Shown here one piece after another: positions 1 to 64,000 of a stretch of DNA of 64,000 bases. The notes beneath the pieces were generated by a model, which saw only the letters and a list, made by a program, of their open reading frames with translations, made no database searches and was not told the origin of the DNA. Source of the DNA: Lacrimispora celerecrescens (GTDB lineage Bacteria > Bacillota > Clostridia > Lachnospirales > Lachnospiraceae); contig NZ_JPME01000010.1 of NCBI RefSeq assembly GCF_000732605.1, forward strand, positions 248,036-312,035, read 5' to 3'. Both the position numbers and the translations under genes were made by a program. The number at the start of each line of letters is the position of its first letter. Position 1 is the first letter of the stretch.

Positions 1-1159
1 GTCCACATCTCACCTTCATACTGCAAGCGATAGCCGCCTCCCTGGTAAGTCCTACGGAGGCGATTTCCGGTTCCGTGTAAATACAGCTCGGCACCACAGG
101 AAGCTTTACAAACATACCGTTTGGTACCACCGAAAGTCGAATGGTATGTTCGACTCCTGCAATCTTTTCTATTACATAGGTTCCCTGTGCGGCCGCCACA
201 TGGGCAAGCTTGGTTTCAGCTGCCACATCACCGATGGCATAAATCCCAGGCTCACTGGTCATAAATTCCGAATCCACTTTCAGATGACCATGTTCCATCT
301 CAAGGCTCACATCCTGTCCCATCAGTCCATCCAGATAAGGAGCCCGCCCTGCTGCCATAAGGATCTGTCCGGAGCGGATGGTTTGTTCCTCTCCATTTAC
401 CTCATAGATGCATGTTAATCCCTGATTGGATTCCTCTCTGATTTCCTTAACCTTTGCCCTGCAATGGATCGTGATTCCTTTTCTTTTAAGCTCGTCTTCC
501 AGAGCTTGGGAGACTTCAGTATCCATAGGTCCTAATAAGTGGTCTTTATTCTCCAATATAGTTACATGGGAACAGAGGGCACTGAAAATAGTGGCAAATT
601 CCACTCCGATCACCCCGCCTCCGATGATCGTAAGGCGATCGTAATTCCATGTGTCAGAAGCTAACAGTCGGTCACTGGTCAACACCCCGGGAAGGTCTGC
701 TCCCGGAATCTTTAGCATCACCGGTTTTGCCCCAGTGGCAATGATGATGTGATCTGCCTCATAATAATCCTTGCCGTCCAGACCGTTCACTTCTATGGTT
801 CGTCCCCGGCGTATGGTGGCAGTTCCGCTAATGACGGCTACACCTGCTGCTTTAACTAGCTCATCCACTTCCTTTCGGTACGCTTTTACAGAACGTTTTT
901 TATAATTCTGCATCTTTTTAAAATCAAATGATATAAAATCTGTGGATACCCCGAATTCATCGCTATTTTGAAGAGCTTCAAATATACTGGAGGCGTGTAG
1001 CAAGGCCTTTGTAGGAATGCAGCCTTTGTTAATACAGGTTCCTCCCAGTCTTTCCTTCTCAACAATGGCGGTCCTAAGTCCCAGACCGGCGGCTTTTAAA
1101 GCAGCTGTATATCCGCCCGGCCCTCCGCCGATCACAAGAAGATCATAATGTTCTGCCAT
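1..1159 (-). CDS. lpdA: dihydrolipoyl dehydrogenase (E3), 3' end outside the window
   Basis: Flavoprotein disulfide reductase that reoxidises protein-bound dihydrolipoamide with NAD+ in 2-oxoacid dehydrogenase or glycine cleavage complexes. The protein starts MAEHYDLLVIGGGPGGYTAA, a Rossmann FAD-binding GxGxxG. The redox-active cysteines follow in GGTCINKGCIPTK, then a second nucleotide-binding site IIGGGVIGVEFA and the FAD-contacting AIGDVA segment. The C-terminal dimerisation domain with the catalytic His-Glu lies outside the window. ATG at 1159 follows an AGGAGG-like site and lies just after the stop of the upstream HAD gene, so the two are probably co-transcribed. Family assignment is firm; which complex it serves cannot be told here. 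Confidence 0.9.
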   Translation of the reverse strand, partial: MAEHYDLLVIGGGPGGYTAALKAAGLGLRTAIVEKERLGGTCINKGCIPTKALLHASSIFEALQNSDEFGVSTDFISFDFKKMQNYKKRSVKAYRKEVDELVKAAGVAVISGTATIRRGRTIEVNGLDGKDYYEADHIIIATGAKPVMLKIPGADLPGVLTSDRLLASDTWNYDRLTIIGGGVIGVEFATIFSALCSHVTILENKDHLLGPMDTEVSQALEDELKRKGITIHCRAKVKEIREESNQGLTCIYEVNGEEQTIRSGQILMAAGRAPYLDGLMGQDVSLEMEHGHLKVDSEFMTSEPGIYAIGDVAAETKLAHVAAAQGTYVIEKIAGVEHTIRLSVVPNGMFVKLPVVPSCIYTEPEIASVGLTREAAIACSMKVRCG

Positions 1160-1160
1160 T

Positions 1161-1952
1161 TCAGTCCTCCTGCCGGATCATTCCAAAATGCAGGCAGGCC
1201 TTTTTAATTCCCTCTTGATCAATAGGATCCGTAACGTAATCAGCTGCCTTTTTTAATTCAGTCATGGCGTTTCCCATGGCAATTCCCTTGCCTGCTATTT
1301 TAATGATATCGTAGTCATTCATGCTGTCTCCAAAGGCTATTGTTTCTGTAAGAGGTATTTTCAAATAGTCGCAGAGTCTTATCAGTCCCATAGCTTTTGA
1401 AGCCTTCCGTTCCACCACATCTGCTCCCCGTTTATCAGCAAACATATGCACATGGATATCCGGGAATTGCTCCTCCATGGCTTTTGCACCAGCCTCATCT
1501 CCGATATAGGCCATAGTTCTCACTTCCAGCTCCACAAGCTTTCCTGGATCTTCAAATCTTCTGCCGCATTCTCCCCAAAGCGTTGCATCATGCCTTTTTA
1601 CCACCTCAGGATTAACATAATAATCCCATTCTCCAACAGTAGTTCCAACGCTGTAAGGAGTTTTCTCCGCATAGGCTAGAATCTCTTTCAGCAGAACCTT
1701 ATCAAAAGTATGTTCATAAATGACCTGGTCTCCCACAGTCACCTTCGTCCCATTGAGATGGATGATCGCATCTGGCCTTACCTCATCCCGAATGGCTGTG
1801 CTGAAAATAGAATCCATGTCTCTGCCTGTTGCCAGTACGATGGTATAATTTTCTCTCAATTTTTCTATAGTTTCCAAGGCACTTGCAGGAATTGTCCAGT
1901 CTTTATGGTCCAGAAGTGTCATATCTACATCAAAGCTTACAATTGGCTTCAT
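1161..1952 (-). CDS. Cof-type HAD-superfamily phosphatase
   Basis: A 263-residue haloacid dehalogenase-type hydrolase, probably a sugar-phosphate or phosphorylated cofactor phosphatase. HAD motif I is FDVDMTLLD near the N-terminus, with the nucleophile Asp and the general acid Asp two residues later. Motif II is VLATGR, the conserved Lys lies in the RKASKAMG region, and motif IV is FGDSMNDYDII. The length and C2 cap order (YidA/Cof type) are normal. The stop is one base from the start of the downstream lipoamide dehydrogenase, suggesting an operon. Substrate cannot be predicted from sequence. Confidence 0.88.
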   Translation of the reverse strand: MKPIVSFDVDMTLLDHKDWTIPASALETIEKLRENYTIVLATGRDMDSIFSTAIRDEVRPDAIIHLNGTKVTVGDQVIYEHTFDKVLLKEILAYAEKTPYSVGTTVGEWDYYVNPEVVKRHDATLWGECGRRFEDPGKLVELEVRTMAYIGDEAGAKAMEEQFPDIHVHMFADKRGADVVERKASKAMGLIRLCDYLKIPLTETIAFGDSMNDYDIIKIAGKGIAMGNAMTELKKAADYVTDPIDQEGIKKACLHFGMIRQED

Positions 1953-2081
1953 CTATCTTCACCTATTTTTCTTCCTAAATAATCGTCTCCTTACCATAAT
2001 ATATTAAATTTGAAAATTTTTCAAGAAATATACTTTACCAATTGGAAACTTTCTGCTATAATACCATATGTGTTAAGAAAA

Positions 2082-2155
2082 CGGAGTATGGCGTAGCTTG
2101 GTAGCGCGCTCGGCTGGGGGCCGAGAGGTCGCAGGTTCAAATCCTGTTACTCCGA
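2082..2155 (+). tRNA. tRNA-Pro (anticodon GGG)
   Basis: Complete cloverleaf: acceptor CGGAGTA pairs with TACTCCG, D arm GCGT/GCGC, anticodon stem CTCGG/CCGAG with loop CTGGGGG (anticodon GGG, reads CCC), T arm GCAGG-TTCAAAT-CCTGT, discriminator A. CCA is not encoded. An integrase remnant begins just downstream, so this tRNA 3' end is the likely old attachment site of a mobile element. Confidence 0.93.
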
Positions 2156-2165
2156 TTGTTTGTGA

Positions 2166-2206
2166 TGTGCTGGAAGCCTTAATTTACTAAGCTTCCAGCA
2201 TTTTTT
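2166..2206 (+). terminator. rho-independent terminator after tRNA-Pro
   Basis: Stem TGCTGGAAGC / GCTTCCAGCA with a short A/T loop followed by TTTTTT. It also overlaps the 3' end of the integrase remnant on the other strand. Confidence 0.75.
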
Positions 2207-2630
2207 CTTTCATATAATTAGCTTCTGTTTTTGAAGACACTTGAAGACAATCCTTATTTGCGTGTAAAATAGACAAGTTTTTCACTTTTCTTTGTGTTTC
2301 ACTTTCTCGATATGGATTATAAATATACTTCAATGTTGTCGATGTCATAGTATGTCCAAGCCATCTTCTTATTTCCTCTAGTGTCCAACCCATTGCATCC
2401 ATTCTACTCGCGACGGTTCTCCGTATGCAATGAGAACGCTTCATGTTATCAGAATCTTTCCAGCCAAGAGTGATCTCAGCTTTTTCTAGACGATGAACAA
2501 AAACCATTTTATCAGATCTTGTTCCGTCTTCTTTGATAAATACAAATTCAGATAGCACCTTACTATTGCGGCGTATTCTTTTGAAAATCTCAATAACCTC
2601 ATCACTTAGATTTAGCTCGCGATATCCAGC
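2187..2630 (-). pseudogene. tyrosine-recombinase (phage/ICE integrase) C-terminal remnant
   Basis: Only the catalytic C-terminal part of a tyrosine integrase remains. The HxxR box is seen as HCIRRTVASRM, followed by WLGH and then the nucleophile Tyr in TTLKYIYNP. The frame is open upstream only to a stop near 2630, so the N-terminal arm-binding domain and the first catalytic Arg are missing. GTG at 2558 is the first possible start in the open part, but homology continues before it (GYRELNLSDEV), which argues for truncation. The gene points toward tRNA-Pro and ends about 30 bases from it, the usual arrangement for an element integrated in a tRNA. Confidence 0.82.
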
Positions 2631-2874
2631 TTACGAATCCGCTTTAACATATTCAACTACAGCACCAGAACTATCTTCCATTCTCTGAATGAACACAGTT
2701 TCGTTTTGCCAATTAAAATCTGACCTGATGCCGTAAGGTGTGAAGATGTACAAGCCGCAGGCACATGCACATGCAATGTGCGGTAGTACCTCGCAGCAGA
2801 TTACGGCATGTTGCCATGGGCATAGTAAAGGCGAGACATAGTGCTGCCGCACCCACTGTGAATAATTTTCTCAT
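2631..2874 (-). pseudogene. small secreted protein, frameshifted remnant
   Basis: An ATG at 2874 behind GGAGG opens a typical signal peptide (MRKLFTV, GAAALCLAF, then MPMA). This frame then runs into nonsense and stops after about 50 codons. An overlapping frame continues as an acidic mature domain ending DSSGAVVEYVKADS at 2631. One frameshift joining the two gives a secreted protein of about 80 residues. No family is recognised. The signal peptide start resembles that of the intact Cys-rich secreted protein at 16682-17056 (MRKL...), but the mature parts differ. Confidence 0.45.
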
Positions 2875-3005
2875 TACAATCCTCCAAATTTATTATTTGA
2901 AGGATACCGGTATCCTTATCTATGTAAACTGTGTCTGCGCAAACACAGAGTTTTTTTAAGATAGTCAAGTAAGCTAAGTAAATCATCAAAAATTGTTATG
3001 TCATT

Positions 3006-3320
3006 TTAACCACTATAAACACATGTCTTGAACTCTAATGATTTACACTTTATCAACAATAGCTTAAGTTCAGCTAAATTTTGGTCACCGCCCATAAAGC
3101 AAACACAGGTGACCAATCCTTTATATTGCATAAGTATTTGTTCAATCTCTTCCGATATATATTCTCCTGTATATTCTCCTGTATATTCCCATAAATACTG
3201 ACTGTGGCAACCCCTACATTTATAGGGGCAACCACTAATGTTAAATATTAACGATGTCTCATTTGGAACTTCTTGAAATGTCACAGCGTATCCAGTATAT
3301 TTAAGAGGTAATGTTTCCAT
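3006..3320 (-). pseudogene. nrdG: anaerobic RNR-activating radical SAM protein NrdG, truncated
   Basis: Radical SAM activase that installs the glycyl radical on NrdD. The N-terminal half is present: METLPLKYTGYAVTFQEVP, then the 4Fe-4S motif CPYKCRGCHS (CxxxCxxC), then CFMGGDQN matching the family GG(D/E) loop. It stops after FKTCVYSG, where family members continue for about 50-70 residues, so it is truncated. The start at 3320 overlaps the end of the nrdD remnant by 20 bases, as expected for an nrdDG operon. No nrdG lies next to the intact nrdD at 21902-23974. Confidence 0.75.
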
Positions 3321-3667
3321 AAAATCTTTTTCCTTCTTCCTTGATTCTTTCAAATGAGAACTTGGAAACTCGCTTTAGATATCCAATTATTCTCGTTATC
3401 CAGTCGACATTTTCACTACCGCATTTTTGACATTTTTTCGTATAATGTTTACTTATATATCCACAATCGTTGCAGATGGTATTTGGGATATTGAAAGTGA
3501 AATACGAGCAACCTGTTTTAATTGCCGTCATTAGAAGATTAGTATACTGTTCTTTTGTTAGATGCTCATCAAGATTGCAATGAAGAGCAGATCCGCCATC
3601 TAAATACCTTGTAAGCTTTTTCCCATGTAGGATAAATTTATCAATTACATTACACGATGACGGTATC
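3301..3667 (-). pseudogene. nrdD: anaerobic ribonucleoside-triphosphate reductase NrdD, C-terminal remnant
   Basis: The open frame encodes only the last 120 or so residues of NrdD. It reads CNVIDKFILHGKKLTRYLDG, then LDEHLTKEQY, then FNIPNTICNDCG with a C-x2-C and CQKCGSENVD zinc site, then the glycyl radical loop RIIGYLKRVSKFS. The catalytic domain is absent and the frame closes near 3667. It belongs to a different NrdD lineage from the full-length one at 21902 (RIAGYYRPV loop), so it probably came with the mobile element. Confidence 0.8.
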
Positions 3668-3674
3668 TAAAAAG

Positions 3675-3716
3675 TATGGGCAAAGCTGTTTTTAAATAGC
3701 TGTTGCCCATTTTTTA
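3675..3716 (+). terminator. terminator-like hairpin
   Basis: ATGGGCA(AC)AGCT-type inverted repeat (ATGGGCAAAGCT ... AGCTGTTGCCCAT) followed by T6. It sits at the border between the nrdD remnant and the first duplicated block. Confidence 0.5.
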
Positions 3717-3810
3717 CTGTATAAAAGTACTCTTTCATCAGGTTATGGTATGTAATTAGAGTAGCAAGACAAGTAATAGCGACTGACAAAGATTCGAATA
3801 GCTTACAGTT
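3711..3810. repeat. about 100-bp repeat, copy A (copy B at 9936-10036)
   Basis: The stretch starting TTTTTACTGTATAAAAGTAC and ending at GCTTACAGTT recurs at 9936-10036 in the same orientation with only a few substitutions. No reading frame is seen. Each copy precedes a copy of the longer duplicated block with the Cys/Lys/Glu-repeat gene, so both are parts of one old duplication. Confidence 0.8.
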
Positions 3811-4055
3811 ATATATCAGCTATATTTAACATGCTTTATGGAAACTTTAGGTTCAGAGTAGAGAGTGAGAGTCACTATTAAAAAATGATGCATATAATAT
3901 ATTGTACAAATTATTTATTTCTATAAATCACTCCTACTAAACGGGCACCGATAATTCGAATTGGGGCCCATTTTTCTGCTCATACTCAAAATTCACACCC
4001 CGCCTACTTGTCCCATATAATATTGTGTAGTAAGTTATGAAAGGAGTGAAAATAT

Positions 4056-4340
4056 ATGAGTAGTGATAGATGTAAATGTTTTGAAAAGCACGAACCTAAA
4101 CGCGAATGTGAATGCAAGCCAAAACGTAAATGCGAATGCAAACCTAAATGCGAATGCAAGCCTAAATGTGAATGCAAAATAAAATGGGAATGCAAACCCA
4201 AGTGTGAATGTGAATGCAAACACGAATGCAAGCCAAAATGTGAATGCGAACGCGAACACAAATATGAATACGAGAAGGAATACGAAGAAGAATACGAGAA
4301 GGAATACGAATACGAATGCGATTGTGAGCATGACTGGTAA
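4056..4340 (+). CDS. Cys/Lys/Glu-repeat protein, copy A (candidate spore-surface protein)
   Basis: A 94-residue protein built almost only from C, E, K, P and aromatic residues: MSSDRCKCFEKHEPKRECEC, then many CKPKCECKPK-type repeats, then an EYEKEYEEEYEKEYEYE tail and a terminal CDCEHDW. Cysteines recur every second to fourth residue. ATG at 4056 follows AAAGGAGTG with good spacing. There is no signal peptide or membrane segment. No family is recognised. Very Cys-rich repetitive proteins are common in Clostridial spore coats and exosporia as cross-linkers, and that is my inference here. The copy at 10459-10719 keeps the same frame despite repeat-number change, which supports it as a real gene. 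Confidence 0.75.
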   Translation: MSSDRCKCFEKHEPKRECECKPKRKCECKPKCECKPKCECKIKWECKPKCECECKHECKPKCECEREHKYEYEKEYEEEYEKEYEYECDCEHDW

Positions 4341-4422
4341 AAACTAGAAATAAAGTTATCTACCGGAGTGGCTTAAAAAACAGCTGCTAAAATGCAGATG
4401 GAAAGAAACGTATGCGACGTAG

Positions 4423-4456
4423 GGGCGGGCTTCGGTATTCCGGGCCCGCCTTTATA
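4423..4456 (+). terminator. terminator of repeat protein A
   Basis: GGGCGGGC-TTCGGTATTCCG-GGCCCGCC hairpin followed by TTTATAT. Near-identical to 10801-10832 and similar in sequence to hairpins at 14969, 33231 and 34704. Confidence 0.8.
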
Positions 4457-4483
4457 TAGTTCTTTATCTGTCTTTATGGACAC

Positions 4484-5767
4484 TTAAAACTTCTGGATGT
4501 AGTATTGAGTATTAATAATGAGCCACAATTGTGTATCGAATTTCATAACGTTCCAAAAAGATAAACCCTGGAGATTATATTCTTCTGCAAGTCCAGCCCT
4601 TGCGTCAAAACTTCTTGCATCTTTAAACCATACTACATGTAGAATCCCATCAATATCTGTATAGTAGAAATATGGTGATTGTGCTGCTTCATTAAATTGT
4701 ATTGGTATACCGTTATCCGCTGCAAGTTGTACTGCACTATTATTAGATATTACAACAGCTTCAGTGGCACCAGGAACATAAGGAAGTGTCCAATCATAAC
4801 CAAGTGTGGTGATACCTAGAAAAATTTTTTCAGGGGGAATAATACTAACTGCATAATTTAACAATTCTCTTATGACATTAATCGGGTGAATTGCATTTGG
4901 ATAACTGTAAGTCCTAGCCCATTCATAAGAAGAAAACATAATTCCATCCACAAATTCAGCTAATTTAGAATAGTCTATATTTACAATGCTAACATTTGGA
5001 GTGTCAATATTCGTAATCGGTGTTATAGTAATTACTACCCTGAAACCTTCTGAATGAAGAATTGAAGCAGCCTTTTTCAAAAATTCTGCAAAGCTATTTA
5101 TATTCTCATTGGTGATGGTTTCGGCATATATGTTTATACCGTAAAAGCCTTTCTCTTTCAATATCTGAAGAGCATTATAAATAAGCCTATTTTGCACAGA
5201 AGGATTATTTAAAATAATATTTGTCACTTCACGGCTGACTATTCCTTCTTCCGTAATAGTGGAAACAAACATCATTGGCGCAGTACCATAAGTTTTAGCC
5301 AGTTGGATAAGTTCAGTGTCGTCAGCCCGGCTAATAATTTCACCTTCACTTGTAGCCCTATAATTAAATATGGCCAGATAAGATAAAAATGGAAGTGTTT
5401 TTATTAAAACAGATTTATCTATATAAGGAAAGATATAACCGCTAGTAGCAATTGTCCTTGTTTTATTCGTTTGATAGCTTATAACGATGGATTCACCGAC
5501 ATACAAAATTTCTCTATCGGAAAGATAGGGATTATTTCTTAATATTTCCATTGGTGTAACACCATGCTGCACTGCAATACTCTCTAAAGTATCGCCGCTC
5601 TGAACGGTATAGAGCGTTTCAGGTTGAACAATCACTATAGTCTGGCCTACTGCCAGGTTGGCAGGGTTAATAATTCCGTTTTCAAATATTAATCTGTCAA
5701 CAGGAATTTTATAATACTCTGATATTGTAAAGATGGTTTCACCGGGCTGGACAACATGTATGACCAT
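4484..5767 (-). CDS. LysM-GH18 spore cortex/germination hydrolase-like protein, copy A
   Basis: A 427-residue protein of the YaaH/SleL type. Two N-terminal LysM repeats (VVQPGETIFTISEYYKIPVD and YTVQSGDTLESIAVQHGVTP) would bind peptidoglycan. A glycoside hydrolase 18 domain from about residue 110 to the C-terminus would act on N-acetylglucosamine links of spore cortex. In place of the canonical GH18 DxxDxDxE strand, the equivalent region reads GFYGINIYAE, so the catalytic acid may be the Glu of that segment or activity may be lost. ATG at 5767 is chosen over TTG at 5779 because it follows TTGAGG. About 85 percent identical by eye to the copy at 33397-34680, including upstream bases. Confidence 0.85.
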   Translation of the reverse strand: MVIHVVQPGETIFTISEYYKIPVDRLIFENGIINPANLAVGQTIVIVQPETLYTVQSGDTLESIAVQHGVTPMEILRNNPYLSDREILYVGESIVISYQTNKTRTIATSGYIFPYIDKSVLIKTLPFLSYLAIFNYRATSEGEIISRADDTELIQLAKTYGTAPMMFVSTITEEGIVSREVTNIILNNPSVQNRLIYNALQILKEKGFYGINIYAETITNENINSFAEFLKKAASILHSEGFRVVITITPITNIDTPNVSIVNIDYSKLAEFVDGIMFSSYEWARTYSYPNAIHPINVIRELLNYAVSIIPPEKIFLGITTLGYDWTLPYVPGATEAVVISNNSAVQLAADNGIPIQFNEAAQSPYFYYTDIDGILHVVWFKDARSFDARAGLAEEYNLQGLSFWNVMKFDTQLWLIINTQYYIQKF

Positions 5768-6094
5768 GGCTACCCTCAAATGATCTTATTAATTTAATTA
5801 TATGTTTATATTACGTGTTCATAACATATAGTGTAGATATTAATAATAATCTTAGGCGGTAAGTTGTTAGGTAGTTGCGATAGGCTGGTATCCGTATTCC
5901 GGGTATGTTTCTCTTGAAAATGAAAACACCCATCGACTAATTCGACAGGCGTTTCAAACAAGGGGTCTCTATGAATAATTATCTATGAATTATGTCGTAG
6001 GTCATTTTATCTTATACATTAAAGCAACGACATGCCTTGTGACTACATTTTGAATTTTATGATTTATTTAGTCGAGAAGAATCATTGCCTCGAT
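5768..6094. other. gap between LysM-GH18 gene and ligase remnant
   Basis: Holds the short conserved upstream of the LysM-GH18 gene (TAATAAGATCATTTGAGG, shared with the second copy at 33370). Nothing else that I can support. Confidence 0.5.
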
Positions 6095-6921
6095 TTATAT
6101 TTTACATTCTTCAGGTAATTTGTCGTCTCGCACACTTTTAAGCGTCGGTTGGCGTATACCCTCTTTTTCAGAAGGCATATATTCGATAGTACATACCATT
6201 GGTTCAATCCATATTGCATCGGCATAACCCTTCAAGTTATATGGGACAACTGGAAAATCTCATGCCGTGTTGTTTGAGCTTCGAGATACTTACTCCGAGA
6301 GAAACATGATTCGTGATAATAAACTCATCATTGTCATTATATTTCGCTAGAGTCAGGGTGGTCATACTGTTTTTGTTGAACATATAACCAATGCAGATAA
6401 AGTCTTCCTCATTGAGTATTTTAATCTTCTTCCAATCTTTCGATCTCTTACCGAACCAATATAGGCTTTGCTTCTTTTTCCCAACGACACCTTCTAAGCC
6501 AGTTACCTCTGCAAATTTGTACATCGCAATTCCATTGGTTTCAATGTATCTAGATTTTGACAATATATCACTTTCATTTATTACTTCATCTAACAACTTT
6601 TTACGCTCCATCAACGGCAACAGTTAAAACCGTCCTCCTTTGTACTTCGTAGAAATCCGGTTTTCCGTTGATCAATACATTAAGTTCACCGTCAAGTATG
6701 CATTTGCATAGGCAGTTCTCATGCAATGATTCTAATTCGGGGAATCTTGGTAAAAGGCTCATATTTCGCTTATTTCTCAGATCAGTAGAGTGATTATCAA
6801 TATATGCAATACACCTGATTCCGTCAAACTTTAGTTCAAAAATAGAATCCACATCATCATACGGGTCAACTCTTTCTGAAATAAGCATAGGACTTATATT
6901 CTTGCTATCAAATATATCCAT
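6095..6921 (-). pseudogene. ligD: ATP-dependent DNA ligase (LigD-type) remnant
   Basis: Degraded paralogue of the intact ligase at 14045-14968. The N-terminus is recognisable (MDIFDSKNISPMLISERVDP, FELKFDGIRCIAYID with the adenylated Lys). The frame then breaks near 6620 and resumes as PLMERKKLLDEVINESDIL and GVVGKKKQSLYWFGKRSKDW. It breaks again near 6240 and ends in another frame as EYMPSEKEGIRQP and VRDDKLPEECKI. A stretch of about 30 codons is missing around 6610. At least two frameshifts and one deletion make it non-functional. Confidence 0.88.
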
Positions 6922-7205
6922 TATGCCAGACCTTTGTTTCCTTTTGCCATTTCAACGGTCTTTTTCATTGCTTCCATCAAGTCGATAATATTATTTGGAC
7001 TCTCTTTATCAACATTAACAATCTCTTTACCAGCAATTTTTCTCTCGATAGCTTGACGCAATTTCACCTGGTACTCATCATGATAAATAGCTGGATCAAA
7101 CGCTGATGTCATTGAATCGATTATAATTTTTGCCATATCTACTTCTGGCTTTGAAACCTCTGGTTTAGTTGTAGCTACTGGCACGGCTTGTATTTCAGAT
7201 TGTTA
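6921..7205 (-). pseudogene. ku: Ku C-terminal remnant
   Basis: Encodes EIQAVPVATTKPEVSKPEVD, then MAKIIIDSMTSAFDPAIYHD, then the C-terminal NNIIDLMEAMKKTVEMAKG, matching the end of the intact Ku at 13269-14045. It shares the one-base TAATG junction with the ligase remnant, so this was once the same ku-ligD operon on the minus strand. Everything before the C-terminal third is missing and is replaced by an inverted piece of Ku. Confidence 0.88.
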
Positions 7206-7217
7206 AAAGAGGATTTT

Positions 7218-7368
7218 TGCAATTTTTACAGAAGATGAGCTAGATAAAATAAAAACCAAATAAGATAAGACTATACACATAGAGCATTTTGCAAAGATGT
7301 CTGATGTGGATCAAATTTATTATGAAAAAAATTATTATGAGTGCCAGAACCAGGAGCCGAGAAAGCTT
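7218..7368 (+). pseudogene. Ku internal fragment, inverted relative to the rest of the remnant
   Basis: On the plus strand it reads FTEDELDKIKTK-stop-DKTIHIEHFAKMSDVDQIY and YYEKNYYE, collinear with the intact Ku around residues 75-120, with one in-frame stop and a frameshift at its end. It lies back to back with the minus-strand Ku C-terminus, which shows a local inversion. Confidence 0.85.
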
Positions 7369-7369
7369 A

Positions 7370-7840
7370 CTGATATCATCTACTGCTCGATCTAACCGCT
7401 CCTGCTTCTCATAATCCATATCATCAAATAGGTTGAGCTGTCTTGTTTCTTCGGTTACTACTTGACTTATATCTTCTGTTTTGCCGAATAACGACTCTGT
7501 TCCGGTCATATCTACAAACGCTTCATCGATGGAGTACAGCTCTACAGTGGGGCCATATTCCTTTAAAATATTCATAAACGCTTTTGATGACTTCTGATAT
7601 AGTTTGTAATTTGGTGGCACAAGCACAAGATCAGGGCACTTTCTTAGCGCTTCTGGTACGGATTCACCTGTCTTAATATTATACTTCTTTGCCGGTATAC
7701 TTTTCGCAAGTATAATACCATGTCTCTTTGTAACGTCACCACCAACCGCTGACGGTATATCACGTAGATCTAAATTCCCACCCAAATGATGTATTCGATA
7801 GACTGTTTCCCAACTCAAAAAAGCAGAGTTTGGCTTTAGT
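7370..7840 (-). pseudogene. Y-family DNA polymerase (UmuC/DinB-like) remnant with internal deletion
   Basis: Reads NSAFLSWETVYRIHHLGG, then DIPSAVGGDVTKRHGIILAK, YNIKTGESVPEALRKCPDL, VPPNYKLYQKSSKAF and the palm motif YSIDEAFVDMTG with the catalytic SIDE. It then jumps from the palm directly to a C-terminal segment TRQLNLFDDMDYEKQERLDR, so roughly 250 codons have been deleted. The first residues, including the first metal-ligand Asp, are also lost. At about 7370 it runs into the inverted Ku piece. Confidence 0.85.
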
Positions 7841-8158
7841 GTTGTCCTAGATATAACTTTCTTCTAATCTCCTGTTATTTCACGTTCATATTGTGTATTT
7901 AGTAAATTATATAGTCTTGCTCGTCTACTACGAATTGGTACATTTTCTGATTCCCTAAATGACAGTCTCCCTTAGTGCTTAACCTCACTCTCAACACTTT
8001 GCTGGTACCTGATATTCGTCAGTTGTACATGATTCAATTCCTCATTCGGTTCAATCCATAATCCCTCGTCCTAGAAACAACACCTTTCGGCATTATCTTC
8101 ATATTATAATAATGGGAAACAAAGTTTTCCTAGTGTTGGAATACAGGAGCAAATCAAT
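7841..8158. other. gap upstream of ymaF-like gene
   Basis: No gene supported. Minus-strand bases around 8060-8070 read GLWIEPNEELN, which weakly resembles the WIEP segment of the ligase remnant, but the match is too short to call. Confidence 0.3.
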
Positions 8159-8530
8159 ATGGATAACTATAAACAAGATTGGTTTAAAGAATGTTGTGAT
8201 TGTCATAATAAGCGACAGACACATGTTCATGAAGTTCAAGGCAGCGTAGAGATAGCAGAACGCGAAGAAGATCCACATAATCATCGTTTTGCTACGGTTT
8301 CAGGTGAAGCAATTCCTGTTGGTAAGAACCACTTTCATGAAGTAAAATTTAGAACAGATTTTTATGAAAATCATTTTCATGAATTTCATGGCAAAACATC
8401 GCTTGCAATTCCTGTTGGGGGAGACAGACATGTTCATTTTCTGGAATCCGTAACAGAAGTTAGCGATGGTCACGTTCATGACTTTAGAGTGGCCACCTTG
8501 ATTGATGATCCTATCGGTGAAGAAGCCTAA
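8159..8530 (+). CDS. YmaF-family His-rich protein
   Basis: A 123-residue soluble protein with repeated His pairs: THVHEVQGSVEIAEREEDPH, NHRFATVSGEAIPVG, NHFHEVKF, NHFHEFHGKTSLAIPVG, RHVHFLESVTEVSDGHVHDF. This pattern of H-x-H motifs spaced by about 20-25 residues is that of the YmaF family, which has no settled function. Two early Cys pairs (ECCDC) and the His pairs suggest metal binding. It is one of the few intact genes of the decayed region. The ATG lies after GGAGC with acceptable spacing. Confidence 0.8.
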   Translation: MDNYKQDWFKECCDCHNKRQTHVHEVQGSVEIAEREEDPHNHRFATVSGEAIPVGKNHFHEVKFRTDFYENHFHEFHGKTSLAIPVGGDRHVHFLESVTEVSDGHVHDFRVATLIDDPIGEEA

Positions 8531-8535
8531 AATAA

Positions 8536-8584
8536 TGTCCACCACACTTCAAGCTGCTTAAATTTCGTTTGAGGTGTGGTGGTT
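8536..8584 (+). terminator. terminator after ymaF-like gene
   Basis: CCACCACACTTCAA / TTGAGGTGTGGTGG stem followed by TTTATA. Confidence 0.75.
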
Positions 8585-8762
8585 TATACTATGTTTACCA
8601 CCTGTCTTAACCAGCCTTCTTAATACTCTATATCAATAAATTTCATTATTCGTTTCTTGACATTTAGCACATATTAAATTTTTTAATTTTTCAGTCAATA
8701 AATCATTGGCACTGGCATATGATATCGGTAGAATAATAAAGAGATTTCAAAGGAGATTTCTT

Positions 8763-9679
8763 ATGATTACTGAACAACAATATGTAATCCTCTCACTTGA
8801 GCTAAACATGTTTTTTGGGCGCATTATGAAAGAACATTCCTTATTCTTGGAGGCTGGCTTTACTCCGGCCAATCCTGACTTCTCTCATGTTGCAGATCAA
8901 TACAAACAGCAGTTCGAATCTATCTTACATAATGCTGTAGTATTGGGAAATGGCATTATCAGCCTCTTGTGGCATCCTCCGGTGAAATTGTCACTGATTA
9001 CACCCTTGGCAGCGAACAAAAAACACAATACTTCACAGGCATAGCCATCAATCAGGAAATCACAAGGCTGGAAGAAGCACTTTATGGTGAAGCCAATCCC
9101 TTGATTACTCCTGCATTGGTACAGCAGGTAAGTCAGCTTAATGCCTTTGTCATACCAATGTTGGAGGGACTTATCGATTTCAAGACAGGAATATTAGATA
9201 ATGTATTGTCATGTAACATGTTCACGGTAAATTACCCACTGCTCATTGACCATATCCTACGTGAAGCCAAAATGTATCATAGCCATTTGGTCGCACTGGA
9301 GAACCGGCAGAATCCAGAGGAAAACCTAAGAGATACCGAGCTGTTCTGGGATCAGATTATGATGGAACATGCATTATTTATCCGAGGTTTGCTTGATCCA
9401 ACCGAATGCGATCTCATAAATACAGCGAATGATTTTGCTGGGGAATATAATGAACTAATGCAAGCGGCAAGGGCAGCTACTGATATGACGATTGGCAGCG
9501 TAACAGATACAACTTTACAAAAAACTGAAAAGTATCGCGATTTTAAAGAAGCGGGCACAATAGGGATCAATGCATGTAAAATACGCAGTATTATTTTACC
9601 TTTGTTGGCGGATCATGTGCTGCGTGAATCAAACCATTATATCCGGTTGCTTCGACAATTACCTCAACGATCTTCTTAA
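8763..9679 (+). pseudogene. DUF2935 family protein, one frameshift
   Basis: Two overlapping frames together make one DUF2935-type protein of about 305 residues. The first part, MITEQQYVILSLELNMFFGR, HSLFLEAGFTPA, begins at 8763 after AAGGAGA. The second frame begins around VASSGEIVTDYTLGSEQKTQ and contains the duplicated helical domain (FWDQIMMEHALFIRGLLDPT, LADHVLRESNHYIRLLRQLP). The frame slips by one base near 8960-8970. His and Glu residues repeat in a helical-bundle spacing (MKEH, LREAKMYH, MMEH, LRESNHY), consistent with a ferritin-like metal site, which is inference. Either a pseudogene or a single-base sequence error. Confidence 0.8.
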
Positions 9680-9935
9680 ATAGGTTCTACCTTGTAGCCA
9701 TAAAATCAAAGGGTCATTATTAACCATTATTGGTAGCTTTGGGGCAGTGCTATGCGCTGCCTCTAACTTTGAAGAACGGATTACCCCACAGGATCTCGAT
9801 TAATCGGAATGGCAAAGAACAGGCTGCCAAAAGTTCTTGACAGCCTGTTCTACATGTGCAACAATACAGACACAAAATCTAAAATCCATTTAACAGATAT
9901 TTTTTCATTAATTCAATGGGTTTTATGGACATGCC
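9680..9935. other. gap with terminator, before repeat copy B
   Basis: Contains a strong hairpin at 9808-9858 (AGAACAGGCTG / CAGCCTGTTCT). A stretch 9700-9790 stays open on the plus strand (IIGSFGAVLCAASNFEERIT) without a start and may be the tail of a lost gene; I do not recognise it. Confidence 0.4.
9808..9858 (+). terminator. strong hairpin, probable terminator
   Basis: AAGAACAGGCTG / CAGCCTGTTCTA stem with a loop containing CCAAAAGTTCTTGA; little T-tail, so activity uncertain. Confidence 0.55.
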
Positions 9936-10036
9936 TTTTTTACTGTATAAAAGTACTCTTTCATCGGGTTATGGTATGTAATTAGAGTAGCAAGACGAGT
10001 AATAGCGATTGACAAAGATTCGGATAGCTTACAGTT
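9936..10036. repeat. about 100-bp repeat, copy B
   Basis: Second copy of the 3711-3810 sequence, same orientation. The 200 bases that follow (10037-10232) are A/T-rich and hold nothing I can support. Confidence 0.8.
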
Positions 10037-10458
10037 GTAACAATTTGGCCCGTGCCGTTGTTTTAGTAGCCATCCGTCGATTCTGTTTTAGCTTATAATA
10101 ATTATCTATTAATCAGTTATAATGTAATACTTCTTATTTATAGAATGCCGTCTCAATGGTAACCCGCACATTATTTTATCTTTTTTATACACTATAAAAT
10201 CTCCTATGATTTAATATAAAAATTATATCATCTATATTTAACATGCTTTTATAGGTTCAGAGTAGAGAACGAGAATCACTATTAAAAATTGATGCATATA
10301 ATATATTGTACAAGGCATTTATTTCTATAAACACTCCAACGAAACGGGCACCGATAATCCGAATTGGGGCCCTTTTTACTGCTCATACTCAAAATTCACA
10401 CTCCGCCTACTTGTCCCATATAATATTATGTAGTAAGATATGAAAGGAGTGAAAGTAT

Positions 10459-10719
10459 ATGAGTAGTGATAGATGTAAATGTTTTGAAAAGCGCGAACCA
10501 AAACGTGAATGTGAATGCAAGCCAAAACGTAAATGCGAATGCAAACCTAAATGCGAATGCAAACCTAAATGCGAATGCAAAATCAAATGGGAATGCAAAC
10601 CCAAGTGTGAATGTGAATGTAAACGCGAATGTGAGTGCGAACACGAATACGAATACGAGAAGGAATACGAATACGAGAAGGAACACGAAGATGAATGCGA
10701 TTGTGAGCGTAATTGGTAA
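10459..10719 (+). CDS. Cys/Lys/Glu-repeat protein, copy B
   Basis: An 86-residue paralogue of the protein at 4056-4340, with the same start (MSSDRCKCFEKREPKRECEC), a CKPKCECK repeat core, an EYEYEKEYEYEKEHEDE tail and CDCERNW end. It has fewer central repeats than copy A, and the length difference keeps the frame, which argues for selection on the protein. AAAGGAGTG precedes the ATG. No family recognised; a spore coat or exosporium role is inferred only from composition. Confidence 0.75.
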   Translation: MSSDRCKCFEKREPKRECECKPKRKCECKPKCECKPKCECKIKWECKPKCECECKRECECEHEYEYEKEYEYEKEHEDECDCERNW

Positions 10720-10800
10720 AAACTAGAAATAAAATTATCTACTGGAATGGCTTAAAAATAGCTGCTGAAAATGCAGATGGAAAGAAACGTATGCGACGTA

Positions 10801-10832
10801 GGGGCGGGCTTCGGTATTCGGGCCCGCCTCTC
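10801..10832 (+). terminator. terminator of repeat protein B
   Basis: GGGCGGGC-TTCGGTATTC-GGGCCCGCC hairpin followed by TCTCTTTC. Confidence 0.75.
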
Positions 10833-10861
10833 TTTCTACTCACAAATAAAAACAAGCTTTA

Positions 10862-10925
10862 TATCCTACATTCTTCAGGTGACTTATCTTCCCTCACATT
10901 TTTGAATGTTCGTTGGCGTATATTT
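10862..10925 (-). pseudogene. ligase C-terminal fragment (third copy)
   Basis: Minus strand reads RTFKNVREDKSPEEC, matching the extreme C-terminus of the ligase (intact GIRDDKLAIECKV; other remnant VRDDKLPEECKI). Only about 20 codons remain, with no start. Confidence 0.65.
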
Positions 10926-11065
10926 AGAAGCTGCTCTGATAGCTTTGCTTGTTATTGAAGAATACATTAACAAGACAATGGGTTAGCTTTTTACCTATCT
11001 CTGTTAAAAATCAAAGTTGATTTTTGCAAAGCTAATTTTAATCTGTGGAGCCATGTTGATGTTTT
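10926..11065. other. gap
   Basis: No gene or signal I can support. Confidence 0.3.
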
Positions 11066-11371
11066 CTAATATCCCAAAGATTGTGCATCAGCTTTAATGT
11101 TAATTACTGTTGTAAAATATTCATCATACAAATCTCTCAATTCAGCTTTTGTACAGAACTTCTCAAAATCTTCTCTATCCTTGTCGTCATAAAACATCAG
11201 ATCTGTTAAATAATTCTCCCATTTGGTTTTAAAAACCGATCCATTTCTTTTAATGCTAATCTTCTTTCATCATAATTGCAGTAATGAAATGCATAGCAAC
11301 TTACGATGGTATCCATAGTTTTATCCTGTAGAGGCAGTTCCAGGAAGGTACCCATACGAAGTTTAAAACAT
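11066..11371 (-). pseudogene. SAM-dependent methyltransferase remnant
   Basis: Minus strand reads LRMGTFLELPLQDKTMDTIV, then SCYAFHYCNYDERRLALKEM, then DRFLKPNGRII, which is the motif II-III part of a class I methyltransferase. One frameshift later it continues as NYLTDLMFYDDKDREDFEKF and ends DEYFTTVINIKADAQSLGY. The N-terminal SAM-binding GxGxG part is missing. The 280 bases between this remnant and the next gene hold nothing else I can support. Confidence 0.65.
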
Positions 11372-11653
11372 GGAAATCAATTATTATGAGCCTTAATCTT
11401 TTATTTTTTTATTGCTGAATGACCTGGGAACTTTAACTTCTCATTTTCATTATATAATATTATCTCCTGTATCATAGTATGAAATCATGACATTACTAAT
11501 AATATATGATATAATATACGATATTAAATTACTATTAAATGTACTAATTAACATATGGTTTTCGGCTTTTTGTATCATGATCGCGTATATTACCTGTAAC
11601 TTTCCCTGAGGCTCTATGCCGCAATCAGTTTATAAAATCAGGAGGTATATTTT

Positions 11654-12292
11654 ATGAGTTATCATTATCTTGACATGGAACATTATTTGCGAAAAGATCA
11701 ATTTAACCTTTTCCGCAATTTCGCTTATCCATATGTAGGCATGACAGTAAATTTGGACATTACAAGTTTCATGAACTGTATTAAAGAAAAGGGACTGCCC
11801 TTTTATTTGACTTTTCTTTATGCGACAGCTCAGACAGCCAACTCCATCCCGGAATTCCGCCGTCGTATTCATGGAGATGGTATCATCGAGTATGACCATT
11901 GTATTCCCTCCTATACCCTGGCATTAGAAGGCGAAAACTATTGTTACTGTACCGCAGACGATCGGCTGCCATTTGATGCTTTTCTAAAGGATGGGAAGCA
12001 GCGGCAGGAAAAGTCCAAACAGTCCCAGTCCCTTGCAGACGGGGAAGACCAAGATCAGCTCTTTTTCTTTTCCAGCATTCCATGGGTGAGCTATACGTCA
12101 ATTATTCAACCGGTTCCGATTCCTGCGGACAGCAATCCCCGTATTACCTGGGGAAAGTATTTTAAATCAGAAGGAAGTTTAAAAATTCCGGTATCAATCC
12201 TGGCTAATCATGCCCTCATGGATGGATTTCATATATCAAAGTTTTTTTTGGAGCTTCAAAGCAGGTGTGATAACCTGGATTGGCTGCTGTAA
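11654..12292 (+). CDS. chloramphenicol acetyltransferase-like (CAT family) protein
   Basis: A 212-residue protein of the CatA fold, a trimeric acetyl-CoA O-acetyltransferase. The N-terminus has FAYPYVGMTVNLDIT, the middle IPEFRRRIHGDGIIEYD and FFFSSIPWVSYTS, and the catalytic segment is ILANHALMDGFHIS, equivalent to the HHxxxDG site of CAT. The catalytic His and the Asp-Gly are kept; the preceding His is Asn. Many chromosomal CAT-like genes of this type do not confer resistance, so resistance should not be assumed. RBS GGAGG lies before the ATG. It sits just upstream of tRNA-Val at the edge of the decayed region. Confidence 0.82.
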   Translation: MSYHYLDMEHYLRKDQFNLFRNFAYPYVGMTVNLDITSFMNCIKEKGLPFYLTFLYATAQTANSIPEFRRRIHGDGIIEYDHCIPSYTLALEGENYCYCTADDRLPFDAFLKDGKQRQEKSKQSQSLADGEDQDQLFFFSSIPWVSYTSIIQPVPIPADSNPRITWGKYFKSEGSLKIPVSILANHALMDGFHISKFFLELQSRCDNLDWLL

Positions 12293-12357
12293 AATCTTCA
12301 AATATCTGGAAGAATTTCGCTTGCCTTTTTTTAAGTTTTCAGTTACAATGCTCCTAT

Positions 12358-12430
12358 GGAGACATAGCTCAGCTGGGAGAGCATCTGCTTGACGTGTAGA
12401 GGGTCGCAGGTTCGAGTCCTGTTGTCTCCA
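12358..12430 (+). tRNA. tRNA-Val (anticodon GAC)
   Basis: Acceptor GGAGACA / TGTCTCC, D arm GCTC/GAGC, anticodon stem TCTGC/GTAGA with loop TTGACGT (anticodon GAC), T arm GCAGG-TTCGAGT-CCTGT, discriminator A. Confidence 0.95.
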
Positions 12431-12434
12431 TTAT

Positions 12435-12482
12435 TAAAAGCCCTGGTAATTGCAAGAATTCCTTGTAAATACTAGGGTTTTT
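12435..12482 (+). terminator. terminator after tRNA-Val
   Basis: AAAGCCCTGGTA / TACTAGGGTTTTT stem with an internal CAAG...CTTG hairpin and a T-tail. Confidence 0.7.
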
Positions 12483-12548
12483 GAATATGATTTTATGCAA
12501 TAATTTGCTGTATCAGGTACAATATAATTTCAGGGGGAGGAGTATAAA

Positions 12549-13067
12549 ATGAATGCATTTCTATTAATGATACCTATCTTTCTCATAAGGTTCGGCTTAC
12601 TGAATATGATAAATAAAGATGCTTTAAACCGTGCCGCTTTCTTCGCCCCATTAGAGGGTAACGAAAAGGCTGCCTACCTTTTTTACCAGCTTTCAAACAC
12701 ATTTATAATCCTATATTCGGCCTTTTTAAGAATCCAGACCAAAACACCTCTGTTTTTTATCGCCTTATTTATCTATATCTTAGGCAACATTGTGCTTATC
12801 ATTTCCACTGTGGACTTTGCAAAACCTGAACAAAGCGGAATAAATAAAAACGGAATATATAAGATCTCCCGTAACCCTATGTATATAGGATATTTCATTT
12901 ATTTCTTAGGCTGTGTATTATTAACACATTCTATTTTACTGCTTATATCTCTGCTTGTCTTTCAAATATCTGCACACTGGATTATTCTTTCCGAAGAAAG
13001 ATGGTGCGTCGACAAATTCGGGACAGATTATATAAACTATATGAATATTGTTAAGCGGTATATTTAA
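12549..13067 (+). CDS. isoprenylcysteine methyltransferase-like (ICMT/PEMT) membrane protein
   Basis: A 172-residue integral membrane protein with about four or five hydrophobic segments. The C-terminal half has the SAM-binding signature of the ICMT/phospholipid methyltransferase family: GIYKISRNPMYIGYFIYFLG, and then LSEERWCVDKFGTDYINYM, where the family has (L/E)E..L...FG..Y..Y. The bacterial members methylate small molecules or lipids of mostly unknown identity. A GGGGGAGG site precedes the ATG. It is monocistronic as far as can be seen. Confidence 0.8.
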   Translation: MNAFLLMIPIFLIRFGLLNMINKDALNRAAFFAPLEGNEKAAYLFYQLSNTFIILYSAFLRIQTKTPLFFIALFIYILGNIVLIISTVDFAKPEQSGINKNGIYKISRNPMYIGYFIYFLGCVLLTHSILLLISLLVFQISAHWIILSEERWCVDKFGTDYINYMNIVKRYI

Positions 13068-13108
13068 TAAACCTTTACTCTAGCTCAGGTACTATACCTC
13101 TCCAGATA

Positions 13109-13146
13109 TCAATACCTCCTCTATCCATAGATGAGGTATTTTTTTA
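13109..13146 (+). terminator. terminator before ku
   Basis: AATACCTC / GAGGTATT stem followed by T7. Confidence 0.75.
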
Positions 13147-13268
13147 CGCCTTTCGTCTTGTCCTGTCAATAACAATTTCCAATTCTCATCAAATTCAAAA
13201 CAACCTTTTAAATTACCATTGCATAATATCCTCATATTTTCAAACAATAGCAAAAAGGAGGCGATATC

Positions 13269-14045
13269 ATGGCAATCGCGCATAAAAGTGCAATAAGCGT
13301 AGGTTTACTTTATATACCGGTTGGATTATACAAGACAACAAAAGATATCTCAGTAAGTTTCAATCAGCTCTGTAAGGATACCCACGAACGAGTAAGACAA
13401 AAGAAAATATGTCCTTCATGCAATAAAGAGGTAACAAGTGATGATATTATAAAGGGGTATGAATACGAAAAGGGTAAGTATGTGACTTTCACAGAAGATG
13501 AACTTGAAAAAATAAAAACCAAGAAAGATAAGACTATACACATAGAACATTTCGCAATGTTGTCTGATGTAGATCAGATATATTATGAAAAGAATTATTA
13601 TGTAGTCCCAGAACCAGGAGCAGAAAAAGCATTTGAACTATTAAGACAGGCAATGTTAGCCCAGGAAAAAGTAGGAATTGCAAAAACTGTCCTTGGTACA
13701 ACAGAAAGCCTTATCGTATTATATCCAACGCAAGAAGGAATCATTGCAAAAACTCTCTATTATCAGGCAGAAATACAAGCGGTGCCCGTAGCATCTGCAA
13801 AAGTGGATGTCAGCACTCCGGAAATAGATATGGCAAAGACAATGATTGACTCTATGACATCTACTTTTGACCCTGGTTTATATCATGATGAATATCAGGA
13901 AAAACTTCGGCAAGCAATTGAATCTAAAATAGCCGGAAAAGAGATCGTAAATGTTGAAAAAGAGAGTCCAAACAACATCATCGATTTGATGGAAGCAATG
14001 AAGAAGACCGTTGAAATGACAAAGAGTAACAAAGGGTTAGCATAA
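13269..14045 (+). CDS. ku: non-homologous end-joining protein Ku
   Basis: A 258-residue bacterial Ku, a homodimeric ring that binds double-strand DNA ends and recruits LigD. The N-terminus AHKSAISVGLLYIPVGLYKT and the zinc-ribbon-like RQKKICPSCNKEV are typical. The core EHFAMLSDVDQIYYEKNYYV and LYPTQEGIIAKTLYYQAEIQ are conserved, and the C-terminus ends with the LigD-recruiting helical part NNIIDLMEAMKKTVEMTKS. RBS AAAGGAGGCGATATC-ATG. The stop overlaps the ligase start by one base (TAATG), indicating translational coupling. NHEJ in spore-formers acts mainly in non-replicating or germinating cells. A ruined second copy lies at 6095-7370. Confidence 0.93.
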   Translation: MAIAHKSAISVGLLYIPVGLYKTTKDISVSFNQLCKDTHERVRQKKICPSCNKEVTSDDIIKGYEYEKGKYVTFTEDELEKIKTKKDKTIHIEHFAMLSDVDQIYYEKNYYVVPEPGAEKAFELLRQAMLAQEKVGIAKTVLGTTESLIVLYPTQEGIIAKTLYYQAEIQAVPVASAKVDVSTPEIDMAKTMIDSMTSTFDPGLYHDEYQEKLRQAIESKIAGKEIVNVEKESPNNIIDLMEAMKKTVEMTKSNKGLA

Positions 14046-14968
14046 TGGATATTTTTGAAAGCAGGAATATAAACCCGATGCTGATTTCAGAAATGGTAGA
14101 TCCGTTTGATTCTCCAAATTTTATCTACGAGATAAAATGGGACGGGATCAGGACTCTGTCATTTTTGGATACTAAAACAGATATGAGAAACAAAAGAAAT
14201 AAACTCATGGTTCCCATATTCCCGGAGCTGGAAAGTCTTTATAAACAGGTTAAAACGAAATGTATCATTGACCACGAATTGCTTGTACTCAAAAATGGGA
14301 TACCTGATTTCTATGAAGTACAAAAGCGGGCGTTGATGAGCAATTCATTTAAAATAAAGTTAGCCGCTGATAAATATCCTGCCAGTGTCATAGCTTATGA
14401 CATTTTATACTATAAAGATAAGGACATTACAATGCTCCCCTTAATGGAGAGGAAAAAATATCTCACTGATGTTGTAATTGAAAATAATTTAATTTCTGTT
14501 TCCAGGTTTATAGAAAATGATGGAATAAAATTGTATGAACTTGTGAAAGAAAAAGGTCTCGAGGGAATCGTTGCAAAAAGAAAAGATAGCCTTTATTGGC
14601 AAGGAAAACGTACCAAGGACTGGGTGAAATGCAAAATAATGGCCACTGACGATTGTGTGATATGTGGATACATTCCTAAAGAAAACAACATGACCAGCCT
14701 GGTTCTCGGCCAATACGATGATGATGTACTTGTATATAAGGGGCATGTCACACTTGGCGTAAGCTTAAGAATATTAAACGAGCATAAGTATAAAACGATG
14801 GATTACTCCCCTTTCGGTTATGTACCGCCAGGAAACGAGGATTGTGTTTGGATGGCACCGGAACTCGTTTGTATCGTAGAATCAATGCCTACTGAAAAAG
14901 AAAGCTTTAGGCAGCCTGTATTTAAAGGCATACGAGACGATAAACTCGCCATAGAATGTAAGGTATAA
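14045..14968 (+). CDS. ligD: ATP-dependent DNA ligase (LigD ligase domain)
   Basis: A 307-residue stand-alone ligase that seals ends held by Ku. Motif I is YEIKWDGIRTL with the Lys that forms the adenylate. Later motifs are KCIIDHELL, LEGIVAKRKDSLYWQGKRTK (motif IV/V) and KDWVKCK. The OB-fold domain follows to the C-terminus (GHVTLGVSLRIL, VESMPTEKESFRQP). The polymerase and nuclease domains of Mycobacterium-type LigD are absent, which is usual in Clostridia where they are separate or missing. No start other than ATG at 14045 is needed. It forms a two-gene operon with ku that ends at a terminator. Confidence 0.93.
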   Translation: MDIFESRNINPMLISEMVDPFDSPNFIYEIKWDGIRTLSFLDTKTDMRNKRNKLMVPIFPELESLYKQVKTKCIIDHELLVLKNGIPDFYEVQKRALMSNSFKIKLAADKYPASVIAYDILYYKDKDITMLPLMERKKYLTDVVIENNLISVSRFIENDGIKLYELVKEKGLEGIVAKRKDSLYWQGKRTKDWVKCKIMATDDCVICGYIPKENNMTSLVLGQYDDDVLVYKGHVTLGVSLRILNEHKYKTMDYSPFGYVPPGNEDCVWMAPELVCIVESMPTEKESFRQPVFKGIRDDKLAIECKV

Positions 14969-15002
14969 AAGGTGGGCCCGAATTCCGGTTGCCCACCTTT
15001 TT
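14969..15002 (+). terminator. terminator of ku-ligD
   Basis: AAGGTGGGC-CCGAATTCCGGTT-GCCCACCTTTTTT hairpin with a T-tail. Its loop CCGAATTCCGG resembles the other GC hairpins in this window. Confidence 0.9.
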
Positions 15003-15101
15003 TAAGCGGACTCTCTTTAGGCTTCACCTGCCTATATTATCCTTGATGTCACAAATAGTAACTGCTATAATATTTTTATCACAAAACAGGAGGTAATGCA
15101 T

Positions 15102-15374
15102 ATGGATTTCACTTATAATTCAAACCAAATCGCTCTCTATCATTCCGATAACAACTTACTCGCAGAGGTTACTTTTCCAGCAGTTGACCAGAATACGGTA
15201 AATATCAATCACACTTATGTAGATGATTCTCTTAGAGGTCAGGGTGTGGCAGGACAACTTATGGAGGCTGTAGCAAAACAATTACGGTCTGAAAATAAAA
15301 AGGCAATCCTGACATGCTCCTATGCCATTAACTGGTTCGAAAAACACCCGGAGTATAATGATTTGGTGAAATAG
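15102..15374 (+). CDS. GNAT-family N-acetyltransferase (YjdJ-like)
   Basis: A 90-residue minimal GNAT fold protein. It contains the acetyl-CoA pyrophosphate loop DDSLRGQGVAGQLMEAVAKQ (Q/R-x-x-G-x-G/A) and ends NWFEKHPEYNDLV, the hallmark of the small YjdJ/GNAT-like family. Its acceptor is unknown. ATG at 15102 is preferred over the in-frame ATG at 15096 because AGGAGG ends at 15093, too close to the first. A hairpin terminator follows at once. Confidence 0.85.
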   Translation: MDFTYNSNQIALYHSDNNLLAEVTFPAVDQNTVNINHTYVDDSLRGQGVAGQLMEAVAKQLRSENKKAILTCSYAINWFEKHPEYNDLVK

Positions 15375-15398
15375 CCGCCCTTCTGCGGCTATTTCGCC
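15371..15398 (+). terminator. terminator after GNAT gene
   Basis: ATAGCCGC-CCTTCT-GCGGCTAT stem followed by TTCGCC, overlapping the stop codon. Confidence 0.7.
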
Positions 15399-15487
15399 AA
15401 ATGCCCTGTCTTTGCATTCTCAGAAAATACCAGTGTACTTCAACCATTAACTGATGTAAAATATTTAAAAATGCAAAAGGGGTACAT

Positions 15488-15655
15488 ATGATGCTAAATT
15501 CAAATAATAGGGGCAGTTTCTATCAAGACAGTCTGGCTCTGGGAATCAGTCTGGGCCTGATATTCGGTGCTGTTATAAACAATTTGGGAATAGGGTTAAT
15601 AATGGGGATGTCATTAAGCTTATTGTTAGGTAAAGGCTACTTTCAAAGACGTTAA
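15488..15655 (+). CDS. small membrane protein with Gly-rich helix
   Basis: A 55-residue protein: a short polar N-terminus (MMLNSNNRGSFYQDS), then one or two closely spaced hydrophobic Gly-rich segments (LALGISLGLIFGAVI and GIGLIMGMSLSLLLG), then a basic end KGYFQRR. AAAGGGGTAC precedes the double ATG. Small glycine-zipper membrane proteins of this kind occur widely in Firmicutes with no settled role. Not recognised as a named family. Confidence 0.65.
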   Translation: MMLNSNNRGSFYQDSLALGISLGLIFGAVINNLGIGLIMGMSLSLLLGKGYFQRR

Positions 15656-16087
15656 AAATACATATAACAAAATTCAATAATTTTCTCCCTTGCCTCGTAT
15701 GATGCTTTACCAATGATTTTATGCAGGCAAGTACCATAATCCAGCTGCGACAGGATACAATTTAAAGGTAATCTATAAAAATTCCTTAATCTGCGTCACA
15801 AAACCGATTTGTTTCCGTTATTATATATGCAACATCATACGGGCGGAAGTTCTCCTTTGCTCTGCTTCCGCCCTTCCCTTTATACGTGTTATTTCAGCTT
15901 GTTCACATATTTGGAATTCGTACATATATTATTATTACAGAACGACTTATCAAAGCAGCAGCAGAAAGAAGCAATAACAACTCTCAGCCGCCGCCCTACC
16001 AATGACAGATAACTCATTTTGGTTTTGTCTTCTTTTCTAATGCTTCTGATAGGAAGTCCTGCAAAACTGCCCGATCATAAATATGAA
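15656..16087. other. gap with one terminator
   Basis: No supported gene. A terminator-like hairpin lies at 15838-15874. Confidence 0.4.
15838..15874 (+). terminator. terminator-like hairpin
   Basis: GGGCGGAAG-TTCTCCTTTGCTCTG-CTTCCGCCC followed by TTCCCTTT. Confidence 0.65.
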
Positions 16088-16133
16088 ACCTCAAAGGGGA
16101 GGAAACCATGGCATCTGGTTTCCACCCCTTTTA
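16088..16133 (-). terminator. terminator of small hydrophilic gene, probably bidirectional
   Basis: AAAGGGG-A-GGAAACCA / TGGTTTCC-A-CCCCTTTT, a long stem of about 17 pairs directly after the stop at 16137. Confidence 0.8.
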
Positions 16134-16136
16134 AGA

Positions 16137-16289
16137 TTAATCTGACCTTCTTTTTGTATTTGGTCCCATGCCTTCCCGGCGGGAATTGTGTGTCTGATTC
16201 TGATTTTCCGGCTTGCCCTTTTCTGACATGCCGTGATTCATTTCATTTTTATTTTTCGGGGAAAGCTTTTCCTGTTTATTCTTCTCCAT
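16137..16289 (-). CDS. small hydrophilic protein, possibly a minor spore protein
   Basis: A 50-residue, highly charged and Asn/Gln-rich protein: MEKNKQEKLSPKNKNEMNHG, then SEKGKPENQNQTHNSRREG, ending PNTKRRSD. The start at 16289 follows GAGGTG with six bases of spacing; ATG at 16295 is also possible. The longer upstream frame lacks such a site. The composition, with no hydrophobic core, resembles minor small acid-soluble spore proteins such as SspP/SspK types, but no diagnostic motif is present, so the function is left open. It is followed immediately by a strong terminator. Confidence 0.6.
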   Translation of the reverse strand: MEKNKQEKLSPKNKNEMNHGMSEKGKPENQNQTHNSRREGMGPNTKRRSD

Positions 16290-16400
16290 TTCCATCACCT
16301 CAGCAATAGTATGGTCTGACGATATAAGATTTATGTAAAAACAGCGTTTCCACGCATAATACATTCCACTGCTGTACATTATAAAAATGAGGTGATGAAT

Positions 16401-16547
16401 ATGTCATATATAGCTCCTGCAGTCCAGGCTAAATTCGAGACTCTTTCCATCGACTTAAAAAATGAAATCCTGGAGCGAAACGTACAAATTAACACCATTT
16501 ACGATTTAATCCATATTTTGGAGGAGATTGTAAACGAAGGGAGTTAA
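16401..16547 (+). CDS. conserved-looking 48-residue helical protein
   Basis: MSYIAPAVQAKFETLSIDLK, then a predicted amphipathic helix with NEILERNVQINTIYDLIHIL and EEIVNEGS at the end. The start follows TGAGGTGATGAAT, a good ribosome binding site, and a terminator lies right after the stop, so the unit is self-contained. No family recognised. The opening SYIAPAVQAKFETLS with a helix-turn-helix-like pattern is consistent with a small regulatory or sporulation protein, but that is conjecture. Confidence 0.6.
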   Translation: MSYIAPAVQAKFETLSIDLKNEILERNVQINTIYDLIHILEEIVNEGS

Positions 16548-16557
16548 TTATTTTCCC

Positions 16558-16602
16558 CAAAAAAACAGTCACAAGCCGAGATTGGCCTTATGGCTGTTTT
16601 TT
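16558..16602 (+). terminator. terminator
   Basis: AAAAACAG(TCA) / (TGG)CTGTTTTTT with inner AAGCC...GGCCTT pairing. Confidence 0.8.
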
Positions 16603-16631
16603 GATGCAAAATCTTAAGAATCTTCCCATAG

Positions 16632-16667
16632 AAAAGGGGCCGGACACATAGGATCCGACCCATTAAA
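16632..16667 (-). terminator. terminator of Cys-repeat secreted protein gene
   Basis: On the minus strand GGGTCGGA / TCCGGCCC with a CCTATGTG loop, followed by CTTTTC. Confidence 0.65.
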
Positions 16668-16681
16668 AAACGTAAAAATAA

Positions 16682-17056
16682 TTATCTCCAATTTCCGTAA
16701 GATGATTTGCACTGACGACCATTGTTTGTGGTTGCACCTTTTGTCTTAGAACAAGAGCTGCTGTTCTTGCTGCTAGAGCAGTTACCGCCGGAACAGGTAG
16801 CTCCCTTAGTGCAAGAGGAACCGTTGGAACAGTTGGAACCATTGGAGCAGTTGGAACCAGTGAAGCAGTTCGTACCATTGCTGCAGCCAAGCTTGCTTAA
16901 GATGCTGTTGATATCTCCAGACTGTCCAAAGCAATTGGAAAGGTTAAAGCTATTACCTGATGACACTGGGCAGGTTGCTGCCTGAGCGGTCATAGGAACA
17001 CCTGCTACAGTAAGTGCGGTTGCTGCTGCTAAAACGAATACTGGTAATTTTCTCAT
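16682..17056 (-). CDS. secreted Cys-rich hexapeptide-repeat protein
   Basis: A 124-residue precursor with a clear signal peptide (MRKLPVFVLAAATALTVAG, cleavage after TAQA). A mature N-terminal part CPVSSGNSFNLSNCFGQSGD is followed by a run of hexapeptide repeats with Cys at every sixth position: SNGTNC, FTGSNC, SNGSNC, SNGSSC, TKGATC, then SGGNC. The tail (KNSSSCSKTKGATTNNGRQC) ends SSYGNWR. AGGAGG lies before the ATG at 17056. The regular Cys ladder suggests a disulfide- or metal-stabilised solenoid on the cell or spore surface. No named family is recognised; this and the cotJA extension are the most repetitive Cys proteins here. Confidence 0.75.
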   Translation of the reverse strand: MRKLPVFVLAAATALTVAGVPMTAQAATCPVSSGNSFNLSNCFGQSGDINSILSKLGCSNGTNCFTGSNCSNGSNCSNGSSCTKGATCSGGNCSSSKNSSSCSKTKGATTNNGRQCKSSYGNWR

Positions 17057-17162
17057 GGTAATATCCTCCTTATTTGTTACGCAATTATTACATTTCTGTT
17101 ACAAAATGTATCTTAACATACAGGAAATGGAATTTCACTAGGAGAAAATTGGCAATTAAACT

Positions 17163-18041
17163 CTATTTTTCCAGTTGATATTCATCGACAGCCAGCTTTA
17201 ATGCTCCCATGATTCCCTGATTATCATCTAAGCTGGGGAGAACGATATAATGTTCGATATCCTCAAGCTCTTTTGTCTTGATATATCCGGCCAATTGGCG
17301 CTTCACTTCTTCTCTTACCAAAGGCATCATATGTTCCTGATGCATGACTCCTCCGCCCAGAATAATGCGCTGAGGAGATAGGATCATAATATAATCTACC
17401 AAAGCCTGAGCGATGTAATATGCCTCTAATTCCCACACTTCTTTCCGGTCAGCCAGCTCTGCGCCCTTCTTTCCCCACCGGGCTTCTATGGCAGGACCTG
17501 CGGCCAGGCCTTCCAGACATGTTTTATGATAAGGACATTTTCCCTCATAGTCATCATCCGGATGCTTGGACAGCAGCAAGTGTCCTCCCTCTGGATGCAG
17601 CATGCCGTGAAGCAGGATTCCATTGGTGATAATTCCTGCTCCAACGCCGGTTCCGATGGTGATATACATACTGTTTTCAAGGCCCTTTGTAATACCCCAG
17701 GTAGCTTCCCCCAAAGCAGACCCATTCACATCCGTGTCAAATCCAACCGGAACCTTAAGAGCTGCTTTTAAGACCCCAACTATGTTGTAGTTGGCCCAGG
17801 CAAGCTTTGGCGTGGTGGTGATATAACCATAGGTCTCCGAACTCCTGTTTAAATCAATCGGGCCGAAGCAGCCGATTCCCAGGGCTTCTATTTTTTTATC
17901 TTTAAAATACTCGATCAGCTTTGGCATGGTGATATCCGGTGTCTCAGTCGGTATGGAAACACGTTCAATAATTTCACCATTTTCGTTGCCGATGGCACAA
18001 ACCATCTTTGTTCCGCCTGCCTCTAATGCTCCAAGTCTCAT
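17163..18041 (-). CDS. ROK-family fructokinase/mannokinase
   Basis: A 292-residue sugar kinase of the ROK family. N-terminal phosphate loop LGALEAGGTKMVCAIG, sugar-binding GIGCFGPIDL and DTDVNGSALGEATWG, ATP site TIGTGVGAGI, and a zinc-binding ROK signature HPEGGHLLL...GKCPYHKTCLEGLAAGPA. The extended Cys-rich ROK motif is typical of ScrK-type fructokinases. ATG at 18041 or 18047 is likely, after GGGAGG; the longer upstream frame overlaps manA and lacks a site. Lies 16 bases after manA in the same direction, so the two probably convert mannose/fructose to fructose-6-phosphate together. Confidence 0.88.
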   Translation of the reverse strand: MRLGALEAGGTKMVCAIGNENGEIIERVSIPTETPDITMPKLIEYFKDKKIEALGIGCFGPIDLNRSSETYGYITTTPKLAWANYNIVGVLKAALKVPVGFDTDVNGSALGEATWGITKGLENSMYITIGTGVGAGIITNGILLHGMLHPEGGHLLLSKHPDDDYEGKCPYHKTCLEGLAAGPAIEARWGKKGAELADRKEVWELEAYYIAQALVDYIMILSPQRIILGGGVMHQEHMMPLVREEVKRQLAGYIKTKELEDIEHYIVLPSLDDNQGIMGALKLAVDEYQLEK

Positions 18042-18057
18042 ATTCATTTGCCTCCCT

Positions 18058-18990
18058 TTACTCTGGATTGGAACAGATGATAGACATCTTTCCTTCAAAT
18101 CTGCATTCTCCGCTTTTTGCCGGTACAATGAAATGCTGTCCTGCCTCTAAAGGAATCCCATTCACCGAACCTCTTCCGCTTATTATGCTTACATTGGTAA
18201 AATACCTTCCAAACTCTTTTGTAAAGACACCGTCAATATCATATTTATCTACGGAGTAAAACTTACAGGACACTAAATGAGTGTGCACTGCGCCTGGTAC
18301 TTTCTCTGTTTCCGGATCAGCTAGTGCTTCCTTAAAAGGTGCCCTTATATTAGCAATGCTCTGCTCCACATGAAGCTGTCTTGGTTTCCCATTGGACAAA
18401 CGGTCATAGTCATATACACGGTACGTAATATCGCTGCTCTGCTGGGTCTCAAGTACCAGAGTCCCGCCCTTGATTGCATGAACACAGCCAGGCTCGATCT
18501 GGAAAAAGTCCCCTCTTTTGATCGGAACAGTTCGAATAAATTCCTTCCACCGGTGATCCCGTATCATGGCTTCCATCTCTTCCCTGTCCTTGGCATGGTG
18601 GCCGATCGCAATCTCAGTTCCTGGCTCACAGTCCAGAATATACCAGCACTCTGTTTTTCCAAGGGAGCCATTCTCATGGATCTTCGCATAGAAATCATCG
18701 GGATGAACCTGGATGCTTAAATCCTTCTTGGCATCAATGATCTTAACCAGTAGGGGGAACTTGTCTCCGGGATAATTCCCGAATATCTCCGGTTTCTCCT
18801 TCCACAGGGCGCTAAGCCGCCTGCCGTCATAGATACCTCCCGCAATTTTACATTCCCCGTTCTCATGAGCACTGATCGCCCAGCATTCCCCGGTGGTATC
18901 GCTTGGTATCTCATAGCCAAATACATCTCGAAGTCTGGTACCGCCCCAGATCGCCTCTATGAACACAGGCTCCAGAAACAAAAGTTCCAT
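18058..18990 (-). CDS. manA: mannose-6-phosphate isomerase, class I
   Basis: A 310-residue zinc-dependent cupin isomerase interconverting mannose-6-P and fructose-6-P. Motifs are FIEAIWGGTRL, GECWAISAHENGEC, KIIDAKKDLSIQVHPDD with the zinc-binding Gln and His, KTECWYILD, PGCVHAIKGGTLVLETQQSS and DYDRLSNGKPRQLHVEQ. This is the short Bacillus/Clostridia form. RBS GGAGG is before the ATG at 18990. Operon with the downstream ROK kinase. Confidence 0.93.
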   Translation of the reverse strand: MELLFLEPVFIEAIWGGTRLRDVFGYEIPSDTTGECWAISAHENGECKIAGGIYDGRRLSALWKEKPEIFGNYPGDKFPLLVKIIDAKKDLSIQVHPDDFYAKIHENGSLGKTECWYILDCEPGTEIAIGHHAKDREEMEAMIRDHRWKEFIRTVPIKRGDFFQIEPGCVHAIKGGTLVLETQQSSDITYRVYDYDRLSNGKPRQLHVEQSIANIRAPFKEALADPETEKVPGAVHTHLVSCKFYSVDKYDIDGVFTKEFGRYFTNVSIISGRGSVNGIPLEAGQHFIVPAKSGECRFEGKMSIICSNPE

Positions 18991-19081
18991 CTGTTTTCCT
19001 CCTTATGCAGTGATTTATGAACACTGCCTATATTTTACCTGAATATACGAAAAAGGAAAAGAGTTATTGTCTTATTAATGA

Positions 19082-19130
19082 AAAAAAGTGCCAGAATGTC
19101 CGTTAACCGGATTCGTTCTGACACTTTTCT
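19082..19130 (-). terminator. terminator of carbohydrate-binding protein gene
   Basis: AAAAGTGTCAGAACGAATCC / GGACATTCTGGCACTTTTTTT, stem of about 19 pairs with T-tail on the minus strand. Confidence 0.9.
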
Positions 19131-19138
19131 TTCCATTC

Positions 19139-19933
19139 TTATATAGAATCTTTTCCGTATACCTCAATCTGGGTAAGGGCTGGAAATGGAGAAGGATCAT
19201 CTGCCTTTATCAGATCACTTATTTTCACCCATGTGATATTCTTTCTTTCTAAAGAAAACAGATGAGGTTTCACGCTCTTTTCCATTTCTACTATCTCTTC
19301 CGTTCCGTCGGAGAATGTAAGCTTGGCTTTTACCCACCAGTTATCATGCGGGAAATCCGCACGTGTATACAAAGCAATCTTATCAAAATCTACTGGGCGG
19401 CCAAAGTCCAGGGTCATTTCCGCATCATCCTGGCGGTTGATACCCCAGGATTCATAAGGCCATGCGCCGTGAGATTCGTTGGCAAGAACGCCGTCAATGG
19501 CATTGCGCGCCGCAAATACCGCCTCTCCTCTGGTCTCTACATTGGCAAAAGCATGAGGGAAACAGCCTGTATCACCATGCTGGTCCATAACATTCTTTGC
19601 CAGGTTCCTGTAAATGCCTGGTTCATAATCAAAGGCTTCCCGAATGGTCAGATAATGACGTTCCCCTGTAAAGGCTTCCGGGTTATAGGAGATCTTTTTC
19701 TCTCCAAAAGGTATGGTATAAACTACTTCCTCTTTTGTCAGATAAACAAAAGACTCATCCATGCAGTCATCAATGCGTACCACATAATGTGCGCCTGTTT
19801 TATCTGTTGTGAATACAATGGCATCGCCTTCTTCGTATTCTCCTTCAAACACGAGGATTGCCTGATCCTCTCCCAATGCGGTTGCCTTTACTTCGCCATT
19901 CTGGTTTCTTATAGCTATTGATACATTCGCCAT
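19139..19933 (-). CDS. carbohydrate-binding-like (F5/8 type C-like) protein
   Basis: A 264-residue protein without a signal peptide. The N-terminal half is a beta-rich domain (VSIAIRNQNGEVKATALGED). The C-terminal half resembles a galactose-binding/F5-8C jelly roll: AARNAIDGVLANESHGAWPY, ESWGINRQDDAEMTLDFGRP, VDFDKIALYTRADFPHDNWW, VKAKLTFSDGTEEIV and a terminal QIEVYGKDSI. The family is found next to uronate and polysaccharide catabolic genes. A cytoplasmic location is implied by the lack of a signal. It starts two bases after the stop of the GntR regulator, so the two are coupled. Exact ligand unknown. Confidence 0.7.
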   Translation of the reverse strand: MANVSIAIRNQNGEVKATALGEDQAILVFEGEYEEGDAIVFTTDKTGAHYVVRIDDCMDESFVYLTKEEVVYTIPFGEKKISYNPEAFTGERHYLTIREAFDYEPGIYRNLAKNVMDQHGDTGCFPHAFANVETRGEAVFAARNAIDGVLANESHGAWPYESWGINRQDDAEMTLDFGRPVDFDKIALYTRADFPHDNWWVKAKLTFSDGTEEIVEMEKSVKPHLFSLERKNITWVKISDLIKADDPSPFPALTQIEVYGKDSI

Positions 19934-19935
19934 GA

Positions 19936-20637
19936 TCAGTCCTCCTGCTCTTCCTGCTCAAAATAGTCTTTATATTCTACTTCTATCTGATACTTCATTC
20001 TCTTCATGCTGTAATACAGATGTTCTCTGAGGGACCGCTCCAGGCCATCGATGTCCTTTTTCTCCAGCAGTTCAAAAAGCTCTGTGTGCTCCCTGATGAT
20101 TCTGGTAAAATCCGTCTCGGTTACAAAGTCAAGCATACGGAACCTTGTGTAATGTAACTGTTGGGCCTGTATCATATCCCAAAGCTTCTGTTTGCCGGTT
20201 GCCTGATACCAAATGGCATGCATCTGTGCATCCATACGGTAAAACTGCTCCGGCTCAAATCCTTTTTCCTGAATCAGAGCCTGCTGCTTGCGGATCAAAT
20301 ACCGGACTTCCTCCATCCAAAGAGGCGTCGCCATATTCATAAAATCCCGCATGACCATGGTTTCCACCGCAACACGCATGTATATCATTTGTTTAATCGT
20401 ATCCAGATTCAAAAGCGTTACCTGTGTGCCGGAATATGGCACCGAATTGACAAAGCCCTGTTCCTGAAGCCTTCTCACCGCTTCCCTGACAGGCGTCCGG
20501 GATACGCCAAACCGTTCACAGATTTCATTTTCGCTGATGATCTGTCCGGGCTTTAATTCCAGGTCCAGAATCTCCTGCTTTAATGTTTCAAACACCAGCT
20601 CACCGCGGTTTTTATAGGTTTTGGTCTTTCCTTCCAT
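19936..20637 (-). CDS. GntR/FadR-family transcriptional regulator
   Basis: A 233-residue regulator with an N-terminal winged helix (QEILDLELKPGQIISENEIC, FGVSRTPVREAVRRLQEQGF) and a C-terminal FCD ligand-binding helical bundle containing metal-ligand residues (MDAQMHAIWYQATG, REHTELFELLEKKD, LREHLYYS). The FCD class usually senses sugar acids or carboxylates. The adjacent SDR dehydrogenase gene carries a perfect TTTGTATACAAA palindrome upstream, a typical site for this class, and is the likely target. Confidence 0.9.
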   Translation of the reverse strand: MEGKTKTYKNRGELVFETLKQEILDLELKPGQIISENEICERFGVSRTPVREAVRRLQEQGFVNSVPYSGTQVTLLNLDTIKQMIYMRVAVETMVMRDFMNMATPLWMEEVRYLIRKQQALIQEKGFEPEQFYRMDAQMHAIWYQATGKQKLWDMIQAQQLHYTRFRMLDFVTETDFTRIIREHTELFELLEKKDIDGLERSLREHLYYSMKRMKYQIEVEYKDYFEQEEQED

Positions 20638-20667
20638 CGAACCCTCTCCGTCCTCTATATTAGGCCT

Positions 20668-20727
20668 GTTAAAAAATATGCCATGACCTCTGCCTTAAAG
20701 GCAGACATCATGGTCATACTTTTTAAC
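20668..20727 (-). terminator. terminator of SDR dehydrogenase gene
   Basis: Long hairpin GTTAAAAAGTATGACCATG ... CATGGCATATTTTTTAAC with an inner CTGCC/GGCAG stem. Confidence 0.85.
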
Positions 20728-20779
20728 ACCAGAGCCGGTTCTTGATAAAGAGCCGGACCTGAATATTGAAATCTGACTG

Positions 20780-21583
20780 TTACTGTGGCTGTTTGCCAAT
20801 GTAAGCTAAGATACCACCATCTACGTACAGGATATGTCCGTTAACAAAGTTGGAAGCGTCAGAAGAAAGGAAGACTGCTGGACCGGAAAGATCCTCTGCC
20901 TCTCCCCAGCGTCCTGCCGGAGTCTTAGCAATAATGAACTGGTCAAATGGATGTCTGGAACCATCTGCCTGAGTCTCACGCAGCGGTGCTGTCTGAGGAG
21001 TTGCGATGTAACCAGGTCCAATGCCGTTACACTGAATGTTGAATTCACCGTACTCAGATGCAATGTTCTTTGTCAGCATCTTAAGTCCGCCCTTTGCAGC
21101 TGCATATGCGGATACGGTCTCACGGCCAAGCTCGGACATCATAGAGCAGATGTTAATGATCTTTCCGTGGCCTTTCTTGATCATGGACGGAATAACTGCC
21201 TTAGCAACGATAAATGGAGCGTTCAAATCAACGTCAATTACCTGTCTGAACTGCTCAGCGGTCATATCAACCATAGGAATACGCTTGATAATACCTGCAT
21301 TGTTTACCAGGATATCGATTACGCCGACTTCCTTTTCGATCTGAGCTACCATAGTGTTTACGCCGTTCTCATCAGTTACGTCACATACGTAACCATGAGC
21401 TTTAATTCCCTCTTCCTCGTATGCGGCAATTCCTTTATCAACTAATTCCTGCTTAATATCATTAAAAACAATGGTTGCGCCTGCTGCTGCAAGACCTTTT
21501 GCAATGGCAAATCCAATGCCATAGGAAGCGCCTGTGACTAATGCAACTTTTCCGTCAAGGGAAAACTGGTTTGCTAAATTCAT
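20780..21583 (-). CDS. SDR dehydrogenase, gluconate 5-dehydrogenase / KduD-like
   Basis: A 267-residue classical short-chain dehydrogenase. Cofactor site VTGASYGIGFAIAKGLAAAG, NNAGIIKRIPMVDM, catalytic Ser-Tyr-Lys in ICSMMSELGRETVSAYAAAKGG, and C-terminal SDASNFVNGHILYVDGG. The combination NNAGI(I)KR and RETVSAYAAAKGG is typical of gluconate 5-dehydrogenase (IdnO) and 2-keto-3-deoxygluconate dehydrogenase (KduD), enzymes of sugar-acid catabolism. It is a single gene with a good RBS (AGGAGA), its own terminator and a GntR-type operator upstream. Confidence 0.87.
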   Translation of the reverse strand: MNLANQFSLDGKVALVTGASYGIGFAIAKGLAAAGATIVFNDIKQELVDKGIAAYEEEGIKAHGYVCDVTDENGVNTMVAQIEKEVGVIDILVNNAGIIKRIPMVDMTAEQFRQVIDVDLNAPFIVAKAVIPSMIKKGHGKIINICSMMSELGRETVSAYAAAKGGLKMLTKNIASEYGEFNIQCNGIGPGYIATPQTAPLRETQADGSRHPFDQFIIAKTPAGRWGEAEDLSGPAVFLSSDASNFVNGHILYVDGGILAYIGKQPQ

Positions 21584-21663
21584 GATTAATCTCTCCTTTG
21601 CTTATTATATGGGGGTCAGTTATTTCATTTTTACTGTGTTTCGATGTGTATCCAAACCATAAA

Positions 21664-21677
21664 ATTTGTATACAAAT
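21664..21677. promoter_or_regulatory. GntR/FadR-type operator palindrome
   Basis: Perfect 14-base palindrome ATTTGTATACAAAT located 81 bases before the SDR start, with a half-related CTTGTATATATG about 20 bases further upstream. It fits the TNGTATACNA consensus of FadR-subfamily regulators, and the neighbouring GntR gene is the likely binder. Confidence 0.6.
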
Positions 21678-21823
21678 CTAACACCTTGTATATATGTTAG
21701 CATATCCCATCTCTTTTTTCAATGTACATATTTAACAAACAATAACGCTTTTATTTATCTATAATTTTCCAAGCGACATTTCCATGTCCAGACACCGTCC
21801 TTTCTCCCCTTTCTGCCAACTAA

Positions 21824-21860
21824 AAAAATCCCGGCTTTCCTAAAGAAAACCGGGATTTCA
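21824..21860 (-). terminator. terminator of nrdD
   Basis: AAATCCCGG-TTTTC / GAAAG-CCGGGATTTTTTT hairpin with a T-tail on the minus strand. Confidence 0.9.
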
Positions 21861-21901
21861 ATTATGAAATCCTGCTCATTATGTCAGTCCGGCTTCTGAT
21901 T

Positions 21902-23974
21902 TTAGTCTTCCAACTTCATCATTTTCCGGTTTTTAAACTCCTGGAGTTTTCCTTCATTCCAGTCATGTACGGGACGGTAATATCCGGCGATTCTGCTGTA
22001 TACGTCTGTCTTTTTCCCGCATTTCGGACAGGTTTCCTCTCTTCCGGAAAGATACCCGCAGGTCTGACAGATGGAATACACCGGTGTAAAGGTCATATAT
22101 GGGATATCGTAATTCTCCGCCATATTCCTTAAAGAATCCCGGATCTCTTTCCAGTCTTCTGCTTCCTGTCCCATATAAACGGAAAATACGTTGCCTGCCG
22201 TATAAAGAGGCTGGACCGCATTCTGGTTATCAAGCGCCTCCTTAAGTGTTCCTCCAAAATCAGAGGGAAGCTTAGTGCTGTTGGTATAATAAGGGACATC
22301 TCCTGCCATTCCCCCTGTCTTAATCGCCGGAAATTCCTTTCTGTCGATCATTGCCAGACGGTAGGCCGCCGATTCCGCCGGAGTTGCTTCCAGGCAGTAC
22401 AGATTTCCGTACTGCAATTGATAACCGATCAGCTTCTTTTGTAAATGCATGAGCACATCCGCAGCAAAATCTCTTGTCCTTTGGGATTCCATTCCTGATT
22501 TAAGCCAGGAAGCGTTAAGCCCTGCCTCATTCATTCCAATCACGCCTATGGAAGAAAAATGGTTTTCCAAGTTATCCAGATAACAGGCCGTATAAGGGTA
22601 AAGTCCATTCTTTAAAAGTCTGCCTATAACATCCCGTTTAATCTTCAACGATCTGGCCGCAATATCCGCCACCTGATCCAGACGTTTGTAAAAATCCGAT
22701 TCATCAGCGGATAAAAATCCAATCCGGGAAAGATTGATGGTGACTACACCAATGGAACCGGTATTCTCTCCATATCCGAAGAATCCCCCTGACTTTTTGC
22801 GAAGCTTTGTAAGATCCGGGGTCACACCATGATAGGAGATCCTCACATCCCCCGGTACCTGACCGCCCCTGATATAGTTGGAAAAGTAAGGTGTTCCATA
22901 GTGAGATGCCAAAGTAAACAAAAGGCAGTTATTATCTGTGTCCGACCAGTCAAAATCCTCAGACAGTCCATAAACCGGAATCGGATACTGGAATCCCATA
23001 CCGCCTGCATCTCCAGCCAGCATGGTTTCTAAAAATGCTCGGTTTATCATATCCATCTCGGTCTGGCAGTCCCCATAGGTAAAGTCCATACGCCGTCCCC
23101 CGACAATGGCCTTTTCCTCTCTCATATCCTCAGGAACCGTTAAATCCAGGGAAATATGGGAAAACGGTGCCTGGGTTCCCCAGCGGCTTGGTGTATTTAC
23201 TCCGAACACAAAAGCCTCCATGCATTTTTTAACCTTGTCATAGGAAAGACCATCAGCCCTGACAAAAGGGGCCAGGTATGTATCAAAGGAGGAAAAGGAC
23301 TGGGAAGCAGCCCATTCATTCTGCATAATTCCAAGGAAATTAACCATCTGATTGCACAGAGTTGCCAGATGCTTTGCCGGAGAGGCCGTAATCTTTCCGG
23401 TAATCCCTCCAAGCCCATCTAACAGAAGCCGTTTTAAAGACCAGCCGCAGCTGTATCCTGTCAGCATGGAAAGGTCATGGATATGGATATCGCCTCTGTG
23501 ATAAGCATCAGCGATCTCTTTATCATAAATTTCAGAAAGCCAGTAGTTTGCCGTCACCGCTCCGGAATTGTTAAGGATTAAGCCTCCCACGGAATAGGTC
23601 ACCGTGGAATTCTCCTTTACATGCCAGTCCTCTACCTTTACGTAGTTATCCACTACATCCTTATAATCAAGAGTCGTTGCTCCCAGGCTCCTGATCTTTT
23701 CTCGCTGCTTCCGGTACAGGATATACGCCTTTGCCACATCCGTATATCCTGTCTCTTCCAGCACCTTTTCCACGCTGTCCTGGATATCCTCCACAGCGAT
23801 CCGATCATCCTTCATCTTATCTTTAAAATCAGAGGCAACCCTTAAGGCCAGCAATTCCACAATGCTATCCGTATAATACTTTTCGGTTGCAGTAAATGCC
23901 TTTTTCATGGCTTCTTTGACCTTTGATAATTCAAAGTCCGCTTCCGCGCCATCCCTTTTCATAACCTTTAACAT
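21902..23974 (-). CDS. nrdD: anaerobic ribonucleoside-triphosphate reductase
   Basis: A 690-residue class III ribonucleotide reductase that makes dNTPs without oxygen. An N-terminal ATP cone (VMKRDGAEADFELSKVKEAM) gives allosteric control. The catalytic domain contains HRGDIHIHDLSMLTGYSCGW and NTPSRWGTQAPFSHISLDLT with the active-site Cys. The C-terminus has a zinc site (CQTCGYLSGREETCPKCG) and the glycyl radical loop RIAGYYRPV. ATG at 23974 has an AAGGAGA site at the right distance; the ATG at 23983 would be too close. No activase gene follows, so NrdG must be encoded elsewhere; the only nrdG in the window is truncated. Confidence 0.94.
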   Translation of the reverse strand: MLKVMKRDGAEADFELSKVKEAMKKAFTATEKYYTDSIVELLALRVASDFKDKMKDDRIAVEDIQDSVEKVLEETGYTDVAKAYILYRKQREKIRSLGATTLDYKDVVDNYVKVEDWHVKENSTVTYSVGGLILNNSGAVTANYWLSEIYDKEIADAYHRGDIHIHDLSMLTGYSCGWSLKRLLLDGLGGITGKITASPAKHLATLCNQMVNFLGIMQNEWAASQSFSSFDTYLAPFVRADGLSYDKVKKCMEAFVFGVNTPSRWGTQAPFSHISLDLTVPEDMREEKAIVGGRRMDFTYGDCQTEMDMINRAFLETMLAGDAGGMGFQYPIPVYGLSEDFDWSDTDNNCLLFTLASHYGTPYFSNYIRGGQVPGDVRISYHGVTPDLTKLRKKSGGFFGYGENTGSIGVVTINLSRIGFLSADESDFYKRLDQVADIAARSLKIKRDVIGRLLKNGLYPYTACYLDNLENHFSSIGVIGMNEAGLNASWLKSGMESQRTRDFAADVLMHLQKKLIGYQLQYGNLYCLEATPAESAAYRLAMIDRKEFPAIKTGGMAGDVPYYTNSTKLPSDFGGTLKEALDNQNAVQPLYTAGNVFSVYMGQEAEDWKEIRDSLRNMAENYDIPYMTFTPVYSICQTCGYLSGREETCPKCGKKTDVYSRIAGYYRPVHDWNEGKLQEFKNRKMMKLED

Positions 23975-23996
23975 GATAGTCATTCTCCTTTAAATC

Positions 23997-25934
23997 CTAT
24001 TTGACCTGGTAGATCATGATGCGGTCTCTGCTATGTAATTCCTGCTGAAAATATCCGCTTTCCCCATTCACTTCTAATACCACCTGTCCGGTTACGTTTT
24101 TAAAATCAATTCCGGAATATTCCAGCATGTCCATCAGATAATATGGCCGGTGGTCCGGCTTTAAGGGAAGGGTCAAAGGGTTGTTATTCAGAAAGAATGT
24201 GATCTTCCCCTTGCTCTCGCGGCTATTTTCCCCCTGCTCATTGCTTGTCTGGTGGGCTGGAGAACTGGAATCGGCTTTTACCGGCTTCTCCTCACCGTCA
24301 TTTAGTACCGGCTCTTCCTTTATTTCAGCCTCTGTTGTTTCTATTACAATGCTGTCACCGGATTTTAAGGGTGCATCTTTCTTCGCCTCCTCGCCGTTTA
24401 CCAGCACTTTGTTCCCTTTTCCAAGCTCTGCTACATCGGAGAGCATTGCTGAGGCGTTTTTACCACGGGTGGCAGGTATGAACACAATCCAGTCCTCCGT
24501 ATTTACCGAATCAGAAAGCTGAGTTTCTTCTCCATTGAGCGTTAAAACAGACGGCTCTGCTTTCTCTCCATAAAAGACGGTTCTTTTTCCATTGACGCTC
24601 ACCACCAGATTCTGACCGGAACGCCCGATCATATCCTGATAATTATAGCCATTCATCATCAGCACATCCATAACCGTAAAGCTGCCATTTCGAAAGAGCT
24701 TCGCCGGTCTGTCATTTAATATGACGCGGAAGCTGTCATTGACAATGCTGAAGCCTGCAGATATAACGATTCCGAGAGGTGTGGCAAATTCCGGATTCTC
24801 AAGGTCATACTCATCCGAATAGGCATTGATTTTAAAATTGTTTCCAGCAATGGCGACTCGTTTAGGGTCAATCTTCAAATGCTCTACAATCCCCTCTTTT
24901 AAGCCGGACAGCCTGCTTCCTCCCCCTGCCAGGAATACTGCCGACGGCATTCCGCCGTTTACCTCCAGGATTTTTGCTGATATCTCCTCACAAAGCCTGG
25001 AGGACGCTTCTTTGATGCACTCAAAGATGGATTCCCGTGTGATTATTTGTTCAAATCCCAGGATATCTGTAAAATGAAGCTCCGCTCCTTCGTCAATATC
25101 TGCTTTGATCTTTTCTGCCGTATCAAAATCAACAAGATACTCCTTCATAATAGTCTCGGTAATCTCGTCTCCGGCAAGAATGGCCATGGTATATCCGGTC
25201 ACGCAGCCATCCCTGCATACTGCTATATCAGAGGTTCCCGCCCCTATGTCCACCATAGCAAGATTCAACAGGCGGATATTCTGTGGTATCGCCGCATTAA
25301 TGGCGGCAATCGGCTCCAAGGTAAGACTTGCAACCTCCAAACCGATTTTATGCATGGCTGCATAAAGGCTTTCCACCACCTCAGTGGGTAGAAAAGTAGC
25401 TATAATATCGGCTTTTAAAACCCGCCCATGATGATCGATCAGATTGGATATCATGTAGTTGTCCAGGTAATAGCGGCTTACCGTATATCCAACCAGGTAA
25501 AACTGCCGGTCCGAATCTTTATCATCTCTATTCATAAATAATTTTTCTGCTTCACTGATTGCACCTGCCTCCAGACGGCTGACGGATTCCGCGTCGATCT
25601 TCTGAGGCCTGGAAAGCTCCATCTCATAGGTAACGCTTTCAGTCCTAAGTGCTCTTCCGGCGGCGGCCACAGAGACCTTATCAAGCCTGCACCCAAGCTT
25701 TTTCTCCAGCCTGTCCTTGACCTGGCCTGCGATCTTTGCCACCTGATCGATATCCTCGATCTGGCCGTCAATCATCGCCCGTTTTGTGTGCTCGGCTCTC
25801 TCTATGGCAACGATATGAATTCTGTCCCCATCAGGCATGCCCACCATACCGATGATGCTCCGGGTTCCAATATCCAGAGCGAAAACAGCCTGATCCGGAA
25901 GTGTGTCTGTCAAAATACTATGTCTGTTATCCAT
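23997..25934 (-). CDS. FtsA-like actin-fold ATPase with long C-terminal extension
   Basis: A 645-residue member of the FtsA/PilM/MreB actin superfamily. Phosphate-1 motif FALDIGTRSIIGMVG, an FtsA SHS2-like insertion (DIDQVAKIAGQVKDRLEKKL, VSVAAAGRALRTESVTYEME), phosphate-2 MVDIGAGTSDIAVCRDG, adenosine motif VFLAGGGSRLSGLKEG. A C-terminal tail of about 250 residues has repeated beta segments (VVSVNGKRTVFYGEKAEP, KVLVNGEEAKKDAPL, VVLEVNGESGYFQQEL). It lacks an amphipathic FtsZ-binding helix typical of FtsA. This long form is common in Lachnospiraceae as a cell division FtsA domain protein of unknown role. The start at 25934 excludes an unlikely 65-residue upstream extension. Confidence 0.82.
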   Translation of the reverse strand: MDNRHSILTDTLPDQAVFALDIGTRSIIGMVGMPDGDRIHIVAIERAEHTKRAMIDGQIEDIDQVAKIAGQVKDRLEKKLGCRLDKVSVAAAGRALRTESVTYEMELSRPQKIDAESVSRLEAGAISEAEKLFMNRDDKDSDRQFYLVGYTVSRYYLDNYMISNLIDHHGRVLKADIIATFLPTEVVESLYAAMHKIGLEVASLTLEPIAAINAAIPQNIRLLNLAMVDIGAGTSDIAVCRDGCVTGYTMAILAGDEITETIMKEYLVDFDTAEKIKADIDEGAELHFTDILGFEQIITRESIFECIKEASSRLCEEISAKILEVNGGMPSAVFLAGGGSRLSGLKEGIVEHLKIDPKRVAIAGNNFKINAYSDEYDLENPEFATPLGIVISAGFSIVNDSFRVILNDRPAKLFRNGSFTVMDVLMMNGYNYQDMIGRSGQNLVVSVNGKRTVFYGEKAEPSVLTLNGEETQLSDSVNTEDWIVFIPATRGKNASAMLSDVAELGKGNKVLVNGEEAKKDAPLKSGDSIVIETTEAEIKEEPVLNDGEEKPVKADSSSPAHQTSNEQGENSRESKGKITFFLNNNPLTLPLKPDHRPYYLMDMLEYSGIDFKNVTGQVVLEVNGESGYFQQELHSRDRIMIYQVK

Positions 25935-26043
25935 AAATAATGCCCCATTCTCTTGTATATTTGTCTTTATTCTACTAGTATAAACAGCCTCCGTCAATCG
26001 AATAAAGGAAAATTTTAGGGTAAAAGCGTTCAAATTGTCATAG

Positions 26044-26086
26044 TAAAACAGGCCGCAGCTTAAGGACTTACGCTGCGGCCTGTTTT
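26044..26086 (-). terminator. terminator at the end of the cotJ operon (bidirectional)
   Basis: AAAACAGGCCGCAGC / GCTGCGGCCTGTTTT, a perfect 15-pair stem with T runs on both sides, right after the cotJC stop. Confidence 0.9.
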
Positions 26087-26088
26087 TA

Positions 26089-26502
26089 TCAGCACTGATC
26101 TCTAATATCAAAGCTTGGATTGAATGCATAGAAATTCCTGCTGTCCAGATTATCCTGGGTGATTCTTAAAGCTTCCCCAAACCTCTGGAAATGAACGATT
26201 TCACGTTCTCTTAAGAAGCGAATTGGATCACAAACTTCCGGATCCGTAATAACACGAAGAATGTTATCGTAAGTACTCCTTGCTTTCTGCTCTGCCGCCA
26301 TATCCTCTACTAGATCAGTAATCGGATCTCCCTTTGACTGGAATTGGTTGGCATTAAACGGAATACCCCCAGCAGACTGAGGCCAGATGCCTGTTGTATG
26401 GTCAATGTAATAAGGACCAAAACCTGATTCTACAACCTGCTCCGGCGTTAAGTTTCTTGTCAGCTGGTGAACAATGGTTGCTACGATCTCAAGGTGAGCT
26501 AG
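26089..26502 (-). pseudogene. cotJC: cotJC, C-terminal segment (third piece of a split gene)
   Basis: Encodes the last 137 residues of the CotJC manganese-catalase-like coat protein: LAHLEIVATIVHQLTRNLTP, FGPYYIDHTTGIWPQSAGG, DLVEDMAAEQKARSTYDNIL, FLREREIVHFQRFGEALRIT. The His of LAHLE, the Glu of AAEQKAR and the His of EIVHFQRF are metal ligands by homology. No start or ribosome site lies upstream; homology ends exactly at a GA dinucleotide (plus strand TC, 26504-26505), and the middle piece ends at the same dinucleotide at 32632-32633. It is labelled pseudogene only because it is not contiguous; I interpret it as a gene segment restored by excision of the 6.1 kb element. Confidence 0.92.
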
Positions 26503-26526
26503 CTCGTTGGTACTTAATAGGTATCA
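26500..26526. promoter_or_regulatory. element 2 attachment site, cotJC 3' side
   Basis: Core dinucleotide TC (minus strand GA) at 26504-26505. cotJC homology lies on the left, element arm GTACTTAATAGGTATC on the right at 26510-26525. Confidence 0.75.
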
Positions 26527-26607
26527 GTAATAAACATCGTTCCAGATAATTCCTTTTGACTTATCGAACATTTGTTCGTATACTTGTATCAGGAGGTGAT
26601 GGTAATT

Positions 26608-26790
26608 ATGGCAGGAATGTGCGGACTTGAGCCAGATATTAACAAATGTCCTAACTACAATGCAGATGCAATGACATGTGCTGCCACTAATAGAGCTTGC
26701 GGATTTTTTAGGGAATCAGTTGAGAGGAAAGAAGAAAAAACAGTATACACAAGAAAAGCAAGATGGTATGAGCAGTATTATAAGAGGTAG
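26608..26790 (+). CDS. small Cys-containing protein
   Basis: A 60-residue soluble protein: MAGMCGLEPDINKCPNYNAD, then AMTCAATNRACGFFRES, then a basic, aromatic tail TRKARWYEQYYKR. Four Cys with C-x8-C and C-x7-C type spacing could bind a metal. The start at 26608 has AGGAGGTG at ideal distance; the longer frame from 26572 does not. It is the gene nearest the left end of element 2 and is followed by its own terminator. No family recognised, though short proteins opening with this type of MCGLEPDINKCP motif are typical Clostridial hypotheticals. Confidence 0.65.
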   Translation: MAGMCGLEPDINKCPNYNADAMTCAATNRACGFFRESVERKEEKTVYTRKARWYEQYYKR

Positions 26791-26815
26791 GGTTTTAGAC
26801 GCCCTACCTCTTTTT
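26782..26815 (+). terminator. terminator of small Cys protein gene
   Basis: GAGGTAGGG-TTTTAGACG-CCCTACCTC followed by TTTTTC. Confidence 0.9.
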
Positions 26816-26855
26816 CGTAGAGTGACACTTGGTTCGAAATTGCTTTCCATTTTAA

Positions 26856-28520
26856 TCAAGAACTTAAAAGTATATTTAATAAATTTTGAATATCTAATCT
26901 TCCATATCCCCATATGTTATTTGGATAGGTTACATTTGGATCACGCAGAGCATTAAATGTTAATAGTCCTCTAATTTGATTCCCATTTAAATTAATATAA
27001 TTGATTTTAACACTAGCCCACTCCAAGGCTATAGCCATGGCCCCCGCTGCATATCCAACAGCTGCTCCGGTTCCGCTAATTACTCCATACTGGTCCTCTG
27101 GAACCGCACATGGGATCTGGTATCCAGGAGCCGCTATATCGGGCTTAATGACACGTAATCTAGTATAACCTCTTCCGGATTCAGTTAAAATGCTATTATT
27201 GATTTGATTATAGGCAGTAACGGTTAAGGGATCAACCGTATTTCCTGGTGCAGTTATAGTGGTATCCGGGTCTGCATCAAAGAAAAAGGTCTCATTCGTT
27301 ATAAGATTTCCAGAAGGTAACCACGCATGAAAAGAAAACGGTGTAGTTTCTACACCTAAAATACGAAAGTGCCATGTTCCCGGATAAGGATTTTTAAAAC
27401 GTATTAAAATTAATGGATTTCTGCTTCCACTTTGAAAAACAAAATTATTAACAAAGAGAATACTTTGGCTTTGCTCAAAAGTAATCTCATTACAAGCAAA
27501 TGAAGGATAAATACTGTTTGTAGATTCCCCCAAAGGTGATACAATCTCAATAGATAAGTTACTTGGCGCATAAGGCCAGATTTCCATAGAAAATAATTTG
27601 TCACTTTCCCCTACATTCAATTGAAAATCATGATAATATGGTTCGGAATAAGCATAGCCAAAGTAATGCCTTTCTTTATCTCCCTCATCTCCTGACGCAA
27701 TCGAAACTCCAATATTGGGCAATTCTGCAATACCGTTTAAATAAATACTGATAGCGCTAATTCCATCATGGCCGCCTTGATTACTCCCTAATGCAATGCA
27801 TATAACTAAAGGACGATTTAAGTTTTGAGATACAGTAATTAAATACCTTATTCCAAGTATTAAATCCGTCTCTTGAAAGCACAATGAATCATCCGGAACA
27901 AAAAATAACTGTTTAAGATTTTGTTTTGCTTCCTTAAGTTTTACAATCAAAAGTTCAGATTCTGGCACAATACCGCTAAAAGACTGATTTGGATCAGGAC
28001 TGCCGGCGATCATGCCTGCAATCGCTGTTCCTTGTCCGTTTGTATCAATGGATGGGACTATGGACAACGGATCCTTTAATGTCAATGCTTGATTAATCGT
28101 TTCTCTGGTATATTCACTGCCAAAAGTAAAACCTGCAGGAATCGTACCACTTTGTTCTGACTGATCCCATATAGAAATGATGCGTGTAGTCTTATCATTA
28201 TTAAGAAATGCTGGATGTTGATAATCAATCCCTGTGCCTAAAATGCCAATAATAATATCTTTGCCATGAAAAGTAGGTTCAGAATGAAACTGAAAGCTTT
28301 CATTGTTTGCTTTATTTCTATCAATTATCGCTATCGGAGTATATAACTCAGGTAAAGAATAATAAGGAATCTGGCTTGGGTCACAGATATTTATTTTAGA
28401 TGTGCTAACATGTAATATGTGATGTGTCTCATTCAAAGGGGTTACATCTTCATTGTAAACCTGGCCTATTGTATTTTCGACAATCAAGTCGTAATAATTA
28501 TTGTCCAAAACTTTCTCCAT
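26856..28520 (-). CDS. subtilisin-family (S8) pseudoprotease, Csp germination-protein-like
   Basis: A 554-residue protein with the layout of clostridial Csp germination subtilases: an N-terminal region, a subtilase domain with a jelly-roll insertion, and a C-terminal end GYGRLDIQNLL. All three catalytic positions are replaced. The Asp motif reads IIIGILGTGIDYQHP (family V-x-D-T/S-G; here Gly), the His motif reads TNGQGTAIAG (family GHGT; here Gln) and the Ser motif reads ISGTGAAVGYAAGA (family GTS; here Gly). The fold motifs around them are kept. In Clostridioides difficile, catalytically dead CspC and CspA act in bile-salt and co-germinant sensing, so a sensing role is an inference. No signal peptide. 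Its place inside element 2 is notable. Confidence 0.85.
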   Translation of the reverse strand: MEKVLDNNYYDLIVENTIGQVYNEDVTPLNETHHILHVSTSKINICDPSQIPYYSLPELYTPIAIIDRNKANNESFQFHSEPTFHGKDIIIGILGTGIDYQHPAFLNNDKTTRIISIWDQSEQSGTIPAGFTFGSEYTRETINQALTLKDPLSIVPSIDTNGQGTAIAGMIAGSPDPNQSFSGIVPESELLIVKLKEAKQNLKQLFFVPDDSLCFQETDLILGIRYLITVSQNLNRPLVICIALGSNQGGHDGISAISIYLNGIAELPNIGVSIASGDEGDKERHYFGYAYSEPYYHDFQLNVGESDKLFSMEIWPYAPSNLSIEIVSPLGESTNSIYPSFACNEITFEQSQSILFVNNFVFQSGSRNPLILIRFKNPYPGTWHFRILGVETTPFSFHAWLPSGNLITNETFFFDADPDTTITAPGNTVDPLTVTAYNQINNSILTESGRGYTRLRVIKPDIAAPGYQIPCAVPEDQYGVISGTGAAVGYAAGAMAIALEWASVKINYINLNGNQIRGLLTFNALRDPNVTYPNNIWGYGRLDIQNLLNILLSS

Positions 28521-28654
28521 AAATTACCACTTTCCTTATGAACAGTAGACATTTTTTTAATATTATGCAAAAAATAATATAGTTATGTGGATTGATTGGA
28601 ATTATACTTCCAAAGTCAGGACTGCGGAAGGGGATGGCCGCCTCTCTATGTTAT

Positions 28655-28870
28655 TTAATAAAGAAAATTACTTATTCCCATCACAATAATAAGCACTGCA
28701 GCTATTCCAATTATTATTCTAACTCCCTTACTCCCCCACTTACCTTCAATCCATTCATATAAACCAATTGACCTGCTCTTCCGATGTCGAGATAACCAAT
28801 CCCATTTAAATATATCCAGATACAATAATGTCCCAGCATAAATCACAGCAACTAATATAATCCAATCCAT
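28655..28870 (-). CDS. small two-helix membrane protein
   Basis: A 71-residue protein with an N-terminal membrane helix (MDWIILVAVIYAGTLLYLDI), a basic central loop (WLSRHRKSRSIGLYEWIEGK) and a second membrane helix (VRIIIGIAAVLIIVMGISNF). The start at 28870 has GGGAG six bases upstream; the upstream Met at 28891 has none. Short two-helix proteins like this are common in Firmicutes and I do not recognise a named family. Cargo of element 2. Confidence 0.6.
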   Translation of the reverse strand: MDWIILVAVIYAGTLLYLDIFKWDWLSRHRKSRSIGLYEWIEGKWGSKGVRIIIGIAAVLIIVMGISNFLY

Positions 28871-29016
28871 ACTTAACTCCCACCACCTCATTTTCTTTCC
28901 ATCATACTACAGCGCCTTCCAAAAAGAAAGAGACAGGGCGAGTCATGCTCCAATTCACAAATGCATGAAATTCCGCCGGCTGTCCCCCAAAAAAATGCTC
29001 GTGATATTCCAAACAA

Positions 29017-29454
29017 TTATTTAGTATTTACCATGCGCCTCTTTAAAGCAATAATCCCCAGAATAATACCTGACGACAGTGCAGACAGTCCAAACAAGTA
29101 GGCTAGCGGAATCAAGGCAAAAGGTTCTACCAGAAATCCTTCTGCAGTTACATAACTGCCGATTATATTATATGCCACCAGACACCCCACACTGGCAATA
29201 ATAGAAAAAAGTAATGTGCCGGTGAAAAAAGAAGACCATCTATCCTGTTTCCATTTCTTTGCAATATTATTCATAACTTTTACCTCCTCCGTATTTTTAA
29301 CCGCTTTTATCTCTATGTCAATCTGCTTCAATTCGTCACGGCACTTTCCACAGGTTAATAAATGCTCTTCGATTAATTTGCAGCTATCCTCACTGCATAC
29401 ATTATCATGATACAATGGGAGCAGGTCGTTTATTATTTCACATGTTATTCGCAT
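29017..29454 (-). CDS. anti-sigma factor with zinc-finger (zf-HC2) domain
   Basis: A 145-residue membrane anti-sigma factor. The N-terminus is a ZAS zinc finger: CEIINDLLPLYHDNVCSEDS, then IEEHLLTCGKCRDELKQ with the H-x3-C-x2-C core. Two membrane helices follow (FFTGTLLFSIIASVGCLVAY and LIPLAYLFGLSALSSGIILG) and a basic tail. Its ATG overlaps the end of the ECF sigma gene by 10 bases, the usual sigma/anti-sigma arrangement. It would hold the sigma factor at the membrane until a signal releases it. Cargo of element 2. Confidence 0.85.
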   Translation of the reverse strand: MRITCEIINDLLPLYHDNVCSEDSCKLIEEHLLTCGKCRDELKQIDIEIKAVKNTEEVKVMNNIAKKWKQDRWSSFFTGTLLFSIIASVGCLVAYNIIGSYVTAEGFLVEPFALIPLAYLFGLSALSSGIILGIIALKRRMVNTK

Positions 29455-29926
29455 TCCATTCTCTCCTTTAATTTCATTTTTGCTCGATGGTAAGTGACTC
29501 TCGCCCAGCTTTCTGTTTTTTCAAATAAGCTGCCGATCTGTGAAAAGGATAAATCTCCAAACACCCGCAGCATAAAAACTTCCTTATAGGGTTCATCTAA
29601 ACGATGGAGCTCTTTGTGTATGTTAAATACAGATTCTTTCGATAACAGGCTCTGCTCAATCGTTGACTCAACAAGAATATTTTCCGCCTCAGTCAAGTCC
29701 TCATGATACTTTTCTTTCATCCTGTATGTGAAGAATGTATTTTTTGCAATTTGACATAACCACACATAAAGTTTGCACTTTCCATCAAATTTATCGATAT
29801 TTTTAAAGCTTTAAAAAATGTCTCTTGTGTTATTTCTTCCGCAATCATTTCATCCCTACTTATTGACAAAACATATTTATAGACATCCCTAAAGTAAAGA
29901 CTGTATATTTCATTAAAGTCCGTCAC
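29445..29926 (-). pseudogene. ECF RNA polymerase sigma factor, single-base frameshift
   Basis: Region 2 lies in the first frame: MTDFNEIYSLYFRDVYKYVL, MIAEEITQETFFKALK. Linker and region 4 lie in the next frame: NIDKFDGKCKLYVWLCQIAK, KEVFMLRVFGDLSFSQIGSL, WARVTYHRAKMKLKERM. The slip is in a run of five A near 29808-29812; one extra A would give one uninterrupted protein of 160 residues. Either a recent mutation, phase variation by slippage, or a sequencing error. Overlaps the anti-sigma gene, with which it forms an operon. Confidence 0.85.
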
Positions 29927-30168
29927 TTTTTCACCTCGCTTTCATATATAAGACTACGGAAAATCGAATTCGTTACAATTTTTTCTAATTTTAGTATTTC
30001 TAATTAAATTTATCCTATATTCAGCTAGCTAGCAATATTAAATATTTGTTATTTTAATTTGTTCCCTAACTACTCATGCGTAATACAATTAACTGGCTTT
30101 AATTGGAACGCAATCACAGAATCAAATGATGAAACGAATGACATACTAAAAATAATAGGAGGTGAATT

Positions 30169-30322
30169 ATGAGCACAGATAATTCAAAAAAAAAGTACAA
30201 AGAATCATAAAAAGGAAGATGGTACCTTTCATTCAAAACATATCAACCATAATCCACAAGCTGAAAGCGCGCGGGCCGTGTTTGGATTAAAGGCAGATAA
30301 TTCGAAAGATAAAGAATCTTAG
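30169..30322 (+). pseudogene. small hydrophilic protein, frameshift in A9 run
   Basis: An ATG at 30169 behind AGGAGGTG opens MSTDNSKKK but stops after 13 codons. The other frame reads KEDGTFHSKHINHNPQAESA, then ARAVFGLKADNSKDKES, to 30322. Eight instead of nine A at 30186-30194 would give a 50-residue protein. The A run makes slippage or a base-calling error likely. Family unknown; lies directly before the HMA-like gene. Confidence 0.55.
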
Positions 30323-30351
30323 AATATATCACAAAAGAAAGGAGTTATCTT

Positions 30352-30573
30352 ATGAATAAAGTTCACTATGATATATCAGGCATACAGAATACGGAGATTA
30401 AAACTCAACTTAAAAATGCATTAGATAAGGTAGACGGAATCTCTACGGTTAATATTGATGCCACAAGAGGTTCAATTGAAGTTGGATACAATCAATCAAC
30501 AGACGAGAATTCTATTAAATCTTGTATCGAAAATGTTGGATGCAAGATACAGAACCAATCTAATGATTTCTAA
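30352..30573 (+). CDS. HMA-like small protein without CxxC
   Basis: A 73-residue protein with the ferredoxin-like fold pattern of heavy-metal-associated domains: VHYDISGIQNTEIKTQLKNA, LDKVDGISTVNIDATRGSIE, VGYNQSTDENSIKSCIENVG. The metal-binding CxxC that normally follows the first strand (GMxCxxC) is absent; here GIQNTEI. So it is unlikely to carry copper like CopZ. The start at 30352 has AAAGGAG upstream. A terminator follows. Cargo of element 2. Confidence 0.7.
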   Translation: MNKVHYDISGIQNTEIKTQLKNALDKVDGISTVNIDATRGSIEVGYNQSTDENSIKSCIENVGCKIQNQSNDF

Positions 30574-30604
30574 GAAAAACCTTGTCGAGAAAGTCATTAC
30601 TATA

Positions 30605-30640
30605 TAAGAGTAGGGGAAAACCCCCTATTCTTTCTTTTTA
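30605..30640 (+). terminator. terminator
   Basis: GAGTAGGGG-AAAA-CCCCCTATTC followed by TTTCTTTTT. Confidence 0.85.
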
Positions 30641-30662
30641 AGCTTGTCCAATGGCTCCGGCC

Positions 30663-30827
30663 TCAGCCGGTTTCTTCCTTTTGCTTCTTTTCCTTATCCC
30701 GATAAATACCAGCAGCAATTCGACCAATGTTATCCAGGATTTCCTGACGTTCCGCTGCTGTTCTTACAACGCAGTCATCATGGCCACGGACAATGGTATT
30801 TCCTATTTTCATTTCAAAAACTACCAT
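30663..30827 (-). CDS. 54-residue protein divergent from recombinase (candidate directionality factor)
   Basis: A short charged protein: MVVFEMKIGNTIVRGHDDCV, then VRTAAERQEILDNIGRIAAG and a basic tail YRDKEKKQKEETG. Start at 30827 after GGAGGTG. It lies divergently upstream of the serine recombinase gene, as does a similarly sized gene at 35920-36078 in element 1; the intergenic sequences of both pairs are clearly related. Small partner proteins of large serine recombinases (for example SprB with SprA in SP-beta) switch integration to excision and are about this size. That role is inferred from context only; an ER-x-x-I-x-x-I helix pattern is shared by the two. Confidence 0.6.
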   Translation of the reverse strand: MVVFEMKIGNTIVRGHDDCVVRTAAERQEILDNIGRIAAGIYRDKEKKQKEETG

Positions 30828-30840
30828 GCACGGCACCTCC

Positions 30841-31007
30841 CCTTCGCTTAAAGCTATGCAACATTGGTTGTACTTGTTGCGTACTTCTTTCCCCCCTCTC
30901 ATAATCCTTGCATGGTACCGCCTTATGCCAGGCGAATATCATTTTCGGAAAGGCAAGGGCGTATTTTTGTGCTCAAAATACAATAAACTGTATAAGGAGA
31001 TGATATA
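30841..31007 (+). promoter_or_regulatory. divergent promoter region of element 2 recombinase
   Basis: Shares blocks with 36090-36302 of element 1: TTGTACTTGTT, CATAATCCTTGCATGGT (there GATAATCTTTGCATGGT), CATTTTCGGAA and GGGCGTATTTTT. In the last block, GTATTTTT and AATACAATA at 30977-30985 are spaced as in mother-cell sigma-E promoters. RBS AAGGAGATGATATA precedes the ATG in both copies. Confidence 0.5.
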
Positions 31008-32600
31008 ATGTTAGATCTGTCAGGAACTTATTATATGTACCTCAGAAAATCCAGAGAAGACCGCGATGCAGAAGCTCATGGGGAAGGCGAAACCCTGTCC
31101 CGTCATGAAAACCGATTAAACGAACTTGCAGAGCAGTTAGGTATTACCATATCTCACGTTTATCGGGAAGTCGTATCTGGCGAAACCATTGCTGCCCGGC
31201 CAGAAATGATGCAGTTGATCTCTGACATAGAAAACAATCGTCCAGAGGGCGTACTTGTCATAGAGCTGGAGCGTCTGGCTCGTGGAGATACCAGAGATCA
31301 GGGCCTTATCATGGAAACATTTAAGTACGGCAATACAAAAATCATTACCCCCATGAAAACCTACGATCCCAACGATGAATTTGACGAAGAATATGCAGAA
31401 TTCGGCCTTTTTATGAGCCGGCGAGAATATAAAGTAATCAACCGCCGCCTGCAAAATGGACGACGTGCATCTGTGAAAGAGGGAAAATGGACCGGCAATG
31501 TTGCTCCTTATGGGTACGAGAGAATGAAGCTTCCTCATGAGAAGGGTTTCACCTTAAAGCCCCTTCCGGAGGAATCCAAAATTGTACAGTTTGTTTTTCA
31601 GTTGTTCACAACAGGAACCCCTGAATCGGATAACATCCCGCTTGGCACCACACAAATAGCCCATCTTCTTGATGATATGAAGATCCCCCCTCGTAAATCA
31701 GATCATTGGGAAACCAGTGTGATCAGGGGAATGTTACGAAACTACGCTTACATAGGGAAGCTGGAAACCGGAAAGCGCAAGCAGATCAAAATCATAGAAA
31801 ATGGTGTACCGAAACGGTCACGCCCAATCAATGCGGATTGTGAGATATTTGACGCTTTGCATCCTCCAATAATAGATGAAAGTGTTTTTTATTCCGCCCA
31901 AAAGAAACTGAAAGCTAATTTCAGGCCCCCTACCTTCTCCACAACCAAATCCCCTTTGGCCGGTCTGATCTATTGCAGTGAATGTAAAATGTCAATGTAT
32001 CGCCGTCCTCCAGGCTCTAAAAATCCTACGGAAACCATTTTGTGTAAAACTCATAACTGCCCTACCGTTGGTTCTTTTTATTATTTAGTTGAAGAGCGCC
32101 TATTACAGTTCTTGGAAAGATACTTGAGCGATTATAAGATCATAATACAAAATGAGGATACCGGGGATTGGACGGAAGTAATAGACAGGAAAATGTCAGT
32201 ATTAGCTGGGTATCAGAATGAAGCTTTTATCCTCGATAAACAGCTCGAGATGGTATATGACTATTTTGAACAGCAAGTTTATTCTTTGGATTTGTTCCGC
32301 AAGAGATGTGATGAGCTAACAAGGAAGATCGATGAAAACAATAAGCTTATGGAGACTATCCAGGGTGAAATCATTGAAATCAAGGAGCATATCGCAAAGA
32401 AGGAGGAATTTATCCCTTACTTTGAAGGAATATTAAGGTCGTACACAAAAACAGAAGATCCTCTTAAGAAAAATATTCTTCTCAAACAGGTGGTAGACCA
32501 TGTGTATTATACGAAAAATAAAAAAGGCAATCGCATGGGGCAGGGAAATGACCTATTTTCGCTGGATGTTTACTTAAAGCTTCCCTACAAGGATTTATAA
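31008..32600 (+). CDS. large serine recombinase of element 2
   Basis: A 530-residue site-specific recombinase. The N-terminal resolvase domain has the nucleophile in TYYMYLRKSREDRDAE (Ser15) and supporting Arg residues in ELERLARGDTRDQG. A recombinase domain follows (GNVAPYGYER, TSVIRGMLRNYAYIGKLETG). The zinc ribbon is LIYCSECKMSMYRRPP with a distal CKTHNC, then a long coiled-coil (residues about 400-480: EAFILDKQLEMVYDYFEQQV) and a C-terminal DNA-binding tail. This is the large serine integrase layout used by phages and by SpoIVCA. The stop is 12 bases from the element's attachment arm and about 30 from the cotJC middle piece. All catalytic residues appear intact. Confidence 0.93.
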   Translation: MLDLSGTYYMYLRKSREDRDAEAHGEGETLSRHENRLNELAEQLGITISHVYREVVSGETIAARPEMMQLISDIENNRPEGVLVIELERLARGDTRDQGLIMETFKYGNTKIITPMKTYDPNDEFDEEYAEFGLFMSRREYKVINRRLQNGRRASVKEGKWTGNVAPYGYERMKLPHEKGFTLKPLPEESKIVQFVFQLFTTGTPESDNIPLGTTQIAHLLDDMKIPPRKSDHWETSVIRGMLRNYAYIGKLETGKRKQIKIIENGVPKRSRPINADCEIFDALHPPIIDESVFYSAQKKLKANFRPPTFSTTKSPLAGLIYCSECKMSMYRRPPGSKNPTETILCKTHNCPTVGSFYYLVEERLLQFLERYLSDYKIIIQNEDTGDWTEVIDRKMSVLAGYQNEAFILDKQLEMVYDYFEQQVYSLDLFRKRCDELTRKIDENNKLMETIQGEIIEIKEHIAKKEEFIPYFEGILRSYTKTEDPLKKNILLKQVVDHVYYTKNKKGNRMGQGNDLFSLDVYLKLPYKDL

Positions 32601-32608
32601 GGCTTTTG

Positions 32609-32645
32609 ACGGATATCTGCTAAGTACAGATTCCTCTGTTCCAAT
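32609..32645. promoter_or_regulatory. element 2 attachment site, cotJC middle side
   Basis: Arm GATATCTGCTAAGTAC at 32612-32627, then four bases, core TC at 32632-32633, then cotJC coding sequence. Mirror image of the site at 26500-26526. Confidence 0.75.
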
Positions 32646-32727
32646 ATCTGTCAAAAGTCCTTTACATTCTTTATAAGGCATGGCATAGCGTTGGGAAAGA
32701 TAACGCATGGAAGCTCCCATTTCTCCA
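32631..32727 (-). pseudogene. cotJC: cotJC, middle segment (second piece of a split gene)
   Basis: A segment of about 97 bases lying alone between two recombinase elements. On the minus strand it reads GEMGASMRYLSQRYAMPYKE and then CKGLLTDIGTEE, which is residues 34-65 of CotJC. The Glu of GE and the last Glu are metal ligands by homology with manganese catalases. It has no start codon of its own. Upstream, cotJC homology extends through GGPD, where a GGGCCAGA core (32728-32735) is shared with the end of the N-terminal piece. Downstream it stops at the GA core shared with the C-terminal piece. Reading frame is intact, which is unlikely for a random leftover. Confidence 0.93.
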
Positions 32728-32753
32728 TCTGGCCCCCCGGATTTCTAAAACTC
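32724..32753. promoter_or_regulatory. element 1 attachment site, cotJC middle side
   Basis: Plus-strand core TCTGGCCC at 32728-32735 (minus GGGCCAGA), then element arm with TAAAACT at 32746-32752. Confidence 0.7.
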
Positions 32754-32906
32754 AGTATGCTAAATAAGCCCCTTTTCAGAGAATCGGGTGAGAATAGGAA
32801 GGAAAACGAATGGGAGTTATAAGACATGGCAAAATATGCCTGAATGACAGAACAAATATTTTCTCACTTCATATTATAATTTATAGTAAATAATTGGAGT
32901 CATGTT
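32754..32906. other. left end of element 1, no gene
   Basis: A/T-rich upstream region of the next gene; nothing else I can support. Confidence 0.3.
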
Positions 32907-33179
32907 ATGACAAATTATCCCCCACCTTTTGGAGCACCTACTACTCCTCCTCCAAGAGTTCCTCCCAGAAAACCAAGAAATTCATATATTATTGATTGTA
33001 TGTTCATGTGTACGTATGTATGGCCACGGATAGGTGATGAGTTTTGGTATTATCCAATTAGTGTACAATATGGTGCAGTGTTAGGATACCGCTGGACAGG
33101 AAGAAGATGGACTTTCTTTGGTTTTGATCCTGATTTGATTGATGAGGTGGCATGCGTGCCGTTACCTGCACTTTATTAG
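32907..33179 (+). CDS. small protein with Pro-rich N-terminus
   Basis: A 90-residue protein: MTNYPPPFGAPTTPPPRVPP, a basic stretch RKPRNSYII, then an aromatic-rich globular part DCMFMCTYVWPRIGDEFWYY, VLGYRWTGRRWTFFGFDPD, ending EVACVPLPALY. RBS TTGGAG before the ATG. There is no membrane segment. The Pro-rich start and Trp/Tyr-rich body resemble proteins embedded in spore or cell-envelope layers. No family recognised. Followed by a GC hairpin terminator. Cargo of element 1. Confidence 0.6.
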   Translation: MTNYPPPFGAPTTPPPRVPPRKPRNSYIIDCMFMCTYVWPRIGDEFWYYPISVQYGAVLGYRWTGRRWTFFGFDPDLIDEVACVPLPALY

Positions 33180-33230
33180 TTAATAACAGGAAAAAGGGAT
33201 ACCGTTACTATTACCTTTAACTTCTTGAAA

Positions 33231-33264
33231 TATGGCGGGCCCGGAATACAGGATGCCCGCCTTC
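33231..33264 (+). terminator. terminator of Pro-rich protein gene
   Basis: GGCGGGC-CCGGAATACAGGAT-GCCCGCC followed by TTCATC. Confidence 0.75.
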
Positions 33265-33396
33265 ATCATTGCTATCGATCGAAGTTGCCTTAGTCATTTC
33301 GTAAGGCTGTTGAGATACATATTATTTTTTATACTATGATGCTATAATATGTAAGCTTAACATACAATAGATTAATAAGATCATTTGAGGAAATCC

Positions 33397-34680
33397 ATGG
33401 TCATACATATTGTCCAACCCGGTGAAACAATCAATTCCATTTCAGAGTATTACAAAATCCCCGTTGACAGACTAATATTGGAAAACGGAATTACAAACCC
33501 TGGCAATTTAGCAGTAGGCCAAACAATTGTGATTGTTCAACCTGAAACACTCTATACCGTCCAGGCTGGTGATACTTTGGAGAGCATTGCAAAGCAGCAT
33601 GGTACTACACCTATGGAATTACTTAGAAACAATCCCTATCTCTCTGATAGAGAAAGTTTATACGTTGGTGAATCCATAGTCATTCGCTATCAAACAAATA
33701 AATCAAGAACGATTGCCACTAGTGGTTATATCTTTCCTTTTGTAGATAAATCTGTTTTTAAAAAAACACTTCCTTTTTTATCTTATCTGACCATATTTAA
33801 TTATAGGGCCACAAGTGAAGGAGAAATTATCTCCAGTGCTGACGACACTGAACTTATCCAGCTGGCTAAAACTTATGGTACTGCTCCCATGATGTTTGTT
33901 TCTACTATGACGGGAGAAGGAATAATTAGCCGTGAAGTCTCCTTTAAAATTTTAAGTGATCCTTCTGTGCAGGATCGCCTGATTGAAAATGCTCTTCAAA
34001 TACTGAAAACGAAAGGTTTTAATGGAATAAACATATATACCGAATCTATCAACTATGATAACTTAAATATCTTTGCAGAATTTCTAGAAAGAGCCGCTGC
34101 AAAATTTCATGCAGAAGGTTTCAGGGTACTAATTACCATAACGCCTGCTACAAATATTAATACCCCTAATATTAGTTTTGAAAAAATAGACTATTCAAAA
34201 TTAGTTGAGTTTGTAGATGGAATCTTACTTTCTTCTTATGATTGGGCAAGGACTTACAGCTATCCAAATGCAATTTTTCCGGTTAATGTCTTAAGAGAGT
34301 TGTTAGATTACATGGTTAGTATTATTCCCCCTGAAAAATTACTTCTAGGAGTTACTGCTTTAGGTTATGATTGGACACTTCCCTATGTTCCTGGTGCCAC
34401 AGAAGCAACTTTAATATCTTATAACAGTGCAGTACAAATCGCAGCGGAAAATAACATACCAATACAATTTAATGAGGCAGCACAGTCACCCTACTTCTAC
34501 TATATGGATGTTGATGGAAATCTACATGTAATATGGACTAAAGATGCAAGAAGCTTTGACGCAAGGGCTAGACTGGTAGAAGAATATGGTCTACAAGGAT
34601 TATCTTTTTGGACCGTTATGAAATTCGATGCACAAATGTGGTTTGTTATCAATACTCAATACTACATCCAGAAGTTTTAA
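33397..34680 (+). CDS. LysM-GH18 spore cortex/germination hydrolase-like protein, copy B
   Basis: A 427-residue paralogue of the protein at 4484-5767. Two LysM repeats (IVQPGETINSISEYYKIPVD, YTVQAGDTLESIAKQHGTTP) are followed by a YaaH/SleL-like GH18 domain (GFNGINIYTESINYDNLNIF, GILLSSYDWARTYSYPNAIF, EKLLLGVTALGYDWTLPYVP, AQSPYFYYMDVDGNLHVIW). ATG at 33397 follows TTGAGG, as in copy A; the TTG at 33385 is less likely. YaaH-type enzymes sit in the spore and act on cortex peptidoglycan. The catalytic DxxDxDxE strand is not canonical (GINIYTES), so activity is uncertain. Cargo of element 1 and so lost from the mother cell if excision occurs. Confidence 0.87.
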   Translation: MVIHIVQPGETINSISEYYKIPVDRLILENGITNPGNLAVGQTIVIVQPETLYTVQAGDTLESIAKQHGTTPMELLRNNPYLSDRESLYVGESIVIRYQTNKSRTIATSGYIFPFVDKSVFKKTLPFLSYLTIFNYRATSEGEIISSADDTELIQLAKTYGTAPMMFVSTMTGEGIISREVSFKILSDPSVQDRLIENALQILKTKGFNGINIYTESINYDNLNIFAEFLERAAAKFHAEGFRVLITITPATNINTPNISFEKIDYSKLVEFVDGILLSSYDWARTYSYPNAIFPVNVLRELLDYMVSIIPPEKLLLGVTALGYDWTLPYVPGATEATLISYNSAVQIAAENNIPIQFNEAAQSPYFYYMDVDGNLHVIWTKDARSFDARARLVEEYGLQGLSFWTVMKFDAQMWFVINTQYYIQKF

Positions 34681-34703
34681 GCGTCCATGCAAAGTACTTT
34701 TTA

Positions 34704-34738
34704 AAGGCGGGCCCGGAATGCGGAAAACCGCCTTTTTA
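34704..34738 (+). terminator. terminator of LysM-GH18 gene B
   Basis: AAAGGCGG-GCCCGGAATGCGGAAAA-CCGCCTTTTTAAT hairpin with T-tail. Confidence 0.85.
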
Positions 34739-34744
34739 ATTTAC

Positions 34745-34875
34745 TGTTTTTCAATCCCGGATACTGCAGCACCCCATCCTGATCCGGAGTGAGCGTGATC
34801 GGATCTGTTGCTATCTTGCCGCCCTCTTCTAGACAGGATATCATAGTATCCGTGCCGTATATCTGATTGCATATT
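34745..34875 (-). pseudogene. possible C-terminal gene fragment, unrecognised
   Basis: The minus strand is open as NQIYGTDTMISCLEEGG, then KIATDPITLTPDQDGVLQYP, then GLKNSKL. It reads like real protein but has no start and runs into the terminator of the LysM-GH18 gene. The rest of the gap 34681-35004 is A/T-rich upstream sequence of the next gene. Confidence 0.3.
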
Positions 34876-35004
34876 TATCAGCTTCAATCTATACTATATA
34901 GAATACAACCGTCTTCATTCTCTCCATGGTTTATCAAAACTTTCTGTAAATATTTTGAAAGAGTTGATACAGATAAACAATAATAGAATAAATCAGGGGG
35001 CCAT

Positions 35005-35880
35005 ATGAAAAACATAGTCAAATTTTTAGTAGTTTACGTAACATATTCAATAGTATTTATTCTTGTGAACGGTATGATGCCATACTCACAGGCGTTTATG
35101 GAAGCTAACACGCGTACGACGGCAGGGCCTTTGGATCTACTGTTTGTAGCGATTAGCTGCCTGTGGTTTAGCTCTACTATCTGCTATACTGTATCCCATA
35201 CAAAGTGGAAAGGCGTAAAACTAGCCCTCGGCGTAATCGCCGTGATTAGCCTGGTTCATCCGGTTTTGACTCAGAGTGAAACATTGTTCTTTGGGAGCGT
35301 GTTTGCGGTTATCTCCAAAAGCGATATTCTGTTGATTATGCTGGCAAGTATTTTACCGCTTTTAGCATCCGTTCCATTGGCTGTTAAAATGTGGAGTAAA
35401 GGAAAATCGTACGAACCCGTTTCTGTTATCCCTATCGATGTGAAGAAGCTCGCGATAAGCATTTCAATGGTCGGGTTTGCCTATATGATCGTATACTTTG
35501 TTTTCGGTTATTTTATCGCATGGAAATCGGAAGCCGTTCGGTTGTTTTACTCCGGCGCTACGCAGGACATAGGCTTTTGGGCTAAGCTCAAACAAAACTG
35601 GAGAGAGAATCCGGCCATCTACCCATTCCAATTTACAAGAGGCGTCCTGTTTGGGGTGGCTGCTTTGCTGCCGTTGTATATGGGTTGGAGTCGCCGGATA
35701 GAGTTTATCATTAATATCTGCCTGATATACCTATGTACGGCTATTGTGCTCATCATTCCGAACTTTCTTTTCCCTGATGCGGTCAGATGGGCGCATTTTA
35801 TCGAAATGTTTTTGTCTATGCTGCTTTTCGGTGTTCTGACAGGCTTGATAATGACCCGTGCATCGCAAAGGAAATCCTAA
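35005..35880 (+). CDS. multi-pass membrane protein of unknown function
   Basis: A 291-residue integral membrane protein with about seven or eight hydrophobic segments (for example VKFLVVYVTYSIVFILVNGM, ALGVIAVISLVHPVL, ILLIMLASILPLLASVPLAV, AISISMVGFAYMIVYFVFGY, GVLFGVAALLPLYMG, IEFIINICLIYLCTAIVLII, FLSMLLFGVLTGLIMT). A polar loop lies near residues 190-215 (WAKLKQNWRENPAIYPFQFT). The RBS is CAGGGGG. No transporter signature recognised. GC content is a little higher than its neighbours. Cargo of element 1. Confidence 0.6.
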   Translation: MKNIVKFLVVYVTYSIVFILVNGMMPYSQAFMEANTRTTAGPLDLLFVAISCLWFSSTICYTVSHTKWKGVKLALGVIAVISLVHPVLTQSETLFFGSVFAVISKSDILLIMLASILPLLASVPLAVKMWSKGKSYEPVSVIPIDVKKLAISISMVGFAYMIVYFVFGYFIAWKSEAVRLFYSGATQDIGFWAKLKQNWRENPAIYPFQFTRGVLFGVAALLPLYMGWSRRIEFIINICLIYLCTAIVLIIPNFLFPDAVRWAHFIEMFLSMLLFGVLTGLIMTRASQRKS

Positions 35881-35881
35881 T

Positions 35882-35911
35882 CTCTGGCCAGAGCTTTGGC
35901 TCTGGTCAATT
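35882..35911 (+). terminator. terminator of membrane protein gene
   Basis: CTGGCCAGAGC-TTTG-GCTCTGGTCA followed by ATTTT. Confidence 0.75.
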
Positions 35912-35919
35912 TTCCGGCC

Positions 35920-36078
35920 TCAGCCGGATGCATTCTTTCTTCTGTATCCAACTAATTCCATCATTTTGTCTTGAATCAAAATGCCAATTCTTTCACGTTC
36001 CTCAATAGGTAGAGAATCTATCAAAACATCCCTGCCATCAATCTCTATAAAGTTCTCAATAACTGGCTCTTTTTTCAT
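35920..36078 (-). CDS. 52-residue protein divergent from recombinase (candidate directionality factor)
   Basis: MKKEPVIENFIEIDGRDVLI, then DSLPIEERERIGILIQDKMM, then ELVGYRRKNASG. Start at 36078 after AGGGGTGATT. It is the positional partner of the 54-residue gene at 30663-30827: same divergent position before the recombinase, same size, related upstream DNA, and a CCGGCCTCAGCCGG palindrome after the stop. A short acidic start, an E-R-rich helix and a basic tail suggest a small DNA- or protein-binding protein. The role as excision partner of the recombinase is inferred. Confidence 0.6.
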   Translation of the reverse strand: MKKEPVIENFIEIDGRDVLIDSLPIEERERIGILIQDKMMELVGYRRKNASG

Positions 36079-36089
36079 ACAATCACCCC

Positions 36090-36302
36090 TTTCGGTAGAT
36101 TGTATGCAGAACTGTTTGTACTTGTTTCTGCTCTTTTCCGATAATCTTTGCATGGTTTCGTTCGCTGTTTCATGCGAGAAGGGGATTATCTCCAGAGCGC
36201 CTTTTCTTTCTGATCAATAGAATCAAATCATTTTCGGAACGTCCTGACAAGGGGCGTATTTTTTATACTCAAAAATCATATATTCAAACAGGAGATGATA
36301 TA
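36090..36302 (+). promoter_or_regulatory. divergent promoter region of element 1 recombinase
   Basis: Conserved blocks with 30841-31007. GTATTTTTT at 36256-36264 and CATATATT at 36277-36284 fit the -35 and -10 of sigma-E-type promoters for the recombinase. On the minus strand CATACAAT at 36099-36106 fits a sigma-E -10 for the small divergent gene. RBS CAGGAGATGATATA before the ATG. Confidence 0.5.
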
Positions 36303-37775
36303 ATGAAACCATTATCTAAATCACACCCTCTGGAGATCGGCGCCGCATATATTCGCGTAAGCACCGATGACCAGACAGAGCTATCCCCTGATGCTCAGGC
36401 CCGTGTCATCATGGATTCAGCCAAAGCGGACGGCTTTATAATCCCCAAAGAATTTATTTTTATTGAAAAAAAGGGGATCTCCGGGCGAAAGGCAGAAAAC
36501 CGACCCGAATTTCAGCGCATGATTGCCATTGCAAAATCCCAGAAGCCGGCCCCCTTTAGCCGTCTTTACTTATGGAAATTCTCACGGTTTGCCCGTAACC
36601 AGGAAGAAAGCACGTTTTATAAAGGCATTCTCCGGAAAAAATGCGGTATTGAAATTAAAAGTGTATCAGAGCCAATCATGGAAGGCATGTTCGGCAGGCT
36701 TATTGAAACCATCATTGAATGGTTTGATGAATACTATTCTATTAATCTTTCCGGGGAAGTTCTTCGTGGCATGACAGAAAAAGCCCTGCGTTCAGGCTAT
36801 CAGGCCACGCCCTGCCTGGGCTACTTAGCCGTTGGGGAAGGAAAGCCCTTCATCATAGATGAGAAGTACTACCCTGTTGTTGAATACATCTTCCAGGCAT
36901 ACTATTCTGGAAAGGATATGAACGCCATTGCAAGAGAGGCGAATCAATACGGCTTCCGCAGCCGCCGGAGCAACTTCTTTGACCGCCGGTCCATCTGCCG
37001 GATTCTCACCAACCGTTTCTACATAGGGGAGGTAAATTGGAATGGAATTACCTTTCAAGGGACTCATGAAACCCGTCCATCAGTCTGCAGTATTTTCCAC
37101 GATGTCCAAAAACGGATAGAATCAGAATACAGACCAGTAAACCGCAGGGACGTTTCTTCCACTTCCCACTGGCTTTCCGGACTTTTAAAATGCAGCACTT
37201 GTGGCGGCAGCCTGGGATTTAACCGCTCCAATGACCAGAAAAAGCGCCCCGATTTCTTCCAATGCTGGAAATATGCCAAAGGTATACACCCCGACTCCTG
37301 CAGCATATCTGCCCGTATTGCAGAAAAGGCAGTGCTTGATTCTCTGCAAAAAGTCATCTCAACCGAAGTTGTAGAATATGAATACATTCGTAAAACAGAT
37401 CAGGCGGTCAAGGGAGAAGAAATTGCCTTTCAGGAAACTATGGCCCGTATGGAAATCAAGGAGCGTCGTATCCGGGAAGCGTATGAAAACGAAATAGACA
37501 CCTTGGAAGAATACAAGCAAAATAAACTTCGTCTGAAGATGGAACGTGAGGAACTGGAAGTTAACTTTGCTCAAGTCCGTGAAAAGGCTGCAAGTGCACC
37601 GGAATCCGTTCCCGATAAGGCGGAACTACTCCGGCGGATTTCAGCGGTATATGAGATAGTTTCTAATCCAGATATTGATTACGAAACAAAAGGAAATGTG
37701 CTGAGAGGTGTTGTAAAAAAGATCGTTTTTGACCGGAAATCCAGCCTTTTTTCTTTTTATTACTATATATCATAA
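36303..37775 (+). CDS. large serine recombinase of element 1
   Basis: A 490-residue serine recombinase. Nucleophile in GAAYIRVSTDDQTELSP (Ser20), further catalytic residues in LYLWKFSRFARNQEES, then recombinase domain (PCLGYLAVGEGKPF, ICRILTNRFYIGEVNWNGIT). Zinc ribbon LKCSTCGGSLGF with distal CWKYAKGIHPDSC, coiled-coil segment about residues 375-430 (EIKERRIREAYENEIDTLEE) and C-terminal basic end. The stop codon overlaps the predicted attachment arm at 37775-37781. It is only distantly related to the element 2 recombinase, so the two elements should have separate site specificities. Confidence 0.93.
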   Translation: MKPLSKSHPLEIGAAYIRVSTDDQTELSPDAQARVIMDSAKADGFIIPKEFIFIEKKGISGRKAENRPEFQRMIAIAKSQKPAPFSRLYLWKFSRFARNQEESTFYKGILRKKCGIEIKSVSEPIMEGMFGRLIETIIEWFDEYYSINLSGEVLRGMTEKALRSGYQATPCLGYLAVGEGKPFIIDEKYYPVVEYIFQAYYSGKDMNAIAREANQYGFRSRRSNFFDRRSICRILTNRFYIGEVNWNGITFQGTHETRPSVCSIFHDVQKRIESEYRPVNRRDVSSTSHWLSGLLKCSTCGGSLGFNRSNDQKKRPDFFQCWKYAKGIHPDSCSISARIAEKAVLDSLQKVISTEVVEYEYIRKTDQAVKGEEIAFQETMARMEIKERRIREAYENEIDTLEEYKQNKLRLKMEREELEVNFAQVREKAASAPESVPDKAELLRRISAVYEIVSNPDIDYETKGNVLRGVVKKIVFDRKSSLFSFYYYIS

Positions 37776-37797
37776 GTTTTAACAGTCTGGCCCACCA
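37774..37797. promoter_or_regulatory. element 1 attachment site, cotJC 5' side
   Basis: Arm AGTTTTA at 37775-37781, core TCTGGCCC at 37786-37793, then cotJC coding sequence. Confidence 0.7.
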
Positions 37798-37883
37798 TAC
37801 TGACTAATAATAAAGGAAGCAATCTTAGGGTTGGGAGTCGTTATATTTACCGGATACTGTAATCTCTTTTCATACCTCCACAT
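37785..37883 (-). pseudogene. cotJC: cotJC, N-terminal segment (first piece of a split gene)
   Basis: Starts with ATG at 37883 that overlaps the cotJB stop by one base (TAATG), with GGAG upstream inside cotJB. It reads MWRYEKRLQYPVNITTPNPK and then IASFIISQYGGPD, the canonical CotJC N-terminus of 33 residues. The frame then enters element 1 and ends after one Cys codon. As it stands it can make only a 34-residue peptide. Joined to the middle and C-terminal pieces it gives about 202 residues, a normal CotJC length. Labelled pseudogene because of the interruption; I think it is a developmentally rebuilt gene. Confidence 0.93.
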
Positions 37884-38149
37884 TAGCCGCACACTCCTTC
37901 CCATGGCCATGGATCATTGATCCAGGTCCAGTAATTTTCATCCATTACTCCTTCAACCATCAGAGGGCCGCACTGCGCTTCATATGCCATCACTGCCTGC
38001 TGCCGCATACCCATTACATAAAAGAAATATTCTAAAGCATCCTGATCGTCTGGATGGGTGTCAAGATACAAAACCACATCATCCATTGCAAAGCTGGTTT
38101 CATACACCTGCTTTAACAGCATATCGCAATCAACATTATAGCCTATCAT
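37883..38149 (-). CDS. cotJB: spore coat protein CotJB
   Basis: An 88-residue inner coat protein: MIGYNVDCDMLLKQVYETSF, AMDDVVLYLDTHPDDQDALE, YFFYVMGMRQQAVMAYEAQC and the tail WTWINDPWPWEG. The signature LDTHP and the closing NDPWPWE are typical of CotJB. Start at 38149 overlaps the cotJA stop (ATGA). Known cotJ operons are cotJA-cotJB-cotJC, transcribed in the mother cell by sigma-E. Length is normal. Confidence 0.95.
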   Translation of the reverse strand: MIGYNVDCDMLLKQVYETSFAMDDVVLYLDTHPDDQDALEYFFYVMGMRQQAVMAYEAQCGPLMVEGVMDENYWTWINDPWPWEGVCG

Positions 38150-39405
38150 CACTGGCACCCCCCCATGATAAATGGTAAACTCAGGTCCGGGAAGATGGTT
38201 CCCATATTTATGGCCACATCTATCGGATATACTTCCTGCCAGCACTGCCATGGTACATACGCCATTCCAACTGGAAACATGTCGATATTTTCAGCAGGAG
38301 CTGGCATGGGTGCAGGCATTGCTGGAGCAGTGCCTGATGGCATTTCCGGACACCTTACAACAGCGGGGCTTGTTGCCATATTCGGGCATTTCATAGGTGC
38401 CATGGCTTCCTTCTCTTTTTCCGGGCATTTTACCGGCATGACGCATACTGGTATACATTTCTCTGGCATTATGTGGGCTGGCATCGTATGGGCTGGCATC
38501 GTATGGGCTGGCATCGTATGGGCTGGCATCGTATGGGCTGGCATCGTATGGGCTGGCATCTCCTTACATTTCTCCGGCATTGGGCAAATTGGCATCACTC
38601 TGCATTTCTCCGGCATACATTTCTCCGGCATCATACAACTAGGCATCTCCCTGCATTTTTCCGGCATGCATTTTTCCGGCATCATACAGCTTGGCATCTC
38701 CCTGCATTTCTCCGGCATGCATTTTTCTGGCATTGTGCGGGCTGGCATCACTCTGCATTTTTCCGGCATACATTTTTCCGGCATCATGCAGCTAGGCATC
38801 TCCCTGCATTTTTCCGGCATACATTTTTCCGGCATGCATTTTTCAGGCATCATACAGTTTGGCATCTCCCTGCATTTTTCCGGCATGCATTTTTCCGGCA
38901 TTGGACAGGCTGGCATCACTCTGCATTTTTCCGGCATGCATTTTTCAGGCATCATGCAGTTTGGCATCTCCCTGCATTTTTCAGGCATACATTTTTCTGG
39001 CATCGGGCAAGCTGGCATCACTCTGCATTTTTCCGGCATGCATTTTTCCGGCATTGTACGGGCTGGCATCTCCTCGCTCTTTTCCGGCATTGGGCATAAT
39101 AACATTGGCTGGCAATTCATTGGCATGGGTGCTGCCTTGGTTTCAGATTCACCTCTTGTTTCCGAACATCTTGGTCTTTTAGGTGGCATCCACGGGCCGG
39201 AACCTGCGGTCATATCCTGTTGTTTCATGAGTATGGGATCGGTCCCATTTTCTGCAGATTTTGCAGGACCCGAACCAAGCGGCATGTCAGGACGAATTAC
39301 CGTACCCGGACTTACAGACATATCTAGCCCCATGGCATATTCCCAGCCGGCCGAGCCTGTGCCGGTCATATATTCAGGATACCATTGATTCGTATAAGAA
39401 TCCAT
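38149..39405 (-). CDS. cotJA: CotJA-domain spore coat protein with very long MPEKC-repeat extension
   Basis: The C-terminal 60 or so residues (MFPVGMAYVPWQCWQEVYPI, GTIFPDLSLPF) are CotJA, which is normally about 80 residues long. Here the protein has 418 residues. An N-terminal 100 residues of mixed sequence is followed by about 200 residues of repeats: 21 exact MPEKC units, mostly in pairs separated by REMPSCM or RVMPACP, then five tandem MPAHT units. The repeats are rich in Met, Cys, Pro, Glu and Lys. RBS AAAGGAG precedes the ATG at 39405. Inference: a disulfide- or metal-cross-linked coat scaffold. The repeat DNA could vary in copy number. Confidence 0.9.
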   Translation of the reverse strand: MDSYTNQWYPEYMTGTGSAGWEYAMGLDMSVSPGTVIRPDMPLGSGPAKSAENGTDPILMKQQDMTAGSGPWMPPKRPRCSETRGESETKAAPMPMNCQPMLLCPMPEKSEEMPARTMPEKCMPEKCRVMPACPMPEKCMPEKCREMPNCMMPEKCMPEKCRVMPACPMPEKCMPEKCREMPNCMMPEKCMPEKCMPEKCREMPSCMMPEKCMPEKCRVMPARTMPEKCMPEKCREMPSCMMPEKCMPEKCREMPSCMMPEKCMPEKCRVMPICPMPEKCKEMPAHTMPAHTMPAHTMPAHTMPAHTMPAHIMPEKCIPVCVMPVKCPEKEKEAMAPMKCPNMATSPAVVRCPEMPSGTAPAMPAPMPAPAENIDMFPVGMAYVPWQCWQEVYPIDVAINMGTIFPDLSLPFIMGGCQ

Positions 39406-39444
39406 AGGATGTATGACTCCTTTCGCTATTGAAAGTTTCTAATA

Positions 39445-40788
39445 TCAATCTATGAAAGGAATACCCTGTTGTGCAGGGCCTGCTGAAATTTTTCCATTAA
39501 TTTCAAAAGAAGATCCATGGCATGGACATTCCCAGCGCTTGTCATACCGGTTCCATACCAGACGGCAGCCCATGTGGGGACAGTTTACGGCTCCTGGCAC
39601 GGTTCCGGCTGAAAGCCCTTTCACTGATTGCATGCCGTGGGAAACCAATGTGCCGGCTGCTGCCTTAAAATGGTGTCTTTTGGGAGAGAACACTTCATCA
39701 TAGGGAGTTTTCCTTCCTACTATCTGGGTACTCAGTATTTTCGCTGCCACCATGGAAGAACTCATGCCCCATTTTCCAAAGCCTGTTGCGACATACCAAT
39801 CTGGCCTTAGGGAAGAAAATGGCCCGATATAGGGAATTCCATCCAAAGTCTTACAATCCTGGGCCGTCCATTTTCCGATTTCCTTTGCCTCCGGAAATAG
39901 ATGTTCCCCCGCCCGTTTCATGGTAGTAAAGGGGTTTTCCTTTGGTGCTTTTCCAGTCCTGTGACTTCCATATCCCAACAGAAGCTTATCACCGGCATTC
40001 CGAAACGAGTATGCTCTTTCGTCAATTCCTAGATACATGCCTTTTAAAGAGTTGACCGGTTCGAGCTCCAGAACGTAGCTTTTTTCCTGATACATTTTGG
40101 CAAAATAAAATCCCGGGAAATTGACAAAAGGATAATGAGAGGCAAATACTACTTTTTCCGCCTTTACCACCCCTTTATCCGTCACGACTTCATGCCCCTG
40201 AACCTTGAGAACCTTTGTCCTCTCAAAAATCGTAAGCCCCGCAGATATATCTCTTAAAAATTCCAAAGGATGAAACTGGGCCTGTCCGGTAAAACGAACC
40301 GCTCCATGCACAGAGAAAGGAAGCCCGGTCTCCCTGACAAAGGAAGCCGGAAGTCCAAGCCTGGCAGCCCACTCCGCCTCTCTTGAAAGCACCTCAGACT
40401 CCTGCACCGAATATAGATACGCATCCGTTTGTTCATAATGGCATTGTATGTTATAACGTCTGATAAGTTTTCCGTACTCTTCCACTGCCAGCTGGTTCGC
40501 CTTTCCATACAGCCTTGCCGTTTCCTCTCCAGTTGTTCGTACCAGCTTTTCGTAAATCAGATTATGTTGGGATGTGATTTTCGCCGTTGTAAATCCCGTC
40601 TGCCCGCTTCCTATGCGGTTCGCTTCCAGCACCACAACATGAAGCCCATGCCTTTGCAGATAAAAAGCAGTAAGGATTCCGGCCATTCCGGCTCCTATTA
40701 CTACCACCTCTGTCCGTTTGTTGCCTGTTAATGGGTTCCGGCCAGGAATTCTGGCTGATTCTGTCCAGATTGATTTCATTTTTTCCAC
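39445..40788 (-). CDS. FAD-dependent oxidoreductase with C-terminal Rieske domain
   Basis: A 447-residue fusion. The N-terminal DadA-like (DAO) FAD domain has VVVIGAGMAGILTAFYLQRH, EANRIGSGQTGFTTAKITSQ and the C-terminal FAD contact WYVATGFGKWGMSSSMVAA. The last 80 residues are a Rieske 2Fe-2S domain with CPHMGCRLVWN and CPCHGSSFEINGKI. Such fusions occur in Bacillus and Clostridia (YhfW type); substrate unknown. ATG at 40788 has AAGAGGTGG upstream. Monocistronic and next to, but transcribed separately from, the cotJ operon. Confidence 0.9.
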   Translation of the reverse strand: MEKMKSIWTESARIPGRNPLTGNKRTEVVVIGAGMAGILTAFYLQRHGLHVVVLEANRIGSGQTGFTTAKITSQHNLIYEKLVRTTGEETARLYGKANQLAVEEYGKLIRRYNIQCHYEQTDAYLYSVQESEVLSREAEWAARLGLPASFVRETGLPFSVHGAVRFTGQAQFHPLEFLRDISAGLTIFERTKVLKVQGHEVVTDKGVVKAEKVVFASHYPFVNFPGFYFAKMYQEKSYVLELEPVNSLKGMYLGIDERAYSFRNAGDKLLLGYGSHRTGKAPKENPFTTMKRAGEHLFPEAKEIGKWTAQDCKTLDGIPYIGPFSSLRPDWYVATGFGKWGMSSSMVAAKILSTQIVGRKTPYDEVFSPKRHHFKAAAGTLVSHGMQSVKGLSAGTVPGAVNCPHMGCRLVWNRYDKRWECPCHGSSFEINGKISAGPAQQGIPFID

Positions 40789-40952
40789 CTCTTGCCTTTA
40801 CATCTAACATATAAAAAAAATGTTTATTTATCCTTATTATTCTCTCTATTTCCAGTTTAATGCCTGTTTTCTCTCTTCCAATTATTTCTTGATTTCAATA
40901 TGCTTTTATAATACAATAAAATCAAACAGCCGATAAAAGGGAGGGGATCCAT

Positions 40953-42359
40953 ATGAATTGGTTTAGTAAGAAAACAGCCCTGCAAACAGAGACAGATGGT
41001 CGTGTTTTAGAAGATATTTTTTTAGAGAGCAAGCCGGAACGGGAAGCTTGTTTAAAGCATCTAAGCCAGGTGATGGACTCCGTGGAACGGGGCGCTGTGC
41101 TAAAGCTTCATATCGAGAATTTTAAACGGCTGAACCAGGTATTTGGTTATGAATACTGTGAAAACCTTCTGGAACAGATCCTTACATATTTAAAAGAACT
41201 GACAGGAAAAGACGTCTATCATTATATTGGCGTGGAATATATCATCATACTGGATCAATTCACCCAGGGACAGGCTTATGGGCTTACGGAGAAGATTGCA
41301 GAAAGGTTTGACCGTGTATGGAAGATAAACGGGACCGATTGTTTATGTTCCGCACAGATGGGCATCTGCTCCTATCCTGGTCATGCCGATTCTCCGGACC
41401 AGATGTTAAAGTGTCTGGATCTGGCCGTTATAAAGGCGGAAGATGGAGGTCCCAATCAGGCGGTCGTCTTTGACAGTGCTTTGCAGAAACAGCTTATACG
41501 GCGCCAGACCATTGCCCATTATTTAAAGACAGCCCTGCAAAAGGAAGAGGTGGAGGTCCGTTACCGCCCTACCCTCAACATTGATACAGGAACTTTTACC
41601 CGGGCCGAGCTTTATATGCGCATCTTTATTAAAGGCCTTGGGTTAATCGGATCCAGCGAATTTCTTCCTGTTGCAGAGGATTCCGGGCAGATCCGGGCCA
41701 TTGAATACTATGCTCTGGAAAAAGCGGCCCAGTGCATCTTTGGACTGCTTGAAGCTGGCTGTGAATTTGATTCCATTGCCCTGCCTATTTCTCCCGTTCT
41801 TTTTTTACAGGAAGATTTCCTTTTTGAAGTGAAGCACATGATGGAGGCCTACCACATACCTGCGGGAAAACTTGCTCTGGAGATCCAGGAAAGTGCCCTG
41901 ATCATGGCTTATTTAAACATCAATGTGACCCTTCAGCAATTGCAGGAAATGGGCGTGGAGATCATCCTCAATGAATTCGGATCCGGCCACTCCGGAATCT
42001 CCTCGATCCTGGATCTACCGGTGGACACCTTAAAGCTTGAGCGCCTGTTCGTATGGCAGCTTGAGACGAATCCAAGATCCCGGTCCGTGATTGAGGGACT
42101 GGTTCGGATGGCAAGGGATCTTGATATGACCATCATTGCCGAAGGTGTGGAGACGGAAAATCAGGTCCAAATCCTGACAGAAGCCGGCTGCAATTACCAA
42201 CAGGGATTTTATTATTCTCCTACCTTGGAAAAAGATACTCTGTTAAAGATCCTCGGCACTTCCTTAACAGAATCCCAGCAGCTCTTAGCAGCGGAAAAGG
42301 AAAAAATGGGGAGATTAAGCGAATCTTCCAGTGGAAACTTTAAGAAAAATTCAGTATAA
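40953..42359 (+). CDS. GGDEF-EAL domain protein with degenerate active sites
   Basis: A 468-residue cytoplasmic protein. The GGDEF domain (about residues 45-175) has GVEYIII instead of GGDEF, so cyclase activity is unlikely. The EAL domain (about 185-440) has AELYMRIF for the EAL motif, LEIQESALI, NEFGSGHSG where active enzymes have DDFGTG, LPVDTLKLER and EGVETENQ. Loss of the DD pair suggests a c-di-GMP receptor or a protein-interaction role rather than a phosphodiesterase. No sensory domain, just a short N-terminus. RBS GGGAGGGG. Upstream of an AraC regulator in the same direction, gap 38 bases. Confidence 0.85.
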   Translation: MNWFSKKTALQTETDGRVLEDIFLESKPEREACLKHLSQVMDSVERGAVLKLHIENFKRLNQVFGYEYCENLLEQILTYLKELTGKDVYHYIGVEYIIILDQFTQGQAYGLTEKIAERFDRVWKINGTDCLCSAQMGICSYPGHADSPDQMLKCLDLAVIKAEDGGPNQAVVFDSALQKQLIRRQTIAHYLKTALQKEEVEVRYRPTLNIDTGTFTRAELYMRIFIKGLGLIGSSEFLPVAEDSGQIRAIEYYALEKAAQCIFGLLEAGCEFDSIALPISPVLFLQEDFLFEVKHMMEAYHIPAGKLALEIQESALIMAYLNINVTLQQLQEMGVEIILNEFGSGHSGISSILDLPVDTLKLERLFVWQLETNPRSRSVIEGLVRMARDLDMTIIAEGVETENQVQILTEAGCNYQQGFYYSPTLEKDTLLKILGTSLTESQQLLAAEKEKMGRLSESSSGNFKKNSV

Positions 42360-42397
42360 TTACATAAACAGCGATAAGCAGGAAGGAGGACCCCCAT

Positions 42398-43312
42398 ATG
42401 ACTAAATCCGTATACTACCAACGGCCCGACGACCATTCCTTCCAGGGCAGACAAGTGGAGGGCCTGTTAGAAAACGTTGAATATTCCCTTAATTCCAATA
42501 TCCGTATCTGGCATAATATTCAAATGGAAGGCTATGCACCTCACCAGCACAGTGCATTGGAAATTCTCATACCGGTGGAAAATGAATATACCGTCATCAT
42601 CAACAAAAAGTCTTTCACCTTACATCCAGGCGACATTCTCTTTATCCCCCGCTTTTCCATCCATGAGATACTTCCGGCTACCGGCGGTTCCCGCTTTATT
42701 TACATGTTTAATATGGAGCCCCTGTCCAGTTTCTATGATTCTGCCTTTCTTGATGTAGTCCTGTTAGAACCTTGTCTTATGAACAAACAAAACCATGGCA
42801 GGATTTATGAACGGATCTATTCCGGTTTCATGGAGATTAACGACATCTATTTTCCAAGCGGGATCTTTTGGGAATACTCTATTTATGCGATCCTGATCAA
42901 TATCCTGACGACAATTGGCGGAGAGTACTATCACGCCCTCTCCGCCAATTCACAAACCTCTCAAGAAAAACATTATGAGTATTACCAGAAGTTTACAGGC
43001 CTTTTGTCCTATATTGACACCCATTACGGTGAGAACTTGACATTAGAAAAAATGGCCTCCTATATCGGTTTTTCCAAGTACCATTTTTCCCGCCTGTTTA
43101 AAGAACATACCAACTCTACTTTTTATGATTATTTAAGCCGCAAACGCATTCAGGCAGCTCAGGAAATGTTGCTGGCCGGTGAATCGATCACTTCAATCGC
43201 CTTCCAAACCGGGTTCAACAATCCTGCTTCCTTTAGCCGGTGCTTTAAAAAGTATACAAAATACAATCCCACCGAGTTTCGCAGCCAATTTTCCCTTTCC
43301 TCTATCCCTTAA
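42398..43312 (+). CDS. AraC-family transcriptional regulator
   Basis: A 304-residue regulator with an N-terminal cupin (HNIQMEGYAPHQHSALEILI, FTLHPGDILFIPRFSIHEIL) and a C-terminal double helix-turn-helix (NLTLEKMASYIGFSKYHFSR, SITSIAFQTGFNNPASFSRC, YTKYNPTEFR). AGGAGG precedes the ATG. It converges on and slightly overlaps the sugar ABC transporter genes 43302-46623 and probably controls them in response to the sugar; this is inference from position. Confidence 0.9.
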   Translation: MTKSVYYQRPDDHSFQGRQVEGLLENVEYSLNSNIRIWHNIQMEGYAPHQHSALEILIPVENEYTVIINKKSFTLHPGDILFIPRFSIHEILPATGGSRFIYMFNMEPLSSFYDSAFLDVVLLEPCLMNKQNHGRIYERIYSGFMEINDIYFPSGIFWEYSIYAILINILTTIGGEYYHALSANSQTSQEKHYEYYQKFTGLLSYIDTHYGENLTLEKMASYIGFSKYHFSRLFKEHTNSTFYDYLSRKRIQAAQEMLLAGESITSIAFQTGFNNPASFSRCFKKYTKYNPTEFRSQFSLSSIP

Positions 43313-44144
43313 CGCCACCCAGAGCAACACCGGAAATAATGTAGCGGGAAAGAATCAAATAGACCACAATGAGGGGCAGCACCGTCAAAGCCAGCCCCAT
43401 ATAGACAGAACCATATTCTGTCTTATAAATATCCCCGCGAAGCAGGCTTACCATAATGGGCATGGTGTACTTCTTCTGATCTGTTAAAAGTACCAGAGGA
43501 GTAAACAAGTTGTTCCAGCTGGACACAAAGCAGAAGATCGCCTGTGTTGCAATGGCCGGTTTCATAATCGGCATGGCAATTCGGTTAAAAATATAGAACT
43601 CTCCTGCCCCATCAATGCGTGCAGCCTGAATGATTTCCATTGATAAAGAGGGCAGCATATACTGCCTCATAAAGAACACCATGGAAGGAGAGGCAATGGC
43701 CGGTAGGATGAGCATGAGGAAATTGTTCGTCATATGAATCCGGTAAACCATCTGATAAAAACCGATCATCGTTATCTGCGCCGGAATCATCATAATCGCC
43801 ATAATAAAACTGAAAAATGGTCTGCGGAATCTCCAGTTGTACACCACCAGCCCGTATGCGGTCATGTTGGAGAAATAAACCGCGCAAAGAGTTGCACCTG
43901 TGGAAATAATAAGGGAATTCACAAAGCCATTGGCAGGATTAAAGCTTTTTCCCAACAAAATAGCGATGTTCTTCATCATATAAGTAGAAGGAAGAAGCGA
44001 AATTGCATGTTGCTGGATCTGTACCGTAGAACGGGTGGCATTGATTATCATTATGTAAAACGGGGCAATGCTTAAGATTGCAAGAAACACACACACCACG
44101 TAAATAATGACTTTCAATATCAATGAGCCGCGCTTATTATTCAT
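43302..44144 (-). CDS. carbohydrate ABC transporter permease (MalG type)
   Basis: A 280-residue inner membrane permease with about six helices and the EAA loop for ATPase contact (MEIIQAARIDGAGEFYIFNR, IAMPIMKPAI). It pairs with the MalF-type permease just upstream, whose end it overlaps by eight bases. The final helices end SRYIISGVALGGVKG, the normal end of this family. Sugar uncertain. No ATPase gene is in the operon, as is usual for such systems that share MsmX-type ATPases. Confidence 0.92.
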   Translation of the reverse strand: MNNKRGSLILKVIIYVVCVFLAILSIAPFYIMIINATRSTVQIQQHAISLLPSTYMMKNIAILLGKSFNPANGFVNSLIISTGATLCAVYFSNMTAYGLVVYNWRFRRPFFSFIMAIMMIPAQITMIGFYQMVYRIHMTNNFLMLILPAIASPSMVFFMRQYMLPSLSMEIIQAARIDGAGEFYIFNRIAMPIMKPAIATQAIFCFVSSWNNLFTPLVLLTDQKKYTMPIMVSLLRGDIYKTEYGSVYMGLALTVLPLIVVYLILSRYIISGVALGGVKG

Positions 44145-45120
44145 GTGATTTCCTCCGTTCCTTCTGCATTTTCCTATATTCCCGTTCCTGCTGTTTGGTC
44201 AGCTTCTCCAATTCCGCTTCGTCTTTATCCCTCATTGTAAAAAACAGAACTGCAGATGCGGCACAAATAATTATAAACATAATCATACTGGCGGCGGAAG
44301 CCCGATTGTATAAGTAACTGCCGCTAAATGCCTGATTATAAATAAATACGCTGGTGGTTAAGGTGGCATTGTCCGGTCCTCCAAGTAAAAACAGCTTTGG
44401 AATATCGAACATCTGTAAGCCGCCAATCAAACTGGTTACCAATGTAAACAGCAGAATGGTCTTTAAGTTTGGTATTGTGATATAGAAAAAGGTCTGGATC
44501 CGGCTTGCCCCATCTACCTCAGCGGATTCAAAGATTTCTGGGCTGATTCCCAGTACGCCGGAAATCAAAATAATCATGGTATAGCCATACCAAGTCCAGA
44601 ACTGAATAAATGATACGCTTCCCCTTGCCACGGCTTTGTTGACCTGAAAATTGATTGGCTGGTCCGTAATCCCTAATGTCATCAAAATATCATTGACCGG
44701 TCCCATGGGATAGCCGATAAGGGCGTTGAACAGAATGGCGACGGTAGCTGCAGTAATAATGTTTGGCATATAAAACAATACCTTAAACAGTCCTTTTCCT
44801 TTGATGTGATTCCGGTTATCCGTAAACCACGCCGTTAAAAGCAGGGCCAGACCAATCTGAGGGATAAAGTTGCATATCCACATGCCTATCGTGTTCCGAA
44901 ATGATTTCTGGAACGAGGGATTTGCCAAAATGTTTTTAAAGTTTAAAAAAGGGTCATCCACTAGAAAATGAAACTTTACCGTACCCAATCCCTTGCAATC
45001 CGTAAACCCAATGACAGTAGTAAAAATAATCGGATATAACGTGAAAATCAGAAATGCAATGGTAAAGGGTAAACAGAAAATGTATCCCCATTTCGCATAA
45101 CCAGAATGCTTTCGTTTCAT
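44137..45120 (-). CDS. carbohydrate ABC transporter permease (MalF type)
   Basis: A 327-residue permease with six predicted helices and EAA loop FESAEVDGASRIQTFFYITI. The start at 45120 is chosen because GGAGG lies just before it; the longer frame from 45186 has none. Lies between the solute-binding lipoprotein gene and the MalG-type permease gene in one operon. Confidence 0.92.
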   Translation of the reverse strand: MKRKHSGYAKWGYIFCLPFTIAFLIFTLYPIIFTTVIGFTDCKGLGTVKFHFLVDDPFLNFKNILANPSFQKSFRNTIGMWICNFIPQIGLALLLTAWFTDNRNHIKGKGLFKVLFYMPNIITAATVAILFNALIGYPMGPVNDILMTLGITDQPINFQVNKAVARGSVSFIQFWTWYGYTMIILISGVLGISPEIFESAEVDGASRIQTFFYITIPNLKTILLFTLVTSLIGGLQMFDIPKLFLLGGPDNATLTTSVFIYNQAFSGSYLYNRASAASMIMFIIICAASAVLFFTMRDKDEAELEKLTKQQEREYRKMQKERRKSHE

Positions 45121-45192
45121 GTAAGTTCCTCCATTCAACGCAATCGGGCGGACAAGAAGAAAGATCCTCCCCTCCTGCCCGCTCAAAATTAT

Positions 45193-46623
45193 TTATTCAA
45201 CGGTGACATCCAGATTATCCGCTACCTGCTGTTTGAAATCCTTAATCGCCTGTTCTCTGCTCTTGTTTCCTGCGGTGTATTCCCGCACCTGATCTCTCCA
45301 ATACATATTAATGGTTTCATCGTACTGTGTCAGGTTTGTACCCTTTGCATACTTATTTGCCGGAACAAATACGTCAAACATATTCTGTCCGTTTAAGAAG
45401 TTAATAGAGCCGTCGGATTTGGACATAACTGTACCGGAAGCCACGGTGTCCTTTGTTCCCGCATCATTCATGGTACCGTTTGCCCACATGTACTGCAAGC
45501 CGTTTTCGGAAGTATCCAGAGTGATCCACTGAATAATGTCACCAACCGCTTTTTTTACTTCAGAGTCCTTATTTGCCATTACCCATGTGCCGCCCCAGAA
45601 GAAACCGATTGGGGATTCACATACTGCCCAGTCACCAAAAGTTCCTTCTCCGATTTTCTCGCCGCCGGAGTTAGGAGCCATAACATAATTGATCAGCCAT
45701 GCAGGTCCAAAGAAGCCCAAAACCGGTTTGGAGCCCTGTCCCTTCATATCTGCAAACCAGGCATCCTGCCAGTCTCTGGTATCGTTGTGAAGTCCTCCAT
45801 CCATCAGCTTCTTGGACAGATCCAAAAACTCTTCCCGCTTCGGGTCAATGTTCAGTTTCCCGTCTACGATCCAGCCTGTATCAGAGCTGTTTTCTACTGC
45901 ATGCCAAATATCGCCGTCACCAGATATGATCCCGTAGCCTTTGGCTTTTAAATCATTTGCAGCATTAAAAAATGAATCCCAGCTATTGCTTCCGGCTCCC
46001 AGTTTAGCGCCGACTTCCTTAGGATCATCGGTTCCCCAAGTATCCTTTGCAATGGAACGGCGGTAAATAAATGCGCCGCCTGTGGCCTGGTATCCTAAAG
46101 CAACCAATTTGTTATCTTGATTGGTTCCTATATCCATGGTGTACTTGGCAATGTCCGCTTCCTTCACTTTAGCGGCTACATCAATTCCCAGGTCCTCGTA
46201 AGGAGCCGCATATTGACTGGCATCTCCCTGTGAGTATTTAAGTATAAATGCGGCTTCTGCACAATAAAGGTCTGGTGCATTGGCTCCGCCTGCCGCCAGT
46301 GCCTGATCCAGTGCCGGCTGGTAAGCGCCGTCCGTTGTAGCAATGATCGTAGGATTGATTTCATAATCAAAATCCGGATGCAACTCTTTATATTTTTCGA
46401 TCATTTTAGGCACTTCATCCGTAAATGCCCAGACGTTAATCACCTTTTTTCCGGAAGGTTCCGCTGTTTCTGCCTTTTCCGTGGATTCGCTCTTTGCTAC
46501 CGTTTCTGTAGATTCGTTCTTTGCCCCCGTTTCTGCGGATCCGCTCTTAACACCGCTGCCGCACCCCGATAACACCCCCGCCAGCATACATACACCCGCC
46601 AGCATAATAAACCGTTTTTTCAT
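45193..46623 (-). CDS. extracellular sugar-binding lipoprotein of ABC transporter
   Basis: A 476-residue solute-binding protein. The lipoprotein signal MKKRFIMLAGVCMLAGVLSG is followed by the lipobox Cys. A Ser/Thr/Glu-rich linker (ESTETVAKSESTEKAETAE) follows, then the family 1 binding protein fold (INVWAFTDEVPKMIEKYKEL, APDLYCAEAAFILKYSQGD). Large aromatic-rich segments fit oligosaccharide binding. RBS AGGAGG. First gene of the operon with the two permeases. Confidence 0.92.
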   Translation of the reverse strand: MKKRFIMLAGVCMLAGVLSGCGSGVKSGSAETGAKNESTETVAKSESTEKAETAEPSGKKVINVWAFTDEVPKMIEKYKELHPDFDYEINPTIIATTDGAYQPALDQALAAGGANAPDLYCAEAAFILKYSQGDASQYAAPYEDLGIDVAAKVKEADIAKYTMDIGTNQDNKLVALGYQATGGAFIYRRSIAKDTWGTDDPKEVGAKLGAGSNSWDSFFNAANDLKAKGYGIISGDGDIWHAVENSSDTGWIVDGKLNIDPKREEFLDLSKKLMDGGLHNDTRDWQDAWFADMKGQGSKPVLGFFGPAWLINYVMAPNSGGEKIGEGTFGDWAVCESPIGFFWGGTWVMANKDSEVKKAVGDIIQWITLDTSENGLQYMWANGTMNDAGTKDTVASGTVMSKSDGSINFLNGQNMFDVFVPANKYAKGTNLTQYDETINMYWRDQVREYTAGNKSREQAIKDFKQQVADNLDVTVE

Positions 46624-46955
46624 GTTTATTCCTCCTCCTTTTCATATTCAGCAAAAAACTTTCTGTGTTGACTTGTAAATTCAGTGTATCATACAAGATG
46701 TCTTTTCGCTTTACAAATCTTGCTTTTTAATGTACAGAAATTGCTTTATGACATAAAATTATTGTTTTAGTTTATAGAGATATTTTTTTATACAATGTAA
46801 TTTTTTTGTGTATTTATAATTATTAAACTCTATTTTTACAACTTTCTATATTTAATTTGTCCTCAAAATTATTATTCTGCAGCTTTTCTACATAGCAAGA
46901 AATGCTCTAAATTCCAATAGGTTTCAAAAATCGAGTATTAGAAAGGCGTTTTTAA
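46624..46955. other. upstream region of the ABC operon
   Basis: Very A/T-rich. Must contain the promoter, but I cannot assign a clear -35/-10 pair. Confidence 0.4.
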
Positions 46956-47004
46956 ATAAAAAAAGCACTTTCTGCCAGTTATTTGGCGGAAAATGCTTTT
47001 TTAA
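46956..47004 (-). terminator. terminator of CBS protein gene (bidirectional)
   Basis: AAAAAAGCATTTTCCGCCA / TGGCAGAAAGTGCTTTTTTT hairpin. Confidence 0.9.
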
Positions 47005-47006
47005 TT

Positions 47007-47453
47007 TTATTGAATGGCTGCAGTCTGGCAGTTTGTCACCGGCTGCTGTACTTCCATAGACTTGTTGTAAAAATAACGGATGACATCCTTGCGGGTAATG
47101 ATCCCGATAAAATTCTTTTGGTCGTCAACAACCGGCACAAAATTTTGGTTTAATGCCTTATCAATCAGATCTTCCATATTGGAATCCGCATATACCGGAC
47201 GGTTATCTGACCTTCTGTCAAGGGCAGCTACCGTAACCTGCTCTGCTTCTTTTAAACTAAGATTGAATTTGTTCTTGATTCCCCAAAGCATGTCCCCTTC
47301 TGTTATTGTCCCAACATATTTACCCCGTCTGTTTATTACGGGCACTGCAGAGTATTTGTGATACTCCATCTTCTCAAGCGCCTGGCGCAGAGATTCATCC
47401 TCAAAAATATAAGCCACCTCATTCTTAGGTGTTAAAAAAAATAGTATGTTCAT
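47007..47453 (-). CDS. CBS-domain pair protein
   Basis: A 148-residue protein with two CBS domains: LRQALEKMEYHKYSAVPVIN, RRGKYVGTITEGDMLWGI and DLIDKALNQNFVPVVDDQKN, FIGIITRKDVIRYF. CBS pairs bind adenine nucleotides and regulate partner proteins. Start at 47453 after GGGGAGTG; the longer frame begins within a structured leader. Stand-alone CBS proteins of this type are found in many Clostridia without a known partner. Confidence 0.87.
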   Translation of the reverse strand: MNILFFLTPKNEVAYIFEDESLRQALEKMEYHKYSAVPVINRRGKYVGTITEGDMLWGIKNKFNLSLKEAEQVTVAALDRRSDNRPVYADSNMEDLIDKALNQNFVPVVDDQKNFIGIITRKDVIRYFYNKSMEVQQPVTNCQTAAIQ

Positions 47454-47566
47454 AGCCACACTCCCCGTTGATTCTCGTGAAGGCAAAGAGCCAAGGCCAA
47501 GCTAACTTGACATTGGCGGCTGCCCACGGGGTCAAATACTCCACAGTTTGCTGTGGTATTTGACTG
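47454..47566 (-). promoter_or_regulatory. structured leader of CBS protein gene
   Basis: Minus strand carries a TCAAATAC-CACAG-CAAA-CTGTGG-AGTATTTGA hairpin. It is followed by a second fold closed by CCCCGT/ACGGGG containing GCCAA-TGTCAAG-TTAG-CTTGGCC-TTGGC. The closing strand ends at the ribosome binding site (ACGGGGAGTG), so the fold could control translation. It does not match a riboswitch class I know. Confidence 0.45.
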
Positions 47567-47656
47567 ATCGGTTATAGTATAGCAGATGACTCTTAATCAC
47601 GTATGAACATTTTATTATTTTTTTATAACATTTTCCTGAGATTTCCTTTATTTGGC

Positions 47657-48412
47657 TTATTGCATTTGATCCAGTGGGTCAATGGCCTTATCATCATGAG
47701 TTAATTCAAAGTATACGTTGGCACCTTCCACGGAATAATATTTGGTAGGCTCATTTACATAGCCTAAGACCTGCCCTTCTTTGACATATTCATTTTCTAC
47801 AACTTGCAGCTCTTTTAACTGGCCGCAGATAGCTGTATAATTGTTGCCCATATTTAAGACAACATAGCTTCCAATTTCTTCATTGGAGCCGATTTTCTGC
47901 ACTTTTGCATTGGCGGGAGCCACAACCGGAGTGCTTATATCACCCTGGATCACAAGCCCTGGATTGCATTTATACTGGTCCAGAGTCGGGAAATAGATTG
48001 TGGTGTCCATGCTGTAGTCTAAAATGACATTTCCGCGTACTGGCCAGGTCATTCTGGTGGCATCATTAAAATTAAGTACCAGAGACTTTGCCGCGTTTTT
48101 GTCTGTTCCGGTCTTGACTGCCGGAGCCTGTGTTTCCTGAGCTGCAGAAGCTTTATTGGAATCAGCTACCTGCATTTCTTCTTCCATCGTTGCATTGGAG
48201 TCTCCTGCAACAGCTACTTGTGTTTCTTGGGGGACTGATTCTTCAACAATCATGTTGCTCTGATCTGGTACTTGCAGATAAGGGCTTTCTCCTCCACCAT
48301 TTCCTCTTTGAATGGTAATGACTCCTGCTGCAGCAACTATAGTCAGCAGGCCTAGAACCAACAGGACAAGGAATACTTTATCCTTGAACAATTGACTTAT
48401 TTTCTCCTTCAC
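47657..48412 (-). CDS. spoIIQ: SpoIIQ-like M23/LytM-domain sporulation protein
   Basis: A 251-residue forespore membrane protein. One N-terminal helix (VFLVLLVLGLLTIVAAAGVI), a Ser/Gln/Asp-rich spacer, then a LytM domain (NPGLVIQGDISTPVVAPANA, KVQKIGSNEEIGSYVVLNMG, YTAICGQLKELQVVENEYVK, VYFELTHDDKAIDPL). The LytM zinc ligands are lost: HxxxD is NPGLV and the second HxH is ANVYFE. SpoIIQ with SpoIIIAH bridges mother cell and forespore. GTG at 48412 follows GAGGTGATAAAC. Located after spoIID, the usual order in Clostridia. Confidence 0.88.
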   Translation of the reverse strand: MKEKISQLFKDKVFLVLLVLGLLTIVAAAGVITIQRGNGGGESPYLQVPDQSNMIVEESVPQETQVAVAGDSNATMEEEMQVADSNKASAAQETQAPAVKTGTDKNAAKSLVLNFNDATRMTWPVRGNVILDYSMDTTIYFPTLDQYKCNPGLVIQGDISTPVVAPANAKVQKIGSNEEIGSYVVLNMGNNYTAICGQLKELQVVENEYVKEGQVLGYVNEPTKYYSVEGANVYFELTHDDKAIDPLDQMQ

Positions 48413-48523
48413 GTTTATCACCTCGATAATATTCTTACCAAGAGTGAAAGAGTTATTCAGAAATAAAAGAAAAATTTTCAAATAAATTGAGCGTAATTAC
48501 TCAAGTCAATCGGACAAGGTTTC

Positions 48524-48660
48524 TATCTTAAGTTTTCGAAAACACCCAGTATACTAATGCGTCCGTATCCCCATATGGAATTTGGGTAGGAGATGGCGGC
48601 ACTCCGGGTGGCTCCACGTATCATAAGACGGCCAATTGCTCTTCCTGTAAGAGCTGTATA
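48524..48660 (-). pseudogene. subtilase (Csp-like) C-terminal remnant
   Basis: Between spoIID and spoIIQ the minus strand reads TALTGRAIGRLMIRGATRSA, then AISYPNSIWGYGRISILGV. This matches the end of the pseudoprotease at 26856-28520 (IRGLLTFNALRDPNVTYPNN, IWGYGRLDIQNLL). No start is present, so it is the tail of a lost subtilase gene. Confidence 0.7.
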
Positions 48661-48691
48661 ATTTTAATGCCCTCCATTACTTATTTAGAAT

Positions 48692-49600
48692 CTAAAACAA
48701 TATTTTTATAAAATAGGGGAGAATTTGTTCGGCAGTCCAGCCTTCCTCTGCTTTGCACTTGGCTCCATATTGGCTCATGCCGTATCCGTGCCCGATTCCC
48801 TGGCAAACCACCCGGACTCCCTCTTCATATTCTTCAAAACCATAAGCTGCGGATGGAAGTCCCAGGACCCTCTGGATTTCCTCTCCCGTATAGACCTTGG
48901 TACCAATCTGGATCTGCCCCACGTACCCCCCCTCATCCCGGAGTACGATCTGAATGCTTCCCGGGATCTGATCCGCCTTTACCGGTACGTCTCCGGAAAT
49001 CTGATTGATTTTATCTGCAAAATCTTCTTTCTTATATGAAATCATGGTGAGATACCCTTCTGCTTCCACATCCCTGGGACAGGCAACCGCCTGCAAATAC
49101 CCATGGTTTTCATCTCCTGCCCTGGTCTTTCCGGTGCTTGCCCTGTGGAATAAGGGATCAATCAGCTTCCCGTCGTACATCATGACCATATTCGTGGTAG
49201 ACCGGACCGCATTTTCCACAGCCTGATAGCTGGCAACAAAGGATTCGCTTCCCCACAGCTTTTCCATCTGCTGTTCCTCTAAATATTCCATGTGCAGTTC
49301 CGATTCCTTCACTTCATTTTGCCCGTTCATTTTTCCGTAGATGTATGTCCGGGCAATGATCGCCTGAGCCCTTAAAGCCTCCCTGCCATAATCGGCCGGC
49401 ATCTGCTTTGCCACCACGCCTGGGAGATATTCTTCCACATCCATATAGGTCTCTCCGTTTTTCCGGTCCAGAATGATCTTCTTTCCGCTGGTGATGACGG
49501 GAAACTCTTTCTTCTCCTCGATCTTTCCCGTCCAGGCCATTGTAATTATATATGGAAACAACAGCGCAAGGATGCACGCCATAACCGCTTTTTTTATCAT
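48692..49600 (-). CDS. spoIID: stage II sporulation protein D
   Basis: A 302-residue membrane-anchored lytic transglycosylase needed for peptidoglycan remodelling during engulfment. N-terminal helix (AVMACILALLFPYIITMAW), then the SpoIID core: VEEYLPGVVAKQMPADYGRE with the catalytic Glu, ALRAQAIIARTYIYGKMNG, DPLFHRASTGKTRAGDENHG, and C-terminal QGIGHGYGMSQYGAKCKAEE. Start at 49600. In Clostridia spoIID commonly precedes spoIIQ and sigma-E/F promoters drive them. Confidence 0.93.
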   Translation of the reverse strand: MIKKAVMACILALLFPYIITMAWTGKIEEKKEFPVITSGKKIILDRKNGETYMDVEEYLPGVVAKQMPADYGREALRAQAIIARTYIYGKMNGQNEVKESELHMEYLEEQQMEKLWGSESFVASYQAVENAVRSTTNMVMMYDGKLIDPLFHRASTGKTRAGDENHGYLQAVACPRDVEAEGYLTMISYKKEDFADKINQISGDVPVKADQIPGSIQIVLRDEGGYVGQIQIGTKVYTGEEIQRVLGLPSAAYGFEEYEEGVRVVCQGIGHGYGMSQYGAKCKAEEGWTAEQILPYFIKILF

Positions 49601-49661
49601 TCCGTAATCACCATCCTCTCAATGACTGAAACCCTTGTTCAAAACTCTTGTTCAATATATG

Positions 49662-49700
49662 CAAAAAAAACGCCCCGGAATCACTTCCGGAACGTTTTTA
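49662..49700 (-). terminator. terminator of glgP
   Basis: AAAAACGTTCCGGAAGTGATTCCGGGGCGTTTTTTTT hairpin with a T-tail on the minus strand. Confidence 0.9.
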
Positions 49701-49705
49701 CAATC

Positions 49706-52168
49706 TTATACTTCTTCCAGCTCTACCTTTACCTTCTCTAAATGCCAGATATCCTTTACATATTCTTCGATGGTCCGGTCTGAGGTAAATTTTCCGCTGC
49801 AGGCAACATTTAAAATAGCAGCCTTCGCCCACCACGCTTCATCCCGATACGCCTGATCGATCCGGCGCTGGGCCTCTGCATAGGATGGGAAATCCTTTAA
49901 AATAAAGTACGTATCCGCACGGTCACTGCTCTGAGTATTTAATAAGGAGTTATAAATATCGCGGAACAGTTCCGGGTTTTGAGGAGAATAATAACCGTTG
50001 ATCAACTGCATCAGCACTCTGCGGATCTCGTAATTATTATTGAAAATCTCCATGGGATTATATCCGCCCTCGTTCTCATAGCGGATCACCTCGTCGGAGG
50101 ACATGCCAAAGATAAAGGCATTCTCCGATCCCACTTCCTCTACAATTTCCACATTGGCTCCATCCATCGTTCCAAGGGTCAGAGCGCCGTTTAACATGAA
50201 TTTCATATTTCCGGTTCCGGAGGCTTCCTTGCTTGCCGTGGATATCTGTTCGCTTACATCCGCCGCAGCAAAGATGATTTCTGCATTAGAAACCTTATAG
50301 TCCTCAATAAAAACAACCTTGATCTTACCGCCGATGCTTCTATCGTTGTTAATGACATCAGCCACCGCATTGATCAGCTTTATAGTCAGCTTTGCACGCT
50401 CATAGCCTGCCGCCGCCTTTGCACCAAACAAAAAGGTTCTGGGAACCATATCAAGGTTTGGGTTATCTTTTAGCTGATTATACAAATACATGACGTGCAG
50501 GATGTTCATAAGCTGCCGCTTATATTCGTGGAGACGCTTCACCTGCACATCAAACATGGATCTGGGATCCACATCGATGCCGTTATGCTCTTTAATATAT
50601 TTTGCCAGGCGAACCTTGTTCTGGTATTTAATATCCATAAACTCCTGCCGGCACCTGGGGTCATCGGCATAGATTGCCAGTCGGTGTATATGAGGCAGAT
50701 TGGTGGTCCAGTCGTCTCCGATCTTTCTCGTCACCCATTCAGCCAAAAGGGGATTTCCATGGAGAAGGAACCGCCTCTGGGTAATGCCGTTGGTTTTATT
50801 GTTGAATTTCTCCGGCATCATCTGATAGAAGTCCTTTAGCTCCTGGTTCTTTAAAATTTCTGTATGAAGTCTTGCAACACCATTTACAGAGAAGCCTCCC
50901 ACGATGGCAAGATTGGCCATGCGGACCTGACCGTCATAAATAATGGACATACTCCGAAGCTTTCCCTGGTTTCCGGGATACATCTCCATGATCTTCTGCT
51001 GGAATCTCCGGTTTATTTCTTCTACGATCTGATAGATTCTTGGAAGCAGTCTGGAAAACAGCTCAATGGGCCATTTTTCCAGAGCTTCCGACATAATGGT
51101 ATGGTTTGTATAGGCGCAGGTCTTTGTCGTGATCTCCCATGCTTCATCCCAGCTTAAGCTGTAGTCATCAAGAAGAATCCTCATAAGCTCCGGTACCGCC
51201 ACAGTGGGATGGGTATCGTTCAGCTGGAAAACTGTCTTTTCGAAGAACTTATGTATGTCCTCATGCTTTTCCATGTACTTCATAACCGCCCTCTGTACAC
51301 TGGCGGAAATAAAGAAGTACTGCTGTTTCAAACGGAGTTCTTTTCCTGCATAATGGTTGTCGTTGGGATAAAGGACCTCTACGATGGTTTTCGCCAGGTT
51401 TTCCTGTTCCACTGCCTTCTGGTAGTCTCCCCTGTCAAAGGAATCAAGACTGAAGGTGTTGATGGCCTGGGCATCCCAGATCCTTAAGGTATTCACCACA
51501 TTGTTTCCATATCCTACGATGGGCATATCATAGGGAACTGCCAGGACAGACTGATATCCCTCCTGGATAAAACGTTCTCTTCCGTTTTCCCGTACCGTAT
51601 TGACATAGCCGCCGAATTTTACCTCTGTGGCATATTCGGCGCGGCGAAGTTCAAATGGATAACCGTTTTTCAGCCAGTCATCAGGAATTTCCACCTGATA
51701 TCCGCCTTCTATCTTCTGTTTGAACATGCCGTAGCGGTACCTTATGCCGCAGCCATAGGCTGGATACCCGAGGGTTGCCAGGGAATCCAGGAAGCAGGCC
51801 GCAAGACGGCCCAGCCCCCCGTTTCCAAGAGCCGGATCCGGCTCCTGGTCCTCTATGGTGTTTAAATCAAAGCCCAGTTCTTCAAGAACTTCCTTTACTT
51901 CCGGCTGAGCCATAATGCTTATGATGTTATTGCCCAAAGTACGGCCCATAAGGAATTCCATTGACAGATAATACAGGGTTTTTACATCCTGTTCCTCGTA
52001 TGTCTTATGGGTTGCAATCCACTCATCTATGATAACATCTTTTACTGCATAGGCCACTGCCTGGTACATCTGCTCCGGAGTAGCCTCATCAACCGTCTTA
52101 CGGAATACATTCTTCATGTTAAACAGAACACTTTTCTTAAAGATCTCCTTATCAAATCCCATACTCAT
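49706..52168 (-). CDS. glgP: glycogen/starch phosphorylase
   Basis: An 820-residue PLP-dependent GT35 enzyme releasing glucose-1-phosphate from alpha-glucans. Motifs are LSMEFLMGRTLGNNI, DPALGNGGLGRLAACFLDSL, GIRYRYGMFKQKIEGGYQVE, NDTHPTVAVPELMRILLDD and the PLP-lysine site KEASGTGNMKFMLNGALTLG. Length is normal. Start at 52168 or 52162; AGGAGG precedes both. 21 bases after ileS in the same direction, so partial read-through is possible. Confidence 0.95.
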   Translation of the reverse strand: MSMGFDKEIFKKSVLFNMKNVFRKTVDEATPEQMYQAVAYAVKDVIIDEWIATHKTYEEQDVKTLYYLSMEFLMGRTLGNNIISIMAQPEVKEVLEELGFDLNTIEDQEPDPALGNGGLGRLAACFLDSLATLGYPAYGCGIRYRYGMFKQKIEGGYQVEIPDDWLKNGYPFELRRAEYATEVKFGGYVNTVRENGRERFIQEGYQSVLAVPYDMPIVGYGNNVVNTLRIWDAQAINTFSLDSFDRGDYQKAVEQENLAKTIVEVLYPNDNHYAGKELRLKQQYFFISASVQRAVMKYMEKHEDIHKFFEKTVFQLNDTHPTVAVPELMRILLDDYSLSWDEAWEITTKTCAYTNHTIMSEALEKWPIELFSRLLPRIYQIVEEINRRFQQKIMEMYPGNQGKLRSMSIIYDGQVRMANLAIVGGFSVNGVARLHTEILKNQELKDFYQMMPEKFNNKTNGITQRRFLLHGNPLLAEWVTRKIGDDWTTNLPHIHRLAIYADDPRCRQEFMDIKYQNKVRLAKYIKEHNGIDVDPRSMFDVQVKRLHEYKRQLMNILHVMYLYNQLKDNPNLDMVPRTFLFGAKAAAGYERAKLTIKLINAVADVINNDRSIGGKIKVVFIEDYKVSNAEIIFAAADVSEQISTASKEASGTGNMKFMLNGALTLGTMDGANVEIVEEVGSENAFIFGMSSDEVIRYENEGGYNPMEIFNNNYEIRRVLMQLINGYYSPQNPELFRDIYNSLLNTQSSDRADTYFILKDFPSYAEAQRRIDQAYRDEAWWAKAAILNVACSGKFTSDRTIEEYVKDIWHLEKVKVELEEV

Positions 52169-52189
52169 TCTACAAGGCCTCCTAACCGT

Positions 52190-55100
52190 TTACTGAACCT
52201 TCTCTACACCCAGGGTTACATTTTCACCGTTAATGTTCCATTCTTTCACATAACCGGCCGGCGTTTCAAGGATGATGTCTTCCGCAAGTACTTCGCTCTT
52301 TACTTCTTCCTCGTGGTTCTTTAATATACCGGCAATCTTTTCATTGCCCACGCTGTATACCCGAATGTGATCCATCACTTCAAACCCGGCTTCCTTACGC
52401 ATGGTCTGGATCTTGCTGATCAGCTCTCGAACAAATCCTTCCGCTAAAAGCTCTGGTGTCAAATTGGTGTCCAGAACAACAGTAATGGTGTTATCACCTT
52501 CGGATACATAGCCCTCTGTCTGGGCGGTGTCAATGAGTAAATCTTCCTTGGTAAGCACAACCTCTGTTCCGTCAAAGGTAAAGGTGAGGGCACCTGTTTC
52601 ATTCAAGGTATCCATAGCCTCATTGCCGTTGACTTCTCCAAGGGCTTTTTTAATGGCTCCAAGCTGTTTGCCGTATTTAGGCCCAACGGTCTTTAACTGA
52701 GGTTTAAAACTGTAGGATGTGAAATCTCTTACATCATCAGTAAATACCACTTTTTTTACGTTCAGCTCTTCCTCAATGATCTCCTGGTAGAATACAGGAA
52801 GGGCATGAGGCGCTTTTACAAACATCTGGCCAATAGGCTGGCGGTTCTTTAAATTGGCAGTATTTCTGGCAGCACGGCCCATGACTACGATTTTTAATAC
52901 TTCATCCATGTCAGTTTCCAGCTGCTTATCGATATAGGCTTTATTTGACACAGGATAATCACACAAATGAATGCTCTCCGGAGCAGACTTATCTACGCTG
53001 CAAACCATGTTCTGATAGATTTCTTCTGTCATGAACGGAATGAGCGGAGCAGCCGCCTTGCTTACGGTAACAAGGGCTGTGTAAAGAGTCATATAAGCGT
53101 TGATCTTATCCTGCTCCATTCCCTTGGCCCAGAAGCGCTCTCTGCTTCTTCGTACATACCAGTTACTCATATCGTCAACAAAATCCTGAAGGGCTCTTGC
53201 CGCCTCCGGAATCTGATAGCCGGTAAGGAATGCATCCACATCTCCCACCAGGGAGTTCAGCTTGGAGAGAAGCCATTTATCCATAACCGGAAGCTTATCA
53301 TATTCCAGACTGTATTTTGTGGGGTCAAATTCATCAATATTCGCATAAAGCACAAAGAATGCATAGGTATTCCACAGAGTCCCCATAAATTTGCGCTGTC
53401 CTTCCATAACCGCTTTTCCGTGGAAACGGTTCGGCAGCCATGGTGCGCTGTTTACATAGAAATACCAGCGGATGGCATCTGCTCCGTAGGTGTCCAAAGC
53501 ATCAAATGGATCTACCGCATTTCCCTTGGACTTACTCATTTTCTGCCCGTTCTCATCCTGGACATGCCCCAAAACGATTACATTCTTGTATGGTGCCTTG
53601 TTGAAAATCAAAGTGGAGATGGCAAGGAGGGAGTAGAACCAGCCTCTTGTCTGATCCACGGCCTCAGAAATAAAATCAGCCGGGAACTGCTTCTCGAACA
53701 GATCCTGGTTTTCAAAAGGATAATGATGCTGTGCAAAAGGCATGGAGCCGGAGTCAAACCAACAATCGATTACTTCCGGTACTCTCTTCATCTGCTCTCC
53801 GCACTTAGGGCAGGTAATGGTCACTGCGTCGATGTAAGGACGGTGAAGTTCAATCTCTTCCGGACAATTAGGGGACATGGACTTTAATTCCTCAATGCTT
53901 CCGATGGAATGCTGATGTCCGCACTCACATTCCCAAACGTTAAGAGGAGTACCCCAGTAACGGTTTCTGCTGATTCCCCAGTCCTGGACATTTTCCAGCC
54001 AGTCGCCGAAACGTCCTTTTCCGATGCTTTCCGGAATCCAGTTGATGGTATTGTTATTGCGGATTAAGTCTTCCTTTACATCCGTCATCTTAATGAACCA
54101 GGATTCTCTAGCATAGTAGATTAACGGGGTGTCGCATCTCCAGCAGTGAGGGTAGCTGTGTTCAAATACAGGTGCGGAGAATAAAAGTCCTCTTTCTTCC
54201 AGATCCTTAAGGATCATTGGATCCGCCTTCTTACAGAAGGTGCCTGCCCATTTGGTCTCCTCTGTCATCTCGCCTGCTGCATTGACCAGCTGTACAAAAG
54301 GAAGGTCATATTTTCTGCCAACCTTTGAGTCATCCTCACCAAAGGCCGGAGCGATATGAACAACACCGGTACCATCTGTTAAGGTAACGTAAGTGTCACA
54401 GGTTACATAAAAAGCTTTCTTATTTGGCTGTACGAAGTCAAATAAAGGCTCGTATTCTTTATATTCCAAGTCTTTTCCGGTGTACTTCTCTAAAATCGTG
54501 TATTCCTCTCCCAGAACCTTTTCACAGAGAGCCTCTGCCATATAATAGGTATAGTCTCCGGTCTGCACCTTTACATAGGTCTCTTCAGGATTTACACATA
54601 AACCTACGTTGGAAGGAAGGGTCCACGGAGTTGTGGTCCACGCCAGAATATAAGCGTCTTCTCCCTTTACCTTAAACCGGACGATGGCGGAGCGTTCCTT
54701 TACATCCTTATATCCCTGAGCCACCTCATGGCTGGATAAAGGAGTTCCGCATCGCGGACAATAGGGAACGATCTTAAAGCCCTTATACAAAAGGCCCTTT
54801 TCCCAGATCTTCTTTAATGCCCACCACTCAGATTCAATAAAATTATTCTCATACGTTACATAAGGGTCATCCATATCAGCCCAAAAGCCTACGGTCTTTG
54901 AGAAATCCTCCCACATGCCCTTGTATTTCCAAACGCTTTCCTTGCAATACTTGATAAATGGCTCTAAGCCATACTCTTCGATCTGTTCCTTGCCGTCAAG
55001 GCCCAGCATCTTTTCCACTTCCAGCTCAACCGGCAGTCCGTGGGTATCCCAACCGGCCTTACGGGGAACGTCATACCCTTTCATGGTCCGGTATCTTGGA

Positions 55101-55303
55101 ATCATATCCTTGATAACCCTGGTCAATACGTGTCCGATATGGGGTTTCCCATTGGCAGTAGGGGGACCGTCATAGAACGGGTATGTCTCCCCTCCCTTAC
55201 GGTTTTCCATGCTCTTCTTAAAAATCTCATGGTCTTCCCAGAATTTTTCTACCTCTTTTTCTCGTGCTACAAAATTCAAGTCTGTAGGGACTTTCTTATA
55301 CAT
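52190..55303 (-). CDS. ileS: isoleucyl-tRNA synthetase
   Basis: A 1037-residue class I synthetase. HIGH motif in GPPTANGKPHIGHVLTRVIK, KMSKS in NGQKMSKSKGNAVDPFDALD, an editing CP1 domain, two zinc-type CxxC pairs in the CP1 region (CPRCGTPLSS, CWRCDTPL) and an anticodon-binding C-terminal domain. This is the eukaryal-like ileS2 subtype found in many Clostridia. The start at 55303 follows TGGAGG; the longer frame reaches back into the T-box leader. Regulated by the T-box at 55330-55600. Confidence 0.96.
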   Translation of the reverse strand: MYKKVPTDLNFVAREKEVEKFWEDHEIFKKSMENRKGGETYPFYDGPPTANGKPHIGHVLTRVIKDMIPRYRTMKGYDVPRKAGWDTHGLPVELEVEKMLGLDGKEQIEEYGLEPFIKYCKESVWKYKGMWEDFSKTVGFWADMDDPYVTYENNFIESEWWALKKIWEKGLLYKGFKIVPYCPRCGTPLSSHEVAQGYKDVKERSAIVRFKVKGEDAYILAWTTTPWTLPSNVGLCVNPEETYVKVQTGDYTYYMAEALCEKVLGEEYTILEKYTGKDLEYKEYEPLFDFVQPNKKAFYVTCDTYVTLTDGTGVVHIAPAFGEDDSKVGRKYDLPFVQLVNAAGEMTEETKWAGTFCKKADPMILKDLEERGLLFSAPVFEHSYPHCWRCDTPLIYYARESWFIKMTDVKEDLIRNNNTINWIPESIGKGRFGDWLENVQDWGISRNRYWGTPLNVWECECGHQHSIGSIEELKSMSPNCPEEIELHRPYIDAVTITCPKCGEQMKRVPEVIDCWFDSGSMPFAQHHYPFENQDLFEKQFPADFISEAVDQTRGWFYSLLAISTLIFNKAPYKNVIVLGHVQDENGQKMSKSKGNAVDPFDALDTYGADAIRWYFYVNSAPWLPNRFHGKAVMEGQRKFMGTLWNTYAFFVLYANIDEFDPTKYSLEYDKLPVMDKWLLSKLNSLVGDVDAFLTGYQIPEAARALQDFVDDMSNWYVRRSRERFWAKGMEQDKINAYMTLYTALVTVSKAAAPLIPFMTEEIYQNMVCSVDKSAPESIHLCDYPVSNKAYIDKQLETDMDEVLKIVVMGRAARNTANLKNRQPIGQMFVKAPHALPVFYQEIIEEELNVKKVVFTDDVRDFTSYSFKPQLKTVGPKYGKQLGAIKKALGEVNGNEAMDTLNETGALTFTFDGTEVVLTKEDLLIDTAQTEGYVSEGDNTITVVLDTNLTPELLAEGFVRELISKIQTMRKEAGFEVMDHIRVYSVGNEKIAGILKNHEEEVKSEVLAEDIILETPAGYVKEWNINGENVTLGVEKVQ

Positions 55304-55329
55304 CTTTAGCGACCTCCATTTCTCCATAT

Positions 55330-55600
55330 ATAAAAAAAGCTCCCATCCCGTAATCAGGACGAAAGCCTCACTATATCTCCGTTGTACCACCTATTACCGC
55401 ATACCAGCATATGCTTTCCCTTAACGCAGAAAATACGTCCTGACCTAACGCCAATGCCTTCAGCCGGAAACTCCGGAGTGATATTCGAACCCACGCTACT
55501 TTCACCAGGCTTCCACCCTCCCCGGCTCTCTTTGGATTTCCCATGGTCCTACTGTCTCCATCAAAGTTTTTCTTCCTATTATGATGTGGTTATACTAATA
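55330..55600 (-). promoter_or_regulatory. T-box leader (tRNA-Ile) of ileS with terminator/antiterminator
   Basis: Minus strand contains the T-box core TAATAGGTGGTACAACGG at about 55380-55398, followed by the terminator hairpin GGCTTTCGTCC / GGGATGGGAGC-TTTTTTT at 55334-55368. Upstream lies a stem I region with a specifier-like GAATATCACTCC (ATC, Ile) near 55480. Binding of uncharged tRNA-Ile would favour the antiterminator and increase synthetase expression. Confidence 0.9.
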
Positions 55601-55615
55601 CTACCGTATTTTTTA

Positions 55616-55644
55616 ATTATAGGGATTAAAAAAAGAAATGTCAA
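55616..55644 (-). promoter_or_regulatory. sigma-A promoter of ileS
   Basis: Perfect TTGACA (55639-55644), spacer of 17 bases, TATAAT (55616-55621) on the minus strand, at the right distance before the T-box. Confidence 0.88.
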
Positions 55645-55685
55645 GGCTATTTTGATTTTCAGCCTGTGTCCATAAGGGTACAAAG

Positions 55686-55730
55686 GAGAACGGGTACCGA
55701 TTCATTTTCATGAAATTCGATACCCGTTCT
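55686..55730. terminator. strong bidirectional hairpin
   Basis: AGAACGGGTACCGA / TCGATACCCGTTCT stem with an A/T loop. The 640 bases between this hairpin and the next promoter (55731-56364) hold no gene I can support; short open frames there lack ribosome sites. Confidence 0.7.
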
Positions 55731-56364
55731 ACATGCTTTCATCCATTGGTTCCTAAATACCTCTCACGTTTTGTTTTTTGCATTGCGTTTTCTGGATGCT
55801 CTATATGAATTTTTTCCCGTTCCTTTCGCTTAAAACCATCTACAATCAAAATTCTCTGCATCGCTATTTTCATTCTTCTATATTGTTATCCAGCTACCGA
55901 ATAAAAATTCAATCGGGACGAATCAAAAATTACCCATCGGATGAATATTTCTCTGCAGTTATAACGAACTATAGGCATATAAGAGATTGGTAGATTTTCA
56001 TTCCGGCTTATTTCAATTTTTCTGCCGCTTTTTCCGGTTCTCGGCTAAGGTTTAACGGTTTTGCCTTTTGCCTGAATCAGCCAATTTGCTATTTCAGACG
56101 AAACTTATGTTTTCGGCGGAATCACCCTCCTTTTCTCTGTCATTCTCCGAAATAAAGTGGTACGTCGGATTTGAAATTATTTTCTTTTGTTTATGGCTTT
56201 ATTATATACTATCTCTCTGTATTTTGCAAGACTTTTCTTTAAAAAATAATAAGTTATTTATTAATTTTCAAATTGTATTGTTTAATTTAGATTATTTAAT
56301 CATTTATGAATATTTGTTTGTTTTTTATGTCACAATTTACTTCGTTAAATTTTTGTCAATTCCA

Positions 56365-56392
56365 TTGTTTTTTTGTAAACTTATGGTATAAT
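56365..56392 (+). promoter_or_regulatory. probable sigma-A promoter of pncB
   Basis: TTGTTT, 16-base spacer, perfect TATAAT (56387-56392), then 43 bases to the ATG. Confidence 0.65.
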
Positions 56393-56435
56393 GTGCGAAA
56401 AGGTTTAGTAAAAGGAAAAAAAAAGGAGAACAGCT

Positions 56436-57896
56436 ATGAGCCAGCGCAATTTAACTTTATTAACAGACCTTTATGAATTAACCATGATGCAGGGTTATTT
56501 TAAAGAGAAAGATGCCAACGAGACCGTTATATTCGATGTCTTCTACCGCAGTAATCCGGGTGGTAATGGATACGCGATCTGCGCAGGCTTGGAACAGGTC
56601 ATTGAATACGTAAATGAGCTTCACTTCGACCAGGAGGATGTGGATTATCTTAAATCCACCGGCCTTTTTGAAGAAGACTTTCTGGAATATCTCCACCATT
56701 TTAAATTTTCCGGCGACATCTACGCCATTCCAGAGGGCACGGTCATATTCCCTCGCGAACCCTTAGTTAAAGTCATTGCCCCCATTATGGAGGCTCAGCT
56801 GATTGAAACCGCTTTGCTTAATATTATCAACCACCAGAGCCTGATTGCTACAAAAGCGGCCCGTGTTGTATTCGCTGCTGCCGGTGATGGGGTTATGGAA
56901 TTCGGACTGCGCCGGGCCCAGGGACCTGATGCAGGAATTTACGGTGCAAGGGCTGCCATGATTGCAGGCTGCATCGGAACCTCTAACGTACTGGCTGGAA
57001 AAATGTTTCACGTTCCGGTGAGAGGAACCCATGCCCACAGCTGGATCATGAGCTTCCCCGATGAACTGACCGCATTCCGCAACTATGCAAAGCTTTATCC
57101 CACGGCATGCATTCTTCTGGTGGACACCTATGATACGTTAAAATCCGGTGTGCCCAATGCCATCAAGGTATTTAAGGAAATGAGGGAAGCCGGAATTCCT
57201 CTTACCACCTATGGAATCCGTTTAGACAGCGGAGACTTGGCATACCTTTCTAAAAAGGCTAAGAAAATGCTTGACGAGGCCGGATTTACAGACGCAGTGA
57301 TCTCCGCCTCCAATGACCTTGACGAGACTTTAATCAACAGCTTAAAGATTCAGGGCGCTACGATTAACTCCTGGGGTGTTGGAACCAATCTGATCACTTC
57401 CAAGGACTGCCCTTCCTTTGGCGGCGTCTACAAACTGGCGGCGATTTTGGATAAAAAGACCGACCAGTTTATCCCCAAGATCAAGCTTTCCGAAAATGCG
57501 GAAAAGATCACGAATCCTGGGAACAAGGCCATCAAGCGTATTTACAGCCGGGAAACTGGTAAGATCATTGCAGATTTAATCTGCCTGGATGGGGAAACCT
57601 TTAAAGAAAACCATTCTCTGCTCCTCTTCGACCCCATTGAAACATGGAAGAAAACCCACCTGGCACCTAACAGCTATACCATGCGGGATCTTCTGGTTCA
57701 GATATTTAAAGACGGGAAATGCATTTATGATACTCCTGCCGTTATGGACATCCAGTCCTACTGCAAAAAGGAACTGGATACCCTTTGGGATGAATCCCGC
57801 CGTCTGGTAAATCCTCATGAGGTTCATGTTGACTTATCCAACGAGCTTTGGCATATGAAAAATCAGTTGCTGGAAAGCTATCATTTCAGAGACTGA
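56436..57896 (+). CDS. pncB: nicotinate phosphoribosyltransferase
   Basis: A 486-residue enzyme of NAD salvage that makes nicotinate mononucleotide from nicotinate and PRPP. Starts SQRNLTLLTDLYELTMMQGY as usual for this family. Active-site segments are EFGLRRAQGPDAGIYGARAA (binding loop), GTHAHSWIMSFPDELTAFRN with the catalytic His, LVDTYDTLKSGVPNAIK, and YGIRLDSGDLAYLSKKAKKM. RBS AAAGGAGAA. Length is normal. It is followed by a hairpin terminator. Confidence 0.95.
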   Translation: MSQRNLTLLTDLYELTMMQGYFKEKDANETVIFDVFYRSNPGGNGYAICAGLEQVIEYVNELHFDQEDVDYLKSTGLFEEDFLEYLHHFKFSGDIYAIPEGTVIFPREPLVKVIAPIMEAQLIETALLNIINHQSLIATKAARVVFAAAGDGVMEFGLRRAQGPDAGIYGARAAMIAGCIGTSNVLAGKMFHVPVRGTHAHSWIMSFPDELTAFRNYAKLYPTACILLVDTYDTLKSGVPNAIKVFKEMREAGIPLTTYGIRLDSGDLAYLSKKAKKMLDEAGFTDAVISASNDLDETLINSLKIQGATINSWGVGTNLITSKDCPSFGGVYKLAAILDKKTDQFIPKIKLSENAEKITNPGNKAIKRIYSRETGKIIADLICLDGETFKENHSLLLFDPIETWKKTHLAPNSYTMRDLLVQIFKDGKCIYDTPAVMDIQSYCKKELDTLWDESRRLVNPHEVHVDLSNELWHMKNQLLESYHFRD

Positions 57897-58035
57897 TCTG
57901 ACCCGGCCTGTCCATTGTTCACAGTCTGGTCATAATCTTTTTACAGCCTGGTCAAATTTTCTTCATATTTGACCGATATACTGAAATCATCAGAAAAAGA
58001 TGTTGCCAACATACTTTGAGATAAAATTTTTTTTC

Positions 58036-58081
58036 ATAATTGCCGGTATTCCTCGATGGGATACCGGCTCCTCCCTTTTTT
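58036..58081 (+). terminator. hairpin terminator after pncB
   Basis: GCCGGTAT-TCCTCGATGGG-ATACCGGC followed by TCCTCCCTTTTTT. It lies 140 bases after the stop. Confidence 0.6.
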
Positions 58082-58105
58082 AGGGCTTCTTTTTATTCTG
58101 TCACC

Positions 58106-58294
58106 CTACATCTGTTTCCTCACAACCGTGTACTCATCCCCGAATTTAAAATGCGGGCAGCTTTGAAAGGAGTTGCTCAAAAACCGTATCATCTCATCCT
58201 CATCCAGATTGATCTCACACTCATAGCATTCGTATTCTTCATTATAATCATAGTGTATACAATGTTCACAGCTCGACTTCTGGTCCATTTTCAT
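58106..58294 (-). CDS. DUF6472-like small Cys-rich protein
   Basis: A 62-residue soluble protein: SSCEHCIHYDYNEEYECYEC, EINLDEDEMIRFLSNSFQSC, PHFKFGDEYTVVRKQM. Five Cys in CxxC and CxxC-like pairs suggest a zinc site. I recognise the short Clostridial family with DEDEM...FL and a final EY-V-R-QM (DUF6472). Its start overlaps the acyltransferase stop by four bases (ATGA), so it is translated from the same mRNA. Function unknown. Confidence 0.75.
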   Translation of the reverse strand: MKMDQKSSCEHCIHYDYNEEYECYECEINLDEDEMIRFLSNSFQSCPHFKFGDEYTVVRKQM

Positions 58295-59358
58295 CTCTCC
58301 TTATGCATTTTTCTTCTATAATAAACCGCACCCACTGCTTTTTTAAGCAGCCTTCCTATGGTCCCGTCGATGATCCAGGCGGCTGCCAGGGATATGAGAA
58401 ACGTAAGGATGGTTTCACAAAAGATTTTGGGAACGTAATAATGTCTTAGAAACGTCTTTTCCACCAAGCCTCTGGCTGCCTGTCCCAGAACCAGATAGTG
58501 AATTAAATAGATGGAATAGCTGTACCTGCTTATGAAGCTCACAGCTTTTGCAAGAACAGGCGCCTTGATATCCCCAAAACGTTCAAAAAACATAAAAATA
58601 GCCGCGGCCATTGCCATCATTGTGGGGGCTAAGTCGTGAATTCCCGGTGTAAAGGATGGCGTAACACACTTTTGAACCATAGTAATACCAAAGCCGGCCA
58701 TACCGAGAACCGCAAAGGGAAGATAGCTGCTGCTGCCATACAGTCGTTTTAATGCATATCCCAGGATGAAATAGATGAACCAGCCCTTAAACAGCATATA
58801 TTGAAACCCCTCTCCTATATCCAGGCCCAAAGCCGGAAGATAGGTGCAGATTCCCTGGACAATCACCATAAGTGCCAGAAAAAGCTTTAACTCCCTGTCG
58901 CTCATGGCCTTCATCATACGGGCTAAAAAGGGTGCGCAAAGATACAGCGCCATGATCACATACATAAACCACATATGGGGTGTCATGGGAATGGTTCCGG
59001 TTAAAAGTCCCTTTCCAAAGACTGCCAGATGCTCCTGCCACCGGAGGGGCACCACTCCCAGATAGATCGCATAATACCAGTAATAAATCCCGCTGTAACA
59101 TACAAAGGGAAGAACAATTGTCTGAAACCGGCTCCAGTAAAATCCCGGAATATCCTCTGTTCCGGATTTTAAAAGGAAAAGGCCGCTCAGCATAAAATAA
59201 ATCCCTACAAATGACAAAAGCACCGGCGAAAGAGCAGCCGAAAACAGCCACTGTTTATAGTTTAGCGTCTCCCCGGGAACCGCATGAACCATGATGATGG
59301 CAAAGACCGCAAGAGTCCTTAAGTAATCGTATTTCACTTCCCGCTTTTTAAGTCCCAT
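58291..59358 (-). CDS. acyltransferase family 3 membrane protein
   Basis: A 355-residue integral membrane O-acyltransferase (OatA/OafA-like fold) with about ten helices. N-terminal signature VKYDYLRTLAVFAIIMVHAV with the conserved Arg and His, then HMWFMYVIMALYLCAPFLAR and the C-terminal SRYSYSIYLIHYLVLGQAA. Such proteins acetylate sugars or lipids of the envelope. No periplasmic SGNH domain. Substrate unknown. Upstream of the DUF6472-like gene in the same transcript. Confidence 0.88.
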   Translation of the reverse strand: MGLKKREVKYDYLRTLAVFAIIMVHAVPGETLNYKQWLFSAALSPVLLSFVGIYFMLSGLFLLKSGTEDIPGFYWSRFQTIVLPFVCYSGIYYWYYAIYLGVVPLRWQEHLAVFGKGLLTGTIPMTPHMWFMYVIMALYLCAPFLARMMKAMSDRELKLFLALMVIVQGICTYLPALGLDIGEGFQYMLFKGWFIYFILGYALKRLYGSSSYLPFAVLGMAGFGITMVQKCVTPSFTPGIHDLAPTMMAMAAAIFMFFERFGDIKAPVLAKAVSFISRYSYSIYLIHYLVLGQAARGLVEKTFLRHYYVPKIFCETILTFLISLAAAWIIDGTIGRLLKKAVGAVYYRRKMHKER

Positions 59359-59507
59359 ATCTCTTCCTCCCTGCTTTCTCTGGGTTTAGAAAAGTATAGC
59401 ATATAAAATCCGATTTTGACAAATTTTTTATTTTATTAAAAAAGTGTAGACAAACTGAAATTCCTATGGTATCATAATGAAGTTGTCAGAGATGACATAC
59501 ATAAAAC

Positions 59508-59579
59508 GGCCTATTGGTCAAGCGGTCAAGACGCCGCCCTCTCACGGCGGAATCCCGAGTTCGATTCTCGGATAGGTCA
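59508..59579 (+). tRNA. tRNA-Glu (anticodon CTC)
   Basis: Acceptor GGCCTAT / ATAGGTC (one G-T pair), anticodon stem CCGCC/GGCGG with loop CTCTCAC (anticodon CTC), T arm CCGAG-TTCGATT-CTCGG, discriminator A. Confidence 0.95.
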
Positions 59580-59587
59580 TAAAAAGC

Positions 59588-59627
59588 AAAAACCCTGATT
59601 TTTCCAAAAGGAAAATCAGGGTTTTTT
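59588..59627 (+). terminator. terminator after tRNA-Glu (bidirectional)
   Basis: AAAAACCCTGATTTTCC / GGAAAATCAGGGTTTTTT, also serving the convergent DUF3793 gene. Confidence 0.9.
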
Positions 59628-60203
59628 GTTTCTTTTCTCTTTATTTTCCGGAAGACTCACCGTAAGCTGCCAGATGGTCCTTCCATTCTTCCAGAGGTGC
59701 ACATACATTGTCCTGCACTTTTTGTATCTGGCAAATAGTTTAACGGCTTCACACTCGTTGGAATACACCTTCCAGCATCCGGTGCATTTACAGTTCTTCC
59801 CTCCATTTTGGATAAATCCCACTACATCTCCCAGCGGATACCCGAGAAAGACTCCGATCTCATGAGGAAATTCTCCTTCTTGATTCAGCCTCTCTTTCAG
59901 CCTATTTAATGCAGCATCCACTTCCATATGCTCATAGCCGTAGGCCTGCAGAAACTTACTAACTTCCGGCCGGTTTAAATCAGCCTGCAAAAGGGCTTTC
60001 CGGTAGACATAAATCAGGGCTTTATTCCCGCGCCTGCATAACAAAAGCAAGGATATTCCCTTCTCTCCAAGCTGGTCGTTTAGGCAAGTGAGCTGGCTAG
60101 CCAAGTCCATTTCCGACGAAAAGGGATGGCTGAACAAGTTTGCCGGCTTAATGGAGGCCAATGTGGGGGAACAATATTCAATTAGAGATTTTTCTAGCAG
60201 CAT
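59616..60203 (-). CDS. DUF3793 family protein
   Basis: A 195-residue protein: MLLEKSLIEYCSPTLASIKP, ANLFSHPF, KGISLLLLCRRGNKALIYVY, FPHEIGVFLGYPLGDVVGFI and CKCTGCWKVYSNECEAVKLF. The phrases (H)CSPTLA and HEIGVFLGYPLGDV are diagnostic of DUF3793. The family occurs in anaerobes, often near iron or flavodoxin genes, and may use its Cys cluster for metal binding; function unknown. The start at 60203 follows GGAGG; the longer frame from 60227 is less likely. Confidence 0.85.
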   Translation of the reverse strand: MLLEKSLIEYCSPTLASIKPANLFSHPFSSEMDLASQLTCLNDQLGEKGISLLLLCRRGNKALIYVYRKALLQADLNRPEVSKFLQAYGYEHMEVDAALNRLKERLNQEGEFPHEIGVFLGYPLGDVVGFIQNGGKNCKCTGCWKVYSNECEAVKLFARYKKCRTMYVHLWKNGRTIWQLTVSLPENKEKRNKKP

Positions 60204-60545
60204 ATCTGTACCTCCGCCTGTTTTCATGCTTTACGGAACATCCCATAACAGGTATTTCTCTGTTATGAATAGTATAAGCAGCATCGGCTTGGATACATTT
60301 CCAATTTTTGTCAGAATTTCTTCATTTCTTTCATACTTTCTTTAGAACCTGGTCAAATTTCCTTCACAATTTTCCTGTATGATAATATTATAAACATAAA
60401 AGCAAAAGAAAAGTGGTCAGAGCGCTTACATATATGTTTTTACTAAGTCGGCAGAGTTGCCCTGAAAGGCTTCTTTGCCGGCTCAACCTAATAAAAAGAG
60501 CCGGAATTATGCCATCTTTTTCCGATGCTTTTATATCACATACAG
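60204..60545. other. gap
   Basis: Upstream region of the DUF3793 gene and a stretch 60330-60545 without supported genes. Confidence 0.4.
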
Positions 60546-60605
60546 TAAAAGGACTGCCGCCCCATCGATGATTACTCATCGATGGGGCGGCAGTCCTTTT
60601 TATTT
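60546..60605 (-). terminator. very long perfect hairpin terminator
   Basis: AAAAGGACTGCCGCCCCATC-GATG / CATC-GATGGGGCGGCAGTCCTTTT, about 24 perfect pairs around a six-base loop, T runs on both sides. Lies 30 bases after the FMN-binding protein gene. Confidence 0.9.
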
Positions 60606-60632
60606 GGATATAATACCGGGCTCTCCGTTGAT

Positions 60633-61085
60633 CTAATGGTCAGTTTCTACGATACCGAGAGAGTCGTCTCCCTTTCTTGCCTTTTCCATTAAAAGAGATG
60701 CCATTTTCTGAAAATTACCTCCCGAAACAGAGGCACCGCTTACAGCATCGATTCCCTTGTCGCTTTGTGATGCCAGGAAGTTGGCTGCATATGTGCGTGT
60801 ATAGCGGTTTGGGTATGTCCCTTTTTTATCGAGCATATTGCGCATATAGGGAATGTCCCAGGATTTGATGAATCCGCTTGAATTTTTAGCATTGTACTCA
60901 ACCGTAACGATTTTATTGCCGCTGACGCGGATGGTGACAAATTCCTTCCAGCCATTGATGTAATCCGACATTTCTACCGTGTAAAAGCCATCCTCCAGCC
61001 TGCTTTCCTCTTTTTTACAGCCGCTTACGGAAAACATAGTCATAAGGACCAGGAAGATCATGATAAAGCGTTTTCTTTGATTCAT
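60633..61085 (-). CDS. FMN-binding domain lipoprotein
   Basis: A 150-residue exported protein. Lipoprotein signal [20 protein letters not shown] with lipobox SVSGC, then an FMN_bind domain ([24 protein letters not shown]-type strand [15 protein letters not shown]) ending in [20 protein letters not shown]. The SGAS(V)S segment corresponds to the Ser/Thr site where FMN is covalently attached in this family. It overlaps the chemotaxis receptor gene by four bases, so it may be a redox or signalling partner. Confidence 0.87.
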
Positions 61086-63064
61086 TGTCCATCCCTCCCT
61101 TCCGGATCAGAACGAAGACGGAAGCGTCCTGACATTTCTTCAAGACTTTGAGCCTGTTGTGCCAGATCCCCGCTTAAAGAAGCCACAGCACTGCTTGATT
61201 CAAGGTTTTGACGTGCGTGCCGGGATATCTGGGAGATGTCAAGAGACGCATTCTCAAGACTTAACTTCTCATTTCCCACAAGTTTTTCCAGGTCTTCTGT
61301 TATCTCATAAGTCTGCTTGGAGATATCCGTCAGCTCATTTAAAAAATGAGCGGTTAGATTGGCATACCTGGCCCCCTCTTCAATCGCCTGTTGGGAATGT
61401 ATAATCATCTCAGCTGTACGCTTTGATGATTCCGCACTTTTTTCAGCAAGATCACGGATTTCATTTGCTACTACGGCAAAACCTTTTCCTGCTTCACCTG
61501 CATGGGCGGCTTCAACGCTTGCATTCAGGGCAAGAAGGTTTGTCTGGAATGCTATTTCTTCCAGGAATTTTGTAATTTTTGTTATTTCGGCCGCATTATG
61601 GCTGATATTCTCCATTGCCTGAAGGGTATTCTCCATATGTTCATCGCCCATTGACAGCTTTTCCATGGACTGCTCCATAAGTTCACGAGCGGTTCTAGCA
61701 TGCTCATCCACGATGACAATGTCTTTAGAGATGGAGTCTGTCTCCTCCACGAGCCTGTCTATGGACATGGACTGATGACCGGAAGATTCATTCATAAGGC
61801 GGGCGCTTTGAGATACCTCCTGGGCAGCATGGCTCAGGGTTTCAGCCGACTGCTGAAGGTCATTGATCAACAGGTTTAAGAAATCCGTAATATTATGAAT
61901 GGAATCTTTCATAACCACAAAATCTCCTGCAAACTGATCGCTGACGCTAACGTCTAAATTGCCGGCGGAAAGCCGTTCCAGGGCATTTTGAAGCTGGGAA
62001 ATGTATCCGCTCACCTGTTCAATGGTCTCTTTCAGCGAATTGGAAAGGGTCTGGGCCTCGTCATTTGTCATCACCACTTCCACAGGGCTTGTCAAATCTC
62101 CCTGAGCCAGCTTCTGTATCCGCTCTGTTACACTTCTCAAGGACTTTGAGATATTTCCAGCAAACCGGGCGATAAATAAGATTGCAAGCAGGGTAAGGGT
62201 TATGGTAATGCCTACATTGATCATAACGGCAGTGTTTACGATATTCGTAAAGTCTGATTTTGGCGTTATGATGGCCAAATACCAGTTCGCACCTCGTACA
62301 GGTGCATAAACCACAAGAGTATCCTTCCCATCTATTGACACAGAAGCGGATCCGATCCTTCCTGATTTCATTGCGTCAAATACTTCCAGGAGCTTTCCAT
62401 TATCCTTATAAAGAGAATAAACATTCTCTCCGCTCTTTATTAAATCTGTATCAGGGTAAGCGACTACCTGGCCACTTTCATTCATAACAAAAGCGTGGCC
62501 GCTGTAGCCAATATGTATACTGCTGATCACATCATCAAGCATGTCATACTTATAACTTCCTACCAGATAATAAGTGTTATTCTTTTCTGTGGATATAGGC
62601 ATTCCCACATATACTTCAAGTCCATTTTCCCCGACAGAAGTATCGCCGATCACAAGATTTTGGGTTTCCTGCATCCTTTTGAACAATTCACCCCCGGAAA
62701 TATCGGAAGGGCTGTTTCCGTTGCCCGTATACAATCTGCCATCCTGGGTGTAGAGGGCCAGCCATACAAATTCTATACCAGATGTGGCCTTGTCAAGAAC
62801 CTGATGTTTTTCCTCAAGAGTCGCTTCCTCTGATGTCAGTTCATGATTTTCCCCAATCATAAATATACGGTCTGCCATGATATGCAGACTGCTCTCAATG
62901 CTTTTTGAGGCAGTTTTAGCAAAAGGCATAAGAGTTTCCATCAATGTGAGATTGGTCAGAGACATGGCGGATACGGACAATACAATGGTTGTAACCACAG
63001 AAATAATTATGGTAACAATCAATGTATTTAAGATGATCTTCCGCCGAATTCCTTTTAAATTCAT
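61082..63064 (-). CDS. methyl-accepting chemotaxis protein with Cache sensor
   Basis: A 660-residue receptor. First membrane helix near residues 12-33 ([20 protein letters not shown]), periplasmic dCache domain about 40-280 ([40 protein letters not shown]), second helix around 282-303, HAMP domain about 305-360 ([20 protein letters not shown]) and a cytoplasmic signalling hairpin with [58 protein letters not shown]. Ligand unknown. Coupled to the FMN-binding lipoprotein. Confidence 0.94.
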
Positions 63065-63345
63065 AAATCCTCCTTTGTATTGTTACAAAATTAATTTATA
63101 ACATATTAAGTAATATAACCGATTTAAAATAAAAAACAATAGTCTTGAAGAAATAAAAACCATTATTGGGAAAAATTGTATCATTAATAATAAAAATTCC
63201 TTAAATTAGATGTGAAGATGGAAAATTGTATAAAGTCCTGATCTCCCGTTTCCCCTGCTTCCCCCTACAGTCACTTCCTGCAGCCAGGGACATACTATAT
63301 ATAAGAAATACGTATTTCTACAACATGTTAAAAGGGGGCAACCTT

Positions 63346-63630
63346 ATGGCCAACTATAAACCAATCGCAAAAACAATCTCAGCTGCTTCTGCAATTTCAG
63401 GAGTTCTGGTTCCTGCTAATCTCTCTACAACAAGCTGGGGGTTACTTTTAGTAAGAGGTTCTGCATTATTCAGTAATACAATCCTAAGAAGCGGTGCTGT
63501 GGCGGTATGGGAAAGTACAAAACCTACCACTGCTGCTCCAAGCCGGGAAACATTTACCGATGCAAATGCCATCTATGGCATTACCTGCAGAGCCGGAGTA
63601 AAGCTGATATTTAAGTTCTATGCTCACTAA
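63346..63630 (+). CDS. hypothetical 94-residue protein
   Basis: MANYKPIAKTISAASAISGV, LVPANLSTTSWGLLLVRGSA, LFSNTILRSGAVAVWESTKP, FTDANAIYGITCRAGVKLIF. AAGGGGGC precedes the ATG at 63346, which is preferred to the earlier ATG at 63226. There is no signal peptide. The beta-rich, Ser/Thr/Ala composition suggests an envelope or spore-surface protein. No family recognised. The next gene, 160 bases on, may be in the same cluster. Confidence 0.55.
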   Translation: MANYKPIAKTISAASAISGVLVPANLSTTSWGLLLVRGSALFSNTILRSGAVAVWESTKPTTAAPSRETFTDANAIYGITCRAGVKLIFKFYAH

Positions 63631-63791
63631 CATTTAAAAAGGGTGCTTCAAAGGTTAAAAATCCAACATCACGCTTACCAAATACGAACGAATTTAAGCT
63701 AATTTTAATATCTGGCATGTATGGGATGGAAAGGAACCTTTGAGGCGCCTTTCTTTAAAGAAACATCTATTTAAACAAAGGAGGGGGAGAA

Positions 63792-64000
63792 ATGCAGCAA
63801 AAAATATATTTCACAGGCTGTCAGATTATTTGTTCCGGAATCGTGACAGCAGACATTACCTTATCAAATAATGCGTTTATATTAATTACGGGAACCGTAT
63901 ACAGTCCAACAGGAAAGCCACTGCCAAATGCTGCGGTTGAAATACTTCTCTTGGATGATTCCCATAACCCTTCTGAAGAAAAAAGCTTAGGTGTAACCTT
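63792..64000 (+). CDS. carboxypeptidase regulatory-like (Ig-fold) protein, cut by the window edge
   Basis: Starts MQQKIYFTGCQIICSGIVTA after AAAGGAGGGGGAG, then ITLSNNAFILITGTVYSPTG, KPLPNAAVEILLLDD. The phrase ITGTVYSPTGKPLPNAAVEI is the opening of a carboxypeptidase-regulatory-like beta-sandwich. Only the first 69 codons are in the window, so full architecture cannot be stated. No signal peptide, as often seen for spore-surface proteins of this kind. Confidence 0.75.
   Translation, partial: MQQKIYFTGCQIICSGIVTADITLSNNAFILITGTVYSPTGKPLPNAAVEILLLDDSHNPSEEKSLGVT

Follow-up and report, generated by a model that had tools for sequence, protein, structure and literature searches.

Two serine-recombinase elements divide the spore coat gene cotJC of Lacrimispora celerecrescens and probably excise during sporulation

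Background

The systems closest to the one reported here are elements that interrupt genes of spore-formers. For the skin element of C. difficile the integrase is described, in the portion of the source available to us, as constitutive, with a 72-aa recombination directionality factor (RDF) under the control of sigmaE and SpoIIID (PMC5025042), and for SP-beta the available portion gives sprB a sigmaE/K promoter (PMC6957869). Other gene-intervening elements of spore-formers, in the extracts at our disposal, are gin in gerE, vfbin in spoVFB, the prophages inserted in kamA and yin in yabG. A few Bacilli and Clostridia are known for programmed excision in sporulation genes, with one element per gene.

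We describe here the cotJC gene of Lacrimispora celerecrescens, analysed in a stretch of 64,000 nucleotides (the window, to which all coordinates refer). The gene is in three pieces separated by two elements, and we think it likely that both elements excise during sporulation, each by its own integrase and a small factor, to restore cotJC for the coat.

Anatomy of the divided gene

A tblastn search and reading of the sequence gave three in-frame pieces of cotJC on the minus strand, of 98, 96 and 415 nt, the last figure including the stop codon. Piece 1 (37786..37883) starts with an ATG at 37883 and holds codons 1-32 and two bases of codon 33; piece 2 is at 32632..32727 and piece 3 at 26089..26503. 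Within piece 3 alone an internal ATG opens a frame of 70 aa. Upstream on the same strand are cotJB (37883..38251; Pfam CotJB, 1.8e-28), directly adjoining and in the same operon, and cotJA with an added MPEKC-repeat region (38149..39405; Pfam CotJA, 2.2e-14), and with the pieces lying behind both, the elements interrupt the coding sequence of a sporulation gene.

When the pieces are joined at the shared cores, the product is a CotJC of 202 residues, 196 of them identical to those of a natural uninterrupted allele in the sister species G019. The first-pass annotation had read the three segments as one complete CotJC, which is borne out to the base, and had looked to close relatives for an uninterrupted allele with the same joined sequence, which the sister species supplies. 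Both sites are in highly conserved coding stretches: site 1 (QYGGPD-GE) is two codons before Glu35, and site 2 (IGTE-ELAH) falls within the Glu65 codon, whose aligned counterpart in the L. plantarum catalase 1jku is Glu66. The glutamate codons at or beside the splits align with residues that we take to be Mn ligands of the catalase. A scan of the whole genome found the same three PF05067 pieces and one intact paralogue on another contig, a second Mn catalase with 62-81% residue identity to the split cotJC over the three stretches.

The two elements

Element 1 (32728..37785) occupies site 1 and element 2 (26504..32631) site 2; their lengths, 5,058 and 6,128 bp, are exactly those first given for the two gaps. 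Each has a direct-repeat core at both ends, and its removal leaves the exact frame. The cores too are as first noted: for element 1 the 8-bp GGGCCAGA, which on the minus strand forms attL at the end of piece 1 (37786..37793) and attR on the element side of piece 2 (32728..32735), and for element 2 the 2-bp GA. Taken alone the GA core is weak evidence for the join; it is supported by a longer core, GAACTGGC, at the position of element 2 in the relative G004, and by the symmetry of the predicted attP of element 2, in which 16 of 24 arm positions are complementary.

Each element has its own large serine recombinase on the plus strand, R1 (36303..37775, 490 aa), which ends 10 bp from attL and has a phage homologue at 95%, and R2 (31008..32600, 530 aa), a relative of the SP-beta integrase YokA. 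They had been called intact, and indeed both frames are open and match the Resolvase, Recombinase and zinc-ribbon families (the R2 zinc ribbon below the Pfam cut-off) and the phrog_95 integrase. The cargo of element 1 is a LysM and glycosyl hydrolase 18 protein recognised by family match (33385..34680, plus strand) and a 291-aa ORF without NCBIfam or Pfam match (35005..35880, plus strand), and that of element 2 is a subtilase (26856..28520, minus strand) resembling the germination proteins CspC/CspBA at scores below curated cut-offs. Structural, packaging and lysis genes were absent among the element ORFs searched (the main ORFs and part of the small ones), and we propose that the elements are phage-derived and have shrunk.

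Candidate directionality factors

Both elements have retained, with the integrase, a candidate factor of about 53 residues behind a mother-cell-like promoter. In element 1 this is s1, a 52-aa ORF divergent from R1 (35920..36078, minus strand), preceded by the promoter-like box ACAAGTACAA-N9-CATACAAT (36099..36125, minus strand); in element 2 it is s2, a small ORF of 54 aa (30663..30827, minus strand), preceded by ACAAGTACAA-N9-CATAGCTT (30851..30877, minus strand). The general form of the box is AACA-N16-CATANNNT. A search of its own genome finds the pattern at s1 and at s2 and nowhere else (none for the reversed control), and it is present in all 16 of the Lacrimispora small-ORF upstream regions listed. 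It is also found in elements at loci outside known sporulation genes, for example feoB, and in front of three candidates that are more distant (G188, G295, G308) it is indistinct. The box bears a resemblance to mother-cell promoters, and its assignment to a sigma factor is by resemblance to the consensus only.

Besides phage contigs, 14 other elements of Lacrimispora encode homologues of s1, and there are candidate ORFs of 50-59 aa, without family or fold match, in 15 of 15 R1 elements examined in the genus. With a dN/dS of 0.35, s1 evolves faster than R1. Neither s1 nor s2 has a family in NCBIfam, Pfam or PHROGs or similarity to solved directionality factors, and sequence and fold searches for the candidate factor gave nothing usable (best PDB E 0.9, best viral E 0.038). 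We infer that s1 and s2 are the directionality factors.

Phage relatives, joined ends and proposed mechanism

A 42.9-kb phage contig, L148, carries R1 at 95% together with portal, major head, protease, tape measure and endolysin genes. In it the ends of element 1 are joined as predicted for excision (55 of 60 bases), and the homologue of s1 (92%) is located apart from R1; the window elements have kept both. The G018 assembly has an attP (circle) junction between two copies of its own element. Only this element-element junction was used; a duplicated piece 1 beside a single N looks like a scaffolding artefact and was set aside. Neither element of the window was itself seen in a rejoined or circular state, the joined ends being those of the phage relative and G018. 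A contig of G006 (C127) that runs piece 1 into piece 2 was not counted as evidence of a rejoined form, having an extra C that breaks the frame and an apparently error-rich end; in that genome only two distant recombinases (31%) were found.

In INPHARED there are relatives of R1 in 112 records and of R2 in 298, all below 60% identity (the best among the matches listed about 37% for R1 and 43% for R2). The attP pattern of element 2 gave no matches in IMG/VR, and a relaxed form gave at least 120 chance-like stretches, with no relative of R1 or R2 in the 80 loci examined.

The relatives, by comparison, point to excision of each element at spore formation, which would make the gene whole. On this reading cotJC would have been entered by two temperate phages, each at its own attB and with serine integrases that are only distant relatives of one another; these phages would then have shrunk to 5.1 and 6.1 kb, retaining the attachment sites, the integrase and the small directionality factor; element 2 presumably came from phage by the same route as element 1. 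In the sporulating mother cell s1 and s2 would be produced, each switching its own integrase to attL x attR recombination, and both elements would depart as circles. The rejoined cotJC would then be expressed with cotJA and cotJB and its Mn catalase product incorporated into the coat. The forespore chromosome would retain both elements, and the split would thus be inherited. In this strain both integrases are probably active, and excision, with timing specific to the mother cell, probably occurs. The earlier proposal of precise excision by two serine recombinases is supported by selection on the pieces and on the recombinases (below), the sister allele, the L148 attP and the G018 circle junction.

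Alternatively, prophage induction or random events in vegetative cells might release the elements, with cotJC restored only in that subpopulation and no developmental timing. There are phage relatives, the box is not confined to elements in known sporulation genes, and yin of C. botulinum is reported, in the available part of the source, to be excised at all time points (PMC10747680). However the R1 proteins of 14 other Lacrimispora elements form one clade (support 100/100) and 7 of these elements measure 2,470-2,809 bp, which indicates that the integrase and small ORF, and little else, were kept through long descent. Such elements are too small for phage, and yet purifying selection has maintained their integrase during a long vertical descent (R1 dN/dS 0.114 over 22 pairs, in which cotJC gives 0.040; the silent differences, pooled, are 0.45 and 0.32). 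It is moreover a spore-coat gene that has been struck repeatedly, and the box resembles mother-cell promoters. We regard excision without developmental timing as unlikely, and prefer excision in the mother cell.

Selection and distribution

Over the 15 genomes split at site 1 the pooled dN/dS of pieces 1, 2 and 3 is 0.036, 0.054 and 0.040, and for the same stretches in 4 uninterrupted genomes it is 0.041, 0.036 and 0.039. No stop or frameshift was found in the cotJC pieces of 16 split genomes. The split cotJC is not decaying: it is under purifying selection (dN/dS about 0.04), like uninterrupted alleles. Since R1 of the window is close to phage contigs in the tree, element 1 may be recent here, and the selection seen between species may partly predate it. 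In 15 of 25 genus members, the window among them, a single contig carries pieces 1 and 2 separated at the same position, site 1, which is more than chance; 4 of the 25 have an uninterrupted cotJC, and the genome scan found no copy of this cotJC in G013 and G016.

Outside the genus the breaks in cotJC fall at three fixed sites, and 57 of 298 other Lachnospiraceae genera have the gene interrupted at one of them or at two, a count that leaves out full-length matches, weak matches of other ranges (e.g. 11-84, 118-226), two rows of G119 and 19 genomes with unpaired partial matches. For the control gene spoIVA the figure is no more than 3 of 194. Across other families of this order, for which only rows outside the family of the window were used (8 genomes unpaired), some genomes have a triply interrupted cotJC in four pieces; G407 is uncertain, as two of its pieces begin at contig starts. 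The hint that two elements in one gene are without parallel did not hold: double interruption recurs in other genera and triple interruption in other families.

Among 80 cotJC loci, 15 are broken at site 1, 13 at site 2, 50 are uninterrupted (including L076, which starts with GTG) and 2 are at contig ends. Of 30 named loci, 17 contain a relative of R1 or R2, and the other 13 have none in the locus DNA examined. In a set of 30 loci tested for joining, in-frame joins were obtained at 24 junctions in 23 loci; those with a core of 2-4 bp are weak evidence, since the cut was selected by script as the best among many. No junction was obtained for L045, L047, L052, L053, L054, L105 and L185, nor in this run for site 2 of the window, which was joined in a separate analysis.

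It is quite improbable that cotJC is a dispensable relic serving as a phage landing site while the intact paralogue does the work. The paralogue exists, G001 and G002 have extra degenerate second copies of cotJC, and insertion mutants of cotCB and cotD in C. difficile, as quoted in the part of PMC11222575 available, have reduced catalase with no significant coat defect. Against this, dN/dS is as low in the split pieces as in uninterrupted alleles, there are no stops or frameshifts, and in 45 of the 57 split genera the genome scan shows no full-length member of the family. The first-pass annotation had named three findings that would tell against rejoining, and two of them were looked for. Of a second intact cotJC with this one decaying, the first half stands, as there is a second Mn catalase, and the second does not; frame-breaking changes in the pieces of relatives were not found, the extra copies of G001 and G002 accompanying an in-frame split copy. 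Its argument that retention of three frames implies continuing rejoining fits the purifying selection on every piece and on the recombinases.

That the pieces act as separate polypeptides, or are joined as RNA or protein, is hardly credible, as nothing beyond the 70-aa frame of piece 3 was found in its favour, the 96-nt piece 2 has no start of its own, the splits part codons aligned with the presumed Mn ligands, and recombinases adjoin the splits of the window and those of many relatives. An artefact of assembly or scaffolding deserves as little credence: some relatives are in many contigs and G018 has its N beside duplicated copies, but the same structure is present in the single-contig genomes G007, G008, G017 and G023, and the sites are fixed in dozens of genera against the low spoIVA figure.

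Returning to excision, we lean, with less assurance than for this strain, to a wider interpretation in which the cotJC of Lachnospirales is a communal, phage-occupied assembly gene. Independent serine-integrase elements would occupy it singly, paired or all three at once, at three fixed sites on or next to the codons that align with glutamate ligands of Mn, with up to three excision reactions per mother cell for one coat enzyme, and some phages would have been reduced by their hosts to minimal cassettes of integrase and a factor of about 53 residues (2.5-2.8 kb) kept by selection.

Comparison with known systems

Lachnospirales are common in animal guts, and throughout this order elements have entered a single short gene again and again, at three sites, giving genes in two, three or four pieces, with relatives that span everything from phage to stripped-down excision cassette. 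This makes testable the route from parasite to host developmental switch, and the question of why a spore-coat gene draws such elements. In a considerable fraction of these genomes cotJC will be overlooked by gene callers, and the elements supply new integrase and att pairs and candidate directionality factors.

The element type is already known from skin and SP-beta; the cotJC target and the multiplicity were not found in the literature searched. In the available portions of the literature on gin, vfbin, kamA and yin, cotJC is not named as a split gene and no gene with two or three elements is described. The attR of phage phi027 in C. difficile R20291 adjoins a CotJC homologue, CDR20291_1465, which the available part of the source describes as the adjacent downstream gene and not as one interrupted and rejoined (PMC11222575).

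The likeness to skin in sigK of B. subtilis and C. difficile, as far as the available parts of the sources go, is that of a phage-derived element in a mother-cell gene with a large serine recombinase, and in skin a small RDF and precise excision restore the frame, where the cotJC elements have candidate RDFs and a predicted rejoining (PMC5025042, PMC6957869). The target of skin is sigK, there is one element per gene, and its excision is described as proven, whereas that from cotJC is our inference.

SP-beta in spsM, with SprA/SprB, is alike in its recombinase, R2 being related to YokA (PDB 9dxh, E 2.8e-44), which we take to be SprA; s2 has no detectable similarity to solved chains, including the YotN fusion 9dxd. 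SP-beta is, in the accounts available to us, an active phage whose excision rebuilds a spore-envelope gene, with an RDF that has a mother-cell promoter. It differs from the cotJC elements in being a single element and a full-length phage.

Structure of the split cotJC gene

The cotJC gene lies downstream of cotJA and cotJB (identified by Pfam matches) in a genome of 5.0 Mb, as three minus-strand pieces separated by element 1 (window positions 32728-37785, core GGGCCAGA) and element 2 (26504-32631, core GA). The first-pass annotation had read these pieces as a complete CotJC, and the joined frame does run to 202 residues; the proposed element sizes of 5,058 and 6,128 bp are confirmed, and an uninterrupted allele, which it suggested seeking in close relatives, is found in a sister species (G019), whose natural protein is identical to the joined frame at 196 of 202 positions. 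The split is real. CotJA (38149-39405) has a long MPEKC-type repeat extension on its N-terminal side.

A second intact cotJC, with this one decaying, had been raised as evidence against excision. There is indeed one intact paralogue of the Mn catalase family (PF05067) on a different contig, but the split copy is not decaying. In the 15 genomes split at site 1, dN/dS (Nei-Gojobori, pooled over pairs that overlap and so are not independent) comes to 0.036 (piece 1), 0.054 (piece 2) and 0.040 (piece 3), and for the same stretches in four genomes with uninterrupted alleles it is 0.041, 0.036 and 0.039. Nor did the pieces of the split genomes contain any stops or frameshifts, the frame-breaking changes that had also been named as counting against rejoining.

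Alignment to the catalase 1jku of L. plantarum places site 1 two codons ahead of Glu35, site 2 inside the codon for Glu65 (1jku Glu66) and site 3 inside that for Glu136 (1jku Glu148), all three of which we take to be Mn ligands; no single fragment can retain the whole active site. Across 49 natural proteins, SQYGGPDGE and LTDIGTEEL are the two most conserved 9-residue stretches, and the one centred on Glu136 ranks 23rd of 202. Integrases preferring conserved coding DNA would be expected to end up at such sites.

Distribution of split cotJC genes

Within the genus, Lacrimispora of the Lachnospiraceae, we compared 25 genomes, counting that of the window, by reading pieces and junctions and checking the recombinases. 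The gene is uninterrupted in four (G002, G009, G019 and G020), split at site 1 only in 12, at site 2 only in one (G005) and at both in three (G000, which is the window's genome, G004 and G014); two more have an apparent site 1 split cut by contig ends (G001 and G015), two lack the copy (G013 and G016) and G006 was assigned to no class. The site 1 elements carry relatives of the element 1 recombinase R1 (54-61% to that of the window), and the site 2 elements of G004, G005 and G014 carry relatives of the element 2 recombinase R2 (78-90%), the G004 element being about 41 kb long. In G002 (L058) the intact cotJC is followed by a decaying second attR and piece 2, and in G001 (L056) a site 2 att remnant is followed by an additional, damaged piece 3; these extra copies record earlier insertions or replacement of the gene.

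In a scan of 299 Lachnospiraceae genomes, one per genus and including the window's, PF05067 matched in 184, and the control sporulation gene spoIVA (PF09547) in 194, with more than one match in three. cotJC was tiled across a split in 57 of the 298 other genera, at site 1 (18), site 2 (23) or site 3 (9) alone, or at sites 1 and 2 (4), 1 and 3 (2) or 2 and 3 (1), and 45 of the 57 have no full-length family member. The pieces are linked (one contig, same strand, right order) at 37 of the 64 junctions, with gaps of 2.4-87 kb; at the other 27 they are on different contigs or not in that order. One other genus (G277) has the same plan as the window: piece 1, R1, the small ORF s1, piece 2, R2, the small ORF s2 and piece 3.

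An order-wide scan of 146 genomes gave matches in 80, 73 of them outside the family, and 26 of the 73 have a tiled split. Three of these have a four-piece cotJC (G360, G433 and, with some uncertainty, G407), and in G360 and G433 each of the three sites has recombinases adjoining the pieces or no more than 2 kb from them. Two elements in one gene are thus not unique to this strain, contrary to what the first-pass annotation had hinted. In a set of 80 named loci, cotJC is interrupted at site 1 in 15 and at site 2 in 13.

Descent and phage relatives of the elements

In a tree of 38 R1-type proteins the 14 other Lacrimispora R1 proteins form one clade (100/100), and the window R1 groups with those of phage contigs L148 and L139 (100/100), near that of another genus (G143). 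From these groupings we infer that site 1 of the genus holds one old element, mostly kept vertically, and that the window lineage may have acquired its own, more recent element at the same site. Over the 22 pairs whose R1 identity is 74% or more, dN/dS is 0.114 for R1, 0.040 for cotJC and 0.347 for the small ORF, with pooled silent differences of 0.45 for R1 and 0.32 for cotJC. G022 (L053) and G023 (L052) have identical R1 (pS and pN 0.00) although their cotJC genes differ (pS 0.07): a recent interspecies transfer of the element.

IMG/VR includes relatives of R1 at 92-95% and of R2 at up to 95%, and those in named phages are all below 60%. Contig L148 (G332; 42,860 bp) encodes portal, major head, head protease, tape measure, endolysin and repressor-like proteins, and its attP matches the predicted element 1 circle junction at 55 of 60 bases, ungapped, counted by eye. 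L139 is identical to the window over piece 1 (100%) and 99.6% identical over 284 bp of flanking operon DNA, and its alignment to the body of element 1 is limited to the R1 end; it is probably another strain of the species in which a different prophage occupies site 1. In L153 (G337), which has R2 at 95% and piece 2 at 100%, element 1 looks prophage-sized, as s1 (96%) is about 38 kb past piece 2. G018 has two identical copies of its 3.25-kb element in direct tandem, with an exact attP at their junction; pattern searches of IMG/VR gave no attP for element 2 among the matches listed. In C. difficile R20291 the attR of phage phi027 is described as adjoining a CotJC homologue, CDR20291_1465 (PMC11222575); genes like cotJC may also serve as phage landing sites beyond Lachnospirales.

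Element 1 also carries a LysM-GH18 gene (33385-34680) and element 2 a CspC/CspBA-like subtilase gene (26856-28520), both looking spore- or cell-wall-related; a small Lacrimispora element (L049) encodes a PdaC/DUF3298 protein. Element 2 further has a sigma factor split over two overlapping frames (29445-29926), with separate matches to region 2 (below cut-off) and region 4 and an adjoining zf-HC2 gene, and a 73-aa CopZ-like metal chaperone ORF (30352-30573), below curated cut-offs.

The putative excision cassette

The two recombinases match phrog_95 integrases, and each has a divergent small ORF (s1, 52 aa; s2, 54 aa) that is a candidate directionality factor. Each of the 15 R1 elements examined in Lacrimispora has the small ORF; in phage relatives it is also present (92% residue identity for s1, 85% for s2) but apart from the integrase. 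s1 is predicted to fold as a beta-hairpin and helix (pLDDT 88.5), for which no solved structural relative was found.

All 16 Lacrimispora small-ORF upstreams examined, that of window s2 included, have an AACA-N16-CATANNNT box in which a GTACAA block is constant; this box is hard to make out at three candidates further removed (G188, G295 and G308). The pattern occurs twice in the window's genome, only at s1 and s2, and the reversed control not at all. Mother-cell promoters have the consensus AC-16-CATANNNTA for sigmaK and CATACAAT for sigmaE, which the box resembles. Its AACAAG part also resembles the C. difficile SpoIIID box, given as KRTAACARK (PMC5025042). Counting against a mother-cell reading, however, the pattern also accompanies elements that lie in or close to other genes. 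One of these genes, by our reading of the names, is feoB: in L198 and L200 (G002 and G018) a further serine-recombinase element, which carries the same ACAAGTACAA...CATA box, apparently splits this putative gene. The box is also at further elements at other loci, L199 and L201 (G007 and G018) and L202 (G020), with R2-like (49-50%) or R1-like (43%) recombinases.

Comparison with known systems

We found no paper on an interrupted cotJC in the open-access literature, preprints excluded and few subscription journals covered. The excision reading holds as far as the sequences tell. It would be of a known kind of developmental excision, and YokA of SP-beta is related to the window R2; what would be new is the cotJC target, with two elements in the window's gene and as many as three in other genomes.
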